Below the pieces are notes generated by a model that saw nothing but the letters and a program-made list of their open reading frames with translations, had not been told where the DNA came from and did no database searches. The position numbers and the translations under genes were made by a program. Shown in pieces: positions 1 through 64,000 of a stretch of 64,000 nucleotides of DNA. This DNA is from Janthinobacterium agaricidamnosum (GTDB lineage: Bacteria; Pseudomonadota; Gammaproteobacteria; Burkholderiales; Burkholderiaceae_D): NCBI RefSeq assembly GCF_003667705.1, contig NZ_CP033019.1, forward strand, positions 2,852,001 to 2,916,000, given 5' to 3'. Each line of letters starts with the position of its first letter. The stretch's first letter is position 1.

Positions 1-1430
1 GCTGCATCTGAGAAAAATAGATCACAGTGTGTCAGCTTCAGATATCGTTCCAGAAAATCACGATCATCTGGCTGGTTTTTATAGAATGCCGATAGGTTTA
101 GAACTTCCGTCAACTGTTCCTTGCCAACTTTCTTGCGTCGGAAGTAGCGGATCGGCTTGAAGCCTCGCTCGTAAAGGATGTGCGGCGAGTGGGTCGTGAT
201 GACCATCTGGCTGCCAAAAATACTTCCATCGTCGCCCTCTATATTCAGAAGCTCAAGAATATTTCGTATGAAGACCTGTTGGAGTTGGGCGTGAAGATGG
301 GCCTCTGGTTCCTCCACAAAAAGCAGGTGCAATGGTGGGCGATCGTCCATCGTAGCCCACCTGGCTTGAGAGTCGAGAATCTCTACGACCATGTAGATCA
401 AATTCTTGAAGCCAAGCCCGTTATAACTGTCTGGAAGGGTATTGGTGTCTTCGCCTTCTCCGATCTGATAGTGAACCCGCGCGTCTTGGCTCATGACGTG
501 GGCGGGGTCTAGCGCCGACATTATCTTCAGGCGCGGGTTATTGACGCCCGGATAGCCAAGCTTGGCGAGCCGATCAAGCGTTGGCTTGAATACCCCATCC
601 AGGTGAATGTTGAGCGCTTGCTCAGATTCGAACAGAGCCTTGAGGGCTATGTGATCGTCTTGCCTCTGATTAAGGTTTCGCTTGTAAAAACGGCTCAATC
701 GCTTTGACAGGTCTTCTGATCTGCTGCCTGCTTCCGGATTAGGATCAGCAAGGTGTCGCTGAGCACCAAGATTGTCGATATGAATAAGAGATTTTAGAAT
801 CGTTCCGCCACCTGGCTCTCCGCCTAGTTCATCTGGAATGTAACCGCCGATCTCGCGGAAGGTCTCATCGAATTGCGTGCGATCCAAGATGAAGTAGCGG
901 AGCTCATATTCGCTCTTGAGCTCGCGCTGGAGATAGTCCGTCATGGAGCGAGGCCAAGGGATATATTGTGATTCGGGCGGCAGTTCCGCTGCCTGCCCAG
1001 CACCTTTAACCTTAGCTTCTTGGAAATTTCGGATGAGGTTAATGGGGCTTCTAGCGGTTAGGGAAACTCGGATGCCGACCTTGGTTCCCTCCCATGCTGT
1101 ACTCGGAAGCAAGGGAATCACTAGATAGAGGTCTGGCGCCGCAACCTCGAACCAGAGATCAAGATCTATGCTTGGAAGCGTGAAACCCTTGGGTATCGGG
1201 GCGGCCAAGTTGATATTTGCAGCTTCATCGAAAATCTTCCAGCACGATGAGCTGAAATCATAGAGACTGAAACGATCCCGTCCGCCCGTGACGAAAGCAT
1301 GGATCGCCTGAGTTGCCGACGTTTTTCCACTGTTATTCGATCCTACAAATATTGAGATGTCGTCAGCCAGCTCAATATGAGCATCTTTCAGGCGTCGAAA
1401 GTTTCTGAGGCGATACGAGTGAAGATGCAC
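1..1430 (-). CDS. OLD-family AAA ATPase/nuclease, partial (C-terminus beyond window)
   Basis: The minus strand is open from a GTG at 1428-1430 to the window edge (476 codons visible). GGAGGA lies 7 nt upstream of the GTG and supports this start. The N-terminus (MHLHSYRLRNFRRL) is typical of ABC-type OLD ATPases; a Walker A GSNNSGKT sits near residue 30, and a Walker B-like LLFVEEPEAHLH followed by a switch-like ITTHSPHIL lies near residues 375-425. The visible end (LTHCDLFFSDA) is where family members enter the TOPRIM nuclease domain, so the nuclease half is not seen. OLD ATPases occur as stand-alone proteins and as GajA (Gabija) or related anti-phage components; the partner gene that would decide this lies outside the window. 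Family call is firm, defence role is inference. Confidence 0.85.
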   Translation of the reverse strand, partial: MHLHSYRLRNFRRLKDAHIELADDISIFVGSNNSGKTSATQAIHAFVTGGRDRFSLYDFSSSCWKIFDEAANINLAAPIPKGFTLPSIDLDLWFEVAAPDLYLVIPLLPSTAWEGTKVGIRVSLTARSPINLIRNFQEAKVKGAGQAAELPPESQYIPWPRSMTDYLQRELKSEYELRYFILDRTQFDETFREIGGYIPDELGGEPGGGTILKSLIHIDNLGAQRHLADPNPEAGSRSEDLSKRLSRFYKRNLNQRQDDHIALKALFESEQALNIHLDGVFKPTLDRLAKLGYPGVNNPRLKIMSALDPAHVMSQDARVHYQIGEGEDTNTLPDSYNGLGFKNLIYMVVEILDSQARWATMDDRPPLHLLFVEEPEAHLHAQLQQVFIRNILELLNIEGDDGSIFGSQMVITTHSPHILYERGFKPIRYFRRKKVGKEQLTEVLNLSAFYKNQPDDRDFLERYLKLTHCDLFFSDA

Positions 1431-1943
1431 GAAAAATCCTCCGCTAATTTTTGAAATTACATAGAAAGCCATATTCGCCGAAAGATAGCGGAGCGTTCGC
1501 GTTTTGCTAGAGTCAATATCCAGTTCTACCTGTAGTAGCTAACTCATTCAAATTAATAATAAGCGAAATAACACATCAGTGCGTCTCCGTTTCTCGGACC
1601 GCGCTGTTCCAAGTTCGCTTTTCGCTCATCCTTGGCGGAATTGGCTATCTCCAGCCTTTCACATCCCTGACGCCCAGCTTCGGGCCTTCGCGCTTCGCTT
1701 GCGGGCGATCCGCACAAAGGGACGGCCGTTGCCTGTCCAACCATCTTTCTTTACCTCATTACCTTGCTTGCGACTGTAGCCTGCGGCCGTGTGCTGCCAA
1801 GGCGCGCAGGGTCGTGTCCTCGGCTTCACCTAGAGGCCGCTTCGCCGCTCAGCACCGTACCTGATGCGAATACGCTTCGTATCATTGCTTTGCCGCTCGG
1901 TAAGGTTCGCGGCCCTTGCTTGTTAGGGGCACTGTTGATGGTT
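1431..1943. other. Intergenic stretch without a recognisable gene
   Basis: About 500 nt between the OLD ATPase start and the end of the DMT carrier gene. The first 130 nt are AT-rich and contain the OLD ribosome-binding site and presumably its promoter; from about 1570 it becomes GC-rich with several short inverted repeats (for example GCCC-AGCTTC-GGGC near 1671-1684). Short open frames exist on both strands but none has a start context or family resemblance. It may be decayed mobile DNA; nothing specific is supported. Confidence 0.4.
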
Positions 1944-3032
1944 TCATGAATGATCGTGCCGATGATGAATGTCTGGATAATGGGGATGTGCATGGCGCAG
2001 CGGCACATGCTGATGCGCGTGCACATGTGGCTCCTTGCCGTCCCAACCATCCTCGTGGGTATGCTGATGATGGGCGTCGTGGCTGTGTGCATGCGTGTGT
2101 AACAGCGGCTCGTGCTCGTGATCGTGCTCATGCTTTTCCGTCAAATGCAGCCAGATGCCTGCGGCCATCAGTGCCGCGGCTAGCCAGAATAGCAGTCCGG
2201 GTATCTCGCCCAGCATGAACAGCGAGATGACGGCCCCGACAAACGGTGCCGCCGAAAAATAAGCGCCCGTGCGGGCAGTTCCCAGGTGGCGCAACGCCAG
2301 CACGAACATCACCAGGCTCAAGCCATAGCCGCAAAAACCGACCAGTCCGGCGCTCAGGGAAATGGTGACGCTGGGCAAGGAATAACCGAGGGCCAGGGCA
2401 ATGGCCAGGTTGACGGAACCGGCCACCAGACCCTTCAAGGCGGCAATCTGCAAAGCATCGCTGGCCGACACCTTGCGCGTCAGGTTGTTGTCGATGCCCC
2501 AGCACAGGCAGGCGCCGACAATGGCGATCGCCCCCCAAGGCACGCCAAGCTTGGGCACTTGTTCCCACGACAGCAGGATGCCGGCGGCGACAATCAGCAG
2601 CATGCCGATGAAAATGCGGCGGTCGAAATTTTCCTTGAAGACGAACCAGGCCAACATCGCTGTGAGCACGCCCTCGATATTGAGCAGCAGCGATGCCGAT
2701 GAGGCTGGCGTGAGCGTCAGGCCAAACATCAGCAGGACCGGCCCCGCAATCCCGCCGAAAGCGATCGCCCCCGCGAGCCAGGGCAGATCCGCAGCCGTCA
2801 GCGTGGCGGGTTTGTCCTGATTGTTACGGGTGAGCACCGCGCGCGCCAGGAAGCAGGCCAGCAGGCCCAGCCCGCTGCCTAGGTACAGGATACCGGCCAG
2901 GGTCACCGGAGCGACCTGCCCTACCAGCGTTTTGGCAAAGGGCGTGCTGGCGCCAAACAGGGCTGCCGCCAGCAAGGCGTACACGACGCCCTGATGCGCA
3001 CCCTGCCCGGGTAAAGATGATAAAGATGCCAT
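1944..3032 (-). CDS. DMT/EamA-family transporter with histidine-rich C-terminal tail
   Basis: The 362-residue protein has about ten hydrophobic segments arranged as two EamA repeats (FGASTPFAKTLVG in the first, GACLCWGIDNNLTRKV in the second), as in drug/metabolite transporters of the inner membrane. The last roughly 62 residues, after the final membrane segment, contain over 20 histidines in His-X-His runs (HEHDHEHE, HTHAHSHDAHHQHTH), which is not an EamA feature and suggests binding of Zn, Ni, Co or Cu on one membrane face. It is the last gene of a minus-strand metal block headed by czcI/czcB, so a role in metal efflux or sensing is a reasonable inference. No strong ribosome-binding site precedes the ATG. 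A decayed relative lies at 13725-13902. Confidence 0.85.
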   Translation of the reverse strand: MASLSSLPGQGAHQGVVYALLAAALFGASTPFAKTLVGQVAPVTLAGILYLGSGLGLLACFLARAVLTRNNQDKPATLTAADLPWLAGAIAFGGIAGPVLLMFGLTLTPASSASLLLNIEGVLTAMLAWFVFKENFDRRIFIGMLLIVAAGILLSWEQVPKLGVPWGAIAIVGACLCWGIDNNLTRKVSASDALQIAALKGLVAGSVNLAIALALGYSLPSVTISLSAGLVGFCGYGLSLVMFVLALRHLGTARTGAYFSAAPFVGAVISLFMLGEIPGLLFWLAAALMAAGIWLHLTEKHEHDHEHEPLLHTHAHSHDAHHQHTHEDGWDGKEPHVHAHQHVPLRHAHPHYPDIHHRHDHS

Positions 3033-3140
3033 GCGATGCTTTCGTGGGGTGTTTTTTTATCCTGGCTGCCAGTATGCACGATCCGACACACGCTGGCAGC
3101 GCCTTCCTCATTGCGGCCCGGTGAGGGGCCGCATGGTGGC

Positions 3141-3503
3141 TTACTTGGCGACCAGCTCGGCCTTGACCGTGTTCTTGTCCGCGAAGGTGATGCTGGCCTG
3201 GGCTCGGGTGCCGGCGGCCAACGGCGCCGCCGTCTTGCCGACCATCGTATTGTCGGCGCCAGGCTGCAATACGACGTCAGTCTTGGTGCCGCCCGAGATA
3301 ATCGTCAACACACCCGTTGCGCCGGCGGTCGCATAGTTCTTGCCCGCGCTTTTGGCATACACCGTGGCTCCCGTCTTACCGCCCTTCAGTTCGAGCTTGA
3401 TCTGCGCTGGCGCCTCATCATGGTCGTGGTCGGTGTGGGCCCACGCACCAGGTGCGGCCGAAACAAACAACAAGGCAGCCAACGTCAACATAACTTTTTT
3501 CAT
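3141..3503 (-). CDS. Small exported protein of the metal-resistance block
   Basis: 120 residues starting at the ATG preceded by GGAG 7 nt upstream; an ATG 12 nt further up is less likely. The N-terminus MKKVMLTLAALLFVSAAPGAWA is a signal peptide with a good Ala-x-Ala cleavage site, so the product is periplasmic. The mature part begins with a His/Asp run (HTDHDHDEAP), a likely metal-binding patch, followed by a small beta-rich domain without cysteines. I do not recognise a named family. It lies between the DMT carrier and the membrane-anchor gene on the same strand, so it is probably a periplasmic metal-binding accessory of the efflux system; that role is inferred from context only. Confidence 0.75.
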   Translation of the reverse strand: MKKVMLTLAALLFVSAAPGAWAHTDHDHDEAPAQIKLELKGGKTGATVYAKSAGKNYATAGATGVLTIISGGTKTDVVLQPGADNTMVGKTAAPLAAGTRAQASITFADKNTVKAELVAK

Positions 3504-3612
3504 GTAATTCTCCATGGATGCGGCGATTTTGGTCGGCCTCGCCGCGATAAGCCGTCGTGCTTATACGCAGCACCGTGTGACTGGTGCCGCGCACTGAAAC
3601 CAGCGGTACTAA

Positions 3613-4218
3613 TTACTTCTTGTAAATGTCAGCGTAAAAACCACTGGAGCGCAGGACCAAGGTCACCGGCTCGGCCGATTTGTTTTTCCAGTACCAGCCG
3701 TGCACGCCTGTAAAGGGCGCGATGAGCGAGCCGCTGGAGCTGCTCACGCCCTTGTCGGCGATAAAGCTCTCGAACTCGTCTTCCCGCGCGTTGACCGGTT
3801 CGCCATGAAAATCATGGTTGACCACGGCGCCACCCTTCGTTTCCCAGGAATAAATCAGCGTTGCGCCCTTGGCCAAGTGGGTTTTGACTTCCAGGCCTTT
3901 ACCGGGCGCCAGCGTAATTTCCTGCTCGTCCGAGCGATATGGCACCGTTTGCTTGGCGGCAATCGTGAGTGCGCGCGCCTCGCCGGGCGCTGCTACCTGC
4001 GAGCCCTGCGCTGCGGGTGCGCTGTCGGCGGCGGTCGCCGGGCGATGCAAGGTGGTCAAGCCCAGCGCCTTGCCGATTCCAGTCGGATCGATGCCATATT
4101 CGGCAGGCAGGATCGCAACGGTCAGAATGAGGCCGGCAACCACGGCCGCCAGGCCGGTACCGCGCAACAGTTCTTTTTTTGCGACCGAAATGCCGCCGTT
4201 CATTGGTGTGGATGTCAT
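3613..4218 (-). CDS. Membrane-anchored periplasmic protein of Czc-type clusters
   Basis: 201 residues with a GGAGC ribosome-binding site before the ATG. A single membrane helix (residues about 20-38, GTGLAAVVAGLILTVAILP) near the N-terminus anchors the protein, with the rest in the periplasm. The C-terminal domain has YSWETKGGAVVNHDFHGEP and a final GWYWKNKSAEPVTLVLRSSGFY, a pattern I associate with the transmembrane anchor proteins regularly encoded beside CzcCBA pumps; their biochemical role is not established. It follows the HupE-like gene by 11 nt, so the two are probably co-translated or at least in one transcript. Confidence 0.75.
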   Translation of the reverse strand: MTSTPMNGGISVAKKELLRGTGLAAVVAGLILTVAILPAEYGIDPTGIGKALGLTTLHRPATAADSAPAAQGSQVAAPGEARALTIAAKQTVPYRSDEQEITLAPGKGLEVKTHLAKGATLIYSWETKGGAVVNHDFHGEPVNAREDEFESFIADKGVSSSSGSLIAPFTGVHGWYWKNKSAEPVTLVLRSSGFYADIYKK

Positions 4219-4229
4219 GGGTCGTGCTC

Positions 4230-4940
4230 CTATTTGCTAAGAAAGCCGGTGAATTGGTAGCCGGCCAGAATGAATCCGGCCGTCATCAGGACGAAATTGC
4301 CGGTGGCGGCATGCCGTACAAAGCTGGTGGTGCTGCGCCAGTAGCGCATGGCGATCAGGATCATGCTCAAGGCCAGCAGCTGGCCGATCTCCACGCCGAC
4401 ATTGAAGGCGATCATGTTTGGCACCAGGCCATCGGCGGACAAGGCAAAGTCCTGTAGCTTGGTAGCCAGGCCAAGACCATGGAAGAAGCCGAAGATCAGC
4501 ACGGCCGCCCGCTTGTTCGGCTGCACGCCAAAGACCGCCTGGAAACCGCCCAGGTTGTCGAATGCGCGGTACACGATGGACAGGCCGATAATGGCGTCAA
4601 CAAAATAAGCATTGATATGCCAGCCGTTGATCACGCCCAGCAGCAAGGTCGTGCTGTGGCCGATGGCAAACAGCGTCACATACAGGCCGATATCCTTCAT
4701 GCGGTACAGGAAGAAGATCACGCCGCACAAAAACAGCAAATGATCGTAGCCGGTGACCATGTGCTTGGCCCCCAGATAAATGTACGGCAGGATCTGCATG
4801 CCGCTGCTGGCCTGCAGAAAGCCCTTGTCGGACTCGGATACGCCATGGGCGGCCGCGATACCAGCGCATAGCCACAGCAAGGCGCCGGCCAACCAGCTCC
4901 ACCAGGCGCCAAGGCCCGGCTTGTTCGTCATCAATTTCAT
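4230..4940 (-). CDS. HupE/UreJ-family membrane protein
   Basis: 236 residues: an N-terminal signal-like segment ending AAAHG, then about six membrane helices carrying the family's histidine and glutamate motifs in order, GYDHLLFL (about 65), FAIGHSTTL (about 92), FGFFHGLGLA (about 151) and NVGVEIGQ (about 180). HupE/UreJ proteins are implicated in nickel (or cobalt) movement across the envelope. The gene sits between the outer-membrane component and the anchor protein of the Czc-type operon, which fits a secondary Ni/Co permease or periplasmic metal-handling role. The metal cannot be read from the sequence. Spacing to the upstream gene is about 50 nt. Confidence 0.85.
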   Translation of the reverse strand: MKLMTNKPGLGAWWSWLAGALLWLCAGIAAAHGVSESDKGFLQASSGMQILPYIYLGAKHMVTGYDHLLFLCGVIFFLYRMKDIGLYVTLFAIGHSTTLLLGVINGWHINAYFVDAIIGLSIVYRAFDNLGGFQAVFGVQPNKRAAVLIFGFFHGLGLATKLQDFALSADGLVPNMIAFNVGVEIGQLLALSMILIAMRYWRSTTSFVRHAATGNFVLMTAGFILAGYQFTGFLSK

Positions 4941-4990
4941 GTATTGCTCCTGTTAAAAGTCATAGTGTCGGGAGACGCCTGTAAGGTGCT

Positions 4991-6220
4991 TTATTCATGG
5001 TCCATGTCCCACACCACATGCGCGTCGACCAGGATGCCGTAATACGCGCGTGCCGCCGCCACCCGCGCCGCCAGGGCGTTTTGCTGAGCGGTGGTCGCCT
5101 GGCGGCGGGCCGCCAACAAGGTAGGAAGATCGGCTTCGCCCAAGGTGTAGGCACGTTGCAGCAGGCGTGCGTTGTCACGCATGTCCGCCGCGCCCGCTTC
5201 GGCCACCTGCCAGCTTTCATGCGCGCCCTGTGCCGACGCCAGCGATACGGCAATGGCGCTATCGAGGGCGCGCCGCTTCAGTGCGACCTCATGCTGCGAC
5301 ACCTCCATGGCCTGGACTGCCCGCCCATCGCGTGCGGCCCGGTGGGCGCCCGGCAAGGGAATGCTGAACATGACACCCGTGATGCGCTCACGACCGCCCA
5401 CCTCGGACGCCGTGTACAGGCCGACAGTGGGATCTGGCGTGCGCTCGGCCCGCATGCGCGCGCTCATGCCTTGCGCCTTGAGCAGTTGCGCCTCGGTAAT
5501 CTTGAGTTCGTCACTCTGGGCCAGGATGCGTTCACGCCAGAACGTCGGCGACTCGGCAAGGGGAAGCGAGGAAGGCAAGGTGGACAACTCGCGCTGGAAG
5601 CCAGGAAAACGCGCATGCAGGCGTGCCCAAGCAACAGCTGCCGCCGTTTTGGCTTCGATACTGACTCGTTGCTGGTCGGCCAGGTCCCCGCGCGCCAGGC
5701 TGGCGTCGAGTGCGGCGGCGTCACCGGCCTTGACGCGCTTGTTCACCGCAGCAAGATTGTCGCTGGCCGCCTGCTGGTGTTCGGCCGCCAATACCAGCGC
5801 CTGTTCAGCGTGCGACCAGTCCAGCCACAGTCCCAGCAATTCACGCGCGGTCTCGTGCAAGGCCTCGCCATAGCGCGCCTCCCCCTCTTCCTGCAAGGCC
5901 TGGCCGATGCGGCGATCCGCATTGGCCTTGGCCGGCAAGCGCAAAGTGCGCTCCACGCCCGCATTCCACTCCCTGTAATGGGGGCCGGCTTCCACGGTAC
6001 GCCGCTGGGCCGTGACCTTGGCGGTCCACTCGTACGGCGATTCCTGCGCCAGCGCGGCGTCCTGGCGCAGCATCTCGCGCCCGGCACGGGCGGCGGCCAC
6101 CTCAGGATCCTGGTCCAGTAAAGGGCGCACCATCGCTGTCGGCAACAAGCCGGGCGCCGGCGGAATTGGCGCGGCCTGGACCGCACCCGCCGCCAGCGCA
6201 ATGAGTAATCCATACTTCAT
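4991..6220 (-). CDS. czcC: TolC-family outer-membrane component of RND metal efflux (CzcC-like)
   Basis: 409 residues if started at MKYGLLIALAAGAVQAAP, which is a clean signal peptide; a longer open frame upstream would spoil it. The body is alpha-helical and rich in Ala, Glu, Arg and Gln with two repeated OEP domains, as in CzcC/CusC trimeric channels that span the periplasm and outer membrane. The start overlaps the end of the DUF3240 gene by 4 nt, showing translational coupling. Unusually, it is last of the three pump genes (B-A-DUF3240-C) where czcCBA is the common order. No lipobox cysteine is seen at the signal peptide end. Confidence 0.85.
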   Translation of the reverse strand: MKYGLLIALAAGAVQAAPIPPAPGLLPTAMVRPLLDQDPEVAAARAGREMLRQDAALAQESPYEWTAKVTAQRRTVEAGPHYREWNAGVERTLRLPAKANADRRIGQALQEEGEARYGEALHETARELLGLWLDWSHAEQALVLAAEHQQAASDNLAAVNKRVKAGDAAALDASLARGDLADQQRVSIEAKTAAAVAWARLHARFPGFQRELSTLPSSLPLAESPTFWRERILAQSDELKITEAQLLKAQGMSARMRAERTPDPTVGLYTASEVGGRERITGVMFSIPLPGAHRAARDGRAVQAMEVSQHEVALKRRALDSAIAVSLASAQGAHESWQVAEAGAADMRDNARLLQRAYTLGEADLPTLLAARRQATTAQQNALAARVAAARAYYGILVDAHVVWDMDHE

Positions 6221-6519
6221 AGCAGCTCCCCCGATTCGGTAATGGGTGTGAGCCAATAGCGCACACCACCGCCCTGCAAGACTTGGCGCAGCATAGTCAG
6301 CACCGTTTCCCGATGCGTTTCCGGCAGAAGTGCATCGATGCGCGTCATCTTGGCCAAGCCGAGCACTTGCTCGGTGGCGCTGAGCCGATCGTGCGCCAGG
6401 CCGTGCGCGGCGGCCGACGTGCTGGTAAATAGGGAAATTTCACTGCTCATCAGCAGCGTGTCGAGCACGCGCTCTTCCAGCGCTGGAGGACACAGCAAGG
6501 TTAAACACAGTTCAGTCAT
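6217..6519 (-). CDS. DUF3240-family small protein next to the metal RND pump
   Basis: 100 residues, MTELCLTLLCPPALEERVLD at the start and a VLQGGGVRYWLTPI segment at the end. This matches the DUF3240 family of small ferredoxin-fold, PII-like proteins that recur beside CzcA/CusA genes; function unknown. The reading frame overlaps czcA upstream by 8 nt and czcC downstream by 4 nt, so all three are translationally coupled. A regulatory or chaperone role for the pump is inferred only from this conserved neighbourhood. Confidence 0.8.
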   Translation of the reverse strand: MTELCLTLLCPPALEERVLDTLLMSSEISLFTSTSAAAHGLAHDRLSATEQVLGLAKMTRIDALLPETHRETVLTMLRQVLQGGGVRYWLTPITESGELL

Positions 6520-9500
6520 GGAATTTCTCCTGCTTCGCCACCGCGAAGCGCAAATAAAGAATGGGCAACAGCAGCAGGGTCAAGGCGGTCGCCGTGATCA
6601 AGCCGCCAATCACCACAATGGCCAGGGGGCGCTGAATTTCCGAGCCCGGCCCGCTGGCGAAGAGCAGCGGGATCAGGCCAAAGGCCGTAATCGAGGCAGT
6701 CATCATCACGGGGCGCAGGCGCCGGCGCGCCCCCTGCACCACCAGTTCGGCCAGGGCCATGCCTTCGGCACGCAGCTGATTGAAGTAACTGACCAGAACG
6801 ATGCCATTGAGCACCGTAATACCCAGCAAGGCGATAAAGCCCACGGATGCCGGCACGGACAGATACTCACCCGTGGCCCACAAGGCAACGATGCCACCCA
6901 CCAGGGCGAACGGGATGATCGACAGAATTAACAGCGCCTGGCGTACCGAGCGGAAGGTGGAAAACAGCACGATAAAGATCAGTCCCAAGGCCACCGGAAC
7001 GACAACGCCCAGGCGCGCGGCCGCACGCTGCTGGTTCTCGAACTGGCCACCCCAGGTGATGCGGTAGCCGGTCGGCAAGGCCAAGGTCTTGGCGACGCTG
7101 GCCTTGGCCTCGTTGACAAAGCCCACTAGGTCGCGCCCGCTGACATTAGCAATCACCACGCTGTAGCGGCTGCCCATCTCGCGGTCGATCTTGACCGGTC
7201 CTTCGGCGCGTTCCAGCTTCGCCACAGTGCTGAGCGGCACGCTGCTGCCATCCTTGGCGGTAATGCGTACGGCGGCGAAATCCGTCGGCGACAGACGGAT
7301 GGACTCGTCGGCGCGCAGCACGATCGGTGTGCGGCGGTTGCCTTCGACCGCATGCCCGGCCTGCTGGCCTTCGATCTGCACCCGCAGCGCATCCTGGATT
7401 TCCTCAACGCTCAAGCCCAGGCGGCCCGCCTGCAGGCGGTCGACCGCCACGCGCAGGTATTGCACGCCATCGTTTTGCACCGTGTACACATCCTGATTGC
7501 CTGGTATGGTTTTCAGCACGCTTTCCACCTGCGACGCGAACTGGTTCAGCTGCGCCAGATCGGGACCGAAGATTTTCACGGCGATGTCGCCGCGCACGCC
7601 AATAATCATCTCGCTCACGCGCATTTCGATCGGTTGCGTAAAACTGTATTTAATGCCCGGCAGCTGGTCGAGTACCTTGCGGATCTCGTCCATCAGGGCT
7701 TCCTTGCCCTTCATCCGCCATTCGCCGCGTGGCTTGAGCAAGAGATAGGTGTCGGTTTGATTCAAGCCCATCGGGTCGAGGCCGATCTCGTCAGAACCCG
7801 CACGCGCCACCACGCCCGTCACTTCCGGCAGCGCCTGCATCAAAGCCTGATGGATCTTGAGGTCCAGCGCAGCGCTTTGCTCCAGGCTGACGGAAGGCAG
7901 CTTTTCGATGCCGACAATCAGGTCGCCCTCATCCATGGTGGGCATGAACGTCTTGCCCACCTGTGTGTAGAGCAAGCCCGCGCCGAGCAGCATGACTGCG
8001 GCGCCGATGGCAACCACCCGTTGCCGGCGCATGCTCCAGGCCAGCACGGGTTCGTACCAGATCAGCAGCTTGCGCGGCAACCAAGGTTCCTGATGCGCTA
8101 CGTCGCGTAGCAGATACGAGGCCAGCACGGGAATGACGGTCAACGACAGCAGCAGCGAGCCTGCCAGTGCAAAGACGATGGCCAGGGCGACCGGTGCAAA
8201 GAATTTGCCTTCCAGGTCCTGCAAGGTCAGTAGCGGCAAAAATACCGTGATGATGATGACGATGCCGGAAGTGACCGGGACAGCCACTTCGCGCACCGCC
8301 CGGTAAATCGTATGCAGGCGTGGCAACTTGCCCGCTGTCGGGTCGTGCGCCAGCCTTTGGACGATGTTTTCCACCACCACCACGGCCGCATCGACCAGCA
8401 TGCCGATGGCAATGGCCAGGCCGCCCAGACTCATCAGATTGGCCGACATATTGAAACCACGCATGAGAATGAACGTGATCAGCGCCGCCAGCGGCAGTAC
8501 CAGGGCTACCGTGAGCGCCGCGCGCATGTTTCCCAGGAACAGGACCAGGAGGACGACGACAATCACCGTTGCCTCCAGCAGCGCCGACGAGACGGCGCCC
8601 ACGGCTTTCGAAACGAGCTCGGCCCGGTCATAGAAAACATTCAGGGTGACGCCCTTGGGCAAGGTAGGCTGGATCTCGCCGAGCTTCTTGCGCACGCCTT
8701 CAACCACTTGCTGCGCATTGGCGCCGGCAAGACCCAGCACCAGTCCCTGCACAGCCTCCCCTTTGCCGCTCTGGGTGACGACGCCATAGCGTGTCAGCGA
8801 GCCGATACGCACTTCGGCCAATGCTCCCACGCGTAGCGGCGCCCCGTTCTGTACCGTCACGACGACCGCGCGCAGATCATCGAGGCTGGTGATGCTGCCC
8901 TCGCTACGCACCAGCAATACTTCATCGCCTTCGCCCAAGCGTCCGGCACCGTCGTTGCGGTTGTTGGCACGGATGGCCTCGCTCAACTGCGCCAGGGTGA
9001 CGCCGCCGGCCGCCATGGCCAGTGGATTAGGCACGACCTCGAAGGCGCGCACGACACCGCCAAGGGCATTCACATCGGCCACGCCGGGCACCGTGCGCAA
9101 GGCGGGCCGGATCACCCAGTCGAGCAAGCTGCGGCGTTCGGCCAGGGAAAGACCGCCGCCCTCGATGGTAAACATGAACATTTCCCCGAGCGGCGTGGTA
9201 ACCGGCGCCATGCCGCCGCTGATGCCACTGGGCAAGCTATCCGTGATGCCCGCCAGCCGCTCACTGACTTGCTGGCGTGCCCAGAAGATATCGGTGCCGT
9301 CCTGAAAGTCGATGGTTACGTCGGCCAGGCCGTATTTCGTCACCGACCGCAGGACCTTGGTCTTCGGAATGCCCAGCATTTCAACTTCAACCGGCACCGC
9401 AATACGGCTTTCCACCTCTTCCGGCGTCATGCCGGGGGCTTTCATGATGATCTTGACCTGTGTACTGGACACATCAGGAAAGGCATCGATGGGCAGCTGC

Positions 9501-9595
9501 TTGAACGCATACCACCCGGCGCCGCCCAGCATCAGCGCTGCGAGCAGGACAAACAGGCGTTGCGAGAGGCAGGCCTGGATCAGGCGGGCGAGCAT
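6512..9595 (-). CDS. czcA: Heavy-metal efflux RND permease (CzcA/CusA family)
   Basis: 1027 residues, the normal length for HME-RND pumps of the inner membrane that export divalent or monovalent metal ions using protons. It shows the first helix and following ALPIDAFPDVS-like loop, the two large periplasmic domains, and twelve membrane helices. The proton-relay helix reads AIGMLVDAAVVVVEN (about residues 392-406), closer to the AIG-DAA-EN form of CusA-like and unassigned HME pumps than to the DFG-DGA-VEN form of Co/Zn/Cd pumps; the porter segment (EMIIGVRGDIAVKIFG) is nevertheless CzcA-like. Substrate therefore stays open. Start ATG overlaps the stop of czcB (TGATG). Confidence 0.9.
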   Translation of the reverse strand: MLARLIQACLSQRLFVLLAALMLGGAGWYAFKQLPIDAFPDVSSTQVKIIMKAPGMTPEEVESRIAVPVEVEMLGIPKTKVLRSVTKYGLADVTIDFQDGTDIFWARQQVSERLAGITDSLPSGISGGMAPVTTPLGEMFMFTIEGGGLSLAERRSLLDWVIRPALRTVPGVADVNALGGVVRAFEVVPNPLAMAAGGVTLAQLSEAIRANNRNDGAGRLGEGDEVLLVRSEGSITSLDDLRAVVVTVQNGAPLRVGALAEVRIGSLTRYGVVTQSGKGEAVQGLVLGLAGANAQQVVEGVRKKLGEIQPTLPKGVTLNVFYDRAELVSKAVGAVSSALLEATVIVVVLLVLFLGNMRAALTVALVLPLAALITFILMRGFNMSANLMSLGGLAIAIGMLVDAAVVVVENIVQRLAHDPTAGKLPRLHTIYRAVREVAVPVTSGIVIIITVFLPLLTLQDLEGKFFAPVALAIVFALAGSLLLSLTVIPVLASYLLRDVAHQEPWLPRKLLIWYEPVLAWSMRRQRVVAIGAAVMLLGAGLLYTQVGKTFMPTMDEGDLIVGIEKLPSVSLEQSAALDLKIHQALMQALPEVTGVVARAGSDEIGLDPMGLNQTDTYLLLKPRGEWRMKGKEALMDEIRKVLDQLPGIKYSFTQPIEMRVSEMIIGVRGDIAVKIFGPDLAQLNQFASQVESVLKTIPGNQDVYTVQNDGVQYLRVAVDRLQAGRLGLSVEEIQDALRVQIEGQQAGHAVEGNRRTPIVLRADESIRLSPTDFAAVRITAKDGSSVPLSTVAKLERAEGPVKIDREMGSRYSVVIANVSGRDLVGFVNEAKASVAKTLALPTGYRITWGGQFENQQRAAARLGVVVPVALGLIFIVLFSTFRSVRQALLILSIIPFALVGGIVALWATGEYLSVPASVGFIALLGITVLNGIVLVSYFNQLRAEGMALAELVVQGARRRLRPVMMTASITAFGLIPLLFASGPGSEIQRPLAIVVIGGLITATALTLLLLPILYLRFAVAKQEKFHD

Positions 9596-10710
9596 CAGCT
9601 GCCCCCCTTCTCGCCCAGCCAGGAGCCTTTCAGGGCCACGACACCGGAGACGGCGATTTTCTCACCGGCCTTGAGCATGCCGGACACCCGCACGCGCTGC
9701 CCTGCGCTACTGACGACGGCGACTGGACGCGCTTCAAAACCGTCCTTGGAGTGCACAAATACATAGGCTTGCTTGCCGTCGTGCGCCAGCGCGGCCAGTG
9801 GCACGTCCCAGGCGGCCGTATTGGCGCCCAGTGGCAATTGCACTGTGACCATTTCGCCGGGCCGCAAGCCGCTGGTGCCGGCATCGAGTTCCGCGCGGAT
9901 CGCAACCGTCTGGCTGCCTGGCGCGACGACGGGGCTGATACTGACGATGCGTGCCTTGCTGTTGCGCCCCTCGACCTGCAGGGTACCGCCGACACGCCAG
10001 GCCGCAGATTGCGCTGCGGGCGCCTGGATTTCCAGTGCCAGGCGATCGAGTTGCGTCAGGTGCAGCAAGGCGGTGGCAGGATCGATGCGCTGGCCTGGTT
10101 TGACGTCGATCTGGGTCACGATGCCGGCCTGGGTAGCCGTCAGCGTCACTCCATCCTCCAGCTTGCCGCTGGCAATAATGCGCTCAATTGCCTGCGCCGG
10201 GAGACCGGCCAGGCGCAGCGCAGCTTTCGCCTGGCGCAATGTCGCTTCGCTGTCCTGTAACGCTGTCTGCGCTTCCTGAACGCGGCGCTGGGCGATGATG
10301 CCTTCATCGAACAAGGCGCGTTCGCGCTGCGCAGTCTGGCGGGCCAGGCCGGCCCGGCTCGCAGCTTGCAGCAATTGCAATTGCAAAGGCCCAAGTTCCT
10401 GGCTCACCAGGCGCAGCAATGGTGCACCGCGCTTGACTACCTGGTTCGGCTGCACGTACAACTGCACCGCCAGGCCCGTCACGGGCGAGCTGACAATCTG
10501 TTCACCACTGGCGGGCAACGTGACTTGTGCAGGCAGGTTCAGCACGACCAGCTCGGCATCGCGCTGCAATGCCCGCACTTGAATATCGAGGGCTTTCATC
10601 TGCTGTTCCGTGACAGCAAATTTGGCCGAGCGCTCCGCAGCGGACGACGGAAGGCACCATGCCAGCGCAAGCGCCAGGCACAGTGGCGAGAGTATTTCTC
10701 TTGTTTTCAT
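9595..10710 (-). CDS. czcB: Periplasmic adaptor of the metal RND pump (CzcB-like)
   Basis: 371 residues starting at MKTREILSPLCLALALAW, which has a GGAAAG ribosome-binding site and gives a proper signal peptide ending SSAA; the frame continues open upstream but that extension is not protein-like. The order hairpin, lipoyl and beta-barrel domains of membrane fusion proteins is visible: paired lipoyl halves (SPVTGLAVQLYVQPNQVVKRG and LTATQAGIVTQIDVKPGQ region) flank an alpha-helical hairpin rich in Gln, Arg and Ala. It links the inner-membrane pump to the outer channel. No histidine-rich N-terminal metal-binding stretch is present, unlike classical CzcB. Confidence 0.88.
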   Translation of the reverse strand: MKTREILSPLCLALALAWCLPSSAAERSAKFAVTEQQMKALDIQVRALQRDAELVVLNLPAQVTLPASGEQIVSSPVTGLAVQLYVQPNQVVKRGAPLLRLVSQELGPLQLQLLQAASRAGLARQTAQRERALFDEGIIAQRRVQEAQTALQDSEATLRQAKAALRLAGLPAQAIERIIASGKLEDGVTLTATQAGIVTQIDVKPGQRIDPATALLHLTQLDRLALEIQAPAAQSAAWRVGGTLQVEGRNSKARIVSISPVVAPGSQTVAIRAELDAGTSGLRPGEMVTVQLPLGANTAAWDVPLAALAHDGKQAYVFVHSKDGFEARPVAVVSSAGQRVRVSGMLKAGEKIAVSGVVALKGSWLGEKGGS

Positions 10711-10932
10711 GATTCTTTCCTGAATGAGACAGACAGGGCTACCGGGCAATCGACGCCATGGCCCGCGGGCCAGGCACGCCAACGCTCCCAGGCGCGCCAA
10801 AGTGGCGGCTGTGAAGGAAGGCAGCACAAGGTAAAGATGCAACGAGGACAGAGACGCACGGCGCATCAGGGCGCGCGTCTAATCCGGCAGATGCTGGATG
10901 GGGAGCGCAGGCTCCCGGTCTTGCAGACGGAG

Positions 10933-11328
10933 TTAGGCTGTCAGCGCACCGCTACAAGGCGGGCGGAACGGAGGGTCGTACGATGGGAGCGGCAAGCGCA
11001 GGGTGACGAATTGCGGAGGGACATTGGCGTCCGCAGCCAGCATGGAAAAACCACCAAAGGCGGTATCCGGGAAAAACTGCAGGTGGTCGACGGCGTGCAA
11101 GGCCTGGTGTCCGGACTTGCCGGGCACCTCATTGTTGCGATCATCATGATCGCCGTCGTCGCTGTGGCCCAGGTGGGCATGCTCATGTTCACCTGCATCC
11201 TGGTCGAGCTGGCCGATATGCTCCATCTCATGCGCCAGGCGAACGCTGCTCCCCGTCCATGCGCCGCTGTTCGTCATGAACATGACGAACAGAAAAAAAG
11301 CGAGGTAATGGGAGAGTGACTTGCGCAT
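10933..11328 (-). CDS. czcI: CzcI-like small exported His-rich protein
   Basis: 131 residues with an N-terminal hydrophobic segment (HYLAFFLFVMFMTNSGAW) and then a histidine/aspartate-rich stretch (HEHAHLGHSDDGDHDD) that would bind metal in the periplasm, followed by a conserved-looking HALHAVDHLQFFPDTAFGG motif. This layout matches CzcI/CusI-type proteins encoded at the head of czc operons, thought to modulate induction. It is the first gene of the minus-strand czc operon, 222 nt ahead of czcB, and is divergent from chrB, so both promoters share the 140-nt gap at 11329-11471. Family assignment is by layout rather than by a diagnostic motif. Confidence 0.7.
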   Translation of the reverse strand: MRKSLSHYLAFFLFVMFMTNSGAWTGSSVRLAHEMEHIGQLDQDAGEHEHAHLGHSDDGDHDDRNNEVPGKSGHQALHAVDHLQFFPDTAFGGFSMLAADANVPPQFVTLRLPLPSYDPPFRPPCSGALTA

Positions 11329-11432
11329 GCCCGGAATGTATCACGCCAGCCTAGACTTGGCGAGTGCTACTTGTGAGGGTAGGAAAAGCGCGCCAACAGA
11401 TTCAAAATCACGATTGAGTAATTTACTCTACA

Positions 11433-11468
11433 TATCTTGTAAAGATAACTACAGCATTGTATGCTGTA
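11433..11468. promoter_or_regulatory. Two tandem perfect inverted repeats upstream of chrB (operator candidates)
   Basis: TATCTT-GTA-AAGATA occupies 11433-11447 and TACAGCAT-TGT-ATGCTGTA occupies 11450-11468; both are perfect dyads with a 3-nt centre, and the second ends 3 nt before the chrB ATG at 11472. A repressor bound here would block chrBA transcription or initiation; ChrB-family proteins are known chromate-responsive regulators of chr operons, so ChrB itself is the obvious candidate. Confidence 0.6.
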
Positions 11469-11471
11469 TCC

Positions 11472-12449
11472 ATGAAAACTATTCCACCAAATTGGCTGCT
11501 GCTCGTCGTGAGCCTGCCGACCGATAGCGCGACAGCCAGGATGCGTATCTGGCGTGCCCTGAAAAGCCTGGGGTGCGGCGCCTTGCGCGACGGTGCCTAC
11601 CTGCTGCCCGACCGCGCCGACCAACAGCAACAGCTGAGCGACCTCGCGGCGGAAACCCTGCGTGAAGGCGGCAGCGCCTGGCTATTGACGGTCCAGGCCC
11701 AGTCCACGGCCGACAACGAAGCGTATTGCAGCCTGTTCGACCGCAGCGCCGAAATGGCCGAGTTTGTCGAGGGCCTGACGCGCGTGCGCCGCACGCTGGA
11801 TGGACTGGCGCCGGCGGACATCAACCGTGCCCTACGCAAGCTGCGGCGCGAATTCGATGCCCTGTGCGCCACCGACTATTTCCCCTCACAGGCCAGCGCC
11901 GCTGCCCAGGCAGCCTGGATGGACTTTATCCATGTAGCCGAAGCCCTGCTGTCGCCCGGCGAACCGCAGGCCAGCAATGCGCCTATCGTGCAACTCGATG
12001 CCGCAGCCTTCCAGGGACGCCTTTGGGCAACTCGCCGCCACCTGTGGGTGGACCGGGTAGCCAGTGCATGGCTGATCCAGCGTTTTATCGATCAGCAAGC
12101 CCGCTTTGCCTGGGTGGACACGCCAGCCGACTGCCCTCCCGAGGCACTGGGATTTGATTTCGACCAGGCCCGCTTTACCCACGTGGGCGACAGTGTGACA
12201 TTTGAAGTGCTGGTGGCCAGTTTTGGAATGGGCCACGATACAGGCCTGCTGCGTCTCGGCGCCATGGTGCATGCGCTCGACGTGGGCGGCACCTTTGTGC
12301 CGGAAGCGAGCGGTTTCGAAGCCATGCTCAGCGGTGCCCGCCAACGCGCCAGGGACGACGATCAGTTGCTGCAAGAGATCAGCCTGGTACTCGACGCCCT
12401 GTACCAGCATTTTTCCAGTGAATTGAAGGTTGTGCCATCGCTGGCATAA
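11472..12449 (+). CDS. chrB: Chromate resistance protein/regulator ChrB
   Basis: 325 residues. The start region MKTIPPNWLLLVVSLPTDSA, with WRALKSLGCGALRDGAYLLP close behind, is the typical ChrB N-terminal domain; the C-terminal half begins LWATRRHLWVDRVASAWLIQRFID and carries the CHR-associated domain with HVGDSVTFEVLVASFG. ChrB acts in the cytoplasm and senses chromate to control chrA in characterised systems. A TTG-started extension of five codons exists but the ATG at 11472 is preferred. The gene is followed after 9 nt by chrA. Neither gene is disturbed. Confidence 0.9.
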   Translation: MKTIPPNWLLLVVSLPTDSATARMRIWRALKSLGCGALRDGAYLLPDRADQQQQLSDLAAETLREGGSAWLLTVQAQSTADNEAYCSLFDRSAEMAEFVEGLTRVRRTLDGLAPADINRALRKLRREFDALCATDYFPSQASAAAQAAWMDFIHVAEALLSPGEPQASNAPIVQLDAAAFQGRLWATRRHLWVDRVASAWLIQRFIDQQARFAWVDTPADCPPEALGFDFDQARFTHVGDSVTFEVLVASFGMGHDTGLLRLGAMVHALDVGGTFVPEASGFEAMLSGARQRARDDDQLLQEISLVLDALYQHFSSELKVVPSLA

Positions 12450-12458
12450 GGATTCCCC

Positions 12459-13643
12459 ATGAAGACAATAGACGCCCAGCCAGCCCGTGCCAGCTACACG
12501 CTATGGCAGATGATCGCGTACATGCTGCGACTGGGCAGCCTGGGATTCGGTGGCCCGATTGCGCTGGTCGGCTATATGCACCGCGACCTGGTCGAACAGC
12601 GCGGATGGATCACGGAGGCCGACTACAAGGAAGGCCTGGCGCTGGCGCAGCTCGCGCCGGGTCCGCTCGCCGCGCAGCTGGGCATCTACATGGGTTACGT
12701 CCATTACCGCTTGCTCGGCGCCACCTTGGCTGGCCTGGCGTTCGTGCTGCCGTCGTTTTTCATGGTCGTCGCGCTGGGCTGGGCGTACATGCGCTTTGGC
12801 GGCCTATCCTGGATGCAGGCCGTGTTTTATGGTGTGGGTGCGGCGGTGATCGGTATCATTGCCATCAGCGCCAGGAAGCTGACGATTAAGAGCATTGGCA
12901 AGGATAAATTGCTGTGGGCCATCTACCTGCTGCTCGCCGGCGTGACCATCGTCACTGAATCCGAGGTGGCTTGGCTATTTATCGCGGCCGGCGTACTAGT
13001 GTGGCTGGTGCGCGCCCCGCCAAAGGGCCTCGTGAAAGGCGGTGGATTGCAGGCGATCGGCATGGCGCAGCTGCCAACGGCGCCTGGCATTTGGGGCGTG
13101 GTGGACGTGTCGCAGTTGACGCAAATCGGCATCTTCTTTGCCGAAGCGGGCGCCTTTGTGTTCGGTTCAGGCCTGGCCATCGTGCCGTTCTTGTATGGTG
13201 GCGTCGTCACCGAGCACCATTGGCTGACCGACAGGCAATTTGTGGACGCCGTCGCCGTTGCCATGATCACGCCGGGACCCGTCGTCATCACCGTCGGCTT
13301 TATAGGCTACCTGATCGCCGGTTTCCCGGGCGCCGCCGTGGCGGCCCTGGCCACCTTCATTCCCTGCTACCTATTTACCGTGATTCCGGCACCGTACTTT
13401 AAAAAATACGGCAAGCTGCCGGGCGTGCTGGCCTTCGTCGACGGCATCACTGCCGCAGCCATCGGCGCCATCACCGGCTCGGTGATCGTCATCGCCAGGC
13501 GCTCGATCATGGACATCCCGACGGCCTTGATCGCCGTGGCCGCCGTGGTACTGTTGTGGAAGTTTAAAAAGTTGCCGGAGCCCGTCGTCGTGGCCACCGC
13601 TGCAGTGGCAGGTTTGCTGATTTATCCACTGCTGCATCACTAA
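12459..13643 (+). CDS. chrA: Chromate transporter ChrA
   Basis: 394 residues, the length of the bidomain (long-chain) CHR family. Two inverted CHR repeats are visible: LGSLGFGGPIALVGYMHRDLVEQ plus LAQLAPGPLAAQLGIYMGY in the first, and FAEAGAFVFGSGLAIVPFLYGG plus DAVAVAMITPGPVVITVGFIGY in the second, each with the FGxG and PGP signatures. It exports chromate from the cytoplasm, driven by the proton motive force. It follows chrB by 9 nt with a GGATTCCCC-ATG start context, so the pair is one operon. In frame, complete and with the same base use as chrB. Confidence 0.92.
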   Translation: MKTIDAQPARASYTLWQMIAYMLRLGSLGFGGPIALVGYMHRDLVEQRGWITEADYKEGLALAQLAPGPLAAQLGIYMGYVHYRLLGATLAGLAFVLPSFFMVVALGWAYMRFGGLSWMQAVFYGVGAAVIGIIAISARKLTIKSIGKDKLLWAIYLLLAGVTIVTESEVAWLFIAAGVLVWLVRAPPKGLVKGGGLQAIGMAQLPTAPGIWGVVDVSQLTQIGIFFAEAGAFVFGSGLAIVPFLYGGVVTEHHWLTDRQFVDAVAVAMITPGPVVITVGFIGYLIAGFPGAAVAALATFIPCYLFTVIPAPYFKKYGKLPGVLAFVDGITAAAIGAITGSVIVIARRSIMDIPTALIAVAAVVLLWKFKKLPEPVVVATAAVAGLLIYPLLHH

Positions 13644-13724
13644 CCGAATGAAACGGAAGGCTAGGCGTAGCCGCCTATCTTGCCATCGCGTTCGAGAACG
13701 TACCACGGTGACTGCGCGCCGACA

Positions 13725-13902
13725 GAGGCACGGTGTAACCCAGGGCCAAGGAGATGGCCGGGTTGACGGAACTGGCCACCAGGCCCTTCAAGGCGGAAAT
13801 TTGCGAGGCATCGCTGGCCGGCGCCTTGCACGTCAGGTTGCTGTCAATGCCCCAGCACAGGCAGGCGCCGACAATGTCGATCGCGCCCCATGGCACGCCA
13901 AG
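13725..13902 (-). pseudogene. Fragment of a second DMT/EamA transporter gene
   Basis: About 57 codons match the full carrier at 1944-3032 (residues about 164-220): PWGAIDIVGACLCWGID against PWGAIAIVGACLCWGID, then ALKGLVASSVN against ALKGLVAGSVN. By eye the DNA is near 88 percent identical over 160 nt, so it is a related gene rather than a fresh copy. Both ends of the gene are missing and homology stops abruptly at 13902, exactly where the stop codon of the next open frame begins. It is same-strand as the intact copy and lies just past chrA, bracketing the czc-chr block. Confidence 0.75.
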
Positions 13903-14355
13903 CTAAGCAGGGAATATCCGTTGAAATGACTGGCAATCTTCGACGAGCGAAACATTGTCAGGCGCTCCTAGACCTAGCCCATCTACTACTTTCCCATCGG
14001 GCGTAACGTAGAGGGGAAAATCATTATTTTCGTCGCCATCTTTCCTAAAAAAAACTTCTCTTATCGGTACAAAGCTCCATTTGACGTGTGCCCCATCGTG
14101 GACAGGAATAAGTAGGAAGATATCCAGCAGCTTTCGCTTTTCGTCTATGTTCACATGCTTGCAAAACGACAGCGCATCGTTATGTCTCCAGAACATTGAG
14201 GTCTGTGGCAACCAGCCATCTTCATGCCTAATTGCGTAACTCATGACAACGTAAATCACCCCTACGTGAAGTGTGACCGCTCTCCATGTTGACACGCCAG
14301 GTCCGGTCGCAAAAGGGAATCTAGGGAGCTCATGCTCCTGCTGTGTAGTTAGCAT
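13903..14355 (-). CDS. Hypothetical protein of 150 residues
   Basis: No family recognised. The product is soluble-looking and acidic to neutral, with several aromatic segments (VIYVVMSYAIRHEDGWLP, HVKWSFVPIREVFFRKDGDE). Codon use is less GC-rich than the chr genes, in line with the AT-richer stretch that begins here. The stop codon is created precisely at the junction with the DMT gene fragment, so the natural C-terminus may have been lost. It is divergent from the XRE regulator gene with 90 nt between starts and could be a target of that regulator. Confidence 0.5.
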   Translation of the reverse strand: MLTTQQEHELPRFPFATGPGVSTWRAVTLHVGVIYVVMSYAIRHEDGWLPQTSMFWRHNDALSFCKHVNIDEKRKLLDIFLLIPVHDGAHVKWSFVPIREVFFRKDGDENNDFPLYVTPDGKVVDGLGLGAPDNVSLVEDCQSFQRIFPA

Positions 14356-14379
14356 TTCAGTTTTTCACCAACAAATGAA

Positions 14380-14404
14380 CACTATAGATTGTAGTCCTAA
14401 AGTG
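14380..14404. promoter_or_regulatory. Imperfect inverted repeat between divergent genes
   Basis: CACTATAG and CTAAAGTG, separated by 9 nt, pair at 7 of 8 positions, and an inner ACTA/TAGT dyad overlaps them. The site lies between a hypothetical gene (start 14355, minus) and the XRE regulator (start 14446, plus), a usual place for an XRE-family autoregulatory operator. Support is positional only. Confidence 0.35.
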
Positions 14405-14445
14405 CGCGGCGTGAGTACATCGTGTATTTTGCACTGGACCAATGT

Positions 14446-14757
14446 ATGGGTTTACTTGAACGCTTCGGCGCGGGCCTACAGAAGGCACGGAAGAGCCGCG
14501 GACTTACCCAGGAGGACTTTTCGATTGTATCCAGTCGAACTTACCTTAGTAGCTTGGAGCGAGGACTGAAGGCGCCAACTATTTCGAAGATTGATGAAAT
14601 CTCATCGGTGCTGGAAGTGCACCCTCTATCGCTACTCGCACTCGCGTATTTGCCAGAAACAGACGAGCAGCGCAAAGAACTATGGGAGCGAGTCCATGCA
14701 GAAATACAGTCGTTTGACCGCATTTTTCCCGACAAGCGTGGCGCTGACGAAACTTAA
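14446..14757 (+). CDS. XRE-family helix-turn-helix regulator
   Basis: 103 residues from the ATG at 14446 (a GTG 24 nt upstream is in frame). Residues 2-65 form a classical Cro/C1 HTH: FGAGLQKARKSRGLTQEDFS, then SRTYLSSLERGLKAPTISKI with the recognition helix, then VLEVHPLSLLALAYL. The C-terminal 35 residues are helical and charged. Small stand-alone XRE proteins act as autorepressors or as antitoxin/controller proteins of restriction and toxin modules. It converges on the Fic gene (40 nt between stops), so it is not arranged like a classical antitoxin operon, though a link is possible. Confidence 0.85.
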   Translation: MGLLERFGAGLQKARKSRGLTQEDFSIVSSRTYLSSLERGLKAPTISKIDEISSVLEVHPLSLLALAYLPETDEQRKELWERVHAEIQSFDRIFPDKRGADET

Positions 14758-14797
14758 TTGGCGCCACTACGGCGAAAAATACCTTGTTTCACACAGA

Positions 14798-16360
14798 TCA
14801 AGAACGCTTCATGTCGACAACAAAAGTAGCATCCGCTGCTTCAGGCTGAAAGACGTTCCTTACCGCCGCGACGACCGCCGCGGCTAACGAGGTAGCAGCG
14901 AGCTGAGGAAACTTTTTAATTAGGTCGTTTGACACTGTCCAGCCATTGTCACGCACTGACCGGATGATTTGATCTATATCAGAGTTCGGTCCCTCCAGCG
15001 ACCCTTTGACGGCATGCCGTGCACGTTCAATGTCACGCTGATAACTAGCTTCGTTGCTCATTTCTACTTCGATGGTGGACCTGATGATATTTCCGAGAAA
15101 CTCGGTCTGGTGTGTCAGGTCCGGGTAACGCCAGGTCGGCAGAGCATCGTCGTAAGCATCAAAATGGAAATTGGAGCGAGCGCCATCTGGACAAGTGTAT
15201 TCGTTACCGAAATGAAAGTCCTCTTGGTACATGCTTACCAAGGGCCGCGACAAGGTTTCCAGTGCGCGACTATACCCTAAGCGCTGCTGCGCCTTGTTAG
15301 TGATAGTTGCTGAGATCGGCAGGATGAAGGGGGCCGGTATAGCACCGTCTCTGCGCAGCACGTCATTGACCAAAAATCGAGAGATGCGGCCGTTTCCATC
15401 GCTCATCGGGTGAATATAAACGAAGCCGAACGATGCGATCGATGCGCGCAATAACGATGATGTACCTGTAGTCTTGGCCAAGCACCGCTGGAGACCTACG
15501 AGCAATTCCGTCGTTCGCTCCCATGGCGGTGCGATGTACTCGACGATATTCTCAACGCCGTGCGTATATCCGATGACGGCTGGTGATTGGCGTACGCCAT
15601 AGCGCGTAGCAATGCCGAGGATTTCACCTTGAATCTCGCTAAGTGCTTGTAGCGCGAGAGAATCACCATTTTGACCGCATCGGTGCTCCATGAGTGCAGC
15701 GAAGCGCTTCACTCGATCGACCTGTTTTTCCTCCTTCTCAATTGCAAAAGAGGCACGACTCTCTTTGATAGAAAGCCATACGGCACTACGCACCAAGATA
15801 TCGGCACCAAACTGGATCTCGAGGGATTCAAGCGCTGCGGCGCAATTGAAGTGCTCTAGAGCACGAACAGCGTCAGTTCGCCGGATCGTTGGGCAGAAGT
15901 CACGGGTTCCAGGAAGATTGTCTCTAACACGCCAGCGCTGGGTGTTGGAAGCGCGGGATGCTACGACAAATTCGATGGGATTTAGGGCGTCGACGTAATT
16001 TCCGGATGGGGTATCTTGCACGTCGAGACGGCGGCCTGTGAGCCATTCAAACAGAAAGCCTGCGCGCCGGGCGTACGCGCCAGTAGGTTCGCTACGAATC
16101 CAGTCCTCCAGTACCGTCTTGTCGATTACCGAGAAGAGTCTCGCCAGAAACTCTAGATTGACGAGCTCATGCTTCAGCGCAAAAGATAGATGACTGGCTG
16201 TTGTTGGATCCGGCCGAACAGTCCTGCTATATGTTTCTTTCCTGATTGAACTGATCACCGTTCGACGCAACTTGCCTACTTGACTTTCTACCGCGAGAGG
16301 CTGTACCTCCCGGATATTCAGCTGTTTAGCCAGCCACTTAAAACCTATGTAATCTGTCAT
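14798..16360 (-). CDS. Large Fic-domain protein (probable AMP-transferase)
   Basis: 520 residues. The Fic catalytic motif is present as HPMSDGNGR (His317, with the DGNGR loop) in the standard HxFx(D/N)GNGR frame, so nucleotide transfer, usually AMPylation of a protein hydroxyl, is expected. An N-terminal helical region carries the inhibitory-helix look-alike SFAIEKE (about 204-210); relatives normally have SxxxEG, so Lys replaces the Gly after the Glu. The C-terminal third (about 385-520) is helical with a wHTH-like end, perhaps DNA-binding or target-selecting. Fic proteins of this size are often encoded in islands. Targets cannot be predicted. No antitoxin FicT/PhD partner is adjacent. Confidence 0.88.
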   Translation of the reverse strand: MTDYIGFKWLAKQLNIREVQPLAVESQVGKLRRTVISSIRKETYSRTVRPDPTTASHLSFALKHELVNLEFLARLFSVIDKTVLEDWIRSEPTGAYARRAGFLFEWLTGRRLDVQDTPSGNYVDALNPIEFVVASRASNTQRWRVRDNLPGTRDFCPTIRRTDAVRALEHFNCAAALESLEIQFGADILVRSAVWLSIKESRASFAIEKEEKQVDRVKRFAALMEHRCGQNGDSLALQALSEIQGEILGIATRYGVRQSPAVIGYTHGVENIVEYIAPPWERTTELLVGLQRCLAKTTGTSSLLRASIASFGFVYIHPMSDGNGRISRFLVNDVLRRDGAIPAPFILPISATITNKAQQRLGYSRALETLSRPLVSMYQEDFHFGNEYTCPDGARSNFHFDAYDDALPTWRYPDLTHQTEFLGNIIRSTIEVEMSNEASYQRDIERARHAVKGSLEGPNSDIDQIIRSVRDNGWTVSNDLIKKFPQLAATSLAAAVVAAVRNVFQPEAADATFVVDMKRS

Positions 16361-16481
16361 TTTTCAGTTAAACCGCTCACTTTTTATATAAAAAATAGTG
16401 TCACGCAAAAAATATGATTATTAAATTGCATCCTTACAAACACTTCGATGCCTAAAATGCAAATTATCTGAACATCTCAAC

Positions 16482-16736
16482 CTATCTCAAGACTTTTCGA
16501 ACGATCTCATCAGGCTGTTCAAGATGGTGTAGACGTTGAAACACTGCCACCTTATGGCCGGACATTGGCGCATGTTCAGCGTCCTCATGCCAGTCGGTCA
16601 TCCAAACTTCTGACGATGCCACATTATTCGCCCAAAGAAGGTCAGCCAAGCGAACGGCATCAGTGTCCGATAGGCGAAGACCATCCTCGCGTACAGCAAT
16701 CAGCAAACCATCAGCAAAATAAATTTTGGTTCTCAT
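16482..16736 (-). CDS. Hypothetical protein of 84 residues
   Basis: Starts MRTKIYFADGLLIAVREDG and has a compact alpha/beta-looking sequence with DAVRLADLLWANN and a Trp/Asp/His-rich middle (WMTDWHEDAEHAP). I recognise no family. It lies 121 nt before the Fic gene start region on the same strand, in the AT-rich part of the island, and could be expressed with it. Coding potential is supported by length, an ATG and balanced composition rather than by homology. Confidence 0.5.
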   Translation of the reverse strand: MRTKIYFADGLLIAVREDGLRLSDTDAVRLADLLWANNVASSEVWMTDWHEDAEHAPMSGHKVAVFQRLHHLEQPDEIVRKVLR

Positions 16737-17201
16737 AAAAATCCGTTGGGAAAATACTCAATGATAGTTAGCTATTGTTTTGCCATCAGACAGATAGATG
16801 TATTTTAGACAATAATATGCACTCATAAATTTGCTTACCGTGCCGTGTGCACATCGTGAATTGCACAGATAAGTGAGCATTTCCCGTAGCGCTTGTGCTT
16901 CGATCTCTCTTTCGCCATCTTACCCTAATGAAGCGCTAGGTTCTTCAACTGCGACTCCATTTTCTCAACCTGGTAGCATTGACTTTTAGACTTAGGATCT
17001 ACTGTACACACAATAGTTTAACAATCTACAGCTTGAACTGCTCGATTTTTGACTGCGCGTATTTCATTTGTTTGCGCAATTCTTCAAGAATCTCTTTCTA
17101 GGCATATACGAAAATATGCAAGGTACTGCTCTATACGCCGACATAATAATTTTATTAAAAATACCAATTGTAGTGACAAGCCGTTACTTCGTATAGCTTC
17201 C
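16737..17201. other. AT-rich gap with no gene recognised
   Basis: About 465 nt after tniQ on the island. It contains scattered short words such as AATATGCA and ATATGCAA that weakly resemble the repeat next to tniA, but no copy with more than about half the positions matching. No plausible open frame with a ribosome-binding site was found. If the transposon were limited to the tni genes its left end should be here; I cannot place it. Confidence 0.35.
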
Positions 17202-18617
17202 TTAATGTTTCTTTTTTTTGCGCCACCATTTTAACAAGAGCAAACCATCTTCAGTCTTAGCTAAATGAATCGCACCTCCTTGAGGCGGACAGTTTTCTGG
17301 ATCTTCGCCGCACTCAATATCGTCCAGCCAATCGAATAGTGAATCGGAAAAGGATTCCACTTCAAATTGTGTAATATTTTCTAGCACCAAATTAATAAAA
17401 GGAGTTCCGATCCACTCCATGTAGGGTAAAAAATTAGGGGAAAAGTAAAAATATTCATCAGGAGATGAATTCAATTTCATATTAAATTTCACTAGACCTA
17501 TTTCATTTAATTCTTTGGCATATTTTATGTATTCAAGACGTTCTTTATAAGATTTTCGATCGGATAAAAAATCAAGTCGCAACCCCACAGCAAGCTCAAA
17601 TTCCTGACGAGCAACATCATATGGACAGGTTATTTGCCAATGTGGCCAGTGATTCGGAGATACACCAATCCAATGCGTTCCGAAAGAAACCACCTCCCGC
17701 CCCCATTTGCAATGGCATTTTGGATGACGCTTATCTAAGGCCTGACGCACAAGGTTGATATTTTCAGTAAAAGGAAAATGTTGCGAAGAATATGCGGCCG
17801 CACATTTATAAAACATCCACAGTAGATCGATATTTAGATCGGAAATCCTTTCGAATTCTTCCTTAGCTTGAATCGGAAAATGCATTACCTCCACTTTCCA
17901 GCCCTCCTGCACATCAGTAAACAGCGGAGTCAAGGCTTCTGGAATATGTTCAAGGGCACGAACCATTCCCAACAACTGAGCATTGTCATGCGGCCGAGGG
18001 GGTCTAGTGTTAGTGCAATACCAAAATTCTCCCTGATCAAATTGCTTTGCCACTTTAATGACACGAGGCATCCATTCTGCGAGCGCTCGGAAGCACTCGT
18101 AAGATTCCGGAAAAAAAGGCTCCGGACTTGAAGCTGGCCAATATGGGCAGGCCGTCTGCATCAGCTCCAGCAACGCTTGGCCGCGACGCACCTGAATTTT
18201 TGTATAGTCCTTTCCGGCGCAAGTACTGTGCAATGGCGTCTGATGGAAAGGGCATCGTGCCATCCAAGGTTGCTCATGTAAGTAACTGTGGTAGCCGATT
18301 TTCGAACATTCTGCACAGTAGCGTAAGGAATAGCGCGGCAATTGATCAACGGAGCTCAGATAAATATTATACGGCAATGAAATCTCCATATTGAGTACAC
18401 TTTTGGTGACTTGAATATCCTCTCCCAGTATTTCGTTAATCCACCTGATATCCACATCATCGAGGGAAAAACCCGCTTCAAGATGGCCACGAAAGAAACT
18501 ATTACATTGTTTCAAATCGATTCCATTTAGTACGGAAAAACGAGTCGCTAGTGAAATGAATGACTCATAAGGTCGCAAATTTCCTTTCCACCAGTTTACG
18601 GCTGGAAAAGATTTCAT
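17202..18617 (-). CDS. tniQ: TniQ/TnsD-type target-selection protein
   Basis: 471 residues from the ATG directly after the tniB stop (TGA-T-ATG); a longer in-frame start would overlap tniB by 59 nt. The TniQ zinc-finger region is visible: LRYCAECSKIGYHSYLHE followed by ARCPFHQTPL (Cys-x2-Cys, later Cys-x2-His), after an N-terminal SLATRFSVLNG segment. TniQ proteins bridge the AAA ATPase (TniB/TnsC) and the target site, and the C-terminal part (about 200-471) probably reads the target. The length exceeds the 405-residue TniQ of Tn5053 and is closer to TnsD-like proteins. Low GC sets it apart from the metal genes. Confidence 0.8.
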   Translation of the reverse strand: MKSFPAVNWWKGNLRPYESFISLATRFSVLNGIDLKQCNSFFRGHLEAGFSLDDVDIRWINEILGEDIQVTKSVLNMEISLPYNIYLSSVDQLPRYSLRYCAECSKIGYHSYLHEQPWMARCPFHQTPLHSTCAGKDYTKIQVRRGQALLELMQTACPYWPASSPEPFFPESYECFRALAEWMPRVIKVAKQFDQGEFWYCTNTRPPRPHDNAQLLGMVRALEHIPEALTPLFTDVQEGWKVEVMHFPIQAKEEFERISDLNIDLLWMFYKCAAAYSSQHFPFTENINLVRQALDKRHPKCHCKWGREVVSFGTHWIGVSPNHWPHWQITCPYDVARQEFELAVGLRLDFLSDRKSYKERLEYIKYAKELNEIGLVKFNMKLNSSPDEYFYFSPNFLPYMEWIGTPFINLVLENITQFEVESFSDSLFDWLDDIECGEDPENCPPQGGAIHLAKTEDGLLLLKWWRKKKKH

Positions 18618-18618
18618 A

Positions 18619-19587
18619 TCAACCAGCAGTCGCAATGATTCGCATGTGGTCCGAGTAGTTGACCTTGGCAAGCTCATTTAGCCAGCTTTCATATGATGTA
18701 GTTACGTTCCAATCTTCGCCGTGTGATAGGCGGCTTAATATCTCTTCCACTGTCCTCGCTATATGCTGCATCGGAAATTCCGTATAATTTTTTACGGATG
18801 CAGGACGTAGCTCAATCAGTGCTCGCCATAAGTATTCAGCACAGTCAACAAGGCGCTTTCCCTGAGCAAATGAGGTCGGGGCGAAACAATTCAGGAATGA
18901 TATCCCACTACCTGCTGGCCATTCGGAATCCACGTCATAGTTATTGAGGACATATCGAATCTCCTCTAGTGTACGAATGCCATGGAAGCGAGCGTGTGCG
19001 GCCATAAATCTGGCAGCAATATGTGCATTTCCGGTGCTAGCTAAGTATTCGTGACGATAACCTAATTGATGCGATCCTATTGAGAATACACTCAGAAGAA
19101 TCCCACTGTAATCCAAACGATTTTGCAGACCGACTAGCCACTTCCATTCATGCAGCGTCATTTCCTGGGCCTCATCGATTACTAGTACTACATAGTTTCT
19201 TCCAGCATTTTTGGCTATCGAAATGAATCGCTGCAGGCACAGATACGCTCCTTCAGTTTTTTTTGCTGGCTTACGTGGATCAACGAATTGAAAATTAGAA
19301 GCTACCAATAATTGATGCCAGAATGCTGCTTCGGTTGGCAATGAGTCTGACCTATCCCAGATAATAAGCGGAACAATGGCACCGAAACGCTCAGCCAATA
19401 CGTCTGCGAGATACCAAATGATTGCACGTGTCTTCCCCAGGCGCGATGCTCCATAAATGTATCCTCCCGGACGCTGCTGATCTATCCAATCACCTATCTG
19501 AACGGTCATCTCGTGTATGGGTTGGGTGTAGACCGCGTATTGCTTGGTAAAAATGCAATGATCTGGATCAATGTGAGATGCGCGCAT
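18619..19587 (-). CDS. tniB: TniB/TnsC-type AAA ATPase of the transposition module
   Basis: 322 residues. Walker A YGASRLGKTRA near residue 46, Walker B YVVLVIDEAQEMT near 133, and a following sensor-like LLSVFSIGSHQ. This layout is that of TniB/TnsC regulators, which assemble on target DNA in an ATP-dependent way and activate the DDE transposase. The start is 2 nt after the tniA stop and the stop is 1 nt before tniQ, so tniA-tniB-tniQ form one tight operon. Pairing of a TnsC-like ATPase with a TniA-like integrase and no TnsA is Tn5053/Tn402-like. Confidence 0.85.
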   Translation of the reverse strand: MRASHIDPDHCIFTKQYAVYTQPIHEMTVQIGDWIDQQRPGGYIYGASRLGKTRAIIWYLADVLAERFGAIVPLIIWDRSDSLPTEAAFWHQLLVASNFQFVDPRKPAKKTEGAYLCLQRFISIAKNAGRNYVVLVIDEAQEMTLHEWKWLVGLQNRLDYSGILLSVFSIGSHQLGYRHEYLASTGNAHIAARFMAAHARFHGIRTLEEIRYVLNNYDVDSEWPAGSGISFLNCFAPTSFAQGKRLVDCAEYLWRALIELRPASVKNYTEFPMQHIARTVEEILSRLSHGEDWNVTTSYESWLNELAKVNYSDHMRIIATAG

Positions 19588-19589
19588 AG

Positions 19590-21638
19590 TTATTTCCGTA
19601 TCGAGGTCATACGGCGGAGCAGTATGGTAGTTTGCGCACTGAGATTATTGCTTGATGAGGCCCGTGGAGTCCGAGGAGCATTAGAAGATTTAACATCATC
19701 TTGAGACGGAGAGGGCCTTACACGGTCCTGCGCGGCCTTCAGCAAACTTTCGCCAACAAACTGATCTGCGGCTTGTGTCAATATTCTGCGTGACTCAAGA
19801 TATGCTGGGTGAATTGGCAGCTTATTACTTGGCTGGTGTTCGACAAAATTTATGAATGTGTCAATTGCGTCGCCTCCCGCTGGAATCAAGAATTGTCCCC
19901 GCGCCTCCGCTTGGCAGACCGCTTTACGAACTGACAGGCTATGCGGTGAAATATGCCATGGCGGTGATGCGCGGAGAATTCCTAATGGCATCCCGTCTAG
20001 CGTCGAAGCTAATGCTACGCGGCCATCGTCCTCTTTATGGTTAATAACCCAAATATCGGTGCCTACAAGATCCTGACGATTTTGCAACATCTCATTTGTG
20101 TAGTGCGCATAGTAAAACTCGACAAATGCTGCTCGTCCAACTTTGGCTCCACCACGAACCCGGCACTTTTTCCTAATACTAAACAGTGATGCGACCACAT
20201 CAGGTTCAACGTGACGCATCGGTTGTTGGGAGTGTTCAAACAGGAACTTCGCGTAGTTCAGCGGAGTTTTTCTGCCAATACCTTTGTGCGGATGCGCATT
20301 GTAGTTAGCGATTAGTACGTTCAGGAGTTCTTCAGCGTACTCGTACGAAAAACAAGACGTGATAGCCACCGTATCAGGATCACGCCCCTTTCGATCAGCA
20401 GCTTTAGCACCAGTAGTATTGGATAAACGTTGGAACCCATTGCCAGCTAGGTTCCGGAAAAAAGTTTCAATATAAGGTCGGTCGTCCAAACCCCGCTTAA
20501 CAGAAAAGGAGTTTTCCGGTTCCAGTAACACCGACCCAACTGCGTCTTTCAGTGCGCCCCTTACGCGAGTGCAAACTTCTGCCAATGCCCCATCAACGCT
20601 GGTTTCATCCCAGCAAAGACCTACAAAGTCTTCCCCCATCGTTGACAACAGCCCTGCTCCTTGCACATAAGGTTCCTTGGAAAACGACACCGGGCGAAGA
20701 TGCCACTTAGTAAGAGCACCCTTGATCGCTCGCATCACATCATCGGAAGATACTTCTTTCCTCAGGCTGAAGTAGTAGCCAATAACGGCGCGGGATACTA
20801 CCTCTACCAGCACAATGACCCAAAGTCGATATACGATACGCTCCCTGCTCTCCCCAGAAATATCTGGTATCGATACGCAAAACCGGCCATCAAGCTTATG
20901 TGCATCCATTTCAATCCGTTGCATGAACCGCATAACTGGACGGTTAGAGCCATCTCCAGTCTTAAGCTTGCGCACAAGATTTTCTCCGCCGGCATTATTT
21001 GCCAAGGCTTTTACATCAGATGCAAGAATTTTGTTGATATATCGTCGGACCGAATAATAAGCAGTACTACTGGTATTGAAAGGCCATTCACCTCGTTGTT
21101 CGTAGCCAAGACTTCGCAACTCATCAAGAAACCAAGTGCAGTGCCTAGTCACGGAACGTTTTATTTCGACTAATTTCCCTCTACCTGGCACCGCTTTGAT
21201 CCGCTTCTCAAACCTTAGCCTTAGGTCAGGGTGAGCATCCAGCATTGTATCCATCGCACCGGCACCACCAGCCCCGAATTGATCGAGTTGGATTTTTTTT
21301 CGTCGCTTGTATGATCGTATTCGGAGGTATGGAATTAGCGCACGCCACCCATATGGTTGACCATCGACATGAATGGCTAGACAGCGTTCCCGAATCAGTC
21401 TATATGCTTGTTTCGCTCCAAGTGAGGTAACTCGCTTTATTTGAGCGGCATCCGCCCCCTGCAAATAAAGCGTGACTGCGGACTTCCGTGCGAAATAAAG
21501 GGCACAATCTTCGCTGTTCAGCGCCCCCTCATCAGGAGTAGGCCACTGGCTCGCGTCTATACATTCGCCGTTAATTACGCGAAATGAGAATTGAGCCTTG
21601 ACCTCCCCACCCTCTGGCATCCCAGCTCCCGAGATCAT
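19590..21638 (-). CDS. tniA: TniA/TnsB-type DDE transposase
   Basis: 682 residues, normal for TniA/TnsB. The RNase H-fold catalytic core is recognisable by MDAHKLDGRF (first Asp, about 255), GLCWDETSVDGALAEV (second Asp, about 355) and RPYIETFFRNL (Glu, about 405), followed by the NYNAHPHKGIGRKTPL signature of Mu/TniA enzymes. N-terminal HTH domains bind the element ends. The ATG at 21636-21638 opens the frame; an inner ATG at 21620 has a better GGGAG site. The repeat cluster 70-200 nt upstream is where TniA-binding end repeats would be expected. No resolvase gene (tniR) and no tnsA is seen. Confidence 0.85.
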   Translation of the reverse strand: MISGAGMPEGGEVKAQFSFRVINGECIDASQWPTPDEGALNSEDCALYFARKSAVTLYLQGADAAQIKRVTSLGAKQAYRLIRERCLAIHVDGQPYGWRALIPYLRIRSYKRRKKIQLDQFGAGGAGAMDTMLDAHPDLRLRFEKRIKAVPGRGKLVEIKRSVTRHCTWFLDELRSLGYEQRGEWPFNTSSTAYYSVRRYINKILASDVKALANNAGGENLVRKLKTGDGSNRPVMRFMQRIEMDAHKLDGRFCVSIPDISGESRERIVYRLWVIVLVEVVSRAVIGYYFSLRKEVSSDDVMRAIKGALTKWHLRPVSFSKEPYVQGAGLLSTMGEDFVGLCWDETSVDGALAEVCTRVRGALKDAVGSVLLEPENSFSVKRGLDDRPYIETFFRNLAGNGFQRLSNTTGAKAADRKGRDPDTVAITSCFSYEYAEELLNVLIANYNAHPHKGIGRKTPLNYAKFLFEHSQQPMRHVEPDVVASLFSIRKKCRVRGGAKVGRAAFVEFYYAHYTNEMLQNRQDLVGTDIWVINHKEDDGRVALASTLDGMPLGILRASPPWHISPHSLSVRKAVCQAEARGQFLIPAGGDAIDTFINFVEHQPSNKLPIHPAYLESRRILTQAADQFVGESLLKAAQDRVRPSPSQDDVKSSNAPRTPRASSSNNLSAQTTILLRRMTSIRK

Positions 21639-21708
21639 GTCTAGTCAGTTATCAAAATAGCATATGCAACAACTGAGGACAAGAAGTTTGATAGGTGTTC
21701 GGATTAGA

Positions 21709-21834
21709 TACAATTTTATGCAAAATGCATGCAAAAGATACAGTTTTATGCAAATTTTTTTTGCATAAAACTGTACTTATAGACGATCTCGCTAGAGGGC
21801 AGTAGCAGGAACATTATTATGCAAAATGTCGACA
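21709..21834. repeat. Cluster of four 16-bp repeats beside tniA (candidate transposon end)
   Basis: The word TACAGTTTTATGCAAA occurs at 21739-21754 and inverted at 21760-21775 as a perfect 16-bp palindrome around five T residues; a copy with one change (TACAATTTTATGCAAA) lies exactly 30 nt upstream at 21709-21724, and a weaker one (about 13 of 16) at 21810-21825. The cluster ends in TGTCGACA (21827-21834). Spaced repeats next to the transposase gene are the expected TniA/TnsB binding sites of an element end; alternatively this is an operator for tniA. Confidence 0.6.
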
Positions 21835-22002
21835 TTCGGCCCTACCTGCACATGACAAGAAAAGTAGCTAGGCGCTTGAAACTTTTACCATCGTCACTAA
21901 GCGCCGCCTCGCTCTCATGAATGCCTAAAAAAACAAAAATACGAAGAATGTCTCAGTCATTGGGAAGAAATTGAATGGCCAAGAACATTTACAACAACCT
22001 AC

Positions 22003-24582
22003 TTATGCGGCAGCCAACTTACGACGATTAGTAAAGTCAGTGCGCCACTGCTTAAGTAATTCAATATCTGCTTTCAACTCAACTGCTTCTGGAATGAAAG
22101 CCGGAATTTCTTGAGATTGACTATGCTCATAAAATGAATATTTGGTCATCAACCTATCAATAAGTTGGCAATCGTCTGACTCAATAGAGTGTATTGTCCC
22201 AAGCCGATTATCTGTAGTTATGCTTCTACGATGACGTTTAACCACTTCGTTAAAAAGATCGTCTTCGACAGTGCGTTCCAATAACTTCCGGAAATCGCTG
22301 CATATCCCCTGTGCTAAGCCGCGATACATTTCAGCGCCACTCTCTTCACCCACCTTTTTTGCCGCATCAATTCGAGTTATTAGTATATTATTTGCCTTCT
22401 CAGTCTTACCGTTCCATACTGCTTGCTCAACTGGATGACCAGCAGCACCAGAAAATGCCTCAATGCATAGCTGAGTGAAATTTCTCTTTTTCCAATCTTC
22501 ACCTATTTTCTTCGCTGCATCATCCAATAATCCATACAAGGAAAGTCGATGTGTAAACACCAAAACTTGTCGACTTTTTGCTAGTTCAGCCAGACGCACA
22601 GCAACGCTCCATTCAAAATCATGATCCAAGGAGGAAATAGGATCATCAAAAATAAATGGCGCAATTTGCGGCTTATCTGCCACATCTGCCAAAAATGCCG
22701 CAAGTGAAATAATTCGTCTTTCACCTTCACTCAATATGGCCTCTGGCATTGTTTTATCGTTTTTTACGCCCTTTAATCTTAGCTGATGATATACCTTGGC
22801 TCGACTAGTACGACTTTTTATAAGCTCAATTTGAATTTTCCGTGCTCCTAGTGCTTGCAATTCTTTATTGAAGCGTGCCACATATGCTTGAGTAATGAAC
22901 TTCTCTGATACATCACTTGCTTTAATGGAAATTTTCCTTGAATTAGTCAGCGTCTTCCAAGAATCGTAGATTTTAATTTTCTTCAGTCGTTCAACTTCGA
23001 CAAGCACAGCCGCAGCTTGTTGTGATATCCATTTTTGTGCTTCCAACTCTAACTTGGCATTTTCAGCTTTAACTCGATCAAATCCCATTGCATCTATATC
23101 ATAGCGTTGAGCATCCAACTCTAACTGCAAAATATATTCACGAAGTATACGTAAACTCTCAGTCTGCTCATCAACGGGAAAAGCCATTTCAGTTGACTCA
23201 TCGGTCAATAAACTACTTCGAACCTGCATAACCATAGTCCAAAACTTGTAAAAATGCTGCTTCCACTCTTCAGTATTAACGCCAGCGGCCTCACATTGAG
23301 TATCAATCTGCTGTTTATTCAAAGCAACAGGAAGATCTTTTAATATATCACCATAAAGCGCCTCTGCAGCCTTAGCCTCGGATTCTAACTTGCTTTGTAC
23401 AAAGTTCTCGAAATCCTTGAGCCGTTGTTGGGCATCGGCGTTTAACTCTTGATGACACAGAACACAAAACGCATCATTAGTTACTGGAAAAACCTGTTGC
23501 GGATATGCCGTTGCAGAATATGATTTAGCTGCGCTCCAAAGGGCGCGCCAGGTGGCTGACCCTACACCATCTAATCTGGCGGACACTACTTGTGCCGCTT
23601 CAGTTGCAATTTTCCGTTTAGCCCATGCGTCGTTCCGAAGCATCCTCACAAGTTCAACATGAGCCAAACCATAATTTTTCGCAGTGTGATTCAGGGTGGT
23701 GATTAGCTGCTCCACTTGCAATTTTGTTGCCCTCTTTTGCCTCGCAAGTGCTGCTGGATCGACTACCTTTAAGCGCTCAACAAGCTCATCGAGATTTTTA
23801 CCATCCAACTCTGTCCAATTAAGCAGCTTTTTGAGCGCTAATTCTTTTATACCATGGAGCGCTACATACTGTTTTCCACGCTCAGTTGCAAGAAAAGCAG
23901 CAGGAACTACAGGAAGAACACTAACCAATCGGTCCTGCTCTGCTTGTAACGCATCTCTTATCCTATCGCTTGTGGAGGCCAACGACTCAAACATGGCAAC
24001 CATAGGTGGCGTGTATGCAGCGGCATTTTCTTTGCTTAAATAATGCCCGGCTTCATCGCTGTCAAAAATATCAGTGGCGCGAATATTCTCAATTACATCA
24101 CCATTGGCAATCCATTCGGTTACAGTATTTTCTTCGCCATATTTATAAGAAATTGTGCATTTTTTATCGATAGGTGCAGGCTGAAACACATTATGCTTAA
24201 GGTCAATTGCCCTAGGTTTTCCAGATGCTCTTTTAATAATTCGAGAGTAACTAGATTTCCCCGATCCATTGTGACCATAAATTATAGTTAAATTTCCTGG
24301 CCCAAAAACTAATGGGTGTCGCGGGCTGAGATTTTCGATGCCGACAACGCTACCTATAGAATTCAAACGAAGCTCATGCCCGACATCCCTTCCTACAATC
24401 AGTCCTTCGAATATCCGATTTTTAGTAACGATCTGCCCAGCAGGAGTCTTGAGAATGGCCGTAATTTCCGACATGTCGTCATCACTGAGTACACCTTTTC
24501 TCATTAGCCTGTCAGCTGCTACTTGAAGCCATTCCTGCTGCGTCAAAAGCCATTCATGAACGTCCTCTTGAATTGTCGACAT
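22003..24582 (-). CDS. SMC-like AAA_13 ATPase with zinc hook (RloC-like)
   Basis: 859 residues from MSTIQEDVHEWLLT, chosen for its AAGGAA site 6 nt upstream over a GTG 72 nt earlier. Walker A IIYGHNGSGKSSYSR (about 101-115), long coiled coils interrupted by FCVLCHQEL (Cys373 and Cys376), a zinc-hook-type CxxC, then the ABC signature region LSEGERRIISLAAF and Walker B PFIFDDPISSLDHD with a following FTHRLSLYG. The C-terminal 150 residues contain FRKLLER and, downstream, histidines, an Arg-x3-Glu...His spacing reminiscent of the PrrC/RloC anticodon-nuclease site. It may be a tRNA-cutting or DNA-damage-sensing defence protein. It lies directly outside the tniA-side repeat cluster. Confidence 0.8.
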   Translation of the reverse strand: MSTIQEDVHEWLLTQQEWLQVAADRLMRKGVLSDDDMSEITAILKTPAGQIVTKNRIFEGLIVGRDVGHELRLNSIGSVVGIENLSPRHPLVFGPGNLTIIYGHNGSGKSSYSRIIKRASGKPRAIDLKHNVFQPAPIDKKCTISYKYGEENTVTEWIANGDVIENIRATDIFDSDEAGHYLSKENAAAYTPPMVAMFESLASTSDRIRDALQAEQDRLVSVLPVVPAAFLATERGKQYVALHGIKELALKKLLNWTELDGKNLDELVERLKVVDPAALARQKRATKLQVEQLITTLNHTAKNYGLAHVELVRMLRNDAWAKRKIATEAAQVVSARLDGVGSATWRALWSAAKSYSATAYPQQVFPVTNDAFCVLCHQELNADAQQRLKDFENFVQSKLESEAKAAEALYGDILKDLPVALNKQQIDTQCEAAGVNTEEWKQHFYKFWTMVMQVRSSLLTDESTEMAFPVDEQTESLRILREYILQLELDAQRYDIDAMGFDRVKAENAKLELEAQKWISQQAAAVLVEVERLKKIKIYDSWKTLTNSRKISIKASDVSEKFITQAYVARFNKELQALGARKIQIELIKSRTSRAKVYHQLRLKGVKNDKTMPEAILSEGERRIISLAAFLADVADKPQIAPFIFDDPISSLDHDFEWSVAVRLAELAKSRQVLVFTHRLSLYGLLDDAAKKIGEDWKKRNFTQLCIEAFSGAAGHPVEQAVWNGKTEKANNILITRIDAAKKVGEESGAEMYRGLAQGICSDFRKLLERTVEDDLFNEVVKRHRRSITTDNRLGTIHSIESDDCQLIDRLMTKYSFYEHSQSQEIPAFIPEAVELKADIELLKQWRTDFTNRRKLAAA

Positions 24583-25131
24583 TAAATTTCCTTTTAATAT
24601 ATTCCACGGATTGGCATAAAAACTTATTTCATCTTTATTTTCTAAATACGACACCTATGCTATCAGCAAAAAAATCCAAGATCATAAGATAGATAATCCA
24701 ATTATCACAAATCGTAAAATTATAAAGAAATATATGGAAATGGTGGTTTTGTTGCAACAATTTATTGCATTATTGAGATTTATATACATCTATACAATTG
24801 TTAAAAAGTTACTTATTGAAGTCACCTCGCTTAGCCCGTGTGAAGTATAACTTGCAATTAAGTTGATTTTGCGAGTTGTTTTGCACTGCTAACACTATCC
24901 TGTAGTCGGGACTCTAAACATAACATAGCAAGCCACTTATCTCGGTGGTTTCAAGTACGGAATTGCGAATGCCGCATTAGGGCGGTTTCGGCCTAGTGTG
25001 AAGATGCGTGAGTTTTACAGATGAGCAAGCTGCTATCCTAAGCGCTGTCAGCCGAGGTCGGCCAGAAGCTGCCGGTTAGCGGAAATAGAGATATCGACTT
25101 TCGAGCCTTGATCGAAGATGGAATGGAAAAA
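24583..25131. other. AT-rich gap with a short helicase-like remnant
   Basis: About 550 nt. The first half is strongly AT-rich and must hold the promoter of the ATPase gene. At 25008 a GTG opens a 24-codon frame reading SFTDEQAAILSAVSRG before a stop, resembling the extreme N-terminus of UvrD-type helicases (FTxEQxxAI), and may be the stub of a lost gene. Nothing else is recognised. Confidence 0.3.
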
Positions 25132-25842
25132 ATGTCTACTAAATACGAGGCCGTGAAAGCCGCTGTTGACCAAGCCGTAGAACGATATGCTTCATCGGAC
25201 ACGTTACGTGCAGCGGTGCAGTTTGTGCCTGTCGTGGGTGGAGCAATCGATACGATATTATCGGGACGGGGATCACGCCTTCAGCTTGCGCGCTTGGAGC
25301 GATTTGTCGGCCAGCTTCATGATCGCCTGCTTCACGTAGAAGCAGGCAGCATCAACCTAGACGGTGAAGACTTTATTGATTTCATGATTTCCTGCTTGGA
25401 AAAAGCTTCACGATCGCGCACGCCCCAAAAATCCCAGCGTTTTGCAGAAATCGTTGCTACTCAAGTTTCGGATGTACGGCCTTGGGATGAAGCAGACATG
25501 GCGGTGCGACTGTTGGCCGACCTTGAGGACATTCACATGAGTATACTGGGCGCTGCCTTGGCTGCGCCCGAGGGCATGAACTCATTTTCTGGAATAAAAG
25601 TCATAGCATTGAAAATCCAGGCAGGCGATACCCTATTAGATGGACTTTCGGCACCGCTGTTGAACGAACTGGGCAACCAGTATTCTTTGATCTCTGTACG
25701 CTTAGCATGTTCTGAACTAGTCGCTAGGGGCCTGCTACATGATGAAGGTGTAGGACGATGGGACACCGTCGCGATGACATACTTTGTAGCAACTGATCTC
25801 GCGACTTGGCTGAAAAACTGGACCCAGCCAACCGGAACGTAA
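25132..25842 (+). CDS. Hypothetical protein of 236 residues
   Basis: Start taken at MSTKYEAVKAAVDQ; ATGs 12 and 24 nt upstream are possible. The first 70 residues include an amphipathic/hydrophobic stretch AAVQFVPVVGGAIDTILSGRG followed by LQLARLERFVGQLHDRL, and the rest is helical with a C-terminal part resembling a winged helix (YSLISVRLACSELVARGLLHDEGVGRWDT). I recognise no family. Its base composition is intermediate and it lies at the right margin of the island, between the RloC-like ATPase and the S41 stub, so it may be an accessory or defence-linked gene. Confidence 0.65.
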   Translation: MSTKYEAVKAAVDQAVERYASSDTLRAAVQFVPVVGGAIDTILSGRGSRLQLARLERFVGQLHDRLLHVEAGSINLDGEDFIDFMISCLEKASRSRTPQKSQRFAEIVATQVSDVRPWDEADMAVRLLADLEDIHMSILGAALAAPEGMNSFSGIKVIALKIQAGDTLLDGLSAPLLNELGNQYSLISVRLACSELVARGLLHDEGVGRWDTVAMTYFVATDLATWLKNWTQPTGT

Positions 25843-26229
25843 CTTGAGCAGGCTACTGCGCTCTATTCCTTCACTAAAGCGCTCGTGCAGCAACCGTTGA
25901 ACGCCGGAAAACCATTTGCTAAATGTCTGGAGGTATTCCAGACGTCGATTGGTTCGATCAACAGCTGTATCTTATGGTTTATCAGCGGTGGCTATGTGCA
26001 CGGGCTGACCTTCAATGAACTCCAGTTCGCCCTTCCCCCATCTTCGATAATTGCTGCTGCCCGAGGGGAAAACTTTGATAGACGCCCATCGCCTACCACA
26101 GCATCTGCGTCGCCATAAAAGCAAGGAAATCGCCGAAATCAAAAAGGCGACAGAGATGTTTACGCGGACCCCGCGTGAGTGCGTCGCCGCCGTAAAGCAG
26201 CATGCTATGAACTTGGCTGCCGCGCAGCA
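25843..26229. other. Junction region without a supported gene
   Basis: About 390 nt of apparently decayed sequence in which the base composition rises from island-like to host-like. An open frame from 26051 encodes a protein-like stretch (KSKEIAEIKKATEMFTR) but runs out of frame into the S41 homology, which suggests gene debris. No promoter, repeat or RNA gene is recognised. The island-host boundary probably falls here. Confidence 0.3.
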
Positions 26230-26697
26230 GTGGATCATCAGCAACGCTTCGGAGGAGCCCGAACCGCCAATCACGGCGATTTCGAAGGTGCCGGCGTGCA
26301 ACCTGATATCCCTAGCCCCTCGATTCGCGCGCTGCCTCTGGCGCACAAGCTGGCGCTTGAACATCTGGCCAAGACCGATGACGCCAGGCGAACCGAACTT
26401 GCCTGGCTGCTCCCGAGCCTGACGGCAGCGATCGAGCGCCCGCACGTCGATGCCGCGGTGTTGGCGAAAGCCGCCGGAAAATACGAAGGCCGCCAGATCA
26501 TCCTGGACAATGGCACGCTTTACTATCTCTGGCGCGAACGGTTCCGGGTCGCGCTTGAGCCGATCGGTCCCAACCTGTTTGCGGTGGAAGGCGTGTCGGA
26601 TTTTCGATACCGCCTGACTACCTTGCGCGGAAAAGTGACGGAGCTGGAACGCGTGAACAAGGATGGCAGCATCCAGAGGTACAAGCGCCTTGACTAA
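26230..26697 (+). pseudogene. C-terminal stub of an S41-family peptidase
   Basis: The frame reads DFEGAGVQPDIPSPSIRALP from about 26260, matching the conserved DFEGxGVxPD...AL segment near the C-terminus of S41 (C-terminal-processing-like) peptidases, then LAHKLALEHL, and ends with a small beta domain (YEGRQIILDNGTLYYLWRER) that follows the protease in many exported S41 proteins. The catalytic Ser/Lys part, PDZ region and signal peptide are absent, and the sequence upstream does not continue the homology in any frame. So the gene was truncated, most simply by insertion of the island to its left. Its 3' end overlaps the MarR-like gene by about 35 nt. Confidence 0.7.
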
Positions 26698-27184
26698 AAA
26701 AACCCATCAACCGGCCCCGATCGATGACGCCGTGTTTCTCGGCCGCGCTGTCGAACGGCTGAGCGTCCTGATCGCCGAGCAATCCAAGACTGTCTTCGAT
26801 ACGATGGGGATCGTCATCCAGGTTCGTTCGTGTTCGCTGATGACTGTCCTGGCAACGCTCGGCACGGCCTCCGCCGCGGATCTGGCGCGTGAACTCGGAC
26901 ATTCGCACCAGCTGGTCATGCAAAAGATACCAAAGCTGCTCCGCCTGGGCCTCGTACGGTATCGGAACGATGACAATGATGCCCGCCGACGGCTATTGGT
27001 GCCCACGGAGGAAGGCATGTCGCAGCTCGCGAAATTCGAGCAGTGCACGGTGCTGATCCGGGCAGCCTATGCCGGCCTGTTTGCCGAGGTGGGAGACGTC
27101 AGGCAATTCGTGGACCGGGCCGCCGATGCGCTCAACGAGAGGCCGCTGGACAAGCGCATCCATTCCCCGGCGCGTTTGACCTGA
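26663..27184 (+). CDS. MarR-like winged-helix regulator
   Basis: 173 residues from the ATG at 26663; a TTG 30 nt later is an alternative. A winged-helix core is visible in the middle: LMTVLATLGTASAADLAREL, then GHSHQLVMQKIPKLLRLGLV as recognition helix region, then YRNDDNDARRRLLVPTEEG as the wing, the usual MarR order. Helical ends would form the dimer interface. It begins inside the 3' end of the S41 stub, which suggests it was originally co-transcribed with that peptidase. It converges on the MerR gene with 19 nt between them. Target unknown. Confidence 0.75.
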   Translation: MAASRGTSALTKKTHQPAPIDDAVFLGRAVERLSVLIAEQSKTVFDTMGIVIQVRSCSLMTVLATLGTASAADLARELGHSHQLVMQKIPKLLRLGLVRYRNDDNDARRRLLVPTEEGMSQLAKFEQCTVLIRAAYAGLFAEVGDVRQFVDRAADALNERPLDKRIHSPARLT

Positions 27185-27203
27185 CGCACAAGCAGTTTTG
27201 TCT

Positions 27204-27617
27204 TCAGTTTTTGCTGGCTATCCCCATGCTTTCCATGATCCTGGCTGTATTATCCTTGCAGTCGATATCCTCGGGTTTTGCCTCGATCAGCTGAATCAGC
27301 GACAAAAGATGGGCCTTGTTCTGCGCCAGCCGCACTTCCAGCGACTCGATATCGGCGATCTTCTTCTTGAGCGCCACCATCAGCTCATCATGTTTCCATG
27401 ATGAAATATCCTCCGGCAAGACCTGCCTGATTTCGTCCAAGGAAAAGCCCGCCTGCTGGGCGTCGGTGATGATGGACAGTACCGCCACCGCTTCCAGCGG
27501 ATAGTCGCGGTAGCCGTTCGATTGCCGGTCCACGGCTTTCAGCAAGCCCTTGGCTTCATAGAAGCGTATCGTGGACGCCGCCAGGCCGCTGCGCTTGGCC
27601 AGTTCGCCGATTTTCAT
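27204..27617 (-). CDS. MerR-family transcriptional regulator
   Basis: 137 residues from MKIGELAKRSGLAASTIRFY, preceded by GGAG/AGGAAA; the frame is open further upstream but that part overlaps the DJ-1 gene and is not MerR-like. The N-terminal winged HTH (TIRFYEAKGLLKAVDRQSNGYRDY) and long dimerisation helix (about 75-118) are typical. There is one Cys near the C-terminus (DIDCKDN), not a metal-type cysteine pair, so it probably senses an organic or electrophilic compound. It is the second gene after the DJ-1 gene, 16 nt apart. The two 19-bp-spacer promoters in 28467-28630 are its likely targets. Confidence 0.88.
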   Translation of the reverse strand: MKIGELAKRSGLAASTIRFYEAKGLLKAVDRQSNGYRDYPLEAVAVLSIITDAQQAGFSLDEIRQVLPEDISSWKHDELMVALKKKIADIESLEVRLAQNKAHLLSLIQLIEAKPEDIDCKDNTARIMESMGIASKN

Positions 27618-27633
27618 CTTTTTTCCTGCTCCC

Positions 27634-28422
27634 TTATTGTGGTGTGTTATTCCGCAGGGCCGCGAGCAGAGCTTGCGCCACTTCCTTGCTCGATCCGGGG
27701 TTCTGGCCCGTGACGAGGCGGCCATCGGTCATGACGAAGCTGCCAAACGGTAGAAAACCCTTGTCATACAGCGCTCCCCTTCCCTCGAGCTCGCTTTGCA
27801 GCAGGTAGGGTACCTGATCCTTGATGCCGGCCAGCGATTCCTCCGTATTCGAAAAGCCCGTCACGCGGCGCCCTTGTATCAGCGGCTTGCCGTTGTCGTC
27901 CTGCAGGTCGAGCAAGCCGGCGGCGCCGTGGCAGACGGAAGAAACGATGCCGCCGTTGCGGTAGATCGCCTCGGCAATGCGCTTGAGGTCCTGGTTGCCC
28001 TTGAAATCCCACATCGTGCCATGGCCGCCCGTGTAGAAAATAGCCCGGTAGCCAGCAGGATCGATGTCGGCCGCCGCTCGTGTCGACGCCAAAGCCGCCA
28101 TGAAAGCGGGATCTTTCAAGTGGTTTTTTGCGGCGGCATCGATATACAGCCATCCCAGACTGCGCTCATCGAGCGGCACGGCGCCGCCGTTCGGGCTGAC
28201 GAAGTCGACGCCAAAGCCGGCGTCCTTCAGCGCGTCATAGACGTGGGTGAGTTCCGTGAGCCAGAGCCCGGTATGGTCGTTTCTGCTCGGATACTGGGAA
28301 TGATTGGTCATGACCACGAGTACCGTGCCCGGTTCCCGCTTTGGCGACGCCGGTTCGGCAGCGACGATCTGCATGAGCAGCAAGGGCATGAGCGCGAGGA
28401 AAAGCTGCTTGAAAACTGACAT
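27634..28422 (-). CDS. Exported DJ-1/PfpI-family protein (class I amidotransferase-like)
   Basis: 262 residues, GGAGGA site before the ATG. A signal peptide (MSVFKQLFLALMPLLLMQIVAAEP) precedes a DJ-1/PfpI domain resembling Hsp31/glyoxalase-III-type members: NHTGLWLTELTHVY-like active-site surroundings (DHTGLWLTE), GFGVDFVSPNGG, a FYTGGHGTMWDF loop and the nucleophile elbow SSVCHGAAGLLDL with the catalytic cysteine. Members detoxify methylglyoxal or act as chaperones; periplasmic location here is unusual. It heads a two-gene operon with the MerR regulator and is divergent from the old-yellow-enzyme gene, consistent with a response to reactive carbonyl or electrophile stress (inference). Confidence 0.85.
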   Translation of the reverse strand: MSVFKQLFLALMPLLLMQIVAAEPASPKREPGTVLVVMTNHSQYPSRNDHTGLWLTELTHVYDALKDAGFGVDFVSPNGGAVPLDERSLGWLYIDAAAKNHLKDPAFMAALASTRAAADIDPAGYRAIFYTGGHGTMWDFKGNQDLKRIAEAIYRNGGIVSSVCHGAAGLLDLQDDNGKPLIQGRRVTGFSNTEESLAGIKDQVPYLLQSELEGRGALYDKGFLPFGSFVMTDGRLVTGQNPGSSKEVAQALLAALRNNTPQ

Positions 28423-28466
28423 GGGATCGTCCTCCTGATGATTGAGTGGCCTGCGCCATGTGATCC

Positions 28467-28497
28467 ACTATAAGCTTAAAGCCAACTTGAATGTCAA
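28467..28497 (-). promoter_or_regulatory. MerR-type promoter of the DJ-1/merR operon
   Basis: Read on the minus strand, TTGACA (28492-28497) and TATAGT (28467-28472) are separated by 19 nt, the overlong spacer typical of promoters activated by MerR proteins. The spacer carries a near-palindrome (TTCAAGTTGGCTTTAAG). The DJ-1 start lies 44 nt further on. Confidence 0.75.
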
Positions 28498-28599
28498 GCG
28501 GCAGATGGGCGGTGACAGGATTTTGTTGTCTCAGGCTGCTGCGTTTCTTCCAGCCCGTGTTGCGAACGGTACACAGGCAAAAAAAGTGCGTTTTAGAGC

Positions 28600-28630
28600 T
28601 TGACCTTCAAGTTAGCTTAAAGCTTATCGT
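28600..28630 (+). promoter_or_regulatory. MerR-type promoter of the old-yellow-enzyme operon
   Basis: TTGACC (28600-28605) and TATCGT (28625-28630) with a 19-nt spacer (TTCAAGTTAGCTTAAAGCT) that matches the spacer of the divergent promoter at all but two positions. CTTCAAGTTAGCTTAAAG in the middle is palindromic at 14 of 18 positions. The downstream gene starts 28 nt after the -10 element. Confidence 0.75.
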
Positions 28631-28657
28631 GAGGTCATCGCAACCCTGGAGATAAGC

Positions 28658-29887
28658 ATGAAGCCTTTTACCCCACTGACGCTGCCCAATGGAAGCGTCA
28701 TTCCGAACCGCCTCGCCAAAGCCGCCATGGAAGAGAACATGGCTGACAACGATCACGCGCCCTCACAGGAGCTGATCCGCCTTTACCAGTCATGGGCCGA
28801 CGGTGGCGTTGGCCTGATGATCACGGGAAATGTGATGATCGACCGCCGCGCCATGACGGGACCGGGCGGCGTGGTGCTCGATTCTGCGCAATTTGGCGCC
28901 CGCTTCGAGCAATGGTCGCGCACTGCCCGTTCACGCGGGGCGCAGATCTGGATGCAGATTAACCATCCCGGACGCCAGATGCCGGCCGCCATGGGACAGG
29001 AAACCATCGCGCCCTCGGCCGTGCCCATGGATATGGGCAACTTTTCCAAGCAGTTTTCCGCGCCGCGTGCAATGACGGAAGCCGACATTGCCGACGTGAA
29101 GCAGCGCTTTGTCAACAGCGCCAAGCTGGCGGAACAGTTCGGCTTTACGGGCGTGCAAATCCATGCGGCGCACGGCTACCTGCTCAGCCAGTTCCTCTCC
29201 CCTATTACAAATAAACGCACGGACCGCTGGGGCGGCTCGCTCGAGAACCGGGCGCGGCTGCTGGTCGACGTCGTCAACGGGGTGCGGCAAGCCGTGGGCA
29301 AAGGCTTTGCCGTCGCCGTCAAACTCAACTCGGCGGATTTCCAGAAAGGCGGCTTCAGCTCGGAGGATGCCAAACACGTGGTTTCCATGCTCAACAGCCT
29401 GGGCGTGGACCTGATCGAATTGTCCGGCGGCAGTTACGAAGCCCCTGCCATGCATGGACAGGCCCGCGACGGCCGCACCTTGGCCCGCGAAGCGTATTTC
29501 CTGGAGTTTGCCAAGGACATCGCCACCGTGGCCACGATGCCCATCATGGTGACGGGCGGCATACGCCGCTACCCGGTGGTCGAGCAAGTGCTGGGCAGCG
29601 GCATCGCCATGGCCGGGATGGGAACGGGGCTGGCCATCGACCCGCACTTGCCGAAAGCATGGCGTGCCGATCAATCGGCCAGCCCCTTGCTCAGGGCCAT
29701 TACCTGGAAAAACAAGGTGCTGTCGTCGATCGGCTACATGGCGATGGTCAAGTATCAGCTGCGGCGCCTGAGCCAGGGCAAGCCAACGCGGCCCAATGTG
29801 GCGCCCGCCCTGGCGCTGGCGATGCAGCAATGGGAAACCGCCATCAGGAACCGGCAGTATCGCCGCCGCATGAATAGCGGCACGTGA
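28658..29887 (+). CDS. NADH:flavin oxidoreductase, old yellow enzyme family
   Basis: 409 residues with GGAGATAAGC before the ATG. A TIM-barrel FMN enzyme: MKPFTPLTLPNGSVIPNRLAKAAM at the start, a GGVGLMITGNVMID strand, MQINHPGRQMP, the substrate-binding pair HAAHGYLLSQFLSPITNKRTD, RWGGSLENRARL, and a phosphate-binding MVTGGIRRYP near the end. Such enzymes reduce activated C=C bonds of enones and similar electrophiles with NAD(P)H. It starts a two-gene unit with the acetoacetate-decarboxylase-like gene and is divergent from the DJ-1/MerR operon, under a promoter matching the MerR arrangement. Confidence 0.9.
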   Translation: MKPFTPLTLPNGSVIPNRLAKAAMEENMADNDHAPSQELIRLYQSWADGGVGLMITGNVMIDRRAMTGPGGVVLDSAQFGARFEQWSRTARSRGAQIWMQINHPGRQMPAAMGQETIAPSAVPMDMGNFSKQFSAPRAMTEADIADVKQRFVNSAKLAEQFGFTGVQIHAAHGYLLSQFLSPITNKRTDRWGGSLENRARLLVDVVNGVRQAVGKGFAVAVKLNSADFQKGGFSSEDAKHVVSMLNSLGVDLIELSGGSYEAPAMHGQARDGRTLAREAYFLEFAKDIATVATMPIMVTGGIRRYPVVEQVLGSGIAMAGMGTGLAIDPHLPKAWRADQSASPLLRAITWKNKVLSSIGYMAMVKYQLRRLSQGKPTRPNVAPALALAMQQWETAIRNRQYRRRMNSGT

Positions 29888-29924
29888 ATTGAATTTTTTA
29901 AATCCAACATAAAAGGTGCAAGCA

Positions 29925-30914
29925 ATGAACATGAAAATTGCCGCGGCGGTATCCGCATTGATATGGAGTGCCGCCGCAGCCCCGTCGCGGGCTGACAATC
30001 CTGTTGAAAACAAGCCGGTCATCATCGATATCGCCGGCCATGACGTGCCGGTGGCGGCCGGCGGCCTGTACGACCGCTATCGCTCGAACCCGCCTCTATC
30101 GGTGATCGCGGCGGAAGCGCCGGAGCTCGACCTGAGCTGGTTCAAGGGAATCAAAAAAGAAAAGGTCGCCATCGGCTTTGACTCGTATTCGCCGAATTTC
30201 TATTATAAAAACAGCAAAATCACGGCCGTCTTCACGGCGGACCTGGCAAGGCTGAAGGAACTGATGCCGGAAGACATACTGAAGCAGGTGCAGCCATTGC
30301 AAGTGTGGCCGGGCCGGGGCGCGGTGGCATTGACGGCCTACGCCTATGAATACTGCGACAACGACAGCTACAATGAAATTTCCCTGGCGATCGTGACGAA
30401 CAAGCCCGGCACGTCCAGTTTCGGCCCTTTCACCTTGCTGGGCCAATCGCTGTCGAAGGATTTCTGGGGCTATGTGCTCAAGCTGCCCGTGAACACGGAA
30501 CTGGCCAGGGTGCGCGGTGTCGTTGGCTACAACTTGCCAAAGTGGCTGACCGGTATCGAGCGCAAGGAAACGGACGCCGCCGTCTCCTTTGAAGTCATGG
30601 ACAGCGCAACGGGCAAGCTCGATTTTGTCTTCGCGGGGAAAAAACTGGACGGCCTGTCGCACCAGGCCGAGCTGGTGACGAACAGCTTCACCAACCAGGA
30701 TGGCGCCGGCACGCTGACGTATGGCTATGCCGTTTCGCGCCAGCTCAGCCATGCAACGAGCACGAGCGCGGAAGCGGTCGGCCTGACACTGTGCGACGGC
30801 AGCTTCTCCAGCTATCTCAAGTCATTGAAGCTGGGGAAGATGATGAAATATGAATATGTGCCGGAATTTCAAAATGCGCTGTATGCGCCGAAACCCTTAT
30901 TAATAGGCAATTAA
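29925..30914 (+). CDS. Exported acetoacetate-decarboxylase-like protein
   Basis: 329 residues from MNMKIAAAVSALIWSAAAAP, a signal peptide cleaved near SRA-DN. The body has the ADC-fold landmarks GPFTLLGQSLSKDFWGYVL and RVRGVVGYNLPKWLTGI as well as a YEYCDNDSYNEISLAIV strand region. True acetoacetate decarboxylases use a lysine in an EKK-type motif; KETDAAVSFEV follows here without an obvious equivalent, so it may be one of the non-decarboxylating ADC-like aldolases or binding proteins. It is 37 nt downstream of the old-yellow-enzyme gene, same strand, and ends 4 nt before the convergent arsH stop. Confidence 0.8.
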   Translation: MNMKIAAAVSALIWSAAAAPSRADNPVENKPVIIDIAGHDVPVAAGGLYDRYRSNPPLSVIAAEAPELDLSWFKGIKKEKVAIGFDSYSPNFYYKNSKITAVFTADLARLKELMPEDILKQVQPLQVWPGRGAVALTAYAYEYCDNDSYNEISLAIVTNKPGTSSFGPFTLLGQSLSKDFWGYVLKLPVNTELARVRGVVGYNLPKWLTGIERKETDAAVSFEVMDSATGKLDFVFAGKKLDGLSHQAELVTNSFTNQDGAGTLTYGYAVSRQLSHATSTSAEAVGLTLCDGSFSSYLKSLKLGKMMKYEYVPEFQNALYAPKPLLIGN

Positions 30915-30918
30915 TAAG

Positions 30919-31650
30919 CTACTTGCCCGGCGTCTCGTGTTCCATGGCCGCCGCGGCAAGGGCGCGCGCATCGAGCGGCATGGATTCCTTGCGCTCGCTG
31001 TAGCGGCTGGTCAGGTAATCCGAGCGGTCGCGCACAACCAGGGTGAATTTGTACAATTCTTCCATGACATCGACCAGGCGGTCGTAGTACGGCGACGGCT
31101 TCATGCGGTCGTTGTCGTCGAACTCCTGGTAGGCCTTGGCGACGGACGACTGGTTCGGGATCGTCACCATGCGCATCCAGCGGCCCAGCACGCGCAAGCC
31201 GTTGACGGCGTTGAACGATTGCGAGCCGCCCGATACCTGCATCACCGCCAGGGTGCGCCCCTGCGTGGGACGCACGCTGCCCATTTCCAGCGGCAGCCAG
31301 TCGATCTGCGACTTGAACACGCCCGTCACGGCGCCATGACGTTCCGGGCTGCACCAGACCTGGCCTTCCGACCACAGCGACAAGGCGCGCAATTCCTGCA
31401 CCTTGGGATGGTCGGGACCGACGCTGTCGACCATGGGCAAGCCATGCGGGTCGAAGACGCGTGTCTCGGCGCCGAAATGCTGGAGCAGCCGCTCCGCCTC
31501 CAGGGTCAGCAAGCGGCTGAATGAACGTTCACGCAGCGAACCGTACAGCAGCAGGATGCGTGGCGGATGCGTGGCCACCGCCGGTGGCGCCAGTTTATCG
31601 AGGGTCGGCGTGTCGAGGTGGGCTGCGCTGATGTTGGGCAAGTCATGCAT
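30919..31650 (-). CDS. arsH: ArsH-family NADPH-FMN reductase
   Basis: 243 residues from [17 protein letters not shown]; upstream ATG (nine codons earlier) is less like the family. ArsH signatures run in order: [20 protein letters not shown] (flavodoxin-like FMN phosphate loop), [58 protein letters not shown] and [15 protein letters not shown]. ArsH oxidises trivalent organoarsenicals and reduces quinones or azo dyes in the cytoplasm. No other ars gene is nearby, so here it may act in general redox or quinone stress. The dyad in its promoter region suggests repressor control. Confidence 0.92.
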
Positions 31651-31669
31651 GGTGATTTCCTTGTTTAAT

Positions 31670-31705
31670 AATTCCATGATAGTCGAATTATGGAATTAAT
31701 GTAAA
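31670..31705 (-). promoter_or_regulatory. arsH promoter with overlapping inverted repeat
   Basis: On the minus strand TTTACA (31700-31705) and TATCAT (31676-31681) are 18 nt apart. AATTCCAT (31670-31677) and ATGGAATT (31690-31697) form a perfect 8-bp dyad with a 12-nt centre that covers the -10 element and spacer, a typical repressor position. No candidate repressor gene is adjacent. Confidence 0.55.
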
Positions 31706-31748
31706 CCTGTTTTGTTCCTGAAGCACCGGCCCTCCCTTCCGGCATATG

Positions 31749-31762
31749 TTGATGTAGATCAA
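31749..31762. promoter_or_regulatory. FNR/Anr-type binding site upstream of adhP
   Basis: TTGAT-GTAG-ATCAA at 31749-31762 matches the FNR/Anr consensus TTGATnnnnATCAA at every fixed base. Its centre (31755.5) is 119 nt upstream of the adhP ATG. A class II position would put transcription start near 31797, preceded by CAGAAT at 31785-31790. Confidence 0.65.
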
Positions 31763-31874
31763 TCAATTTTTGTATCGTGTGCAGCAGAATATGACCATGC
31801 GCAACTCGCTATCCAATAGACGATGGTCCGCGTCTGCGCTCCGCACTACTCCGTACCCACTTCAAAGGAATACC

Positions 31875-32912
31875 ATGATCCCCACTACCATGAAAGCCGC
31901 CGTTGTCGAGCAACTGGGCCAGCCGCTGGTGCTGCGCGACGTACCCGTGCCGGTGCCCGGTCCCGGCCAGATCCTCGTCAGGACGGAAGCATGCGGCGTC
32001 TGCCACACGGACTTGCATGCGGCGCGCGGCGACTGGCCCGTCAAGCCGACGCCGCCATTCATTCCCGGCCACGAAGGCATCGGTGTGGTGGTGGAGTTGG
32101 GCACGGGCGTGACCGAGGTGCGGCTGGGCGACCGGGTCGGCGTGCCCTGGCTCTATTCCGCTTGCGGCCATTGCGAACATTGCCTGGCAGCCTGGGAAAC
32201 CGTGTGCGCCGAGGCGCAGTTCGGCGGTTACACGAAAAATGGCGGCTTCGCCGAATACATCCTGGCCGACCCGCGCTACGTCGCGCATATTCCGGCCGGT
32301 CTTTCTGCCGTGCAAGCGGCCCCCATCATCTGCGCGGGCGTAACGAGCTACAAGGGCATCAAGGAAACGGGCGCGCGGCCGGGCCAGTGGCTGGCCGTAT
32401 CCGGCATCGGCGGACTGGGCCACCTGGCCATCGAATATGCGGTGGCGATGGGCTTGCGCGTGGCGGCCGTCGACATCGATGAAGGCAAGCTCGAGCACGC
32501 CCGCACCCTCGGCGCCGAAGTGACGATCAATGCGCGCCAGGGCGACCCCGTCGCCGCCTTGCGCGAAGCGACGGGCGGCGGCGCCCACGGCGTACTCATC
32601 ACGGCACCATCGATCGATGCCTTCCAGCAAGGCGTGGCGATGACGCGCAAGCGCGGCACCTGCGTGCTGGTGGGCTTGCCGCCGGGCGACTTCCCGACGC
32701 CGCTGTTCGATGTCGTCGCCAATTGCGTGACGATACGCGGCTCTTTTGTCGGCACGCGCCAGGACATGGCCGAGGCGCTGGCGTTCGCCGCCACCGGCAA
32801 GGTCACGGCCGGCATCGAATTGCAGCCGCTGTCGGCCATCAACGAAGTCTTCAGCCGCCTGGAACATGGCAAGGTCGCCTCGCGCGTGGTGCTCGATTTC
32901 AGCAGCAGCTGA
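31875..32912 (+). CDS. adhP: Zinc-dependent alcohol dehydrogenase AdhP
   Basis: 345 residues from MIPTTMKAAVVEQLGQ with AAAGGAA 5 nt upstream; a long upstream extension in frame is not protein-like. Catalytic zinc ligands are in CGVCHTDLHAARGDW and GHEGIGVVVELG, the structural zinc site in YSACGHCEHCLAAWETVCAEA, and the NAD(P) Rossmann loop in VSGIGGLGHLAIEYA. This is the tetrameric ethanol/propanol-type enzyme interconverting primary alcohols and aldehydes. A perfect FNR-type box upstream suggests induction when oxygen is low, which fits a fermentative or ethanol-linked role. It is a single-gene unit divergent from arsH. Confidence 0.93.
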   Translation: MIPTTMKAAVVEQLGQPLVLRDVPVPVPGPGQILVRTEACGVCHTDLHAARGDWPVKPTPPFIPGHEGIGVVVELGTGVTEVRLGDRVGVPWLYSACGHCEHCLAAWETVCAEAQFGGYTKNGGFAEYILADPRYVAHIPAGLSAVQAAPIICAGVTSYKGIKETGARPGQWLAVSGIGGLGHLAIEYAVAMGLRVAAVDIDEGKLEHARTLGAEVTINARQGDPVAALREATGGGAHGVLITAPSIDAFQQGVAMTRKRGTCVLVGLPPGDFPTPLFDVVANCVTIRGSFVGTRQDMAEALAFAATGKVTAGIELQPLSAINEVFSRLEHGKVASRVVLDFSSS

Positions 32913-33012
32913 GCGCGACGCCGCCGCGCGGCCGGTGTGTCCTATGGTGCGACGGCAAGCAATTGCCGTTGTTATGATCGCATTTCATAAAAGACACAAC
33001 AAGGACACCGCG

Positions 33013-33717
33013 ATGAAAAAATCCCTTTCCGGCCTGCTGGCCTGCGCCGCCCTCGCCTGGCCGCTTGCGGCCGGCGCGGCCGGGCAGGCTCCATCCGCGC
33101 TGCCCGGGCACTATTACCTGCAGGGCGTCATGGAAACGGGTTCCGAGCTGCTGCTGAAAAAGGACGGCACCTTCGAATGGGTGCTCAGCTACGGCAATAC
33201 CGACCAGCAAGCCAGCGGCGAGTGGCGCGTTGCCGGCGACACGGTGACCCTGGTGACGGGCAACAGCGGCAAGGAGCCGCAGTTCCGCGTGTTCGAGGAA
33301 GCGGAAATGCGCATCCAGAAACCGGCCGAAGCGGGCCTGTGGGTGGCCATCGTCGGCTTCCCCAAAGTGGGGCCGATGGCCGGCGTGGAGGTAAAATTCG
33401 AGGCGCAAAGCGGGAAGACGGCCACGGCGGTAAGCGTGGCGAACGGCGACGCCATCGTCCGCATGCCGGCGTCGGAACGCTGGGTGCGCGCCGGCTTGCG
33501 CCGCCAGGGTTCAACAGCCGACTATCAATGGCTGGCCGTGCCGGCGGCGCGCGCGCAGGAACGCATCGCCGCGTTCGCCGTCACCGACGCGCAGTGGCTG
33601 CGGGGCCAGGCATTCCAGAAGCTGGCCTTGCGCGTCGTCGATGGCGGTCTGAAAGTCGACGATGCGGACAATGGCCTGTCCAGGGGCTTGTACGCCAAAC
33701 CGGCATCGAAGCAGTAG
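33013..33717 (+). CDS. Exported hypothetical protein of 234 residues
   Basis: Start at MKKSLSGLLACAALAWPLAAGAAG with AAGGA 7 nt upstream; a longer open frame overlapping adhP is not credible. After the signal peptide the sequence is beta-rich: GHYYLQGVMETGSELLLKKDG and FEWVLSYGNTDQQASGEWRV resemble lipocalin-like or copper-resistance-type small barrels in which a value is compared against dose (GxWxxxGDxV pattern). No cysteines in the mature part. I cannot name a family. It is 100 nt after adhP and before the iron permease gene; no functional link is obvious. Confidence 0.75.
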   Translation: MKKSLSGLLACAALAWPLAAGAAGQAPSALPGHYYLQGVMETGSELLLKKDGTFEWVLSYGNTDQQASGEWRVAGDTVTLVTGNSGKEPQFRVFEEAEMRIQKPAEAGLWVAIVGFPKVGPMAGVEVKFEAQSGKTATAVSVANGDAIVRMPASERWVRAGLRRQGSTADYQWLAVPAARAQERIAAFAVTDAQWLRGQAFQKLALRVVDGGLKVDDADNGLSRGLYAKPASKQ

Positions 33718-33862
33718 CCCTCAATCTACCTCATTCCATTGCGCAAACGCCTTGCACCTGGCCAGCAATATCGGCCAGGGCAGCGCTGTTTTGCGCCCAC
33801 GCACGCCCGTGCGCCGTTGACACCCTGCGCCGTCTGTCCTATAGTCGCCGGGTTAACGACAA

Positions 33863-35827
33863 ATGAGAATGAGAATCATGTTCACTTCTATCAAGAGATG
33901 GCTGGTCTGCTATCCGCTCGTGGCTGCCAGCCTCAGCCTGTTACTGGCCGGAGGCGCGCAGGCGCAGGCGGCCGATCCTGGCGCCGGCGCCAAGCAATTG
34001 TGGCAATTGATTGACTACGTTGCCGTCGATTACAGCGGCGCCGTCGAGCACGGCAAGGTGGTCAGCGAGGCGGAATACGCGGAAATGCTCGACTTTACCG
34101 ACAACGCAACGACGCAGATCGCCGCCCTGCCCGCCCACGCATCGCAGGCGGCCATCGCCGCCGCCATCGCCGACCTGCGCAAAGCCGTCGTGGCCAAGGC
34201 CGATGGCGTGGAAGTCAAGCGCCTGGCGCACCACGCGAATGACTTGCTGATTGCCGCCTACCCGATACCCGTGGCGCCGAAAGTGCTGCCGAACCTGGCG
34301 CGCGGCGCGGCCCTGTATGCGGCCCAGTGCGCCTCTTGCCACGGCGTGGCCGGCGGCGGCGATGGTCCGCTGGCGGCAAGCCTGGAGCCGAAACCGATCG
34401 CCTTCACGGATGGCGAACGGGCGCAGTCGCGCAGCCTGATGGCCCTGTACCAGGTCATTTCGCAAGGCGTGGCGGGCACCTCGATGGCCAGTTTCGGCCA
34501 GTTGTCCGAAAACGAGCGCTGGGACCTGGCTTTCTATATCGGCGGCATGTCGCACGATGCGGCGGCAAGCGCGCGCGGCGAAAAACTGTGGCAGGACGAT
34601 CCGCGCAGCAAAAAACTGTACGCGGACCAGGCCGCCGTGACGACCGTGACGCAGGAAGCTGCGGCCGCCAAGCTGGGCGCGGACGAGGCGCAAGCCTTGA
34701 CGGCATACCTGCGCAGCCATCCTGACAAGGCCGAGGCGCACAAGCCTGCCGGCCTGGCCCTGTCGCGTATGCGCCTGGAAGAAAGCCTCGCCGCCATGCA
34801 TGCGGGCGACCGCGCGGCCGCCACGCGCCTGGGCCTGTCCGCCTACCTGGACGGTTTCGAGCCGATCGAGCCGATGGTCGGCGCGCGCAACAAATCCCTG
34901 CTGCTGGCCGTGGAAAACGCCATGCTGGCCTACCGCTCCGCCGTTGCCAAGGGCACGGTGGCCGACGCCGAGGCGGCCGGCGACAAGCTGCAGCAACTGT
35001 TTACCCACGTGGAAGCGGAACTGGGCGACGCCAAGGCCGATCCGATGACGACTTTTGTCGGCGCCCTGACGATCCTGCTGCGCGAAGGCGTGGAAGCGCT
35101 GCTGATCGTCATCGGCATCATCGCCTTCCTGCGCAAGGCCAAGCGCAACGACGTGTTGCCCTACGTGCATGCGGGCTGGGCCAGCGCCCTGGTGGCGGGC
35201 GGCCTGACGTGGGTGGCGGCAACCTATCTGGTGACCATCAGCGGCGCCAGCCGCGAGGTGAGCGAGGGTCTCGGTTCCGTGTTCGCGGCCCTGGTCCTGC
35301 TCAGCGTGGGCTTGTGGATGCACCAGAAGAGCAGCGCCGGGCGCTGGCAGGAATATTTGCACGAGAAACTCACGGCGGCGATGACGCGGCGCTCGGCCTG
35401 GGGCCTGTTCGCCCTGGCCTTCATCGCCGTCTACCGCGAAGTGTTTGAAACCGTGCTGTTCTATTCCGCCCTGGCGGCGGACGGCAACGGCGGCGCCCTT
35501 CTGGGCGGCTTCCTGGTGGCCATCGTGCTGCTGGTCGTCATCGCCTGGGCCTTGCTGCGCACCAGCGCCCGCATGCCGATCGGCAAGTTCTTCTCGTGGA
35601 CGTCGGCCTTCGTGGCCGTGCTGGCCGTGATTTTGATGGGCAAAGGCGTGGCCGCGCTGCAGGAAGCGGGCTGGGTCGGCGTCACCCCCGTCGACTTCAT
35701 GCGCATCGACTTGCTGGGCATCCTGCCGACGGCGGAAACCCTGCTGGCGCAGGCGTCCATCGTGGCCATCATCATCGCCGGCTATGGCTGGAACCGCGTC
35801 TCCGCAGGCAAGCGCAAGCTGGCCTGA
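33863..35827 (+). CDS. Cytochrome c-FTR1 iron permease fusion
   Basis: 654 residues from the first ATG; an ATG at 33878 is also plausible. Order: signal peptide (about to residue 36), a periplasmic helical region, a class I cytochrome c segment with CASCHG heme site (about 157-162), a further periplasmic domain, and a C-terminal FTR1 permease of seven helices with both iron motifs, REGVEALLIVIGI (about 412) and YREVFETVLFY (about 521). FTR1/EfeU proteins carry iron across the inner membrane coupled to ferrous oxidation; the fused cytochrome probably takes up the electron. No EfeO or EfeB gene is adjacent. The Fur-like box at its start is consistent with iron control. Confidence 0.9.
   Translation: MRMRIMFTSIKRWLVCYPLVAASLSLLLAGGAQAQAADPGAGAKQLWQLIDYVAVDYSGAVEHGKVVSEAEYAEMLDFTDNATTQIAALPAHASQAAIAAAIADLRKAVVAKADGVEVKRLAHHANDLLIAAYPIPVAPKVLPNLARGAALYAAQCASCHGVAGGGDGPLAASLEPKPIAFTDGERAQSRSLMALYQVISQGVAGTSMASFGQLSENERWDLAFYIGGMSHDAAASARGEKLWQDDPRSKKLYADQAAVTTVTQEAAAAKLGADEAQALTAYLRSHPDKAEAHKPAGLALSRMRLEESLAAMHAGDRAAATRLGLSAYLDGFEPIEPMVGARNKSLLLAVENAMLAYRSAVAKGTVADAEAAGDKLQQLFTHVEAELGDAKADPMTTFVGALTILLREGVEALLIVIGIIAFLRKAKRNDVLPYVHAGWASALVAGGLTWVAATYLVTISGASREVSEGLGSVFAALVLLSVGLWMHQKSSAGRWQEYLHEKLTAAMTRRSAWGLFALAFIAVYREVFETVLFYSALAADGNGGALLGGFLVAIVLLVVIAWALLRTSARMPIGKFFSWTSAFVAVLAVILMGKGVAALQEAGWVGVTPVDFMRIDLLGILPTAETLLAQASIVAIIIAGYGWNRVSAGKRKLA
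33865..33883. promoter_or_regulatory. Fur-box-like site over the start of the iron permease gene
   Basis: GAGAATGAGAATCATGTTC agrees with the 19-bp Fur consensus GATAATGATAATCATTATC at 15 positions. It overlaps the possible start codons at 33863 and 33878 of the FTR1 gene, so Fur-Fe(II) binding would block its expression in iron-replete cells. Confidence 0.55.
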
Positions 35828-35837
35828 CCTTGCAATA

Positions 35838-35866
35838 GCCGGCATGGGCAAGCCGCCCGTGCCGGC
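35838..35866 (+). terminator. Hairpin after the iron permease gene
   Basis: GCCGGCATGGGC and GCCCGTGCCGGC pair at 11 of 12 positions around a 5-nt loop, 11 nt after the stop codon. The T-run follows only after about 10 nt, so it may be a weak intrinsic terminator. Confidence 0.55.
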
Positions 35867-35896
35867 ACTTCCGCACTTTTTCCCCATTCACCTGTT

Positions 35897-35923
35897 GCCA
35901 TGCCGCTCAAGGAGCGGCATGGC
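35897..35923. repeat. Perfect 12-bp hairpin at the end of the AIG2-like gene
   Basis: GCCATGCCGCTC and GAGCGGCATGGC pair without mismatch around a 3-nt loop (AAG). The hairpin covers the stop codon region of the minus-strand gene at 35907 and lacks a T-run on either side, so it may be an mRNA-stabilising stem or a palindromic repeat unit rather than an intrinsic terminator. Confidence 0.55.
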
Positions 35924-36275
35924 GCGCATCCACGTAGGCCCAGGCTTGCAGGCCCGACGCCAGGGTCACGCGTTCGCGCCGGTAGTCGGCCACCTCGTAA
36001 CCATCCGCCTGCCGCAATTCCTCGAGCGAGACGGCCAGTACGGCGCCCGGCACGCTATCCGTCGGTTCGCCGCGCGAGGCGATCGGATGATGCGTCTTGC
36101 CGCTGGTCGCCACCACCTGCGCATCGTCGATGGCCAGCAGCGCCAGACGGTAGCCGGGTAACTGGTCGGGCCCGCTGTCGAGCAGGCGCCCGAAGGTGGC
36201 CAGTTGCACCCCGGGCTGCTGCAAGGTGCCGTAGGAAAACAGGTGTTCCATCGTTGCCGTTGAAATAGTTGCCAT
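35907..36275 (-). CDS. Gamma-glutamylcyclotransferase (AIG2-like) family protein
   Basis: 122 residues from MATISTATMEHLFSYGTLQQ, with GGAGCG ahead of the ATG. The YGTL substrate-binding loop near the N-terminus, GYRLALLAIDD, GAVLAVSLEELRQADGYEV with the catalytic-type Glu, and a final AWAYVDA are the GGCT/AIG2 signatures. Members cleave gamma-glutamyl amine or peptide bonds giving 5-oxoproline; substrates for this branch are unknown. It is a single minus-strand gene, back-to-back with the TetR gene, whose start is 97 nt away, so it may also be under that regulator. Confidence 0.85.
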   Translation of the reverse strand: MATISTATMEHLFSYGTLQQPGVQLATFGRLLDSGPDQLPGYRLALLAIDDAQVVATSGKTHHPIASRGEPTDSVPGAVLAVSLEELRQADGYEVADYRRERVTLASGLQAWAYVDARHAAP

Positions 36276-36357
36276 CTGTCGCTCCTGGTCGCATGTCGAT
36301 AGCATGCATCGTAACGCCTTTTGGCGGCACAAGCCCTGCACGGTTTTGAAAACTGCG

Positions 36358-36375
36358 ATATGATGACCATCATGC
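36358..36375. promoter_or_regulatory. TetR operator-like palindrome at the tetR start
   Basis: ATATGATGACCATCATGC has dyad symmetry and agrees with the palindrome at 37030-37047 at 14 of 18 positions. It overlaps the first possible start codons of the TetR gene, as expected for an autorepressor site. Confidence 0.6.
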
Positions 36376-36986
36376 AGAACTCATCCAACAAATCATCTGA
36401 CAAGCAACCCTCGGCGCAAAGCCGCAAGGAAGCCACCCACGAACGCATCGTCGAGGTGGCCACGCGTGCCATCCGCCGCAGCGGCTATGCGGGCACGGGT
36501 GTGGCCGACATCATGAAGGAAGCGGGCCTGACGCACGGCGGCTTTTATGCGCACTTCGCCTCGCGCGACGCGCTGCTGGCCGAAGCGGGCGACCGCGCGG
36601 GCGCCGAAGCGGTGGCGCTGGCGGCCAGGGTGGCGGCCGCCGCCCCGCCCGGCCAGGCGCTGCAGGCGATGCTGGCCGCCTACTTGTCGCCCGAACACAT
36701 CGCCGCCATCGAGGTCGGCTGCCCCGTGTCGGCGCTGGGCTCGGAAATGCCGCGCCAGGCGCCCGAGGTGCGGCGCGCCGCCACCATCCACATCAAGGAA
36801 ATGATCGACCTGTTCGCGCGCCAGCTGCCGAACTGGGGCCAGCCCGAAGCGCACGCGCAAGCCATGGCGACGGTGTGCGCCATGATCGGCACCACCATCC
36901 TGGCGCGCGCCGTCGACGAACCGGCGCTGTCGGACGCCCTGTGCGCCGCCACCCTGGCGCAGTTCCAGGAGACAAACCAGCCGTAA
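36372..36986 (+). CDS. TetR-family repressor
   Basis: 204 residues from MQNSSNKSSDKQPS; ATGs at 36360 and 36363 are in frame, and none has a good ribosome-binding site, which may reflect low expression. The HTH lies at about 20-65: THERIVEVATRAIRRSGYAG, TGVADIMKEAGLTHGGFYAHF and SRDALLAEA, the layout of TetR regulators acting on aldehyde/quinone-type genes. The C-terminal ligand domain contains CPVSALGSEMPRQAPEVR, also seen in this subfamily. A strong terminator follows, then a second operator in front of the SDR gene, making the SDR and the quinone-oxidoreductase-like gene its probable targets. Confidence 0.88.
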   Translation: MQNSSNKSSDKQPSAQSRKEATHERIVEVATRAIRRSGYAGTGVADIMKEAGLTHGGFYAHFASRDALLAEAGDRAGAEAVALAARVAAAAPPGQALQAMLAAYLSPEHIAAIEVGCPVSALGSEMPRQAPEVRRAATIHIKEMIDLFARQLPNWGQPEAHAQAMATVCAMIGTTILARAVDEPALSDALCAATLAQFQETNQP

Positions 36987-36994
36987 TGCCCATG

Positions 36995-37020
36995 GCCCGG
37001 GTCCGTCCCGGGCTTTTTTT
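36995..37020 (+). terminator. Intrinsic terminator after tetR
   Basis: GCCCGGG and CCCGGGC pair perfectly around TCCGT and are followed by seven T residues, 8 nt after the TetR stop codon. It separates tetR from the SDR transcription unit. Confidence 0.9.
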
Positions 37021-37029
37021 CAAACAACA

Positions 37030-37047
37030 ATATGACGATCATCATAT
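37030..37047. promoter_or_regulatory. TetR operator-like palindrome before the SDR gene
   Basis: ATATGACGATCATCATAT is palindromic at 16 of 18 positions and is similar to the site at the tetR start (36358-36375). It lies between the tetR terminator and the SDR start at 37077, where the promoter of the SDR unit must be. Confidence 0.7.
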
Positions 37048-37076
37048 TCAACACTATCCACCACTGAAGGACTGCC

Positions 37077-37886
37077 ATGAACGATAACAAGATTGCCCTG
37101 GTCACCGGCGCCTCGTCCGGCATCGGCGCGGCCACGGCCCAGCGCCTGGCGCAAGCGGGCTACACGGTGTACGGCACCAGCCGCCGCGGCGCGCAAGCCG
37201 ATGCGGTCGGCTACACGATGCTGGCGCTCGACGTCACCAGCGACGCTTCGGTCGCTGCCGCCGTGGCCGAGCTGATGCGGCGCGAAGGCCGCATCGACCT
37301 GCTGGTCAATAACGCCGGCTTCGGCGTGGCCCCGGCGGGCGCCGAGGAAAGCAGCGTGGCGCAGGCGCAAGCCATCTTCGACACGAATTTTTACGGCGTC
37401 GTGCGCATGACCCTGGCTGTGCTGCCGCACATGCGGGCCCAGAGCGGCGGGCGCATCCTCAACATCGGTTCCGTCGTGGGCTTTTTGCCCATGCCCTACG
37501 GCGCGCTGTATTCGGCCACCAAGCACGCGATCGAGGGCTACACTGAATCGCTCGACCATGAAGTGCGCGGCTGGGGCATCCGCGCCAGCGTCATCGAACC
37601 GGCCTATACGAAAACCACGTTCGAAGCCAATCTGCTGGCGCCCGATACGCCGCTGTCCGCCTACCGGCAAGTGAGCGCGGCCGTCACAAGCCGGCTGCAA
37701 GCGCTGATGGCCGGCGCCGATGACCCTGGCGTCGTGGCCGATACCGTGCTGGCGGCGGCCCAGGCAAGCGAGCCGAAATTGCGCTACACGGCCGGGCCGC
37801 TGGCGGCACGCTTGCGCCTGATGCGCCGTTTCCTGCCCGCCGCGCTGATGGACGCCGGCTTGCGCAAGGACCTGCGCCTGGCCTGA
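37077..37886 (+). CDS. Short-chain dehydrogenase/reductase
   Basis: 269 residues. Classical SDR motifs in order: VTGASSGIGAATAQ (NAD(P) loop, residues 9-22), LLVNNAGFG (about 79-87), the catalytic Ser in NIGSVVGF (about 138) and Tyr-x3-Lys in YSATKHAIEG (about 150-154). Residue after strand 2 (GTSRRGAQ) suggests NADP preference. Substrate unknown. Preceded by the TetR-type palindrome and followed after 36 nt by the zinc-free alcohol-dehydrogenase-like gene; both are probably derepressed together when the TetR ligand is present. Confidence 0.88.
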   Translation: MNDNKIALVTGASSGIGAATAQRLAQAGYTVYGTSRRGAQADAVGYTMLALDVTSDASVAAAVAELMRREGRIDLLVNNAGFGVAPAGAEESSVAQAQAIFDTNFYGVVRMTLAVLPHMRAQSGGRILNIGSVVGFLPMPYGALYSATKHAIEGYTESLDHEVRGWGIRASVIEPAYTKTTFEANLLAPDTPLSAYRQVSAAVTSRLQALMAGADDPGVVADTVLAAAQASEPKLRYTAGPLAARLRLMRRFLPAALMDAGLRKDLRLA

Positions 37887-37922
37887 ACGCCAGCATTTTT
37901 TCCAGCATTCAGAGAGAACATC

Positions 37923-38930
37923 ATGCAAGCATTGCAACTTAAAAAATACGGCGGTCTCGATCACGTGACGTTTGCGGAACTGCCCCGCCCTACCCCCGGC
38001 CCCGGCGAACTGCTGGTGCGGGTGCACGCCGTCGGCCTGAACCCCATCGATAACCTGATTCCCAGGGGCGACTTCAAGCCGATATTAAAACTGCGCTTGC
38101 CGGCCACCCTGGGCAGCGACCTGGCCGGCGTCGTGATGGAAGTCGGCAGCGGCGTCACGCGCTTCAAGGTCGGCGACGCCGTGTATGCGAGCATTTTCGA
38201 CACGCCGCACGGCAGCCTGGCCGAATTTGCCGTCGTGCCGGAACAGGCGGCCGCCCTGAAACCGGCCAGCCTCGATTTCGTGCAGGCGGCGTCGATTCCC
38301 ATGGTGGGCTTGACGGCGTGGCAAGCCATGCACGAGCGCATGCAGCTGCGGCCGGGTCAGAAAGTGTTCATCCCGGCCGGTTCCGGCGGCATCGGCACGT
38401 TCGCCATCCAGCTGGCCAGGCACCTGGGCGCCCGCGTGGGCACCACCACCAGCACGGCCAACGTGGAACTGGTGCGCGGCCTGGGCGCCGATGAGGTGGT
38501 CGATTACAAGAAACAGCCGTTCGAGGACGTGCTGCGCGATTACGACGCCGTGCTGGGCACGGTGCGCGGCGACGGGCTGGAAAAAGCCTTGCGCATCGTC
38601 AAGCCCGGCAGCCGCGTCGTCTCGCTGGTCGGCCCGCCGGATGCGGCCTTTGCCCGCGCGCGCGGCATGCACGTGGTGCTGAAACTGGTGTTCGGCTTAC
38701 TCAGCCGCAAGATCATCGGCCAGGCGCGGCGGCGCGGCGCCAGCTACGCCTTCCACTTCGTGCGTCCCGACGGCGGCCAGCTGGCGCAGATCGCCGCCCT
38801 GCTTGAGGCGGGCACCATCCGCCCCGTCATCGACCAGGTGTTTCCTTTTCTTCAAGCCAAACAGGCGCTGGCCTACCTGGCGCAGGGACGCGCACGGGGC
38901 AAGGTGGTAGTACAGCTGACCATGCCTTGA
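37923..38930 (+). CDS. NADP-dependent MDR oxidoreductase (quinone reductase-like)
   Basis: 335 residues, MQALQLKKYGGLDHVTFAEL at the start. The zinc ligands of alcohol dehydrogenases are missing; VGLNPIDNLIPRGDF and LGSDLAGVVMEVGSGV are typical of the zinc-independent quinone oxidoreductase branch of the MDR superfamily, followed by the nucleotide-binding loop IPAGSGGIGTFAIQLARHLGA. It would reduce quinones or enones with NADPH in the cytoplasm. The start has AGAGAG upstream of the ATG. It is second gene of the TetR-controlled unit and ends 124 nt before the signalling operon. Confidence 0.88.
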   Translation: MQALQLKKYGGLDHVTFAELPRPTPGPGELLVRVHAVGLNPIDNLIPRGDFKPILKLRLPATLGSDLAGVVMEVGSGVTRFKVGDAVYASIFDTPHGSLAEFAVVPEQAAALKPASLDFVQAASIPMVGLTAWQAMHERMQLRPGQKVFIPAGSGGIGTFAIQLARHLGARVGTTTSTANVELVRGLGADEVVDYKKQPFEDVLRDYDAVLGTVRGDGLEKALRIVKPGSRVVSLVGPPDAAFARARGMHVVLKLVFGLLSRKIIGQARRRGASYAFHFVRPDGGQLAQIAALLEAGTIRPVIDQVFPFLQAKQALAYLAQGRARGKVVVQLTMP

Positions 38931-39054
38931 ACGAGCTGCGCCGCAACGGCTTCGGGCGCCGTGACTATGTGTGAGTTTTTTGTTGGCAATTTCCTCCATA
39001 CTCGTTGTCAACCCCATGCCTATTGATACCGGTCAACCTCCATAAAGGTAGCTC

Positions 39055-40212
39055 ATGCGCTTTTCCCCGGAATGCTGCTGGCTCGCTATCGCTCTCGTGG
39101 CCGGCATAGTCCATGCCGCCGAACCGGGCGTCACCGATACGCACATCCGGCTGGGCATGGTCAATGCGCAAACGGGCGCGGCCTCGGGGCTGGGACGGGC
39201 CATGCTCGATGGCGCGACGGCCGTGTTCCAGGAAGCGAACCGCAGCGGCGGCATCCACGGCCGCAGCATCGAGCTGGTGGTGGCCGACGATGGTTACGAT
39301 CCGGACCGCGCCATCAGCGAAACGCTCAGGCTGGTCGAGGAAAAACAGGTATTCGCCCTGTTCGGCAACGTGGGCACGCCCACCACCAACGCCGTCATAC
39401 CGATTGTGCAGGAAATGAAGGTGCCGCTGGTGGGCGCGTTTACGGGCGCGATGACCTTGCGCCGCCCCGTGGTGCATGAAATCATCAACTTTCGCGCCAG
39501 TTACGACGATGAGTCCGATGCCCTGGTGCAGTATTTCGCCAGCCGGGGCATCCAGCGCTTTGGCGTGCTGTACCAGGACGACGGTTTCGGCAATGCCGTG
39601 CTCGACGGCACCGTGCGCGCGCTGCAGCGGCGCGGCATGGAACTCGTTGCCAAGGGATCGTTCCAGCGCGGCACGACGGCCGTCAAGGCGGGCCTGGCGG
39701 CCCTGATCGGCCACGACCTGCAAGCGGTGATCATGGCCGGCCCCTACACCCCGGTGGCCGCATTCGTGCGCGAAGCGGGCCAGGCCGGGCTGAAGGCGGC
39801 CTTGGCCACGGTATCGTTTGTCGGTACCGACAGCCTGCTGCAGCTGCTGGGCACGGAAGGCAACAACATTGTGATTTCGCAAGTGGTGCCCCTGCCGGAA
39901 GACCGCCAGTTGCCGATCGCCGCCGACTGCGCCGCCCTGCTGGCCCGGCACGTGCCGGCGGCCAGGCTGTCTTTCGTCAGTTTCGAAGGCTGCATCTCGG
40001 CCACCCTGATGGTGGCGGCGCTGCGCCGCACAGGCGCCGACCTCACGCGCGAGCGCCTGATCCAGAGTTTCGAAACGTTCGACCGGCTCGATCTGGGCGG
40101 CATGCTGGTAACGCTGCGGCCGGACAATCACCAGGCGTCGACGGCCGTTTTCCTGACCCGTATCGCCGACGGCAGGATCGTTCCGGCGGATATGGCGCCT
40201 GGCGCGAAGTGA
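39055..40212 (+). CDS. Periplasmic binding protein of the Leu/Ile/Val (Peripla_BP_6) type
   Basis: 385 residues with a signal peptide (to about AGIVHA-AE). The mature protein begins [20 protein letters not shown], followed by [20 protein letters not shown] and [19 protein letters not shown], the pattern of branched-chain amino-acid or amide binding proteins; [16 protein letters not shown] forms the ligand cleft. No ABC permease or ATPase gene is near. The next gene, 37 nt after its stop, is a hybrid kinase with a periplasmic domain, so this protein most likely serves as its periplasmic ligand sensor rather than as a transporter part (inference). Confidence 0.85.
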
Positions 40213-40249
40213 TGCGCGCCCATTTTTGCGGCCCGCCCTGGAGCCTGGC

Positions 40250-43200
40250 ATGAAAATCAGGACCAAGCTGATCATCAGTACCACCGTCCTGCTGGCCGGC
40301 GTGGCGGCCATGGCGGCAGCGAGCCTGCTGCTGGTGAAAGGCATCGAAACCCATGTCCACGGCTTGACCGACGAAACGGTGCCGTTGTACACGGACGTGT
40401 TGCGCCTGCGCTATACCGTGCAGGATATGGCGTCGGACTTTTTCGAGCTGGGCAAGGCGGAAGACCTGGCGCAGCTCGAGCAGGTATCGAACAAGATCGG
40501 CGCCAATATCGAGGCCGCCGAGAACATCAGCGACGATTTGCGGCGCCATGGCGAATCGCAGGCGCCCCGCTACCACGCAGCCTTCGAACGGGAATTCCAG
40601 CGCATGCGCGTCGCCGTGCGCAAGCGCCTGGAAAACGAGGCCTATTACAAGGCGCAGGCGACGGAGATGCGGCAAGTGCTGGCGCAGATCAAGGCCGCCG
40701 CCAAGGGCGCGCGCAGCAAGATCCGCGTCGTCGACAGCCAGGCCCAGGCCACGGCCGCCGAGGTGCAGCTGCAAAGCCAGCGCCTGAACCAGAATGCCCG
40801 CTACCTGACCGACCTGCGCAAGAGCATCCACGACATGCAGATTGCGCTGGCCGAAACGGAAGCCGTGAAGAACCGTTTCCGCATCGCTCCCCTGCGCGAG
40901 CGGCTGACGGCGGCCGTCGCGCACCTGGCGGGAACCAGCGAGCGCGACATCAGCCCGGCCCAGCAGACGCTGCGGGCGACCCTGCTGGCCACGGCGCGCC
41001 AGATGCTCGATCCCGCCGCCGGCTTGCTGGCCCTGCGCGCCGGCCTGCTGGCCGAGGGCGGCGCCAGCGCGGCGCAGCAGGCGCAATATGCGGCGCTCAA
41101 GGAACAGACCAGCACCGCCCTGGCCGCTGCCCACCTGCGCCTGGCCGAGGAGCTCGATCCCATCGAACTGCAGCTGGCCATCGGACGCGCCCGGATGGCC
41201 GAGGCCGGCCGCTACATGCGCACCTCGGCCCGCATCGAGGATGCCAGCGGTGAAATCAACCTTGCCGTCGACGCCATCAGCATCGACGTGGGCGAAGTCA
41301 TGCTCGCCACGGCCGCCGCCGACGTCACCCGGCTGGGCCAGGATATCGCCCGGCGCATCAGCGCCCTGCACCGCGACATGGCCACCATGCAGGCCCTACA
41401 GCAAAGCATAGGCCAGCTGGGCTTGCTGGCCGAAACGAGGGTCGTCAACACCTACCTGGACGCCGTGGAGCGCTCGGGACAGCGGCTGGTGCAGGCCAAG
41501 GGCAGCGTGCTGGACAGCCAGACGGCGCTGAACGAGGTCATCGACCATGTGCGCGCCTTCGAGCGCGAACAGGCCGCCTATTCCGCGCAGCAAGTGGCGC
41601 GCATCACGGGGCAGCAGCAGGATGCGGTGGCCAAGGTGCGCGACGGCGTGCGGCATGCCTTCGTGCTGATCCTCGGCATCGCGCTGGTCCTGCTGCTGGC
41701 CTGCGTGGCCATCACGGGCCTGATCAGCGCATCGATCGCCAGGCCGCTGGCGCGTTTGTCCTACGCCATCGCGCATATCCGCGACGGCAAGGCCCTGTCG
41801 GTGCGCGTCGCGCAGCACGGCAGCGACGAACTGGGGCAGCTGATCACGGGCTTCAACGGCATGCTCGAGCACGTCGAACAGCGCGACCTGGCGCTGACGC
41901 AGGCCAAGGCCGAGGCCGATGCCGCCAACCGCGCCAAATCGGAATTCCTGGCCAAGATGAGCCACGAGATCCGCACGCCGATGAATGGCGTGCTGGGCAT
42001 GACGGAATTGCTGCAACGCACGGAACTGAGTCCCAAGCAGCAGCGTTTCGTGCACACGGTGCACCGTTCGGGTGAAAGCCTGCTCAGCATCATCGACGAC
42101 ATCCTCGATTTTTCCAAGATCGAGGCGGGCAAGCTGGTACTCGAACACATCCCTTTCGACCTGCGCCAGGTGATCGACGACGTGGTGGCGCTGTTTGCCA
42201 ACGGCATCCAGCGCAAGGTCATCGAATTTACCTGCCGCATCGCCTCCGACGTGCCGCAGCACGTGCGCGGCGACCCCGTGCGCCTGCGCCAGATCCTCAC
42301 CAACCTGCTCAATAACGCCACCAAGTTCACGGAACGGGGCGAAATTTCCGTCGATGTCAGCTGCCCCGCTGCCGGCCGGATCCGCCTGGAAGTGCGCGAC
42401 ACGGGCATCGGCATGGCGCCGGAAGCGGCCGCAGCCGTCTTCCAGCCGTTCCGCCAGGCCGACAGCACCACCTCGCGCAAGTACGGCGGCACGGGACTGG
42501 GCCTGGCCATCATCAAGCAGCTGGCGGAAATGATGGGCGGCAACATTGTGCTCCAATCCGTGGCGGGACAGGGTTCCAGCTTCGCCGTGACCGTCGTCGT
42601 CGGCGAGGTGGCGCCCGAGGACGCGCCGGCGGCGCCGCCACCGCGCGTGTCGCTCCATGCCTTGAACGTGCTGATCGTGGACGACAACGCCACCAACCGC
42701 AGTATCCTGCTGCAGCACGCGATCGAGTGGCAGATGGCCGCCGCCAGCGCCGCCGACGGCGCCGAGGCGCTGGACCGGCTGCAAGGCGCGCTGCGCAGCG
42801 GGCGCCCGTTCGACCTGGCGATCATCGACATGCGCATGCCAGTCATGGATGGCGCCGAGCTGGTGCGGGCAATCAAAGGCGACGCGCGCATGGCGGCGCT
42901 GAAAATCATCATGCTCAGTTCGCTCGACGCCTCGGCCGATCTGCGCCAGGTGACGGCGCTGGGCGTGGAATACTGCCTGACCAAGCCCGTGCGGGCGCTG
43001 GAATTGCGCCACTGCATCGAGGCCGTCGGCGGCTTCGGCACCCTGGCGCCAGCGACGGCTGCGATACCTGCCACGTCGGCCCCGCCCGCCGCGCCGGATA
43101 CGGCTGGCGCAGCCCCGGGCCAGGCCCCGCTGCGCATGCTGCTGGTGGAAGACAACGCGATCAACCAGGAAATCGCCCTGGCCATGCTGGAAGACACGGG

Positions 43201-43918
43201 CTACGAGGCCACGCCGGCCGACAACGGGCGGCGCGCGCTGGCCCTGTGGGAGCGCTACCCGTTCGATGTGATCCTGATGGATTGCCAGATGCCGGAAATG
43301 GACGGCTTCGAAGCGACCCGGCGCCTGCGCCGCATGGAAGCCCAGCAAGGCCGCAGCCGCACGCCCATCATTGCCCTGACGGCCAACGCCATTCTGGGCG
43401 ACCGCGAACTGTGCCTGGAGGCGGGCATGGACGACTACCTCGCCAAGCCGTATACGCGCGCCGCCCTGCTGTCCATGCTGGCCCGCTGGTGCCCGCCGGC
43501 GGCAGCGGAGACGGTAGCGGAAGCCGCTCCGGCGCAGCCCGCCCCGGCGGCGCCGGCTGAAACAAGCGCCATCCTCGACGCGGCCGCCCTGCAAAACCTG
43601 CGCGCCATGCGGCGTCCCGGCCGTCCCGACGTGCTGGGCCGCATCATCGATTTGTTTTACAGCGATGCCCCGCGCCTGCTGGGCCAGCTGGAAGTGGCGG
43701 CCGGGGCCAGCGACGCCGCGGCGCTGCAGCTGGCGGCGCACACGCTCAAGTCCAGCTGCGCCAACGTGGGCGCGCTGGGCTTGTCGGCCACCTGCCGTGA
43801 AATCGAACAATACGCGCGCGGCAATGACGTCGGCAGCGCGCTGCAGCATATCCGCGGCATCCAGCAAGAACTCGACCGTGTCCTCGCCGCCCTGGCCATT
43901 GAGAAGGAAACCCCATGA
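40250..43918 (+). CDS. Hybrid sensor histidine kinase with two receivers and HPt
   Basis: 1222 residues from [21 protein letters not shown] 6 nt upstream. Order: membrane helix (about 9-30), a long helical periplasmic sensor (about 31-468), second membrane helix (about 470-495), HAMP, HisKA with [11 protein letters not shown] (His572), HATPase with [11 protein letters not shown] and [17 protein letters not shown]1 (Asp860 in IIDMRMP), REC2 (Asp1011 in LMDCQMP) and a C-terminal HPt with HTLKSS (His1164). It is a complete phosphorelay in one protein (BarA/TorS-like order). It overlaps the next gene by 4 nt (ATGA), so the GGDEF/EAL protein is the likely phosphate acceptor. Confidence 0.92.
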
Positions 43919-46455
43919 ATACAGCACAGCCCCCGCAAGCACTGGTCCTGGTGGTCGATGACGACACCATGACGCGCATCCTCGTGACGGAAGCGCTGGA
44001 GCCGGAAGGCTTCCGCATCGAGGAAGCGGCCAGCGGGCTGGAAGCGCTGGCCGCCTTCCAGCGCGGCGTGCCCGACCTGATCCTGCTCGACGTCGCCATG
44101 CCCGGCATGAGCGGCTTCGAATGCTGCGCACAGCTGCGCCGGCTGCCCGGCGGCGCGCACGTGCCCATCGTCGTGCTGACCGGCAACGACGACGATGATT
44201 CCATCAAGCAGGCGCTGGAAGCGGGTGCCAGCGATTTCATCTCCAAGCCGATGCAATGGCGGCTGCTGGCGCACCGCTTGCGCTACCTGCTGCGGGCCAG
44301 CAGCGCGCTCACCGAGCTGAGCCGCATCCAGGATAGCCTCAGCCACGCGCAGGCGCTGGCCCGCCTCGGCAACTGGGAATACCGGGGCACCGGCGGCGAT
44401 GGCTACTGGTCGCCGGAACTGTTGCGCATCCTGGGCCTGGACGCCGATTCCGGCCCCACCAGCTTCGACCGTTTGCTGCAATGCCTGCCCGAAGACCAGC
44501 GGCCCCTGCTGCTCGATGCCTTCATGGAACTGCATGCCAACGGCACCAGCTACAGCCTGGAGCACAAGGTGCTGCAGCCCGATGGCGGCGAGTGCATCGT
44601 CTTTCACCAGGCCGAAGCCGTGCGCGAAGGCCATCAGGTGCTGCTGATGCGCGGTACCGTGCAGGACATCACGGAACGCAAGCTGCAGCAAAGGCGCATC
44701 GAATACCTGGCCAACCACGATGCGCTGACGGACTTGCCCAACCGCCAGTTGCTGAACGACCGCATCGGCCAGGCCATCGCCCACGCGCGCCGCACCCGTT
44801 TGCACCTGGCGACCCTGATGCTGGACCTCGACCGTTTCAAGTTCGTCAACGACAGCTATGGCCACCCCGTGGGCGATGCGCTGCTGCAGGAAGTGGCCCG
44901 CCGACTCAAGCTGGCCGTGCGCGAAGGCGACACCGTGGCCCGCCAGGGCGGCGACGAATTCGTCGTCCTGCTGACGGACCTGCCCGACATCGGGACGGCC
45001 GAAGAGATCGTGAAAAAAGTACTCGAACTATTCGCCGATCCTGTCGTGCTGGGCGAACATACCTTGCACGTCAGCACCAGTATCGGCGCCAGCGTCTTTC
45101 CCTCCGACGGCGACAGCGCCGACATGCTGCTCAAGACGGCCGACGCGGCCCTGTACAGCGCCAAGGACAAGGGCCGCAATGGCTGCCAGTTCTACAACCA
45201 CAAGATGGGCGTGCTGGTGGAAGAGCGGGCCGAAATCGAACACGCGCTGCACCAGGCGCTGGCGCTGGGCGAGCTGGAATTGCATTACCAGCCCAAGGTC
45301 GACCTCACCAGCGGCAAGATTTATGGCATGGAAGCGCTGCTGCGCTGGCGCCGCGACGGCATCGGGCTGGTGCCGCCGGACCGATTCATTCCCCTCGCCG
45401 AGGAAACGGGCATGATCGTGCCAATCGGCGAATGGGTGCTGCGCACGGCCTGCGCGCAGCTGGGCGTATGGCATGCCTACGGCTTTACGCACCTGACGAT
45501 GGCCGTCAACGTGTCGGCACGCCAGTTCCGCCAGGTCGACATGCCGGAACTGGTGCGCGCAGTGCTGGACGACAGCGGCCTGCCGGCGCATTGCCTGGAA
45601 CTGGAGCTGACGGAGAGCGTGCTGATGCAGAACCGCGACCTCGTGGTGCGGGCGCTGGAACACCTGAAGGAAATCGGCGTCACCCTGTCGCTGGACGACT
45701 TCGGCACCGGCTATTCCAGCCTGTCCTATCTGAAGCAATTCCCCATCGACGTGGTCAAGATCGACCAATCGTTCATCCGCGACGTGACCGACAGCGTGGA
45801 TGGCGCGTCGCTGACCCGCTCCATCATCGCCATGGCCAAGTCCCTGCACCTGACCACGGTGGCCGAAGGCGTGGAAACGGAGGGTCAATTGGGTTTTCTC
45901 AATACCAACCGCTGCGACGCCATGCAAGGCTATTACTTCAGCCGCCCCCTGCCCGGCGCCGAGATGGATCTGATGCTGCATGCAGGCACCCATTTGCCGC
46001 CCGAGAGCTGCCATGCCGTGGCGCCCCAGCGCGTGCTGCTGCTGGTCGATGATGAGGAGCATATCCTGTCCGCCCTGCGCCGCTCGCTGCGCAAGGAAGG
46101 CTACCAGATACTCAGCACCACCAATCCCCAGGAAGCGCTGGAACTGGTCGCCTCGCATGCGGTGGGCGTGATCCTCACGGATGCGCGCATGCCGGGCATG
46201 TCGGGCAACGAACTATTGCGCCGCATCAAGGGCGTCTATCCCGAGATCGTGCGCGTGATGCTGTCCGGCTACCCTGAGCTGCATTCGGTCACGGCGGCCA
46301 TCAACGAAGGCTCGGTGTACAAATTCATCACCAAGCCGTGGGACGAAACCCTGCTGAAAGACCACTTGCTGGAAGCCTTCCAGCGTTTCGAATCGGGCGT
46401 GCAGCGGCCACCACGGGGGCCCCATGGCATCGAGATCAGCAACCGCGCCGCCTAG
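43915..46455 (+). CDS. c-di-GMP protein REC-PAS-GGDEF-EAL-REC
   Basis: 846 residues. REC (Asp59 in LLDVAMPG), a PAS domain (about 150-262), a diguanylate cyclase with intact GGDEF (345-349), a phosphodiesterase with EAL at 473-475 and the further metal/loop motifs ELTESVLM and [13 protein letters not shown], then a second REC at the C-terminus (Asp756 in LTDARMPG). Both catalytic domains look active, so output may be switched by the two receivers. It is translationally coupled to the hybrid kinase before it. Cyclic-di-GMP control of motility, biofilm or secretion is expected; the target is unknown. A receiver at both ends is uncommon. Confidence 0.92.
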
Positions 46456-46474
46456 CGCGCCGCCAGGAGCCATC

Positions 46475-46855
46475 ATGCAGGAGCAGCTGTTCTTCGAAGG
46501 CTTGCGCGCCCTGGCCGAAGCGGCCTTTCCCAAGCATTGCGCCTGCTGCGGGCGCGTCTTCGCCACGGCGCACGAGTTCATCGGGCAGACACGGGCGATG
46601 CGCCAGGATGTCTCGGGGCTCAAGCAAAGTTTCGATGACAACAACGTCGCCATCGTCGAGGTCTACCGCAATTGCCTGTGCGGCTCGACCCTGATGGATT
46701 TCTTTTCGGACCGGCGCGACAGGTCCGAACCATCGCTGCGGCGGCGCCAGCTGTTTGAGCGCCTGCTGCCGCTGCTGCAGGAAAAAGGCATGGAACGGGC
46801 CGCGGCGCGCGACTATCTGCTGCAAGTCGTGCGCGGCGAGCTGCCTTACCAGTAG
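46475..46855 (+). CDS. Hypothetical protein with Cys motifs
   Basis: 126 residues from MQEQLFFEGLRALAEAAFPK, with AGGAGCC 7 nt upstream. CACCGRVF (about 22-29) and NCLCGSTLMDF (about 66-76) provide a Cys-x2-Cys plus Cys-x-Cys set that could bind zinc or iron-sulfur. The remaining sequence is helical and charged (RRRQLFERLLPLLQEKGMER). It is 20 nt after the GGDEF/EAL gene and on the same strand, so it may be the last member of the signalling operon, perhaps an effector or partner; no family name is known to me. Its 3' end overlaps the convergent transporter gene by 10 nt. Confidence 0.75.
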   Translation: MQEQLFFEGLRALAEAAFPKHCACCGRVFATAHEFIGQTRAMRQDVSGLKQSFDDNNVAIVEVYRNCLCGSTLMDFFSDRRDRSEPSLRRRQLFERLLPLLQEKGMERAAARDYLLQVVRGELPYQ

Positions 46856-48354
46856 CCGAGCACCTTCCACCACGTCGTGCCGACGACGGCAAAGATCAGC
46901 AGTTCCACCACGCACATGATGAAGCCGACCCGCCACCAGTTGCCCATCGTCACAAAGCCGCTGCCGAAGATGATGGGCGAGGTACCCGTCGCGTAGTGGG
47001 TCAGGGTCATCATGATGGCCGAGCCGGCCGTCATCATCAGCATGAACGGCACGTGGTATTCGGCCGGGATCAGGTGCAGGCCCACGGTCAGAAAGGCCAG
47101 CAGCATGGCGCTGATGTGCGCCGTCGTGCTGGCAAAGAAGTAATGCGAAAAGACAAACACCAGCACGAGGACGCCGGCGATCGGCAGCCAGTCCATGCCG
47201 CTGGCGACAATCGCCGCCTTCATGCCGGCCGAAAACCAGGCGATCACGCCCGTCTTGTTCAGCTGCTCGGCCATCATCACCAGCGCGCCGAACCACACCA
47301 GGGTGTCCCAGGCGCTCTTTTCGGACAGCACGTCGTCCCAGTCGATGGTGCCGGTAATGATCAGCACGAACAAGCCGACAAAGGCGACCACCGTCGCATC
47401 GAGCGAAAAGGCGGGGCCGAACAGCATGGCGGGCACGTTGGCCCACAGCAGCAGCAACAGGGCGAAGGTGCCCAGCATGACTTTTTCCGGCGGCGACAGC
47501 GGGCCCATGCCTTTCAATTGCGCCTTGGCGTAGGTGACGGCGTCGGGCGTGGCTTTCAGTTCCGGCGGCGACAGCCAATAGATGATCAAAGGCATCACCA
47601 GCAGGCAGACCAGGCCCGGCAGCAGCATGCACAGGGCCCAGGTGGTCCACGTCAGGTGGAAACTCTGGCCGCTGGCCTTGGCCACGAAGTCGACCACCAG
47701 CGGGTTGGGCGCCGTGGCCGTCAGGAACATGGCCGAGGTGATCGGGTTGGCATGGTAGTTGACGAGGGCCAGATACGTGCCCACCTTCTTTTCCGTGCCC
47801 TTGGCCGGGTCCGAATCGAAGGCGTTGGCGATCGATTTCATGACGGGGTGGACGATGCCGCCGCCGCGTGCCGTGTTACTGGGCGTAAATGGCGCCAGCA
47901 CCAGTTCGCAAATCGCCAGGCCATAGCCGATGCCCATGGTGCGCTTGCCCAGCAAGGAAATGAACAGCAGGCCGATGCGGCTGCCCAGCCCCGTCTTCTT
48001 CAGGCCGCGCGATATCAGAATCGCCACGACGATCAGCCAGATCAGAGGATTCGAGAAACTGCTGAGCGCATCCGTGATGGCGCCCTTGGACGAAGTCGAC
48101 GTCACCTGCGACAAGGAAACAATGACGATGGCCATCATCGCCATCACGCCGATCGGCATGACTTTTAATATGATCGCCAGTATCGTGGTGAGGAAGATCG
48201 CCACCAGGCCCCAAGCCTTGGGCGTCAAGCCTTCGGGCGCCGGCAGCAATAGCATGCCGACAAGCAAGGCGGTGCAGATCAGGGCGGGGACAAGGCGGAA
48301 TGGGACGGCTTCCTTGAAATGCAGGAACAGGTCGCGCACTGTTTTATACATCAT
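46846..48354 (-). CDS. DASS-family sodium/anion symporter (di/tricarboxylate)
   Basis: 502 residues from MMYKTVRDLFLHFKEAVPF with AAGGAA upstream. About twelve membrane segments with the two conserved DASS hairpin signatures: SNPLIWLIVVAILISRGLKKTG then APFTPSNTARGGGI in the first half, and SAMFLTATAPNPL and TTAHISAMLLAF with ATGTSPIIFGSG in the second; the SNT-type motifs bind sodium and carboxylate. Closest to the CitT/YbhI/2-oxoglutarate-malate translocator branch, taking up or exchanging C4-C6 carboxylates at the inner membrane. It is a single-gene unit divergent from lodA, with 285 nt between the starts. Confidence 0.88.
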   Translation of the reverse strand: MMYKTVRDLFLHFKEAVPFRLVPALICTALLVGMLLLPAPEGLTPKAWGLVAIFLTTILAIILKVMPIGVMAMMAIVIVSLSQVTSTSSKGAITDALSSFSNPLIWLIVVAILISRGLKKTGLGSRIGLLFISLLGKRTMGIGYGLAICELVLAPFTPSNTARGGGIVHPVMKSIANAFDSDPAKGTEKKVGTYLALVNYHANPITSAMFLTATAPNPLVVDFVAKASGQSFHLTWTTWALCMLLPGLVCLLVMPLIIYWLSPPELKATPDAVTYAKAQLKGMGPLSPPEKVMLGTFALLLLLWANVPAMLFGPAFSLDATVVAFVGLFVLIITGTIDWDDVLSEKSAWDTLVWFGALVMMAEQLNKTGVIAWFSAGMKAAIVASGMDWLPIAGVLVLVFVFSHYFFASTTAHISAMLLAFLTVGLHLIPAEYHVPFMLMMTAGSAIMMTLTHYATGTSPIIFGSGFVTMGNWWRVGFIMCVVELLIFAVVGTTWWKVLGYW

Positions 48355-48639
48355 GATTTCCTTTACTGGACAGGCATCCGGACGGGCAGTGGCGCCCGCT
48401 CGGCTTGTGATAATTCTTTTTAGCAACATCATACAAGCTCATACGCAACCGCCCCGCTCCATTACGCGTGCGCGTGCCAGGAAATTCCCGAATCGTTGAC
48501 TTGAGCGCTATCACAGGAGCGGAATATATTGACGGCCAGTGACAATGGGTGACTTTTTTGGCAATTTTTCTCTGTATCTTTCCCCGTAGCTGCCGCCAGA
48601 TATGCCACCAGGATTGCCAACCTTTCAGGGGAAAACTTG

Positions 48640-50850
48640 ATGAATAGCACGGAACAGTATTCGATCCACCCATCCATCGGCATCGCCCGCGTGGGCAACA
48701 GCCATGATTCGTTCTATCTGGCGCCGGAAACCATCGGCGGGCTGCCGGTCGAAGCGGACGGCAACAACGATCCGCTGCTGGCCGATGGCAAGCCGGTCCA
48801 CGTTGCCCAGTTCAAGGATGCGGCCGGCCGCGTGCGGCGCCAGGCGGCCAGTTTCCGCATCTACAAGTCCGTGGCGGGACGTCCCGGGGAAAAAGTCCTG
48901 GTCGACCTGCAAGACCCGAGCATTGCCAAAATCGAGTGGACAGTGCACGTGGCTAACAAGAAGGCGGCCTGGTGGAACTTCATCCCCCTGCTGGGCGACC
49001 TGATGTTTGGCCCGTACAACAGCTATGAAACCTGGGAAAATACGCCGCCCGCCTGGAACCTCACGCCCACGTCCTGGACCAATCTGCGCAACAGCGACGT
49101 CACGGGAGAGGCGGCACGGCAAAAACTGATCGTCGATCCGGGACCGCGCACCCTCGACGCGCCGCTGGGCAAGGCCCAGTTCGACAAGGACGGCGCCGGT
49201 TCCTATGCGCACGTGTCCTTCCCCGATCCGCAAGCCATCACGCAAGGCTATCCGGTGCGCACCCTGGGCGAAATGCGCACGGATTCGCGCGGCAACTTGC
49301 TGGTGATCGGCGCCTATGGCCGCGCCGGCGGCTCGGAAAGCATCACGGGCTTCGGCGGCGGCGATACGTGGAATGACGACGTGGCCGACGGCCCCGTCAG
49401 CGCAACCATCCATTTCAAGGATGGCAGCCCCTCCGTGGAGCTGAAAGCCTGGGTGGTCATCGGCTCGCCGAAGTTCGCGCCAGAACTGGTGAATATTTCC
49501 ACCTGGGATGACGTCGTGGCCGACATGGCCATCAAATACAAGAACGCGCTGCCCGAGGCCTACGATGCGGCCCGCTGGAGCGGCAGCGATGGCTGGAACC
49601 CCGACTATGTCGTCAATTACGCGCAGGACATTCAGCCATTCCTCGCCAGGATAGGCGATTACCAGTGGGTGGCAACGGTGCCGTCGATGACGGCCTTCAT
49701 CCGCCCCGCCTTCGACGTGGCCGATGCCTCGGAAGCAAACCGGCCCCAGCGGGAGAAATTCCTCAGTTACTTCAGGAAGCCATCGGCCATCCGGCCAGGG
49801 ACAAAGGAACAGGTGCCGGGTTTTACCGGCGGCCAGGGCGGGCAATTGTTCAGCGCCGCCACCACGGACAATGCCGGCGCGGGCATACCGCTCGTGCCCC
49901 TGAATTCGGGCAGCAATTCCGTGCGCAACAACGTCATCAGCAAGTTTTCGGTATTGACGGATACGCAATACTTTGCCTTGCAGCAATGGGCGGCCGGCAA
50001 ATTCGCCCCCGACGCGCCGGGCCTGGCCTTGCCGGGCATCGACCCGCTCGACCACGCGACCATCGGCAATTGCGTCGGCGAACCCATGTGCCCTGGCATC
50101 GAAGTGACGTGGAGCGTGCGCAACCCCATCATCTATGAAAAACCGTACGCCATCCTGCACCGCGTGGATGCCGACTACGCCAAAAACGGCCTCTCGCCGG
50201 GCCGCGACGAATGCGAACCGCTGGACTGGAGCGATCCGACCGTCGGCACCGGCTGCGAACCGGGCGACCTGACCAAGCGCATGGCGATTCCATGGCAGGC
50301 CGACTTCTATGACTGCTCCGTGCAGATGATCAACTTCGACAATCCGGACATCGTCAAGAATCCCGATACGATGATCCCCGTGCCGCCCACCTACTACGCC
50401 TACTGGTGGCCGCCGCAAAGCCCGTGGAACGTGATCAATGGCGCCACCACCAAGGAAGAACAGGCGCTCGCCGGCGTGCCGGCCGGCATGCAGGTGATGT
50501 ACAGCCGCGGCATGAACAGTTTTTCGCAGATGATCAGCTCCTGGCACTACCTGGGTTTCATCGTGAACCAGAACGAGGATGCAGAATCGGGCCGCCAGTA
50601 TCCGTACTTTGTCGAAAAGGAGCGCAATCACGCGAAATTCGTGGCTGCCAGCGTGGGGGTCGGCAATGCCAGCAGTTTCATCACGGGCGACGATGCCAAC
50701 TACCTGCCCGCGTGGTTCCTCAAGGATGAAGATCCGCAGACGGCGCCCGAGAAGGCCTCGCAGCTGTTTGCCAGCGGCGGCGCGCAAGTGGCCCTGCATG
50801 ACACGCCGAAGAAAATCATGCCGGCCAACCGGCGCCGGTTTTCCCATTGA
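48640..50850 (+). CDS. lodA: LodA/GoxA-family CTQ-dependent amino-acid oxidase
   Basis: 736 residues from MNSTEQYSIHPSIGIARVGN, with AGGGG upstream. The N-terminal IHPxIGIARVGNS, GxYAHVSFPDPQ-like centre and GRAGGSESITGFGGGDTWNDD match LodA (L-lysine epsilon-oxidase) and GoxA (glycine oxidase). Residues likely to build the cysteine tryptophylquinone cofactor are Cys559 (WQADFYDCS) and Trp589 or Trp590 (YYAYWWPPQSPW). These enzymes oxidatively deaminate amino acids, releasing H2O2, and are antimicrobial or cause biofilm dispersal in producers. No signal peptide; export, if any, is non-classical. Stop overlaps the start region of lodB, the flavoprotein that makes the cofactor. Confidence 0.9.
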   Translation: MNSTEQYSIHPSIGIARVGNSHDSFYLAPETIGGLPVEADGNNDPLLADGKPVHVAQFKDAAGRVRRQAASFRIYKSVAGRPGEKVLVDLQDPSIAKIEWTVHVANKKAAWWNFIPLLGDLMFGPYNSYETWENTPPAWNLTPTSWTNLRNSDVTGEAARQKLIVDPGPRTLDAPLGKAQFDKDGAGSYAHVSFPDPQAITQGYPVRTLGEMRTDSRGNLLVIGAYGRAGGSESITGFGGGDTWNDDVADGPVSATIHFKDGSPSVELKAWVVIGSPKFAPELVNISTWDDVVADMAIKYKNALPEAYDAARWSGSDGWNPDYVVNYAQDIQPFLARIGDYQWVATVPSMTAFIRPAFDVADASEANRPQREKFLSYFRKPSAIRPGTKEQVPGFTGGQGGQLFSAATTDNAGAGIPLVPLNSGSNSVRNNVISKFSVLTDTQYFALQQWAAGKFAPDAPGLALPGIDPLDHATIGNCVGEPMCPGIEVTWSVRNPIIYEKPYAILHRVDADYAKNGLSPGRDECEPLDWSDPTVGTGCEPGDLTKRMAIPWQADFYDCSVQMINFDNPDIVKNPDTMIPVPPTYYAYWWPPQSPWNVINGATTKEEQALAGVPAGMQVMYSRGMNSFSQMISSWHYLGFIVNQNEDAESGRQYPYFVEKERNHAKFVAASVGVGNASSFITGDDANYLPAWFLKDEDPQTAPEKASQLFASGGAQVALHDTPKKIMPANRRRFSH

Positions 50851-50852
50851 GC

Positions 50853-51950
50853 ATGTCTTCATCGCCCGACTACGACGTCGTCATTGTCGGCGGCGGTGCC
50901 GCCGGCACGGCCGCCGCCCTGACCCTGGCCCGCTACACGGGCTTGCGCATCGCCTTGCTGGAAAAGCAGCTGTTCGACGATTACCGGGCCGGCGAAACGG
51001 TCTCGTCGTCCATCTTCTCGATGCTCGACTTTCTGGGCGTGGGCCGCGACCTGCTGGACGGCGCCCAACTGCCCGCGTTTTCCCACGCGGCCGCCTGGGG
51101 CAGCGCGGAACTGATGTCGCGCGACGCCGTCTTCAGCAGCCATGGCCACGGCCTGCACCTGGACCGCCGGCATTACGACGCCATCCTGCTGGAGCAGGCG
51201 CGCCAGGCGGGCGTGGAGCTGTGGCGTCCCGCCCAACTGGTGCAGCTGGAACACGGCGACCCATGGCGTTTGCGCGTGGCGGCCGGCGGGCAGGAAGTGG
51301 ACCTGACGGCCCGTTACCTGATCGATTGCAGCGGCAAGCAGGCGGCCATCGTGCGCCAGCGCAAGCGCCCCATCCACACGCAAGACGCGCTGGTGGCGCT
51401 GTACGCCTATTATCAGTTGCAAGAACCGCAATTCCTGCCGCACCGCACCCTGGTGGAAACGACGCAGCACGGCTGGTATTATGCGGCGCCCCTGCCCGGC
51501 GACCGCGTGGCGCTGGCCTTCATCACGGATGCCGACATCCTCAAGCGCCTGCGGCTGAAAGAGGAAGCGCCCTGGCGCGATGCCGCCATGGGCACGCAGC
51601 ACGTGCGCGATATCATGCCGCGCCTGCCCGCGCCGAACGCCCTGCGCCACTATGCGATCCACAGCCGCGTGGCCTCGCTGCCGGCGGACGACAACTGGAC
51701 GGCGGCGGGCGACGCGGCCGCCTGCTTCGACCCCATCTCATCGCTGGGCATCGGTCAGGCCATGGCGTCGGGCATCCATGCGGCGCGGGTCGCGGAAGCC
51801 TGCCTGGCGGGCGACCGGGGCATGGCGGCGGGTTACCGGCGCAGCGTCTTCGCCTCGTTTGAAACCTATCTGCAGATGCGGCGCGGCTTCTACGGCGCCG
51901 AACAGCGCTGGCCGGAGGCGCCATTCTGGCAGCGCCGGGCCGCGTCCTGA
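50853..51950 (+). CDS. lodB: LodB-family FAD monooxygenase for CTQ formation
   Basis: 365 residues from the ATG at 50853; an in-frame TTG at 50847 would overlap the lodA stop. FAD-binding Rossmann motif VVIVGGGAAGTAAALTLAR (about 10-28), RAGETVSSSIFSMLDFLGVG as in the halogenase/LodB branch, and the second FAD motif AAGDAAACFDPISSLGIGQAM near residue 285. LodB-like proteins are required for post-translational CTQ formation in their LodA partner inside the cytoplasm. The gene pair lodA-lodB is an operon with overlapping ends. It is followed by 245 nt with no supported gene before fpr. Confidence 0.9.
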   Translation: MSSSPDYDVVIVGGGAAGTAAALTLARYTGLRIALLEKQLFDDYRAGETVSSSIFSMLDFLGVGRDLLDGAQLPAFSHAAAWGSAELMSRDAVFSSHGHGLHLDRRHYDAILLEQARQAGVELWRPAQLVQLEHGDPWRLRVAAGGQEVDLTARYLIDCSGKQAAIVRQRKRPIHTQDALVALYAYYQLQEPQFLPHRTLVETTQHGWYYAAPLPGDRVALAFITDADILKRLRLKEEAPWRDAAMGTQHVRDIMPRLPAPNALRHYAIHSRVASLPADDNWTAAGDAAACFDPISSLGIGQAMASGIHAARVAEACLAGDRGMAAGYRRSVFASFETYLQMRRGFYGAEQRWPEAPFWQRRAAS

Positions 51951-52195
51951 TGCCGCCGGCGAAAAACTGAGCCAGGTCAAGAGACCGCATGCCCACCGCC
52001 CGTTTCCGGGCGAATTTCAGCCCCGCCTTGCCGTTCGCACTATAATGTCGGCACCGCGTGCGGCAGCATTGGCGGCGATAGACGGTAACAATTTCGTGTG
52101 GAGGCCAGTACAATAGCGTCTGGGCCTACACAGGGTTTCACTTTTGCCAGCAGTTGCCAGCAACTAACCATTTTTTTGACCAGCCAACAAATACT

Positions 52196-52969
52196 ATGAG
52201 TTCGATGAATGAAGAGCGCGTTTTAAGCGTGCACCACTGGACGGATACCCTGTTCTCCTTTACCACCACGCGCGACCCGTCGCTGCGTTTCTCGAATGGC
52301 CACTTCACCATGATCGGCCTGCGCGTCGACGGCAAGCCATTGCTGCGCGCCTACAGTATCGCCAGCGCCAATTACGAAGACCACCTGGAATTCTTCAGCA
52401 TCAAGGTGCCGGGCGGCCCCCTGACGTCGCGTCTGCAACACTTGCAAGTGGGAGACACCGTCATCGTCGGCCGCAAGCCGACCGGCACCCTGGTCTCCGA
52501 CTACCTGCTGCCGGGCAAGCGCCTGTACATGCTGTCGACGGGCACGGGCCTGGCGCCTTTCCTCAGCATCGTGCGCGATCCGGACATCTACGAACGCTTC
52601 GACGAATTGATCCTCGTGCACGGCGTGCGCCAGGTCGACGAACTGGCTTACCACGACTTGCTGGAAGAACATCTGCCGAAGCATGAGTTCCTGGGCGAAA
52701 TGGTCAGCGACAAGCTGCGCTACTACCCGACCGTGACGCGCGAAGACTTCCGCAACATGGGCCGCATCACGGAACTGATCGAGAACGGCAAGCTGGCCAA
52801 AGACCTGGGCGTGCCGGAACTCAATCCTGCCGAAGACCGCGTGATGATTTGCGGCAGCTCCGAGATGCTGCGCGACCTGAAAGACATGCTGGAAGCGCGT
52901 GGCTTCAAGGAAGGCAATACCTCGACGCCTGGCGACTTCGTTGTCGAGCGCGCATTCGCCGAGAAGTAA
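52196..52969 (+). CDS. fpr: Ferredoxin--NADP+ reductase
   Basis: 257 residues. FAD motif LRAYSIASANYEDHLEFFSI with RxYS, IKVPGGPLTSRLQHL, NADP-binding STGTGLAPFLSIVRDPD and the C-terminal CGSSEMLRDLKDMLEARGF followed by VERAFAEK, which is the length and ending of bacterial subclass I/II FPR. It transfers electrons between NADPH and ferredoxin or flavodoxin, often in oxidative stress or for Fe-S cluster and P450 functions. Start MSSMNEERV at 52196; an ATG at 52205 gives the common MNEERV start. It is a monocistronic unit closed by a strong terminator. Confidence 0.93.
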   Translation: MSSMNEERVLSVHHWTDTLFSFTTTRDPSLRFSNGHFTMIGLRVDGKPLLRAYSIASANYEDHLEFFSIKVPGGPLTSRLQHLQVGDTVIVGRKPTGTLVSDYLLPGKRLYMLSTGTGLAPFLSIVRDPDIYERFDELILVHGVRQVDELAYHDLLEEHLPKHEFLGEMVSDKLRYYPTVTREDFRNMGRITELIENGKLAKDLGVPELNPAEDRVMICGSSEMLRDLKDMLEARGFKEGNTSTPGDFVVERAFAEK

Positions 52970-52997
52970 TCGAGAGCAAATCCGCAGCAAATGCAGG

Positions 52998-53038
52998 GGC
53001 CCGGCCCCGCCGCTTCCCGCGGCGGCGCCGGGCCTTTT
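52998..53038. terminator. Intrinsic terminator after fpr
   Basis: GGCCCGGC (52998-53005) pairs with GCCGGGCC (53027-53034), with an inner GCCGC/GCGGC stem, followed by TTTT. It stands between the convergent fpr and phosphoethanolamine transferase genes and could work for fpr; the complementary side reads AAAA before the stem, so it may serve both. Confidence 0.85.
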
Positions 53039-54801
53039 CATTGCCGGCTCAGCGGCGCAGCCCCGCGCTGGTACTGCAAGCCATTCATGAAGCGCTGCAC
53101 GGGCGTAAAGGCACTGCTGAGGATATCGTCATGCGCGGCGTAATAGCGCGTCTCGATCTTCAGCAGGCCCAGCACGGTCGCATCAAGCTTGTCCGTCTGA
53201 TACGGCCGGCTTTCCAGCGCGGCGCGCGCGGCCGTCGACTGCGGCGCTTGCTGGTTATCCCAGATCAACATGGGGATTTCATAGCCGCTCTTGTCCGACG
53301 CGGAATGGCCCGCGTGATTGCGGCTGTAGCCCACTTCCTGCCCATGGTCGGAGACGAACAGCAAGGAGGCGGCCCGGCCGGTCTTGGCCGTTTCCGCCAT
53401 GCCGATCAGGGTGCCCAGCACGTAATCGCCATAGCGGATGGCGTTATCGTATTCGTCGCGCTGGTTGCGTATCCAGCTGGACCTGCCCTGGCTGGCCATC
53501 TGCGCGCTGACGGCGTCCTGTGCCCGGTCGAAATGGGCGAAGCGGCTGGGATAGCGCATGTCATAGCTGGGATGCGCGCCCAGCAAGTGCACGACGATGA
53601 GCTTTTTCGGCGCCGCGTCGCGCAGCGCGTGGGCGAATGGCTGGAACAGGTTGCCGTCAAAATTGTTTTCTCCACGACCGGTGCCGTAGTTGATGAAGTC
53701 GCTTTCATCGGCCTCGCCCGCCAGCAGCCCGATCCAGCCATCGTTACGCGTCTGGTTCGAAACCCAGAACGTCTTGTAGCCGGCCGCCTCGGCCAGCATC
53801 AGCAGATTCGGCTTGGCCATCCACGCATCGGGGTTGCCGATATCGGCCGGCGTGAGCATGGTCATCATCGATTCCACCGTGCTGGACGCGGGCGAAATCA
53901 CATCGTTAAAAACCAGCAGCTTCGCACGCATGGCGTCGAGCTGGGGCGTGGTCGCGCGCGGATAGCCGTACAGCGACATCGAGGCGCGGTTGGTGCTCTC
54001 GCCGATCACCAGGATGACGGTGCGCGCCTCCTCGCCCGCATAGCGCACATTCCAGTCGCGCGGCGCGGCCATGGCCGCCGTCAGCGCATGCTGCATCGAT
54101 TTCATCGCGTCCAGCTGCGCGCTGTACTGCTGGTAGCGCAGCGGCCAGAACAGGGCCGGATTTTCGCGCCGCATGGTGGTATTGACGTGCAGCAGCACGA
54201 GAAACACGGCCATACCGGCGGCAAAGGCTTTGTGCGGCCAGCCCGGCGCGGTACCGGCGCGCGACGCCTGCCAGCGCTGCAGCTGGTGGTCGGCCAGCAG
54301 CACGGCCGCCGTCACGAGCACAAACCAGCCGGCCGCTTGCGCCAGGGCGACGCTGTTGTGCAGGAGAAATTCTCCCGTTTCCGCTTGATCTGTCGCAAAC
54401 ATGGCCTGCAAAACCGCATTCGGGTTCGGGCGCATGCCAAAATAGCCACGCAAGAAGCCTTTTACGGCGGCGTCCAGGTAAAACACGGGCACGACGACGC
54501 GCACCAGCACGGTGATCGCGCCGGAACTGCCACGCCATGCGTGCAGCACGCCGCCCACGCCCAGCAGGAAGGCCGCCAGCAACACGCTCAATTTCAGGCA
54601 TTCGTTCGCGCTTAACTGATCGAAGAGGAAGAAAACCAGCAGGCCAGCAATGCTGAACAGGACACGGCAAAACAGAATCAGCATGGAGGCGATGGAGAGT
54701 AAGCATTGAACAAGGACAAGCCCGCGCGGACGGGCCAGCGATTGTAGCGCAGTCTGTTGCAACTTGTACCATCGTTTCCTGCGCGCTGCTGATTCACGCA
54801 T
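53038..54801 (-). CDS. Phosphoethanolamine transferase (EptA/CptA-like)
   Basis: 587 residues. Four to five N-terminal membrane segments (about 25-210) anchor a periplasmic alkaline-phosphatase-fold domain. Catalytic landmarks: VILVIGESTNRASMSLYGYP with the nucleophile Thr after GES, SSTVESMMTMLTP, WVSNQTRNDG, LLGAHPSYDMRYP and the metal pair SDHGQEVG with NHAGHSASDKSGYEIP. It transfers phosphoethanolamine from phosphatidylethanolamine to lipid A or core sugar, which can lower sensitivity to cationic peptides. The start is uncertain because the frame begins only 4 nt from an inverted repeat; a start further in is possible. Convergent with fpr. Confidence 0.88.
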   Translation of the reverse strand: MRESAARRKRWYKLQQTALQSLARPRGLVLVQCLLSIASMLILFCRVLFSIAGLLVFFLFDQLSANECLKLSVLLAAFLLGVGGVLHAWRGSSGAITVLVRVVVPVFYLDAAVKGFLRGYFGMRPNPNAVLQAMFATDQAETGEFLLHNSVALAQAAGWFVLVTAAVLLADHQLQRWQASRAGTAPGWPHKAFAAGMAVFLVLLHVNTTMRRENPALFWPLRYQQYSAQLDAMKSMQHALTAAMAAPRDWNVRYAGEEARTVILVIGESTNRASMSLYGYPRATTPQLDAMRAKLLVFNDVISPASSTVESMMTMLTPADIGNPDAWMAKPNLLMLAEAAGYKTFWVSNQTRNDGWIGLLAGEADESDFINYGTGRGENNFDGNLFQPFAHALRDAAPKKLIVVHLLGAHPSYDMRYPSRFAHFDRAQDAVSAQMASQGRSSWIRNQRDEYDNAIRYGDYVLGTLIGMAETAKTGRAASLLFVSDHGQEVGYSRNHAGHSASDKSGYEIPMLIWDNQQAPQSTAARAALESRPYQTDKLDATVLGLLKIETRYYAAHDDILSSAFTPVQRFMNGLQYQRGAAPLSRQ

Positions 54802-54804
54802 GCT

Positions 54805-54823
54805 ACTGACAGAAATTGTCAGT
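54805..54823. promoter_or_regulatory. Perfect inverted repeat between divergent genes
   Basis: ACTGACA-GAAAT-TGTCAGT forms a perfect 7-bp dyad with a 5-nt centre. It lies 3 nt from the phosphoethanolamine transferase start and about 73 nt from the DJ-1/PfpI start, a fitting place for a shared operator. No cognate regulator gene is adjacent. Confidence 0.5.
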
Positions 54824-54896
54824 GCTTTTTATTATGATTTCGGCACCAGCTGGCCAGCCAGTACTATTGATATCTCCACCTGCGACAGGACTTTTC

Positions 54897-55478
54897 ATGA
54901 CACGTGCCATTACCATACTGACCGAAAACTTTGCCGATTGGGAAACCGCCCTGCTCAATTCCACGGCGCGCCTGTACTACGGCTTTTACACGCAGTTCGC
55001 CACGCCAGGCGGCTTGCCCGTCACCTCGTCCGGCGGCATGCTGGTTACGCCGCAACTGGCGCTGGAAGATATCGTGCTCGAGGAGCTCGATTTGCTGATG
55101 GTGTGCGGCGGCAGCCATTGGCAAAGCGGCAAGGCGCCCGACCTGGGACCCCTGCTGCGCGCGGCGCGCGACAAGGGCGTGGTGCTGGCCGGCATTTGCG
55201 ACGGCACGCGCGTGCTGGCGCAGGCGGGCGTGCTCGACACCGTGCGCCATACGTCCAACAGCGCGGGCAACTTGCTGGAAACGGGCTATGCTGGCGCCGC
55301 CCTGTACCAGGACGTACCGTGGGCCGTTGCCGACCAGCGCATCATCACGGCGCCCGGCACGGCGCCCGTCACCTTCACCAAGGAAGTCTTGCGCGCCCTG
55401 GGCATCGCCGACGACAACCTGACGGCCTACCTGGCCATGCATGGGTCCGAGCACGGCCAGGCCGCAGCGGCGCGCTAA
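54897..55478 (+). CDS. Cytoplasmic DJ-1/PfpI-family protein
   Basis: 193 residues from MTRAITILTENFADWETALL, AGGAC 9 nt upstream. GIxxxGxxA-like DJ-1 fold with TSSGGMLVTPQ, the acidic LDLLMVCGGSHWQSGK, the cysteine elbow VLAGICDGTRVLAQAG (catalytic-type Cys about 102), then LDTVRHTSNSAGNL. This resembles the GATase1-like/PfpI proteins of the DUF4066-type or YoaZ-like group rather than the exported Hsp31-like one at 27634. Function as protease, deglycase or chaperone is unclear. Its stop overlaps the convergent serine hydrolase stop by 4 nt. Confidence 0.85.
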   Translation: MTRAITILTENFADWETALLNSTARLYYGFYTQFATPGGLPVTSSGGMLVTPQLALEDIVLEELDLLMVCGGSHWQSGKAPDLGPLLRAARDKGVVLAGICDGTRVLAQAGVLDTVRHTSNSAGNLLETGYAGAALYQDVPWAVADQRIITAPGTAPVTFTKEVLRALGIADDNLTAYLAMHGSEHGQAAAAR

Positions 55479-56953
55479 TCCGGGGAAAGCACGCGCAAAC
55501 GCGCCACGGCGTGCGTGTTGCCCGGGTCCAGCTCCAGCGAACGGCGGTAATGCGTGACGGCCAGCGCCGTGGCGCCATCGGCCTCGTACGCTTCGGCCAG
55601 GCTGTCGTGGCCATTCGCCCCTTGCGGATACAGCTGCACACCCAGCTGGAAGACGGCGACCGCCTGTTTCGGCTGCTGCCGGCCCAGCAAGCGATAGCCC
55701 CAGGCATTCAGGTCGTCGTCGGCGGGTGCGGGCAGCCCATGCTGGCGCCGGATGGCGGCCAGTTTCTGCTCCAGCCCTTCAAAGCCCGTGCTGGCCGCCT
55801 TGTTGCGCAATAAATGCGCGGCATACGCGCCGCCCCGCTGCTGGCGCAGTCCGGGAACATAAAAGCCGGCAATGGTATCGATCAGCTGTTCCGGCTGGCC
55901 GCCGGCCAGGTTGCTCAGGATAATGACGGCCAGGCCATCGTCGGGATACACATAGAAGGCCGAGCGGCCGCCGCCGATGCCGGCCACGGCGCGGTGGCCA
56001 TCACGGCCGATGGTGGGCCAGCCCAGCGCCCACGGCGCCGGCTTGCCGTCGTTCAAACTGGTCGGCTGCCACAGCCGTTCCACACTGGCGGGCGCCAGCA
56101 AGCGCCCCGACTGCAGGGCGATGAGCCAGTTGACCAGTTCGCCCGCATTGCTGTTGATGCCGGCCCCGGCGCGCATGAAGACGGGAAAGTCCTCGATCAC
56201 GTTGCGGTAGCCGTTGCCTCCCCGGTCCAGCACGTAGGAACTGGCCTTGTTGGCGACGACGTCCTTCGCATCGCCAAAGCCGCTGTGCCGCATGCCGGCC
56301 ACGTCGAACTGCCGGTGCCGGATGAAGTCGGTAAAGGGCTGGCCGTTCTGGCGCTCAATCAATTGCGCCAGCAACACGTAATTGGTCTGGTTGTAGCGGT
56401 AGCGCTGGCCTGGCGGGGCTTCCACGGGCAGCGCCTGCACGGCGCTCCACGCCGCAGCGGCGTCGTCCGGTTGCGGCCCCACCAGCTTGCCGCTGCGCTG
56501 GTCGAGCACGTCGGGCAAGCCCGAGGTATGGTTGAGCAATTGCGTCACCGTCACGGATTGCCAGGCTGCAGGCAGCCCCGTCAGGTATTGGCCGATGGGC
56601 GCGGCCAGGTCGATCTTGCCCTCCTGCACCAGCTGCATCACGGCCACGCCCGCAAACGCCTTGGTGGCCGAGTTGATGGAAAACAGGCTGGCGTCCGTCA
56701 CCGGCACCTGGTATTGCAGGCTGGCCAGGCCGAAATTGCGCTTCAGCACGACCTTGCCGTGCCGGATCACGGCCAGCTGCAGCCCGGGAATCTGGCGCTC
56801 CCGCATTTCGCTGCGCACAAAGGCGGCAATCTCCTGTTCCGCGCGCGATGCCTGCGATGGGCTGGCGGGGGCGGCGATGGCGAGCGAGGTGACGGGAGCT
56901 GCCACGGCGGCAAGCGCCATGACGAGCAGGACGGACGGGAGGCGTGGCTTCAA
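55475..56953 (-). CDS. Exported serine hydrolase (class C beta-lactamase fold) with C-terminal repeat
   Basis: 492 residues. Signal peptide MKPRLPSVLLVMALAAVAAP. Catalytic fold motifs: SINSATKAFAGVAVMQLVQE (Ser-x-x-Lys, about residue 95), RYNQTNYVLLAQLIE (Tyr-x-Asn-like, about 185) and a later HRAVAGIGGGRSAFYVYPD replacing the KTG box. It is followed by about 100 residues with TPR-like helices (AVFQLGVQLYPQGANGHDSL, AVTHYRRSLELDPGN). Such penicillin-binding-protein-like esterases/peptidases act in the periplasm on peptides or esters. The extra repeat domain suggests a partner protein. No operon neighbours. Confidence 0.88.
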   Translation of the reverse strand: MKPRLPSVLLVMALAAVAAPVTSLAIAAPASPSQASRAEQEIAAFVRSEMRERQIPGLQLAVIRHGKVVLKRNFGLASLQYQVPVTDASLFSINSATKAFAGVAVMQLVQEGKIDLAAPIGQYLTGLPAAWQSVTVTQLLNHTSGLPDVLDQRSGKLVGPQPDDAAAAWSAVQALPVEAPPGQRYRYNQTNYVLLAQLIERQNGQPFTDFIRHRQFDVAGMRHSGFGDAKDVVANKASSYVLDRGGNGYRNVIEDFPVFMRAGAGINSNAGELVNWLIALQSGRLLAPASVERLWQPTSLNDGKPAPWALGWPTIGRDGHRAVAGIGGGRSAFYVYPDDGLAVIILSNLAGGQPEQLIDTIAGFYVPGLRQQRGGAYAAHLLRNKAASTGFEGLEQKLAAIRRQHGLPAPADDDLNAWGYRLLGRQQPKQAVAVFQLGVQLYPQGANGHDSLAEAYEADGATALAVTHYRRSLELDPGNTHAVARLRVLSPD

Positions 56954-57038
56954 GATGCGGCTTTCGACAGTTGAAAACGGAACCGCAGCATCCCATACCT
57001 ATTTGTCAACGTCAACGACAATCTTGCCGACTAGAAAG

Positions 57039-57368
57039 TTACTCTTCCAGCCACACATCTTCATACCCTTGCCGGTCGAGAATGAACTTGGCGCCGCTGG
57101 GCAAGGCCAGGTAATCGACCACCTGCGGCAGCATCTCGTGCAGGTGCTCCGCATGCAGGGCCTGGTAAAAGCCGCTGGCGTCGTCGTGTTCGCCGCAGTG
57201 GATGAACCAGCTGATGGTGCCGTTTTCCGGCAGCACGATGCGGGTGCCATAGATGGGCGACTGCGCCAGGCTGCCGATGGCCAGGGCCACCATAGTTTCG
57301 GGCGCCTGCGCCGGCAAGCCGAATTTGTCGCAGATGCGTTGCTGTGTTTCGCTGATCAGTTCAGTCAT
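57039..57368 (-). CDS. Small protein resembling immunity-type (Imm33-like) proteins
   Basis: 109 residues from MTELISETQQRICDKFGLPA. ENGTISWFIHCGEHDDASGF, then FYQALHAEHLHEMLPQVVDY and a final YEDVWLEE resemble small immunity-type domains known from polymorphic toxin loci, where a strand with WxxxxGE and LHxxHL are typical; I recall this pattern as Imm33-like but cannot confirm it. The gene is 7 nt after the 57376-57756 gene on the same strand. It may be immunity to a contact-dependent toxin not present here. Because it lies beside the peptide locus at 58 kb, a protective role for the producer is imaginable but untested. Confidence 0.65.
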   Translation of the reverse strand: MTELISETQQRICDKFGLPAQAPETMVALAIGSLAQSPIYGTRIVLPENGTISWFIHCGEHDDASGFYQALHAEHLHEMLPQVVDYLALPSGAKFILDRQGYEDVWLEE

Positions 57369-57375
57369 GGTGCTC

Positions 57376-57756
57376 TCAGGATCCGATGTAGCGGTAATGG
57401 AGGCGCAGCGCGCCATCGTGGCCGGACATTTCCAGGTGCAAAATCGCTTCGCCCGGCTTGCCGTCGGCCAGCAACAGGCATTCCAGGCCCAACGGGCCGT
57501 CGCCGGTGGCGTACACATCGACGCCGGGCCGGCCGCCCTTGCCCGGCACAAAGGCGTGCGCCAGCGGCGTCAGGGACAGCGCCTCGTTGGCCGCAAAGTA
57601 GCTGTCGAGCATGTCGACGATCTCCGCGGCCACGGCCGGCGACAGACCCCAGTCGCGTTGCAGCGCAACAGGATCGCGCCCGTTCAGCGTCTGCACGAAC
57701 GCTGCGGCCTGCGCGTACGCCAGCTCTCGCAGGCTGTCAGTAACTGTCATTTCCAT
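57376..57756 (-). CDS. Hypothetical protein of 126 residues
   Basis: Start MEMTVTDSLRELAYAQAAAF with GGAG 7 nt upstream. The sequence is alpha+beta: LQRDWGLSPAVAAEIVDMLD, SLTPLAHAFVPGKGGRPG and a final HDGALRLHYRYIGS. I recognise no family, although the ending and size resemble small immunity or NTF2-like proteins. It forms a two-gene unit with the 57039-57368 gene (7 nt apart). Its start is 302 nt from the first peptide gene of the RiPP-like locus and divergent from it, so the two promoters share this gap. Confidence 0.65.
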   Translation of the reverse strand: MEMTVTDSLRELAYAQAAAFVQTLNGRDPVALQRDWGLSPAVAAEIVDMLDSYFAANEALSLTPLAHAFVPGKGGRPGVDVYATGDGPLGLECLLLADGKPGEAILHLEMSGHDGALRLHYRYIGS

Positions 57757-57964
57757 ATAGCGACTCCACCTTCTCCATTCAACAGGCGCCATTATAGTGC
57801 GTGGCCGGGCGCATAGTCGATCCGTTTGCCATCCATAATCAAACGGCTTGCCGATCATTTAAAACGCCGCCTTTATTATTTATCGCACTGCAATAACATA
57901 AATGGCCGGCGTGATATTTGGTGAGTATCTCGGACATATAATCGCGAATACGGTTGATTTCCAA

Positions 57965-57993
57965 TTGACGCTTATTTATTCCGGCGCTAATAT
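57965..57993 (+). promoter_or_regulatory. Sigma-70 promoter of the peptide operon
   Basis: TTGACG (57965-57970) and TAATAT (57988-57993) with exactly 17 nt between them, a near-consensus vegetative promoter. The first precursor gene starts 64 nt downstream of the -10 element, leaving a leader of about 57 nt. Confidence 0.75.
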
Positions 57994-58057
57994 CGAACGG
58001 CCATATACCATGGCACACAGCGCAAGCCGTACTTAACCATCACAAGAGGATAGTACA

Positions 58058-58246
58058 ATGCAAAACCAATCCAAATTGTTCGCATTCAAACTGGCTGAAA
58101 AACAAGTTCAAAAACAGGCGGCGCCCGCCACCGTCTGGAAAGTGCGCGACGGCGTCGCCGTGGCCGGCTGCACCGCCGTCGGCACCAATGATCAATATCG
58201 CGACTCTTCGCGTCTCAAGCCGAACGACAGCGGCCAGTATTGCTGA
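58058..58246 (+). CDS. RiPP precursor candidate peptide 1
   Basis: 62 residues, AGAGGA site 8 nt before the ATG. The N-terminal half has the leader-like helix KLFAFKLAEK (6-15), shared with the second peptide and comparable in kind, though not in sequence, to the PFFARFL helix by which microviridin leaders bind ATP-grasp ligases. Position 27 begins an invariant block WKVRDGVAVAGCTAV (27-41). The rest is rich in Asp, Asn, Ser, Gln, Arg and ends in Cys62; the only other Cys is Cys38. No hydrophobic signal peptide, so export would need the ABC protein encoded downstream. The 5' leader is partly copied before peptide 2, showing tandem duplication. Confidence 0.85.
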   Translation: MQNQSKLFAFKLAEKQVQKQAAPATVWKVRDGVAVAGCTAVGTNDQYRDSSRLKPNDSGQYC

Positions 58247-58261
58247 TTTCCGGCACGCCAT

Positions 58262-58282
58262 AACCCCGCCCGGCGCGGGGTT
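58262..58282 (+). terminator. Hairpin between the two precursor genes
   Basis: AACCCCGC and GCGGGGTT form a perfect 8-bp stem with a 5-nt loop, 15 nt after the peptide 1 stop. No T-run follows (GCATATATT), so it may protect the peptide mRNA or partially terminate. Confidence 0.6.
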
Positions 58283-58427
58283 GCATATATTCCCCATATT
58301 CAAACCGGCGCCGTGCGGCGCGGATTTTCCGCGCGCAATGAATATATGAACCCCTCTCAATTGGAGATGCCATTCTTTAAAGCAGTTATCGGTAAAAATC
58401 GAAACATAACCATTAACAGAGGATCTC

Positions 58428-58613
58428 ATGCACGATAAAACCAAGCTGTTCGCATTCAAACTGGCGGAAAAAAAGGAAGAGGAAAAACCGGCGCGTCCTG
58501 CGCCCTGGAAAGTGCGCGACGGTGTCGCCGTGGCCGGCTGCACGGCGGTCGACAGCGAGGAACAATACCGCTATTCGCGCGTCGGCTCGAGTGACGGCGG
58601 AGAATTCTGCTGA
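58428..58613 (+). CDS. RiPP precursor candidate peptide 2
   Basis: 61 residues, AGAGGA site before the ATG. Identical to peptide 1 over KLFAFKLAEK (6-15) and WKVRDGVAVAGCTAV (27-41), with the same spacing; the linker differs (KEEEKPARPAP, charged). The C-terminal half differs but keeps QYR (46-48), Ser50, a central Asp/Ser/Gly run and a terminal aromatic-Cys (Phe-Cys). So constrained positions are the leader helix, the block with Cys38 and the terminal Cys61, while the variable acidic/Ser/Thr part would carry specificity. Sequence between the genes includes a 5' copy (TAACCATTAACAGAGG) of the leader upstream of peptide 1. Confidence 0.85.
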   Translation: MHDKTKLFAFKLAEKKEEEKPARPAPWKVRDGVAVAGCTAVDSEEQYRYSRVGSSDGGEFC

Positions 58614-58628
58614 TCGCTGCGCCAACTG

Positions 58629-58654
58629 AAAGCCTTGCCGCGGCAAGGCTTTTT
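58629..58654 (+). terminator. Intrinsic terminator between precursor 2 and the enzyme genes
   Basis: AGCCTTGCCG and CGGCAAGGCT are perfectly complementary over 10 bp (effective CCGCGG tip), followed by TTTT, 17 nt after the peptide 2 stop and 38 nt before the ATP-grasp ATG. Read-through past such a hairpin would give many precursor transcripts per enzyme transcript, as in other RiPP operons. Confidence 0.8.
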
Positions 58655-58691
58655 CATCTTCCCGATTTTCCGCTACTGCAGGCTCCCCGAC

Positions 58692-59705
58692 ATGCATAAA
58701 AAGGTATTGATTATCAGCCATAGCGGCGATCTGCACGCCGACCTGGTGGCAACGATTCTCGCCGACCGCGGCCATGCCCCCTTCCGTATCGATCTCGACG
58801 CCTTTCCCCGCGATTACCAGCTGTGCCAGCGCATGCTGGGCGGCCAGGCCAGCGCGCGGCTGCGCCGCCTGCCCGACGGCGACTGGCTGGACCTGCGCCA
58901 GGTGGGCGCCGTCTGGCTGCGCAAGGCGGCCGACTACGCCTATGCCAGCGCCGACCTGACGCCGCAGGAACGCGCCTATGCCCGGCTGGAAACGGAACAA
59001 GCCATCTTCAGCGTGCTGTACAGCCTCGATTGTTACTGGCTCAGCCACCCGCTGGCCCTGCGCGGCGCCCAATGGAAGGGCGAACAGCTGGCGCGGGCCG
59101 CGCGCATGGGTTTTCGCGTGCCCGCCACCGTGATTACCAACGTGCCCGACGACGTGCGCGCTTTCCGCGCCACCGTCGGCGGCCCCATCATTTTCAAGAG
59201 CATGTCCACGCCCAGCCTGGCAGCCGAAGCCGTCGAAGACGTGGACAGAATCAGCGCCGGCCTCGGCACCACCATCGTCGACGACGCCATGCAAGGCAGC
59301 CTGGACGCCGTTAGCGAGCTGAGCTGCCAATTCCAGGAATATATCGCCAAGCAATATGAATTGCGGGTCACCGTAATCGGCCAGCAACTGTTTGCCGCTC
59401 GCCTGTATTCCCAGGACGATGCGCGCACGGCCATCGATTCACGCGACATGTCGGCCCCCATCCGCTATGAAGCCGCGACCTTGCCCGATGACATACGGCA
59501 GCGCTGCCTCGCTTTCGTGCACAGCTATGGGCTCGAATATGGCGCGCTGGATCTCATCGTCACGCCCGAAGGCGAATATGTTTTCCTGGAAAACAATCCT
59601 GTTGGTCAATTTCTATATGTGCAACAACTGGTGCCCGCCTTGCCCCTGCTGGAAAGCGTGGCCACTACCCTGATCGAAGGAGCCTTATGCCGCAGCCAGA
59701 CCTGA
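58692..59705 (+). CDS. ATP-grasp ligase, peptide-maturase type (MvdD/graspetide synthetase-like)
   Basis: 337 residues from MHKKVLIISHSGDLHADLVA; a TTG start 57 nt upstream would lie in the terminator. Layout is that of MvdC/MvdD and other ATP-grasp maturases: a pre-ATP-grasp domain (1-130, with DGDWLDLRQVGAVWLRKAAD), an ATP-binding lysine region GGPIIFKSMSTPS (about 160-175), and C-terminal metal-ligand motifs YGLEYGALDLIV and FLENNPVGQFLYVQQ (about 300-312). Such enzymes form omega-ester or amide cross-links between acidic and Ser/Thr/Lys side chains of a precursor. It overlaps the protease gene by 19 nt. It is the likely modifying enzyme for both peptides. Confidence 0.85.
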   Translation: MHKKVLIISHSGDLHADLVATILADRGHAPFRIDLDAFPRDYQLCQRMLGGQASARLRRLPDGDWLDLRQVGAVWLRKAADYAYASADLTPQERAYARLETEQAIFSVLYSLDCYWLSHPLALRGAQWKGEQLARAARMGFRVPATVITNVPDDVRAFRATVGGPIIFKSMSTPSLAAEAVEDVDRISAGLGTTIVDDAMQGSLDAVSELSCQFQEYIAKQYELRVTVIGQQLFAARLYSQDDARTAIDSRDMSAPIRYEAATLPDDIRQRCLAFVHSYGLEYGALDLIVTPEGEYVFLENNPVGQFLYVQQLVPALPLLESVATTLIEGALCRSQT

Positions 59706-60565
59706 GCCAGATTCCCCACCAGTTGCGCGAACTGGAACTGGCGCGCGACAGCCGTGCCATCGTCCTGGCCGCCTCGCACCTGGACATGGAACTGCTGCCC
59801 GCCCTGTATGAACTGTGCCAAGACATCGGCCCCGTGGCGCGCCTCGACGTGGTGCTGCACGGACGGGGCGGCATCGTCAACGCGGCGCGGCGCATCGCCC
59901 TTCTGCTGCGCCGGCATGCGCGCCACCTGAGCTTTATCGTGCCCTTCCACTGCCAGTCGGCCGCCACCTTGCTGGCCCTGGGCGCCGATGAGATCATCGC
60001 CGGCGACCTCGCCCTGTTCTCGCCCATCGACCCGCAGCTCGATGGCGCCGACGGCGGCTCCATGTCCAGCCTGGACATCAAGGTCTTCGGCGACATGGCG
60101 CAGCAGTGGTTCGGCGTCGATGCCGGCGAAGCGCGCCAGCAATCCTTGTCCCTGCTGTGCGGCAGCATCTTTCCCCCGTCCCTGACGGCCTTTTACCGCA
60201 CCACGCTGGAACTGGCGCAAATCGGCGAGGAATTGCTGGCGTGGCAATTGCCCGATGCCACGCAAGAGGCGCGGCGTGCCATCGTCGCGCAATTGGTGAC
60301 TGGATACCACTCGCATAACTATGCCTTGACGCGCGAAGAGCTGGCCCGGCTGGGCTTGAACATGGCGCGCGATGCCCAGGCTGAACGGCTGGGCTGGGCC
60401 ATCTCGACCCAGTTGCAGGCGCACATAGGCGGCGCCCTGCGCAGCGCCCCCGACGAACCGTGGAACGATGCGCTGCTGGCCTCGCGCGACGGCGTGCAGC
60501 TGCGGCGCCAGCGTCCGGGCGGCTTCGCACCGCTGTGGACCACGCAAACGGGGGCAGCATGCTGA
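59687..60565 (+). CDS. Clp-fold serine protease of the SDH type
   Basis: 292 residues from MPQPDLSQIPHQLRELELAR, GAAGGAG upstream, inside the end of the ATP-grasp gene. It belongs to the SDH/SppA-like Clp-fold serine proteases: LDVVLHGRGGIVNAARRIAL (oxyanion loop), PFHCQSAATLLALGADEIIA with the nucleophile Ser91 and LFSPIDPQLDG. Cytoplasmic, no signal peptide or membrane helix. In the middle of a RiPP-like operon this is an unexpected protease; removal of the leader from modified precursor is the simplest proposal, degradation of unmodified precursor another. I know of no characterised RiPP system with this enzyme. Confidence 0.85.
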   Translation: MPQPDLSQIPHQLRELELARDSRAIVLAASHLDMELLPALYELCQDIGPVARLDVVLHGRGGIVNAARRIALLLRRHARHLSFIVPFHCQSAATLLALGADEIIAGDLALFSPIDPQLDGADGGSMSSLDIKVFGDMAQQWFGVDAGEARQQSLSLLCGSIFPPSLTAFYRTTLELAQIGEELLAWQLPDATQEARRAIVAQLVTGYHSHNYALTREELARLGLNMARDAQAERLGWAISTQLQAHIGGALRSAPDEPWNDALLASRDGVQLRRQRPGGFAPLWTTQTGAAC

Positions 60566-61068
60566 CGGCATTACTGTCTGATATTGCGCGCTGCTGCATC
60601 GCCTTGCTGCTGCTGGCGGCCAGCGTGGGCAAGCTGCGCAGCTACGGGGAATTTCGCGGCAACCTGGCCACCTCGTTCGGCCTGCCGCCCGCCGCCGCTG
60701 CCTGGGCCGCGCCAGCCCTGGTGGCGGCAGAACTGCTGCTGGCCGGCTGGCTGCTGGCCGGCGGCGCCCGGCTGCCGATGCTGCTGTCGTTATTGCTATT
60801 GAGCACCCTCACTGCCGTGCTGGCCTGGCGCTACTTCACGCACAGCGTGGTGCGCTGCAGCTGCTTCGGCGAAGCGGCGCGGCCCGTCTCGCAGTACGAC
60901 TTGCTGCGCAACGCGCTGGCGGTGGGCATCAACGGCAGCTACTTTGCGCTGGCGCAAGATGCGGCCTTGCCCGTCGCCACCACTGTATTGGCGGCCGGCT
61001 TGGCGGCCATCGCCTGCGTGGCCATCATTTCCCTGCACGACATCGCCACCCTGGCAAAGGCCGGATGA
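60559..61068 (+). CDS. MauE/DoxX-like membrane protein
   Basis: 169 residues starting inside the protease stop region (7-nt overlap). Four membrane segments, typical of MauE/DoxX: MLTALLSDIARCCIALLLLA, LVAAELLLAGWLLAGG, MLLSLLLLSTLTAVLAWR and a last one after residue 130. Between them lies a VRCSCFGEAARPV loop with a Cys-x-Cys pair, as in MauE, which with MauD is needed for disulfide formation in the periplasmic methylamine dehydrogenase small subunit. It is overlapped by the MauD-like gene (ATGA), so the redox pair acts as one unit; substrate in this locus is probably the exported peptide with its two Cys. Confidence 0.85.
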   Translation: MLTALLSDIARCCIALLLLAASVGKLRSYGEFRGNLATSFGLPPAAAAWAAPALVAAELLLAGWLLAGGARLPMLLSLLLLSTLTAVLAWRYFTHSVVRCSCFGEAARPVSQYDLLRNALAVGINGSYFALAQDAALPVATTVLAAGLAAIACVAIISLHDIATLAKAG

Positions 61069-61622
61069 TGGATGCCGCGACCTTGCAACTGGTGCTGGCG
61101 GCACTGGCGTTCGCCATCGCCGGCAATCTCTGGCTGACCCTGGCCGTGCTGCGCGCCAGCCGCCGCGAAAGGCTGGCGCCCACGGCGCTGGCGCCGGGCG
61201 AGCCCCTGCCCGCCGTGCCAGCCCGCCCGCTGACTGGCGGCGCGCGTTTCCAGCCGGGCGCCCCCGGCCAGGCGGCCGTGCTGCTGTTCCTCGCCAGCCG
61301 CTGCCCGAAATGCGCGGATAAGCTGGCCGGCATCGAACGGCTGCTGCCGTTGGCGCGCAATGCGGGCCTGGCCGTGTGGCTGCTCAGCGAAGAACCGGCC
61401 CGCCGGCTGCGCGCCTTCCTGCCCGGCGACGCCTTGCGTGCGGCGGCGGCGCGCGTCAGCCTGCGCGACTACCGGCGCGTCAATCCCCAAATGAGCTCGC
61501 CGTCCTATGTCTTTGTCAATCACCAGGGACGCGTGGAAGCGGCCGGCCTGATCGGCGACGCAGACTGGCTGGCCCTCGTCGGACAATTGAACGCCGAACC
61601 GTCACAGGAGCGCGCCGCATGA
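61065..61622 (+). CDS. MauD-like thioredoxin-fold protein
   Basis: 185 residues with one N-terminal membrane helix (about 6-27, LVLAALAFAIAGNLWLTLAV), then a periplasmic thioredoxin fold: PGQAAVLLFLASRCPKCADKLAGIERLLPL with the CPKC active site (about residue 82), and NPQMSSPSYVFVNHQGRVEAAGL with the cis-Pro loop. Resembles MauD and other TlpA-like thiol-disulfide proteins. It starts at 61065 or one codon later and overlaps both neighbours by 4 nt. It probably oxidises or shuffles disulfides of a substrate handed over by MauE or the peptide itself. Confidence 0.85.
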   Translation: MMDAATLQLVLAALAFAIAGNLWLTLAVLRASRRERLAPTALAPGEPLPAVPARPLTGGARFQPGAPGQAAVLLFLASRCPKCADKLAGIERLLPLARNAGLAVWLLSEEPARRLRAFLPGDALRAAAARVSLRDYRRVNPQMSSPSYVFVNHQGRVEAAGLIGDADWLALVGQLNAEPSQERAA

Positions 61623-63391
61623 GCAATATCAACTTCGGCCCGCATTTTGAACGCCTGCGCCTGCTGTACCCCGTGCGCTGGCGCATTGCCGCCGGCCTGC
61701 TGTGCATGGCCCTTACCGTGGGCGCGCAGCTGGCCTTTCCGCAAGCCATCGCGTATTTCATCGACAACGTGACCGCCCTCACCCGGCACGGCGTCACGCC
61801 GGGCATGGTCGCCGCCATGCTGGCCTTCAGCGTGCTGTATGCGCTGGCCTCGGCCGCGCGCTTCTACCTGCTGCAATCGAGCGGCCACATGGTTGTCATG
61901 GGCGTGCGCCGGCGCCTGTTCGACGTGGTGATCAACCAGCCCATCGCCTTCTTCGACAAGCACCATGGCGGCGAGCTGAACAGCCGGCTCACGTCCGACG
62001 TGTCGGCCCTGCATGAAAGCCTGACCATCGGCGCGGCCAACGCCCTGCGCTCGCTGTGCGTGTTTTTGGGCGGCATCGCCATGCTGCTGCAGCTGTCGCC
62101 CATGCTGAGCCTGCCGCTGGCCTTGTTCATTCCCATCAGCCTGTATCTCGGCAAGTTATCCGGCAGCAATTACCGGCAGCGCGCGCGGGCCATTTCGGCC
62201 ACCCTGGCCGCCAGCGGCAAGGTGGCGCAGGAATATTTTGCCCATGCGCGCCTGGTGCAGGCGTTCAACCAGCAAGGCGGCGCCATGGCCCGTTACGCGC
62301 AAGCCATGCGGGAGCTGCTGGAGGTGTCGCTGGCCGGCACGCGGCTGCTGGCCGTGTTCCAGGGCGCGCAGGGGCTGCTCGCTTTTGCTGCCCTGCTGAC
62401 CACCCTGTGCTTCGGCGCCCACCTGATCGGCCAGGGCCGCCTGAGCGTGGGCGAGCTGACGGCCTTTGTCATCTATGCCAGCATGGTGACGGACACGGCC
62501 GGCTCCATCAGCGAGTTCTGGAACACCTGGATGCGCACCATGGGCTCGACCGACCGCATCTTCGAGATCCTGCGCAGCCACCGTGCCGTGCCCGAGGCGC
62601 CGCCGCAGCCGCCGCTGGCGGGCCACATCGCGCTGCGCGACGTGCGTTTTGCGTATCCCGAGCGCGTACAGGTCGCGGCGCTCGACGGCGTCAGCCTGTC
62701 CATCCGCGCAGGCGAAAAGATCGCCCTCGTCGGCGCCTCGGGTGCGGGCAAGTCCACCATCGCCAGCCTGGTGCTGGGCCACTACAAGATGGACGCGGGC
62801 AGCCTGCAATTCGACGGCATCGACGCGCAGGTGCTGGGCGTGACGCAGTTGCGGCGCCAGATGGCCGTGGTGGAGCAGGAGCCGGCCCTGTTTTCCGGCA
62901 GCATCGCCGACAATATCGCCTTTGCCGTGCCGGACCGGGTCGTGGCGCGCGAAGCGATGGTGGCGGCGGCGCGCCTGGCCCATGCCCACGATTTTATCGC
63001 GGCCTTTCCGGACGGCTACGACACCCTCGTGGGCGAACGGGGCGTGCAATTATCTGGCGGACAGAAGCAGCGCATCGCGATTGCCCGCGCCATCCTGCGC
63101 GCGCCGAAAATCCTGATTCTGGACGAGGCCACCAGCGCGCTCGACGCGGCCAGCGAACAGCTGGTGCAGCGCGCGCTCGACGCGCTGATGCAAGGACGCA
63201 CCACCATCATCATCGCCCACCGCTTTTCCACCATCGTCAAGGCCGACCGCATCATCGTCATGGACAAGGGCCGGATTTGCCAGCAAGGCACGCACGCCGA
63301 GCTGCTGCGCGCGGGCGGCCAGTATGCGCGGCTGATGCAGCAGCAGCTGTCGCAATTCCAGCAGTTGCATGACAGTACGGCCACCCTGTAG
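61619..63391 (+). CDS. ABC exporter, membrane-ATPase fusion
   Basis: 590 residues from MSNINFGPHFERLRLLYPVR (ATGA overlap with the MauD-like gene). N-terminal six-helix exporter domain (about 1-320, with VGAQLAFPQAIAYFIDNV and FDKHHGGELNSRLTSDVSAL) and a C-terminal ATPase: Walker A VGASGAGKSTIASLVLG, signature LSGGQKQRIAIARAIL, Walker B ILILDEATSALDAASEQ and H-loop IAHRFSTIV. No N-terminal C39 peptidase domain, so leader removal is not done by the transporter. It is the last gene of the peptide operon and the expected exporter of the processed product; lipid-flippase-like relatives exist. Confidence 0.9.
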   Translation: MSNINFGPHFERLRLLYPVRWRIAAGLLCMALTVGAQLAFPQAIAYFIDNVTALTRHGVTPGMVAAMLAFSVLYALASAARFYLLQSSGHMVVMGVRRRLFDVVINQPIAFFDKHHGGELNSRLTSDVSALHESLTIGAANALRSLCVFLGGIAMLLQLSPMLSLPLALFIPISLYLGKLSGSNYRQRARAISATLAASGKVAQEYFAHARLVQAFNQQGGAMARYAQAMRELLEVSLAGTRLLAVFQGAQGLLAFAALLTTLCFGAHLIGQGRLSVGELTAFVIYASMVTDTAGSISEFWNTWMRTMGSTDRIFEILRSHRAVPEAPPQPPLAGHIALRDVRFAYPERVQVAALDGVSLSIRAGEKIALVGASGAGKSTIASLVLGHYKMDAGSLQFDGIDAQVLGVTQLRRQMAVVEQEPALFSGSIADNIAFAVPDRVVAREAMVAAARLAHAHDFIAAFPDGYDTLVGERGVQLSGGQKQRIAIARAILRAPKILILDEATSALDAASEQLVQRALDALMQGRTTIIIAHRFSTIVKADRIIVMDKGRICQQGTHAELLRAGGQYARLMQQQLSQFQQLHDSTATL

Positions 63392-63401
63392 AGTGGGCCA
63401 G

Positions 63402-63803
63402 ATGAAAAAAACCTACCATGGCAGTTGCCACTGCGGCGCCGTGCGCTTCGCGGCCGAGATCGACCTGGCGGCCCCCAGCCTGCGCTGCAACTGTTCCTAT
63501 TGCCTGAAAATCCGCTGCTGGGCCAGCCAGGTGCCGCCCGCCGACTTCCGGCTGCTGGCCGGCGAAGGCGACTTGAGCGCATACCGCTTCGGCGCCGGCC
63601 GCGAACGCCACTATTTTTGCCGCCACTGCGGCGTACACCCGTTTGGCTACGGCGATTCGCCCCGCAGCGGCCCATTTGTCGGCATTGGCGTGAACTGCCT
63701 CGACGATGCGGCGGCGGCCGAGCTGGCCCGGGTGCCCGTCACCTTTGTCGATGGCTGGCATGACGACTGGGACAGGCCGCCGCAGGAAACAGGGCACTTG
63801 TAA
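63402..63803 (+). CDS. GFA-family zinc protein
   Basis: 133 residues from MKKTYHGSCHCGAVRFAAEI. Zinc-site cysteines of the GFA/CENP-V family: CHCG (about 9-12), CNCSYCLKI (about 32-40) and CRHCGVHPFGYG (about 75-86), in the usual spacing. GFA proteins are related to glutathione-dependent formaldehyde-activating enzyme, but most members have no confirmed reaction. It starts 10 nt after the exporter stop, so it may be co-transcribed, though it has no clear place in peptide making. Confidence 0.85.
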   Translation: MKKTYHGSCHCGAVRFAAEIDLAAPSLRCNCSYCLKIRCWASQVPPADFRLLAGEGDLSAYRFGAGRERHYFCRHCGVHPFGYGDSPRSGPFVGIGVNCLDDAAAAELARVPVTFVDGWHDDWDRPPQETGHL

Positions 63804-64000
63804 ACAATGCAAATGTAGAAATGGTTGTCAGCTACGCCGGAGTTTTCCTACGTGGCGACAAGGAGTGTCCCTATGGTTAAGCCCGACGCTTGCAACGAGA
63901 ATGGTCTCAACGGTGCTGCACGGCGCCGGAGCTCAGCAGGAACATCCGACCCAATATTGGAGCGGATGACGACGCAGACTAACCTTAGGGGACATGATCA
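63804..64000. other. Terminal gap without a recognised feature
   Basis: About 200 nt after the GFA gene to the window edge. Nothing with a family resemblance or a strong hairpin was seen; the short open frame reading into the edge overlaps the GFA gene and is not supported. Confidence 0.4.

Follow-up and report, generated by a model that had tools for sequence, protein, structure and literature searches.

A small precursor with an aromatic/hydrophobic leader motif, conserved hydroxyl and acidic core residues, a ligase with a pre-ATP-grasp domain and ABC export are features of the TIGR04187-type graspetides (rosaritide, MirB) and the microviridins (MvdC/MvdD). All are shared by the operon described here, which lies in a 64,000-nucleotide stretch of DNA from Janthinobacterium agaricidamnosum (the window). 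The operon differs from these systems in the single universal donor/acceptor pair, variable-length loop and two invariant cysteines of its precursors, and in its MauE/MauD-like pair, SDH (serine dehydrogenase proteinase-type) protease, exporter lacking a C39 domain, and ligase scoring under the family cut-offs. Sublancin-type glycocin operons also place a thiol-disulfide pair of their own (BdbA/BdbB) next to a RiPP precursor gene and an exporter gene, as here, although the modification chemistry and the redox proteins are different.

According to the main text of a 2026 RODEO survey, more than half of the 'group 9' graspetides have a neighbouring 'serine proteinase' (PMC13097080), and going by this description the group is possibly the same family as the operon here. 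No mention of a disulfide or of cysteine was found in the main text of the survey. The sequence-only reading of the window had put forward a candidate new RiPP pathway; to call it new is too strong, since the ligase is of a known kind and a serine proteinase already appears beside the group 9 graspetides in that text. In Streptomyces candidate clusters found with decRiPPter, MauE, and in one family also MauD, likewise stands beside predicted Cys-containing precursors (PMC7794033). As these clusters are described there, however, the mauE/mauD precursors have at least eight Cys each, compared with two here, no SDH protease is named with them, and the ATP-grasp candidates are other families. One Cys of the ThfA precursor is described as having been removed to prevent disulfides (PMC13003496). 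In the literature searched, no report was found of a graspetide together with MauE, of a serine dehydrogenase proteinase with an ATP-grasp enzyme, of an ATP-grasp RiPP in Janthinobacterium or of a graspetide in Massilia, and the combination of graspetide ligase, MauE/MauD, Cys pair and single donor/acceptor pair was not found either.

Organization of the gene cluster

The seven-gene set put forward in the sequence-only reading, two peptides followed by five overlapping genes on the forward strand, is present in the window, coordinates and family matches being in agreement. Precursor 1 (58058..58246, 62 aa) contains the leader motif FAFKLA, W27xxR30, A36-G37-C38-T39 and D57xG59xxC62. Precursor 2 (58428..58613, 61 aa) has the same architecture (C38-T39 and D56xG58xxC61) and is 56% identical to precursor 1. 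These are followed by an ATP-grasp ligase of the graspetide-synthetase type (58692..59705, 337 aa), an SDH-type ClpP-fold serine protease that is the predicted leader peptidase (59687..60565, 292 aa), a MauE family membrane protein (60559..61068, 169 aa), a MauD-like membrane-anchored thioredoxin-fold protein (61065..61622, 185 aa) and an ABC exporter (61619..63391, 590 aa). Successive enzyme and exporter genes overlap by 19, 7, 4 and 4 nt. The exporter matches the families ABC_membrane and ABC_tran, and the C39 family is absent among its domain matches, as the earlier reading had it.

The near-consensus promoter claimed upstream is not supported as anything special: the plus-strand site at 57965-57993 matches at 9 of 12 positions. 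Two promoter-like sites were found on both strands, against 1.0 (sd 0.9) in shuffled sequence, and the promoter was rejected as evidence for the operon because these numbers are about equal. No further conserved operon member (immunity protein or regulator) was seen among the 15 flanking ORF clusters listed, and all 15 trace back to one set of 7 loci within a single genus.

The ATP-grasp ligase and its precursors

Judged from its sequence and the models it matches, the ligase is an enzyme of the graspetide-synthetase type, a kind already known. It hits the Pfam MvdD pre-ATP-grasp family ATPgraspMvdD (1.7e-16; 60.8 bits, cut-off 27), and it adjoins a precursor at 38/40 loci, the arrangement of a synthetase-kind ATP-grasp beside a precursor that marks graspetides. 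Its six closest PDB matches (1e-39 to 3e-10) all carry ATP-grasp or Mdn/Cdn names; at the top are 5ig8 (1e-39), 7mgv CdnC (2e-36), 5ig9 and 7m4s AMdnB. The best NCBIfam model is TIGR04187, to which the main text of the RODEO survey assigns MirB, the characterised synthetase of rosaritide (PMC13097080), but the ligase stays under every NCBIfam graspetide cut-off (219/350 bits for TIGR04187, 194/475 for TIGR04184, 168.8/425 for TIGR04185). Residues R225, D287, E300 and N302 are invariant in 20/20 aligned ligases.

The precursors follow the overall pattern AGC-[S/T]-variable loop-[D/E]xGxxC. Both [AG]GC[ST] and [DE]xGxxC are present in 126/126 distinct precursors, where the 32 from outside the 40 family loci described below were gathered by a pattern containing the motif (L113, L116 and L118 left out), HMM matches in the corresponding 19 loci yield an identical set of 32, and the HMM was seeded with Cys-ending precursors, so that other types could be missed. 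Within this set the claim that both cysteines are invariant is borne out without exception. The residue after the first Cys is Ser in 53 and Thr in 73 of the 126, and the acceptor position is Asp in 125 and Glu in one. In precursor 1, the predicted disulfide Cys C38 and the predicted ester donor T39 are encoded at 58169..58174, and the predicted ester acceptor D57 at 58226..58228. The loop between the motifs is 9-25 residues long and hypervariable in sequence; 36/126 loops are without any Ser/Thr, 28/126 without Ser, Thr or Lys, and 3/126 without an acid. Exactly two Cys occur in 94/94 family precursors, and a third is seen in the leader of one L124 precursor from outside the family. The last residue is Cys in 86/94 family precursors, the other 8 ending in Cys-Ala. 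The WxxR...AGC block is conserved almost as strongly as the core motif, so the leader cleavage site is not fixed by conservation.

The SDH-type protease and the redox pair

The protease belongs to SDH_protease (PF01972; 5.3e-18, 65.5 bits, cut-off 31.3) and remains under the cut-off of the NCBIfam SDH equivalog NF047768 (77.6/250 bits). S91 and H210 are invariant in 21/21 aligned proteases and in 4/4 generic SDH proteins, which also have the CxS and SH motifs in common with the protease; we infer S91 to be the nucleophile. The fold matches of the protease model are the 1510-N protease, ClpP and SppA, all distant (best E 4e-5, TM-score 0.43 on query length). The catalytic arrangement of 1510-N or SppA is a serine-lysine dyad. 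Such a dyad was rejected for the SDH protease, as no Lys is present in invariant or nearly invariant alignment columns.

The labels given earlier to the redox pair held for one partner and in part for the other. MauE is a member of PF07291 (8.3e-20, 71.8 bits, cut-off 27), and its CxCFG motif is invariant in 14/14 aligned sequences. By sequence, the MauD label finds little backing (15.8 bits, TIGR02661 cut-off 188.6), whereas the predicted structure has the membrane-anchored build, a single helix followed by a thioredoxin fold that is predicted with confidence; the CxxC motif (C80, C83) is invariant in 16/16 aligned. Around the anchor, the C-terminal flank is more positive in 33/35 proteins (L066 left out), which by the positive-inside rule would place the thioredoxin domain in the cytoplasm. 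This charge pattern is opposite to that of most ordinary TlpA-type proteins compared and the same as in MauD-family proteins, so that the periplasmic site proposed for the pair is not supported as it was stated. At E 0.001, the genome that the window comes from gave no match to MauD (TIGR02661, the mau gene model used for this check). That the pair is a mau operon remnant was judged unlikely, given this result and the fact that the pair travels with a graspetide-type ligase.

Distribution of the gene set

Within the host family, the ligase and protease subfamilies occur in the same 36 of 392 sampled genomes; the remaining 356 yielded neither, each search having scored the top 5-6 candidates of a genome. 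The ligase gave 38 matches of at least 591 bits (next best 170 bits) and the SDH protease 40 matches of at least 316 bits (next best 69 bits). Every one of the 38 ligase copies adjoins an SDH copy, and the 14 family genomes with only remoter ATP-grasps gave no SDH match. A precursor and an ABC gene (split over two frames in L023) are present at all 40 SDH loci, the ligase at 38, and MauE and MauD at 36; since these loci were defined with SDH as the query, its presence at all of them is given in advance, and the ligase-based search serves as the independent check. Four genomes (G378, G393, G419 and G427) each have one incomplete locus together with a complete one, and the missing enzymes may therefore act in trans. 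At L067 and L069, SDH, precursor and exporter are found together without the other genes.

A wider SDH search returned 51 loci, of which 29 belonged to the family already covered and 22 were taken further (21 outside the family). These contain the ligase at 22 (a fragment in L116), precursors at 20, MauE and MauD at 20 (MauE weak in L124) and the ABC gene at 19, and the gene set recurs in gamma- and alphaproteobacteria. In a Lysobacter draft genome (L115/G432), ligase and SDH accompany precursors with two Cys, and no match to MauE or MauD was found anywhere in that genome. Peptides and enzymes that part company elsewhere would have spoken against the sequence-only reading; across the 40 family and 22 further loci they proved to be syntenic instead. 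Because the gene set is conserved across distant proteobacteria, chance grouping is excluded, and the locus is a genuine, portable module. Mirror-tree correlations among the five proteins at 36 loci are 0.94-0.97 (with the overlong MauE of L066 and the truncated ABC of L023 included), which fits joint inheritance but does not tell it apart from species kinship.

Proposed pathway

Based on gene content, conservation, synteny, co-occurrence and the invariance of the putative catalytic, donor/acceptor and Cys residues, we propose a graspetide-type RiPP operon making one Ser/Thr-Asp ester and a Cys-Cys disulfide, with leader removal by SDH and release by the ABC exporter; as a whole, this proposal has about an even chance of being right, what we infer being the bonds and the order in which they are made, the site of cleavage and the membrane side on which the redox pair works. 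The ATP-grasp ligase would bind the FAFKLA leader and activate the acidic residue that opens the C-terminal [D/E]xGxxC (Asp in all precursors but one, which has Glu); the Ser/Thr beside the first Cys would attack this residue to give one omega-ester ring around the hypervariable loop. The MauE/MauD-like pair would then join the invariant Cys at both loop ends, leaving a doubly zipped loop. Leader removal is assigned to the SDH/Clp-fold serine protease because an exporter without C39 cannot perform it, and the exporter would afterwards release the finished product. Somewhat more tentatively, the loci may represent a distinct and widespread graspetide class, in which a hypervariable loop is clamped by a parallel ester and disulfide and which has its own Clp-fold leader peptidase. 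The disulfide may form on the cytoplasmic side, as considered in view of the charge pattern at the MauD-like anchor, and the peptide may be finished before export.

A single donor/acceptor pair would be unusual, since characterised synthetases 'typically install multiple linkages' according to the main text of the survey (PMC13097080). The same operon type could instead have a ligase that joins other residues, such as an acid of the loop or the one following the invariant Arg, or that makes several different rings in richer cores. Asp or Glu follows this Arg in 87/94 family precursors, at least one further acid is present in the loop of 94/94, and extra Ser/Thr in 90/126 loops would allow additional rings. 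However, the acid after Arg is replaced by Gln, Val, Ser or Ala in 7/94, and the loops devoid of another acid (3/126) or of Ser, Thr and Lys (28/126) leave just one donor/acceptor pair universal, so we regard other linkages as doubtful, if well worth keeping in mind. Far less credible, indeed very improbable, is a product that is not cross-linked, the ATP-grasp enzyme attaching an amino acid, or a different group, at the C-terminal carboxylate. The Cys end of most family precursors would suit this, but the ligase resembles side-chain cross-linkers, and C-terminal ligation was judged unlikely because of the 8/94 ending in Cys-Ala.

For the redox pair, a role as reductase or isomerase (in the CcdA/ResA-like direction) that keeps thiols reduced or fixes mispairing, the Cys pair having another fate such as metal binding, appears improbable. 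Fold comparison places the MauD-like protein near, among others, TlpA, a CcmG described as a 'reducing oxidoreductase' and a DsbE-type protein, and the topology is ambiguous; yet Cys at either end of a variable loop suit a clasp, and the decRiPPter authors, in their account of these clusters, recall that MauE was speculated to form disulfides and regard it as modifying RiPP precursors that are rich in Cys (PMC7794033). The SDH protein, in turn, might be a self-protection protease or sensor and not a leader peptidase, as Carter et al. suggest in the main text of the survey that proteins of groups 7, 9 and 10, including the group 9 serine proteinases, may serve self-resistance (PMC13097080). We consider this unlikely, though far from negligible: SDH adjoins each independently found ligase copy, it is kept with precursor and exporter at L067 and L069 where the other genes are gone, and the operon has neither a C39 exporter nor a second peptidase. 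With SDH as the predicted leader peptidase, the operon bears on a statement in Makarova et al. (2022), as worded there, that the graspetide-cleaving enzyme was unidentified (PMC8939145): a dedicated protease of known fold beside each of the 38 family ligase copies makes the cleavage question directly testable.

At L062-L065, tandem paralogues give 8-10 precursors per locus, with a mean identity of 61-76% in leader and block and of 29-35% in the loop. Such arrays, in which a single ligase gene serves up to 10 precursors alike in frame and different in loop, resemble a naturally occurring loop library with two bonds holding each loop, and they are of interest for engineering peptides.

Conservation of the gene cluster

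The operon in the window (58058-63391), which lies in a single-contig genome of 6.36 Mb, consists of two short paralogous precursor genes and five overlapping genes, all in the same direction. Domain searches against Pfam and NCBIfam detected an MvdD-type pre-ATP-grasp (the ligase), an SDH/Clp-fold serine protease, MauE and an ABC exporter; they found no C39 domain in the exporter and gave a weak match by sequence for the MauD-like protein.

With the protease as query, an orthologue was found in 11 of 39 genus relatives, and a twelfth (genome G011) gave a remote match only. All seven protease relatives with species names at 86-95% identity belong to Janthinobacterium, which is thus the most probable genus of the host. 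The ligase and protease searches were then considered across 392 sampled genomes of the taxonomic family, the best 5-6 candidates being scored per genome. The protease was found as 40 copies of at least 316 bits in 36 genomes (next best match, 69 bits), and the ligase profile gave 38 matches of at least 591 bits in the same 36 genomes (next best, 170 bits). Every one of the 38 ligase copies adjoins a protease copy. Among the candidates scored, neither subfamily was found in the remaining 356 genomes, 14 of which contain remoter ATP-grasps only and no SDH match.

The order precursor(s)-ligase-protease-MauE-MauD-like-ABC is present at 36 of the 40 loci with the protease (SDH loci). The exporter gene of one locus, L023, is split across two reading frames (6455-8225). 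Two loci (L070, L071) lack MauE/MauD and have the rest of the set, and two others (L067, L069) retain precursor, protease and exporter without the ligase or the MauE/MauD-like pair. All four genomes carry a complete second locus; L067 and L069 look like satellites that supply substrate alone and are served in trans. At L049, L051, L053, L054, L057, L060 and L061, seven loci from a single genus, another MauE-like sequence matches remotely (31-33% identity), some 3-6 kb upstream of the precursor genes.

Loci beyond the family

Scanning genomes of named species with the protease alignment yielded 51 loci, of which 22 were examined in detail: Lysobacter/Lysobacteraceae (6), Rheinheimera (3), Shewanella (3), Idiomarina (2), and one each from Massilia, Luteimonas, Bowmanella, Kangiella, Pseudoalteromonas, Phenylobacterium, Parvularcula and Altererythrobacter. 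Going by genus names, we take these hosts to be beta-, gamma- and alphaproteobacteria. The ligase is present at all 22 loci (a fragment in L116), and precursors at 20; L116 and L118, both cut off by the end of a contig, yielded none. MauE and MauD are present at 20 loci, with a weak MauE in L124; in L116 they lie on a different contig of the same genome, and in L115 they were not found anywhere in the draft genome. The Altererythrobacter genes are still together, though the protease is encoded on the other strand from the rest of the set.

An ABC gene occurs at 19 of these loci: in 13 it lies downstream on the same strand (at least 487 bits), and in six it runs antiparallel to the protease gene (291-496 bits). 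Given the strand and the mostly lower scores, the opposite-strand gene is perhaps a different exporter in some of these loci. Both precursor genes of L113 (Shewanella sp. HN-41, 4457-4896) are interrupted, in contrast to two other Shewanella loci, though its enzyme genes were found; sequencing error and decay are alike compatible with this.

Precursor peptides

The 40 SDH loci contain 97 precursor genes, 94 of them distinct, and all 94 fit FxF[KRQ][LV]A-linker-[WF]xxR-AGC[ST]-loop-DxGxxC(A), in which FxF[KRQ][LV]A is the leader motif, with exactly two Cys. Adding 32 precursors from 19 further loci, gathered with a pattern that contains the motif (HMM hits recover the same 32 in those loci), gave 126 distinct sequences, in which the residue after the first Cys, the predicted ester donor, is always Ser (53) or Thr (73), and the acid of the last motif, the predicted acceptor, is Asp in 125 and Glu in one. 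One added precursor (L124) has a third Cys, in the leader. Beyond these residues, Ser/Thr is absent from 36 of the 126 loops, Ser/Thr/Lys from 28 and any acid from three, so a single donor/acceptor pair is all that these precursors have in common.

Four loci (L062-L065) hold arrays of 8-10 tandem precursor copies, with mean identities of 29-35% in the loop, 61-65% in the leader part and 71-76% in the W..AGC block, which has the look of a diversified loop on a constant frame. In eight distinct copies from these arrays the C-terminus is Cys-Ala rather than Cys.

Processing enzymes and a proposed order of steps

The nearest solved relatives of the ligase include CdnC and AMdnB. Residues D287, E300 and N302, which we take to be the ATP-grasp metal ligands, are invariant together with R225 in all 20 aligned ligases (of 38). 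The modelled protease (pLDDT 85) has a ClpP/SppA-type fold of distant relation, its best Foldseek match being the 1510-N protease (4e-5, TM 0.43 on the query). S91 and H210 are invariant in all 21 aligned proteases (of 40) and are also common to four of four generic SDH proteins. The protease is probably cytosolic, as no 19-residue stretch exceeds 1.6 on the Kyte-Doolittle scale.

With ligase and protease placed in the cytosol and the exporter peptidase-less, the arrangement suggests that the predicted ring is closed and the leader removed before export. The ligase would bind the leader and form the ester, the leader would be cut, the disulfide made and the product exported. If the cut fell between AG and C, the core would span 19-27 residues across the family, counted to the last Cys, with the predicted Cys pair at its start and at (or near) its end.

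In the redox pair, CxCFG is invariant in 14 of 14 aligned MauE proteins and CxxC in 16 of 16 aligned MauD-like proteins (of 36 each). The MauD-like model shows a thioredoxin fold after one helix (pLDDT 92). The C-flank of its anchor is more positive than the N-flank in 33 of 35 proteins, and likewise in all seven readable MauD-family proteins (nine fetched; four of the seven over the family cut-off). Remoter thioredoxin-like matches have the reverse pattern in eight of nine readable cases (11 fetched), the other not being judgeable. As the MauD-family flank charges are the reverse of those in most remoter matches, the membrane side on which MauD acts may deserve re-examination. In the MauD-family proteins (L129-L137), which have a single anchor, the N-flank is acidic or neutral and the C-flank positive in all seven readable cases.

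Relation to known graspetides

The best NCBIfam model for the ligase is TIGR04187, with a score under the cut-off; it is the model given for rosaritide synthetase by Carter et al. 2026 (PMC13097080). They add 19 graspetide groups to 24 and report a 'serine proteinase' in more than half of group 9. Since this wording would fit an SDH proteinase, part of the SDH/ligase family may already be binned as group 9. Makarova et al. 2022 (PMC8939145) list 18 families near graspetide ligases and state that the leader-cleaving enzyme is unknown; their main text contains no mention of SDH, Clp, MauE, thioredoxin or Janthinobacterium.

A low-GC segment in the window

The segment at 14798-25842 has ~42-51% GC, against mostly 59-68% in the surrounding region. 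Its minus-strand ORFs, labelled by eye, are Tn7-type transposase-like (19590-21638), ATPase-like (18619-19587) and TniQ-like (17202-18677), with a Fic-like ORF (14798-16360) and a large AAA protein-like ORF (22003-24654) as possible cargo.
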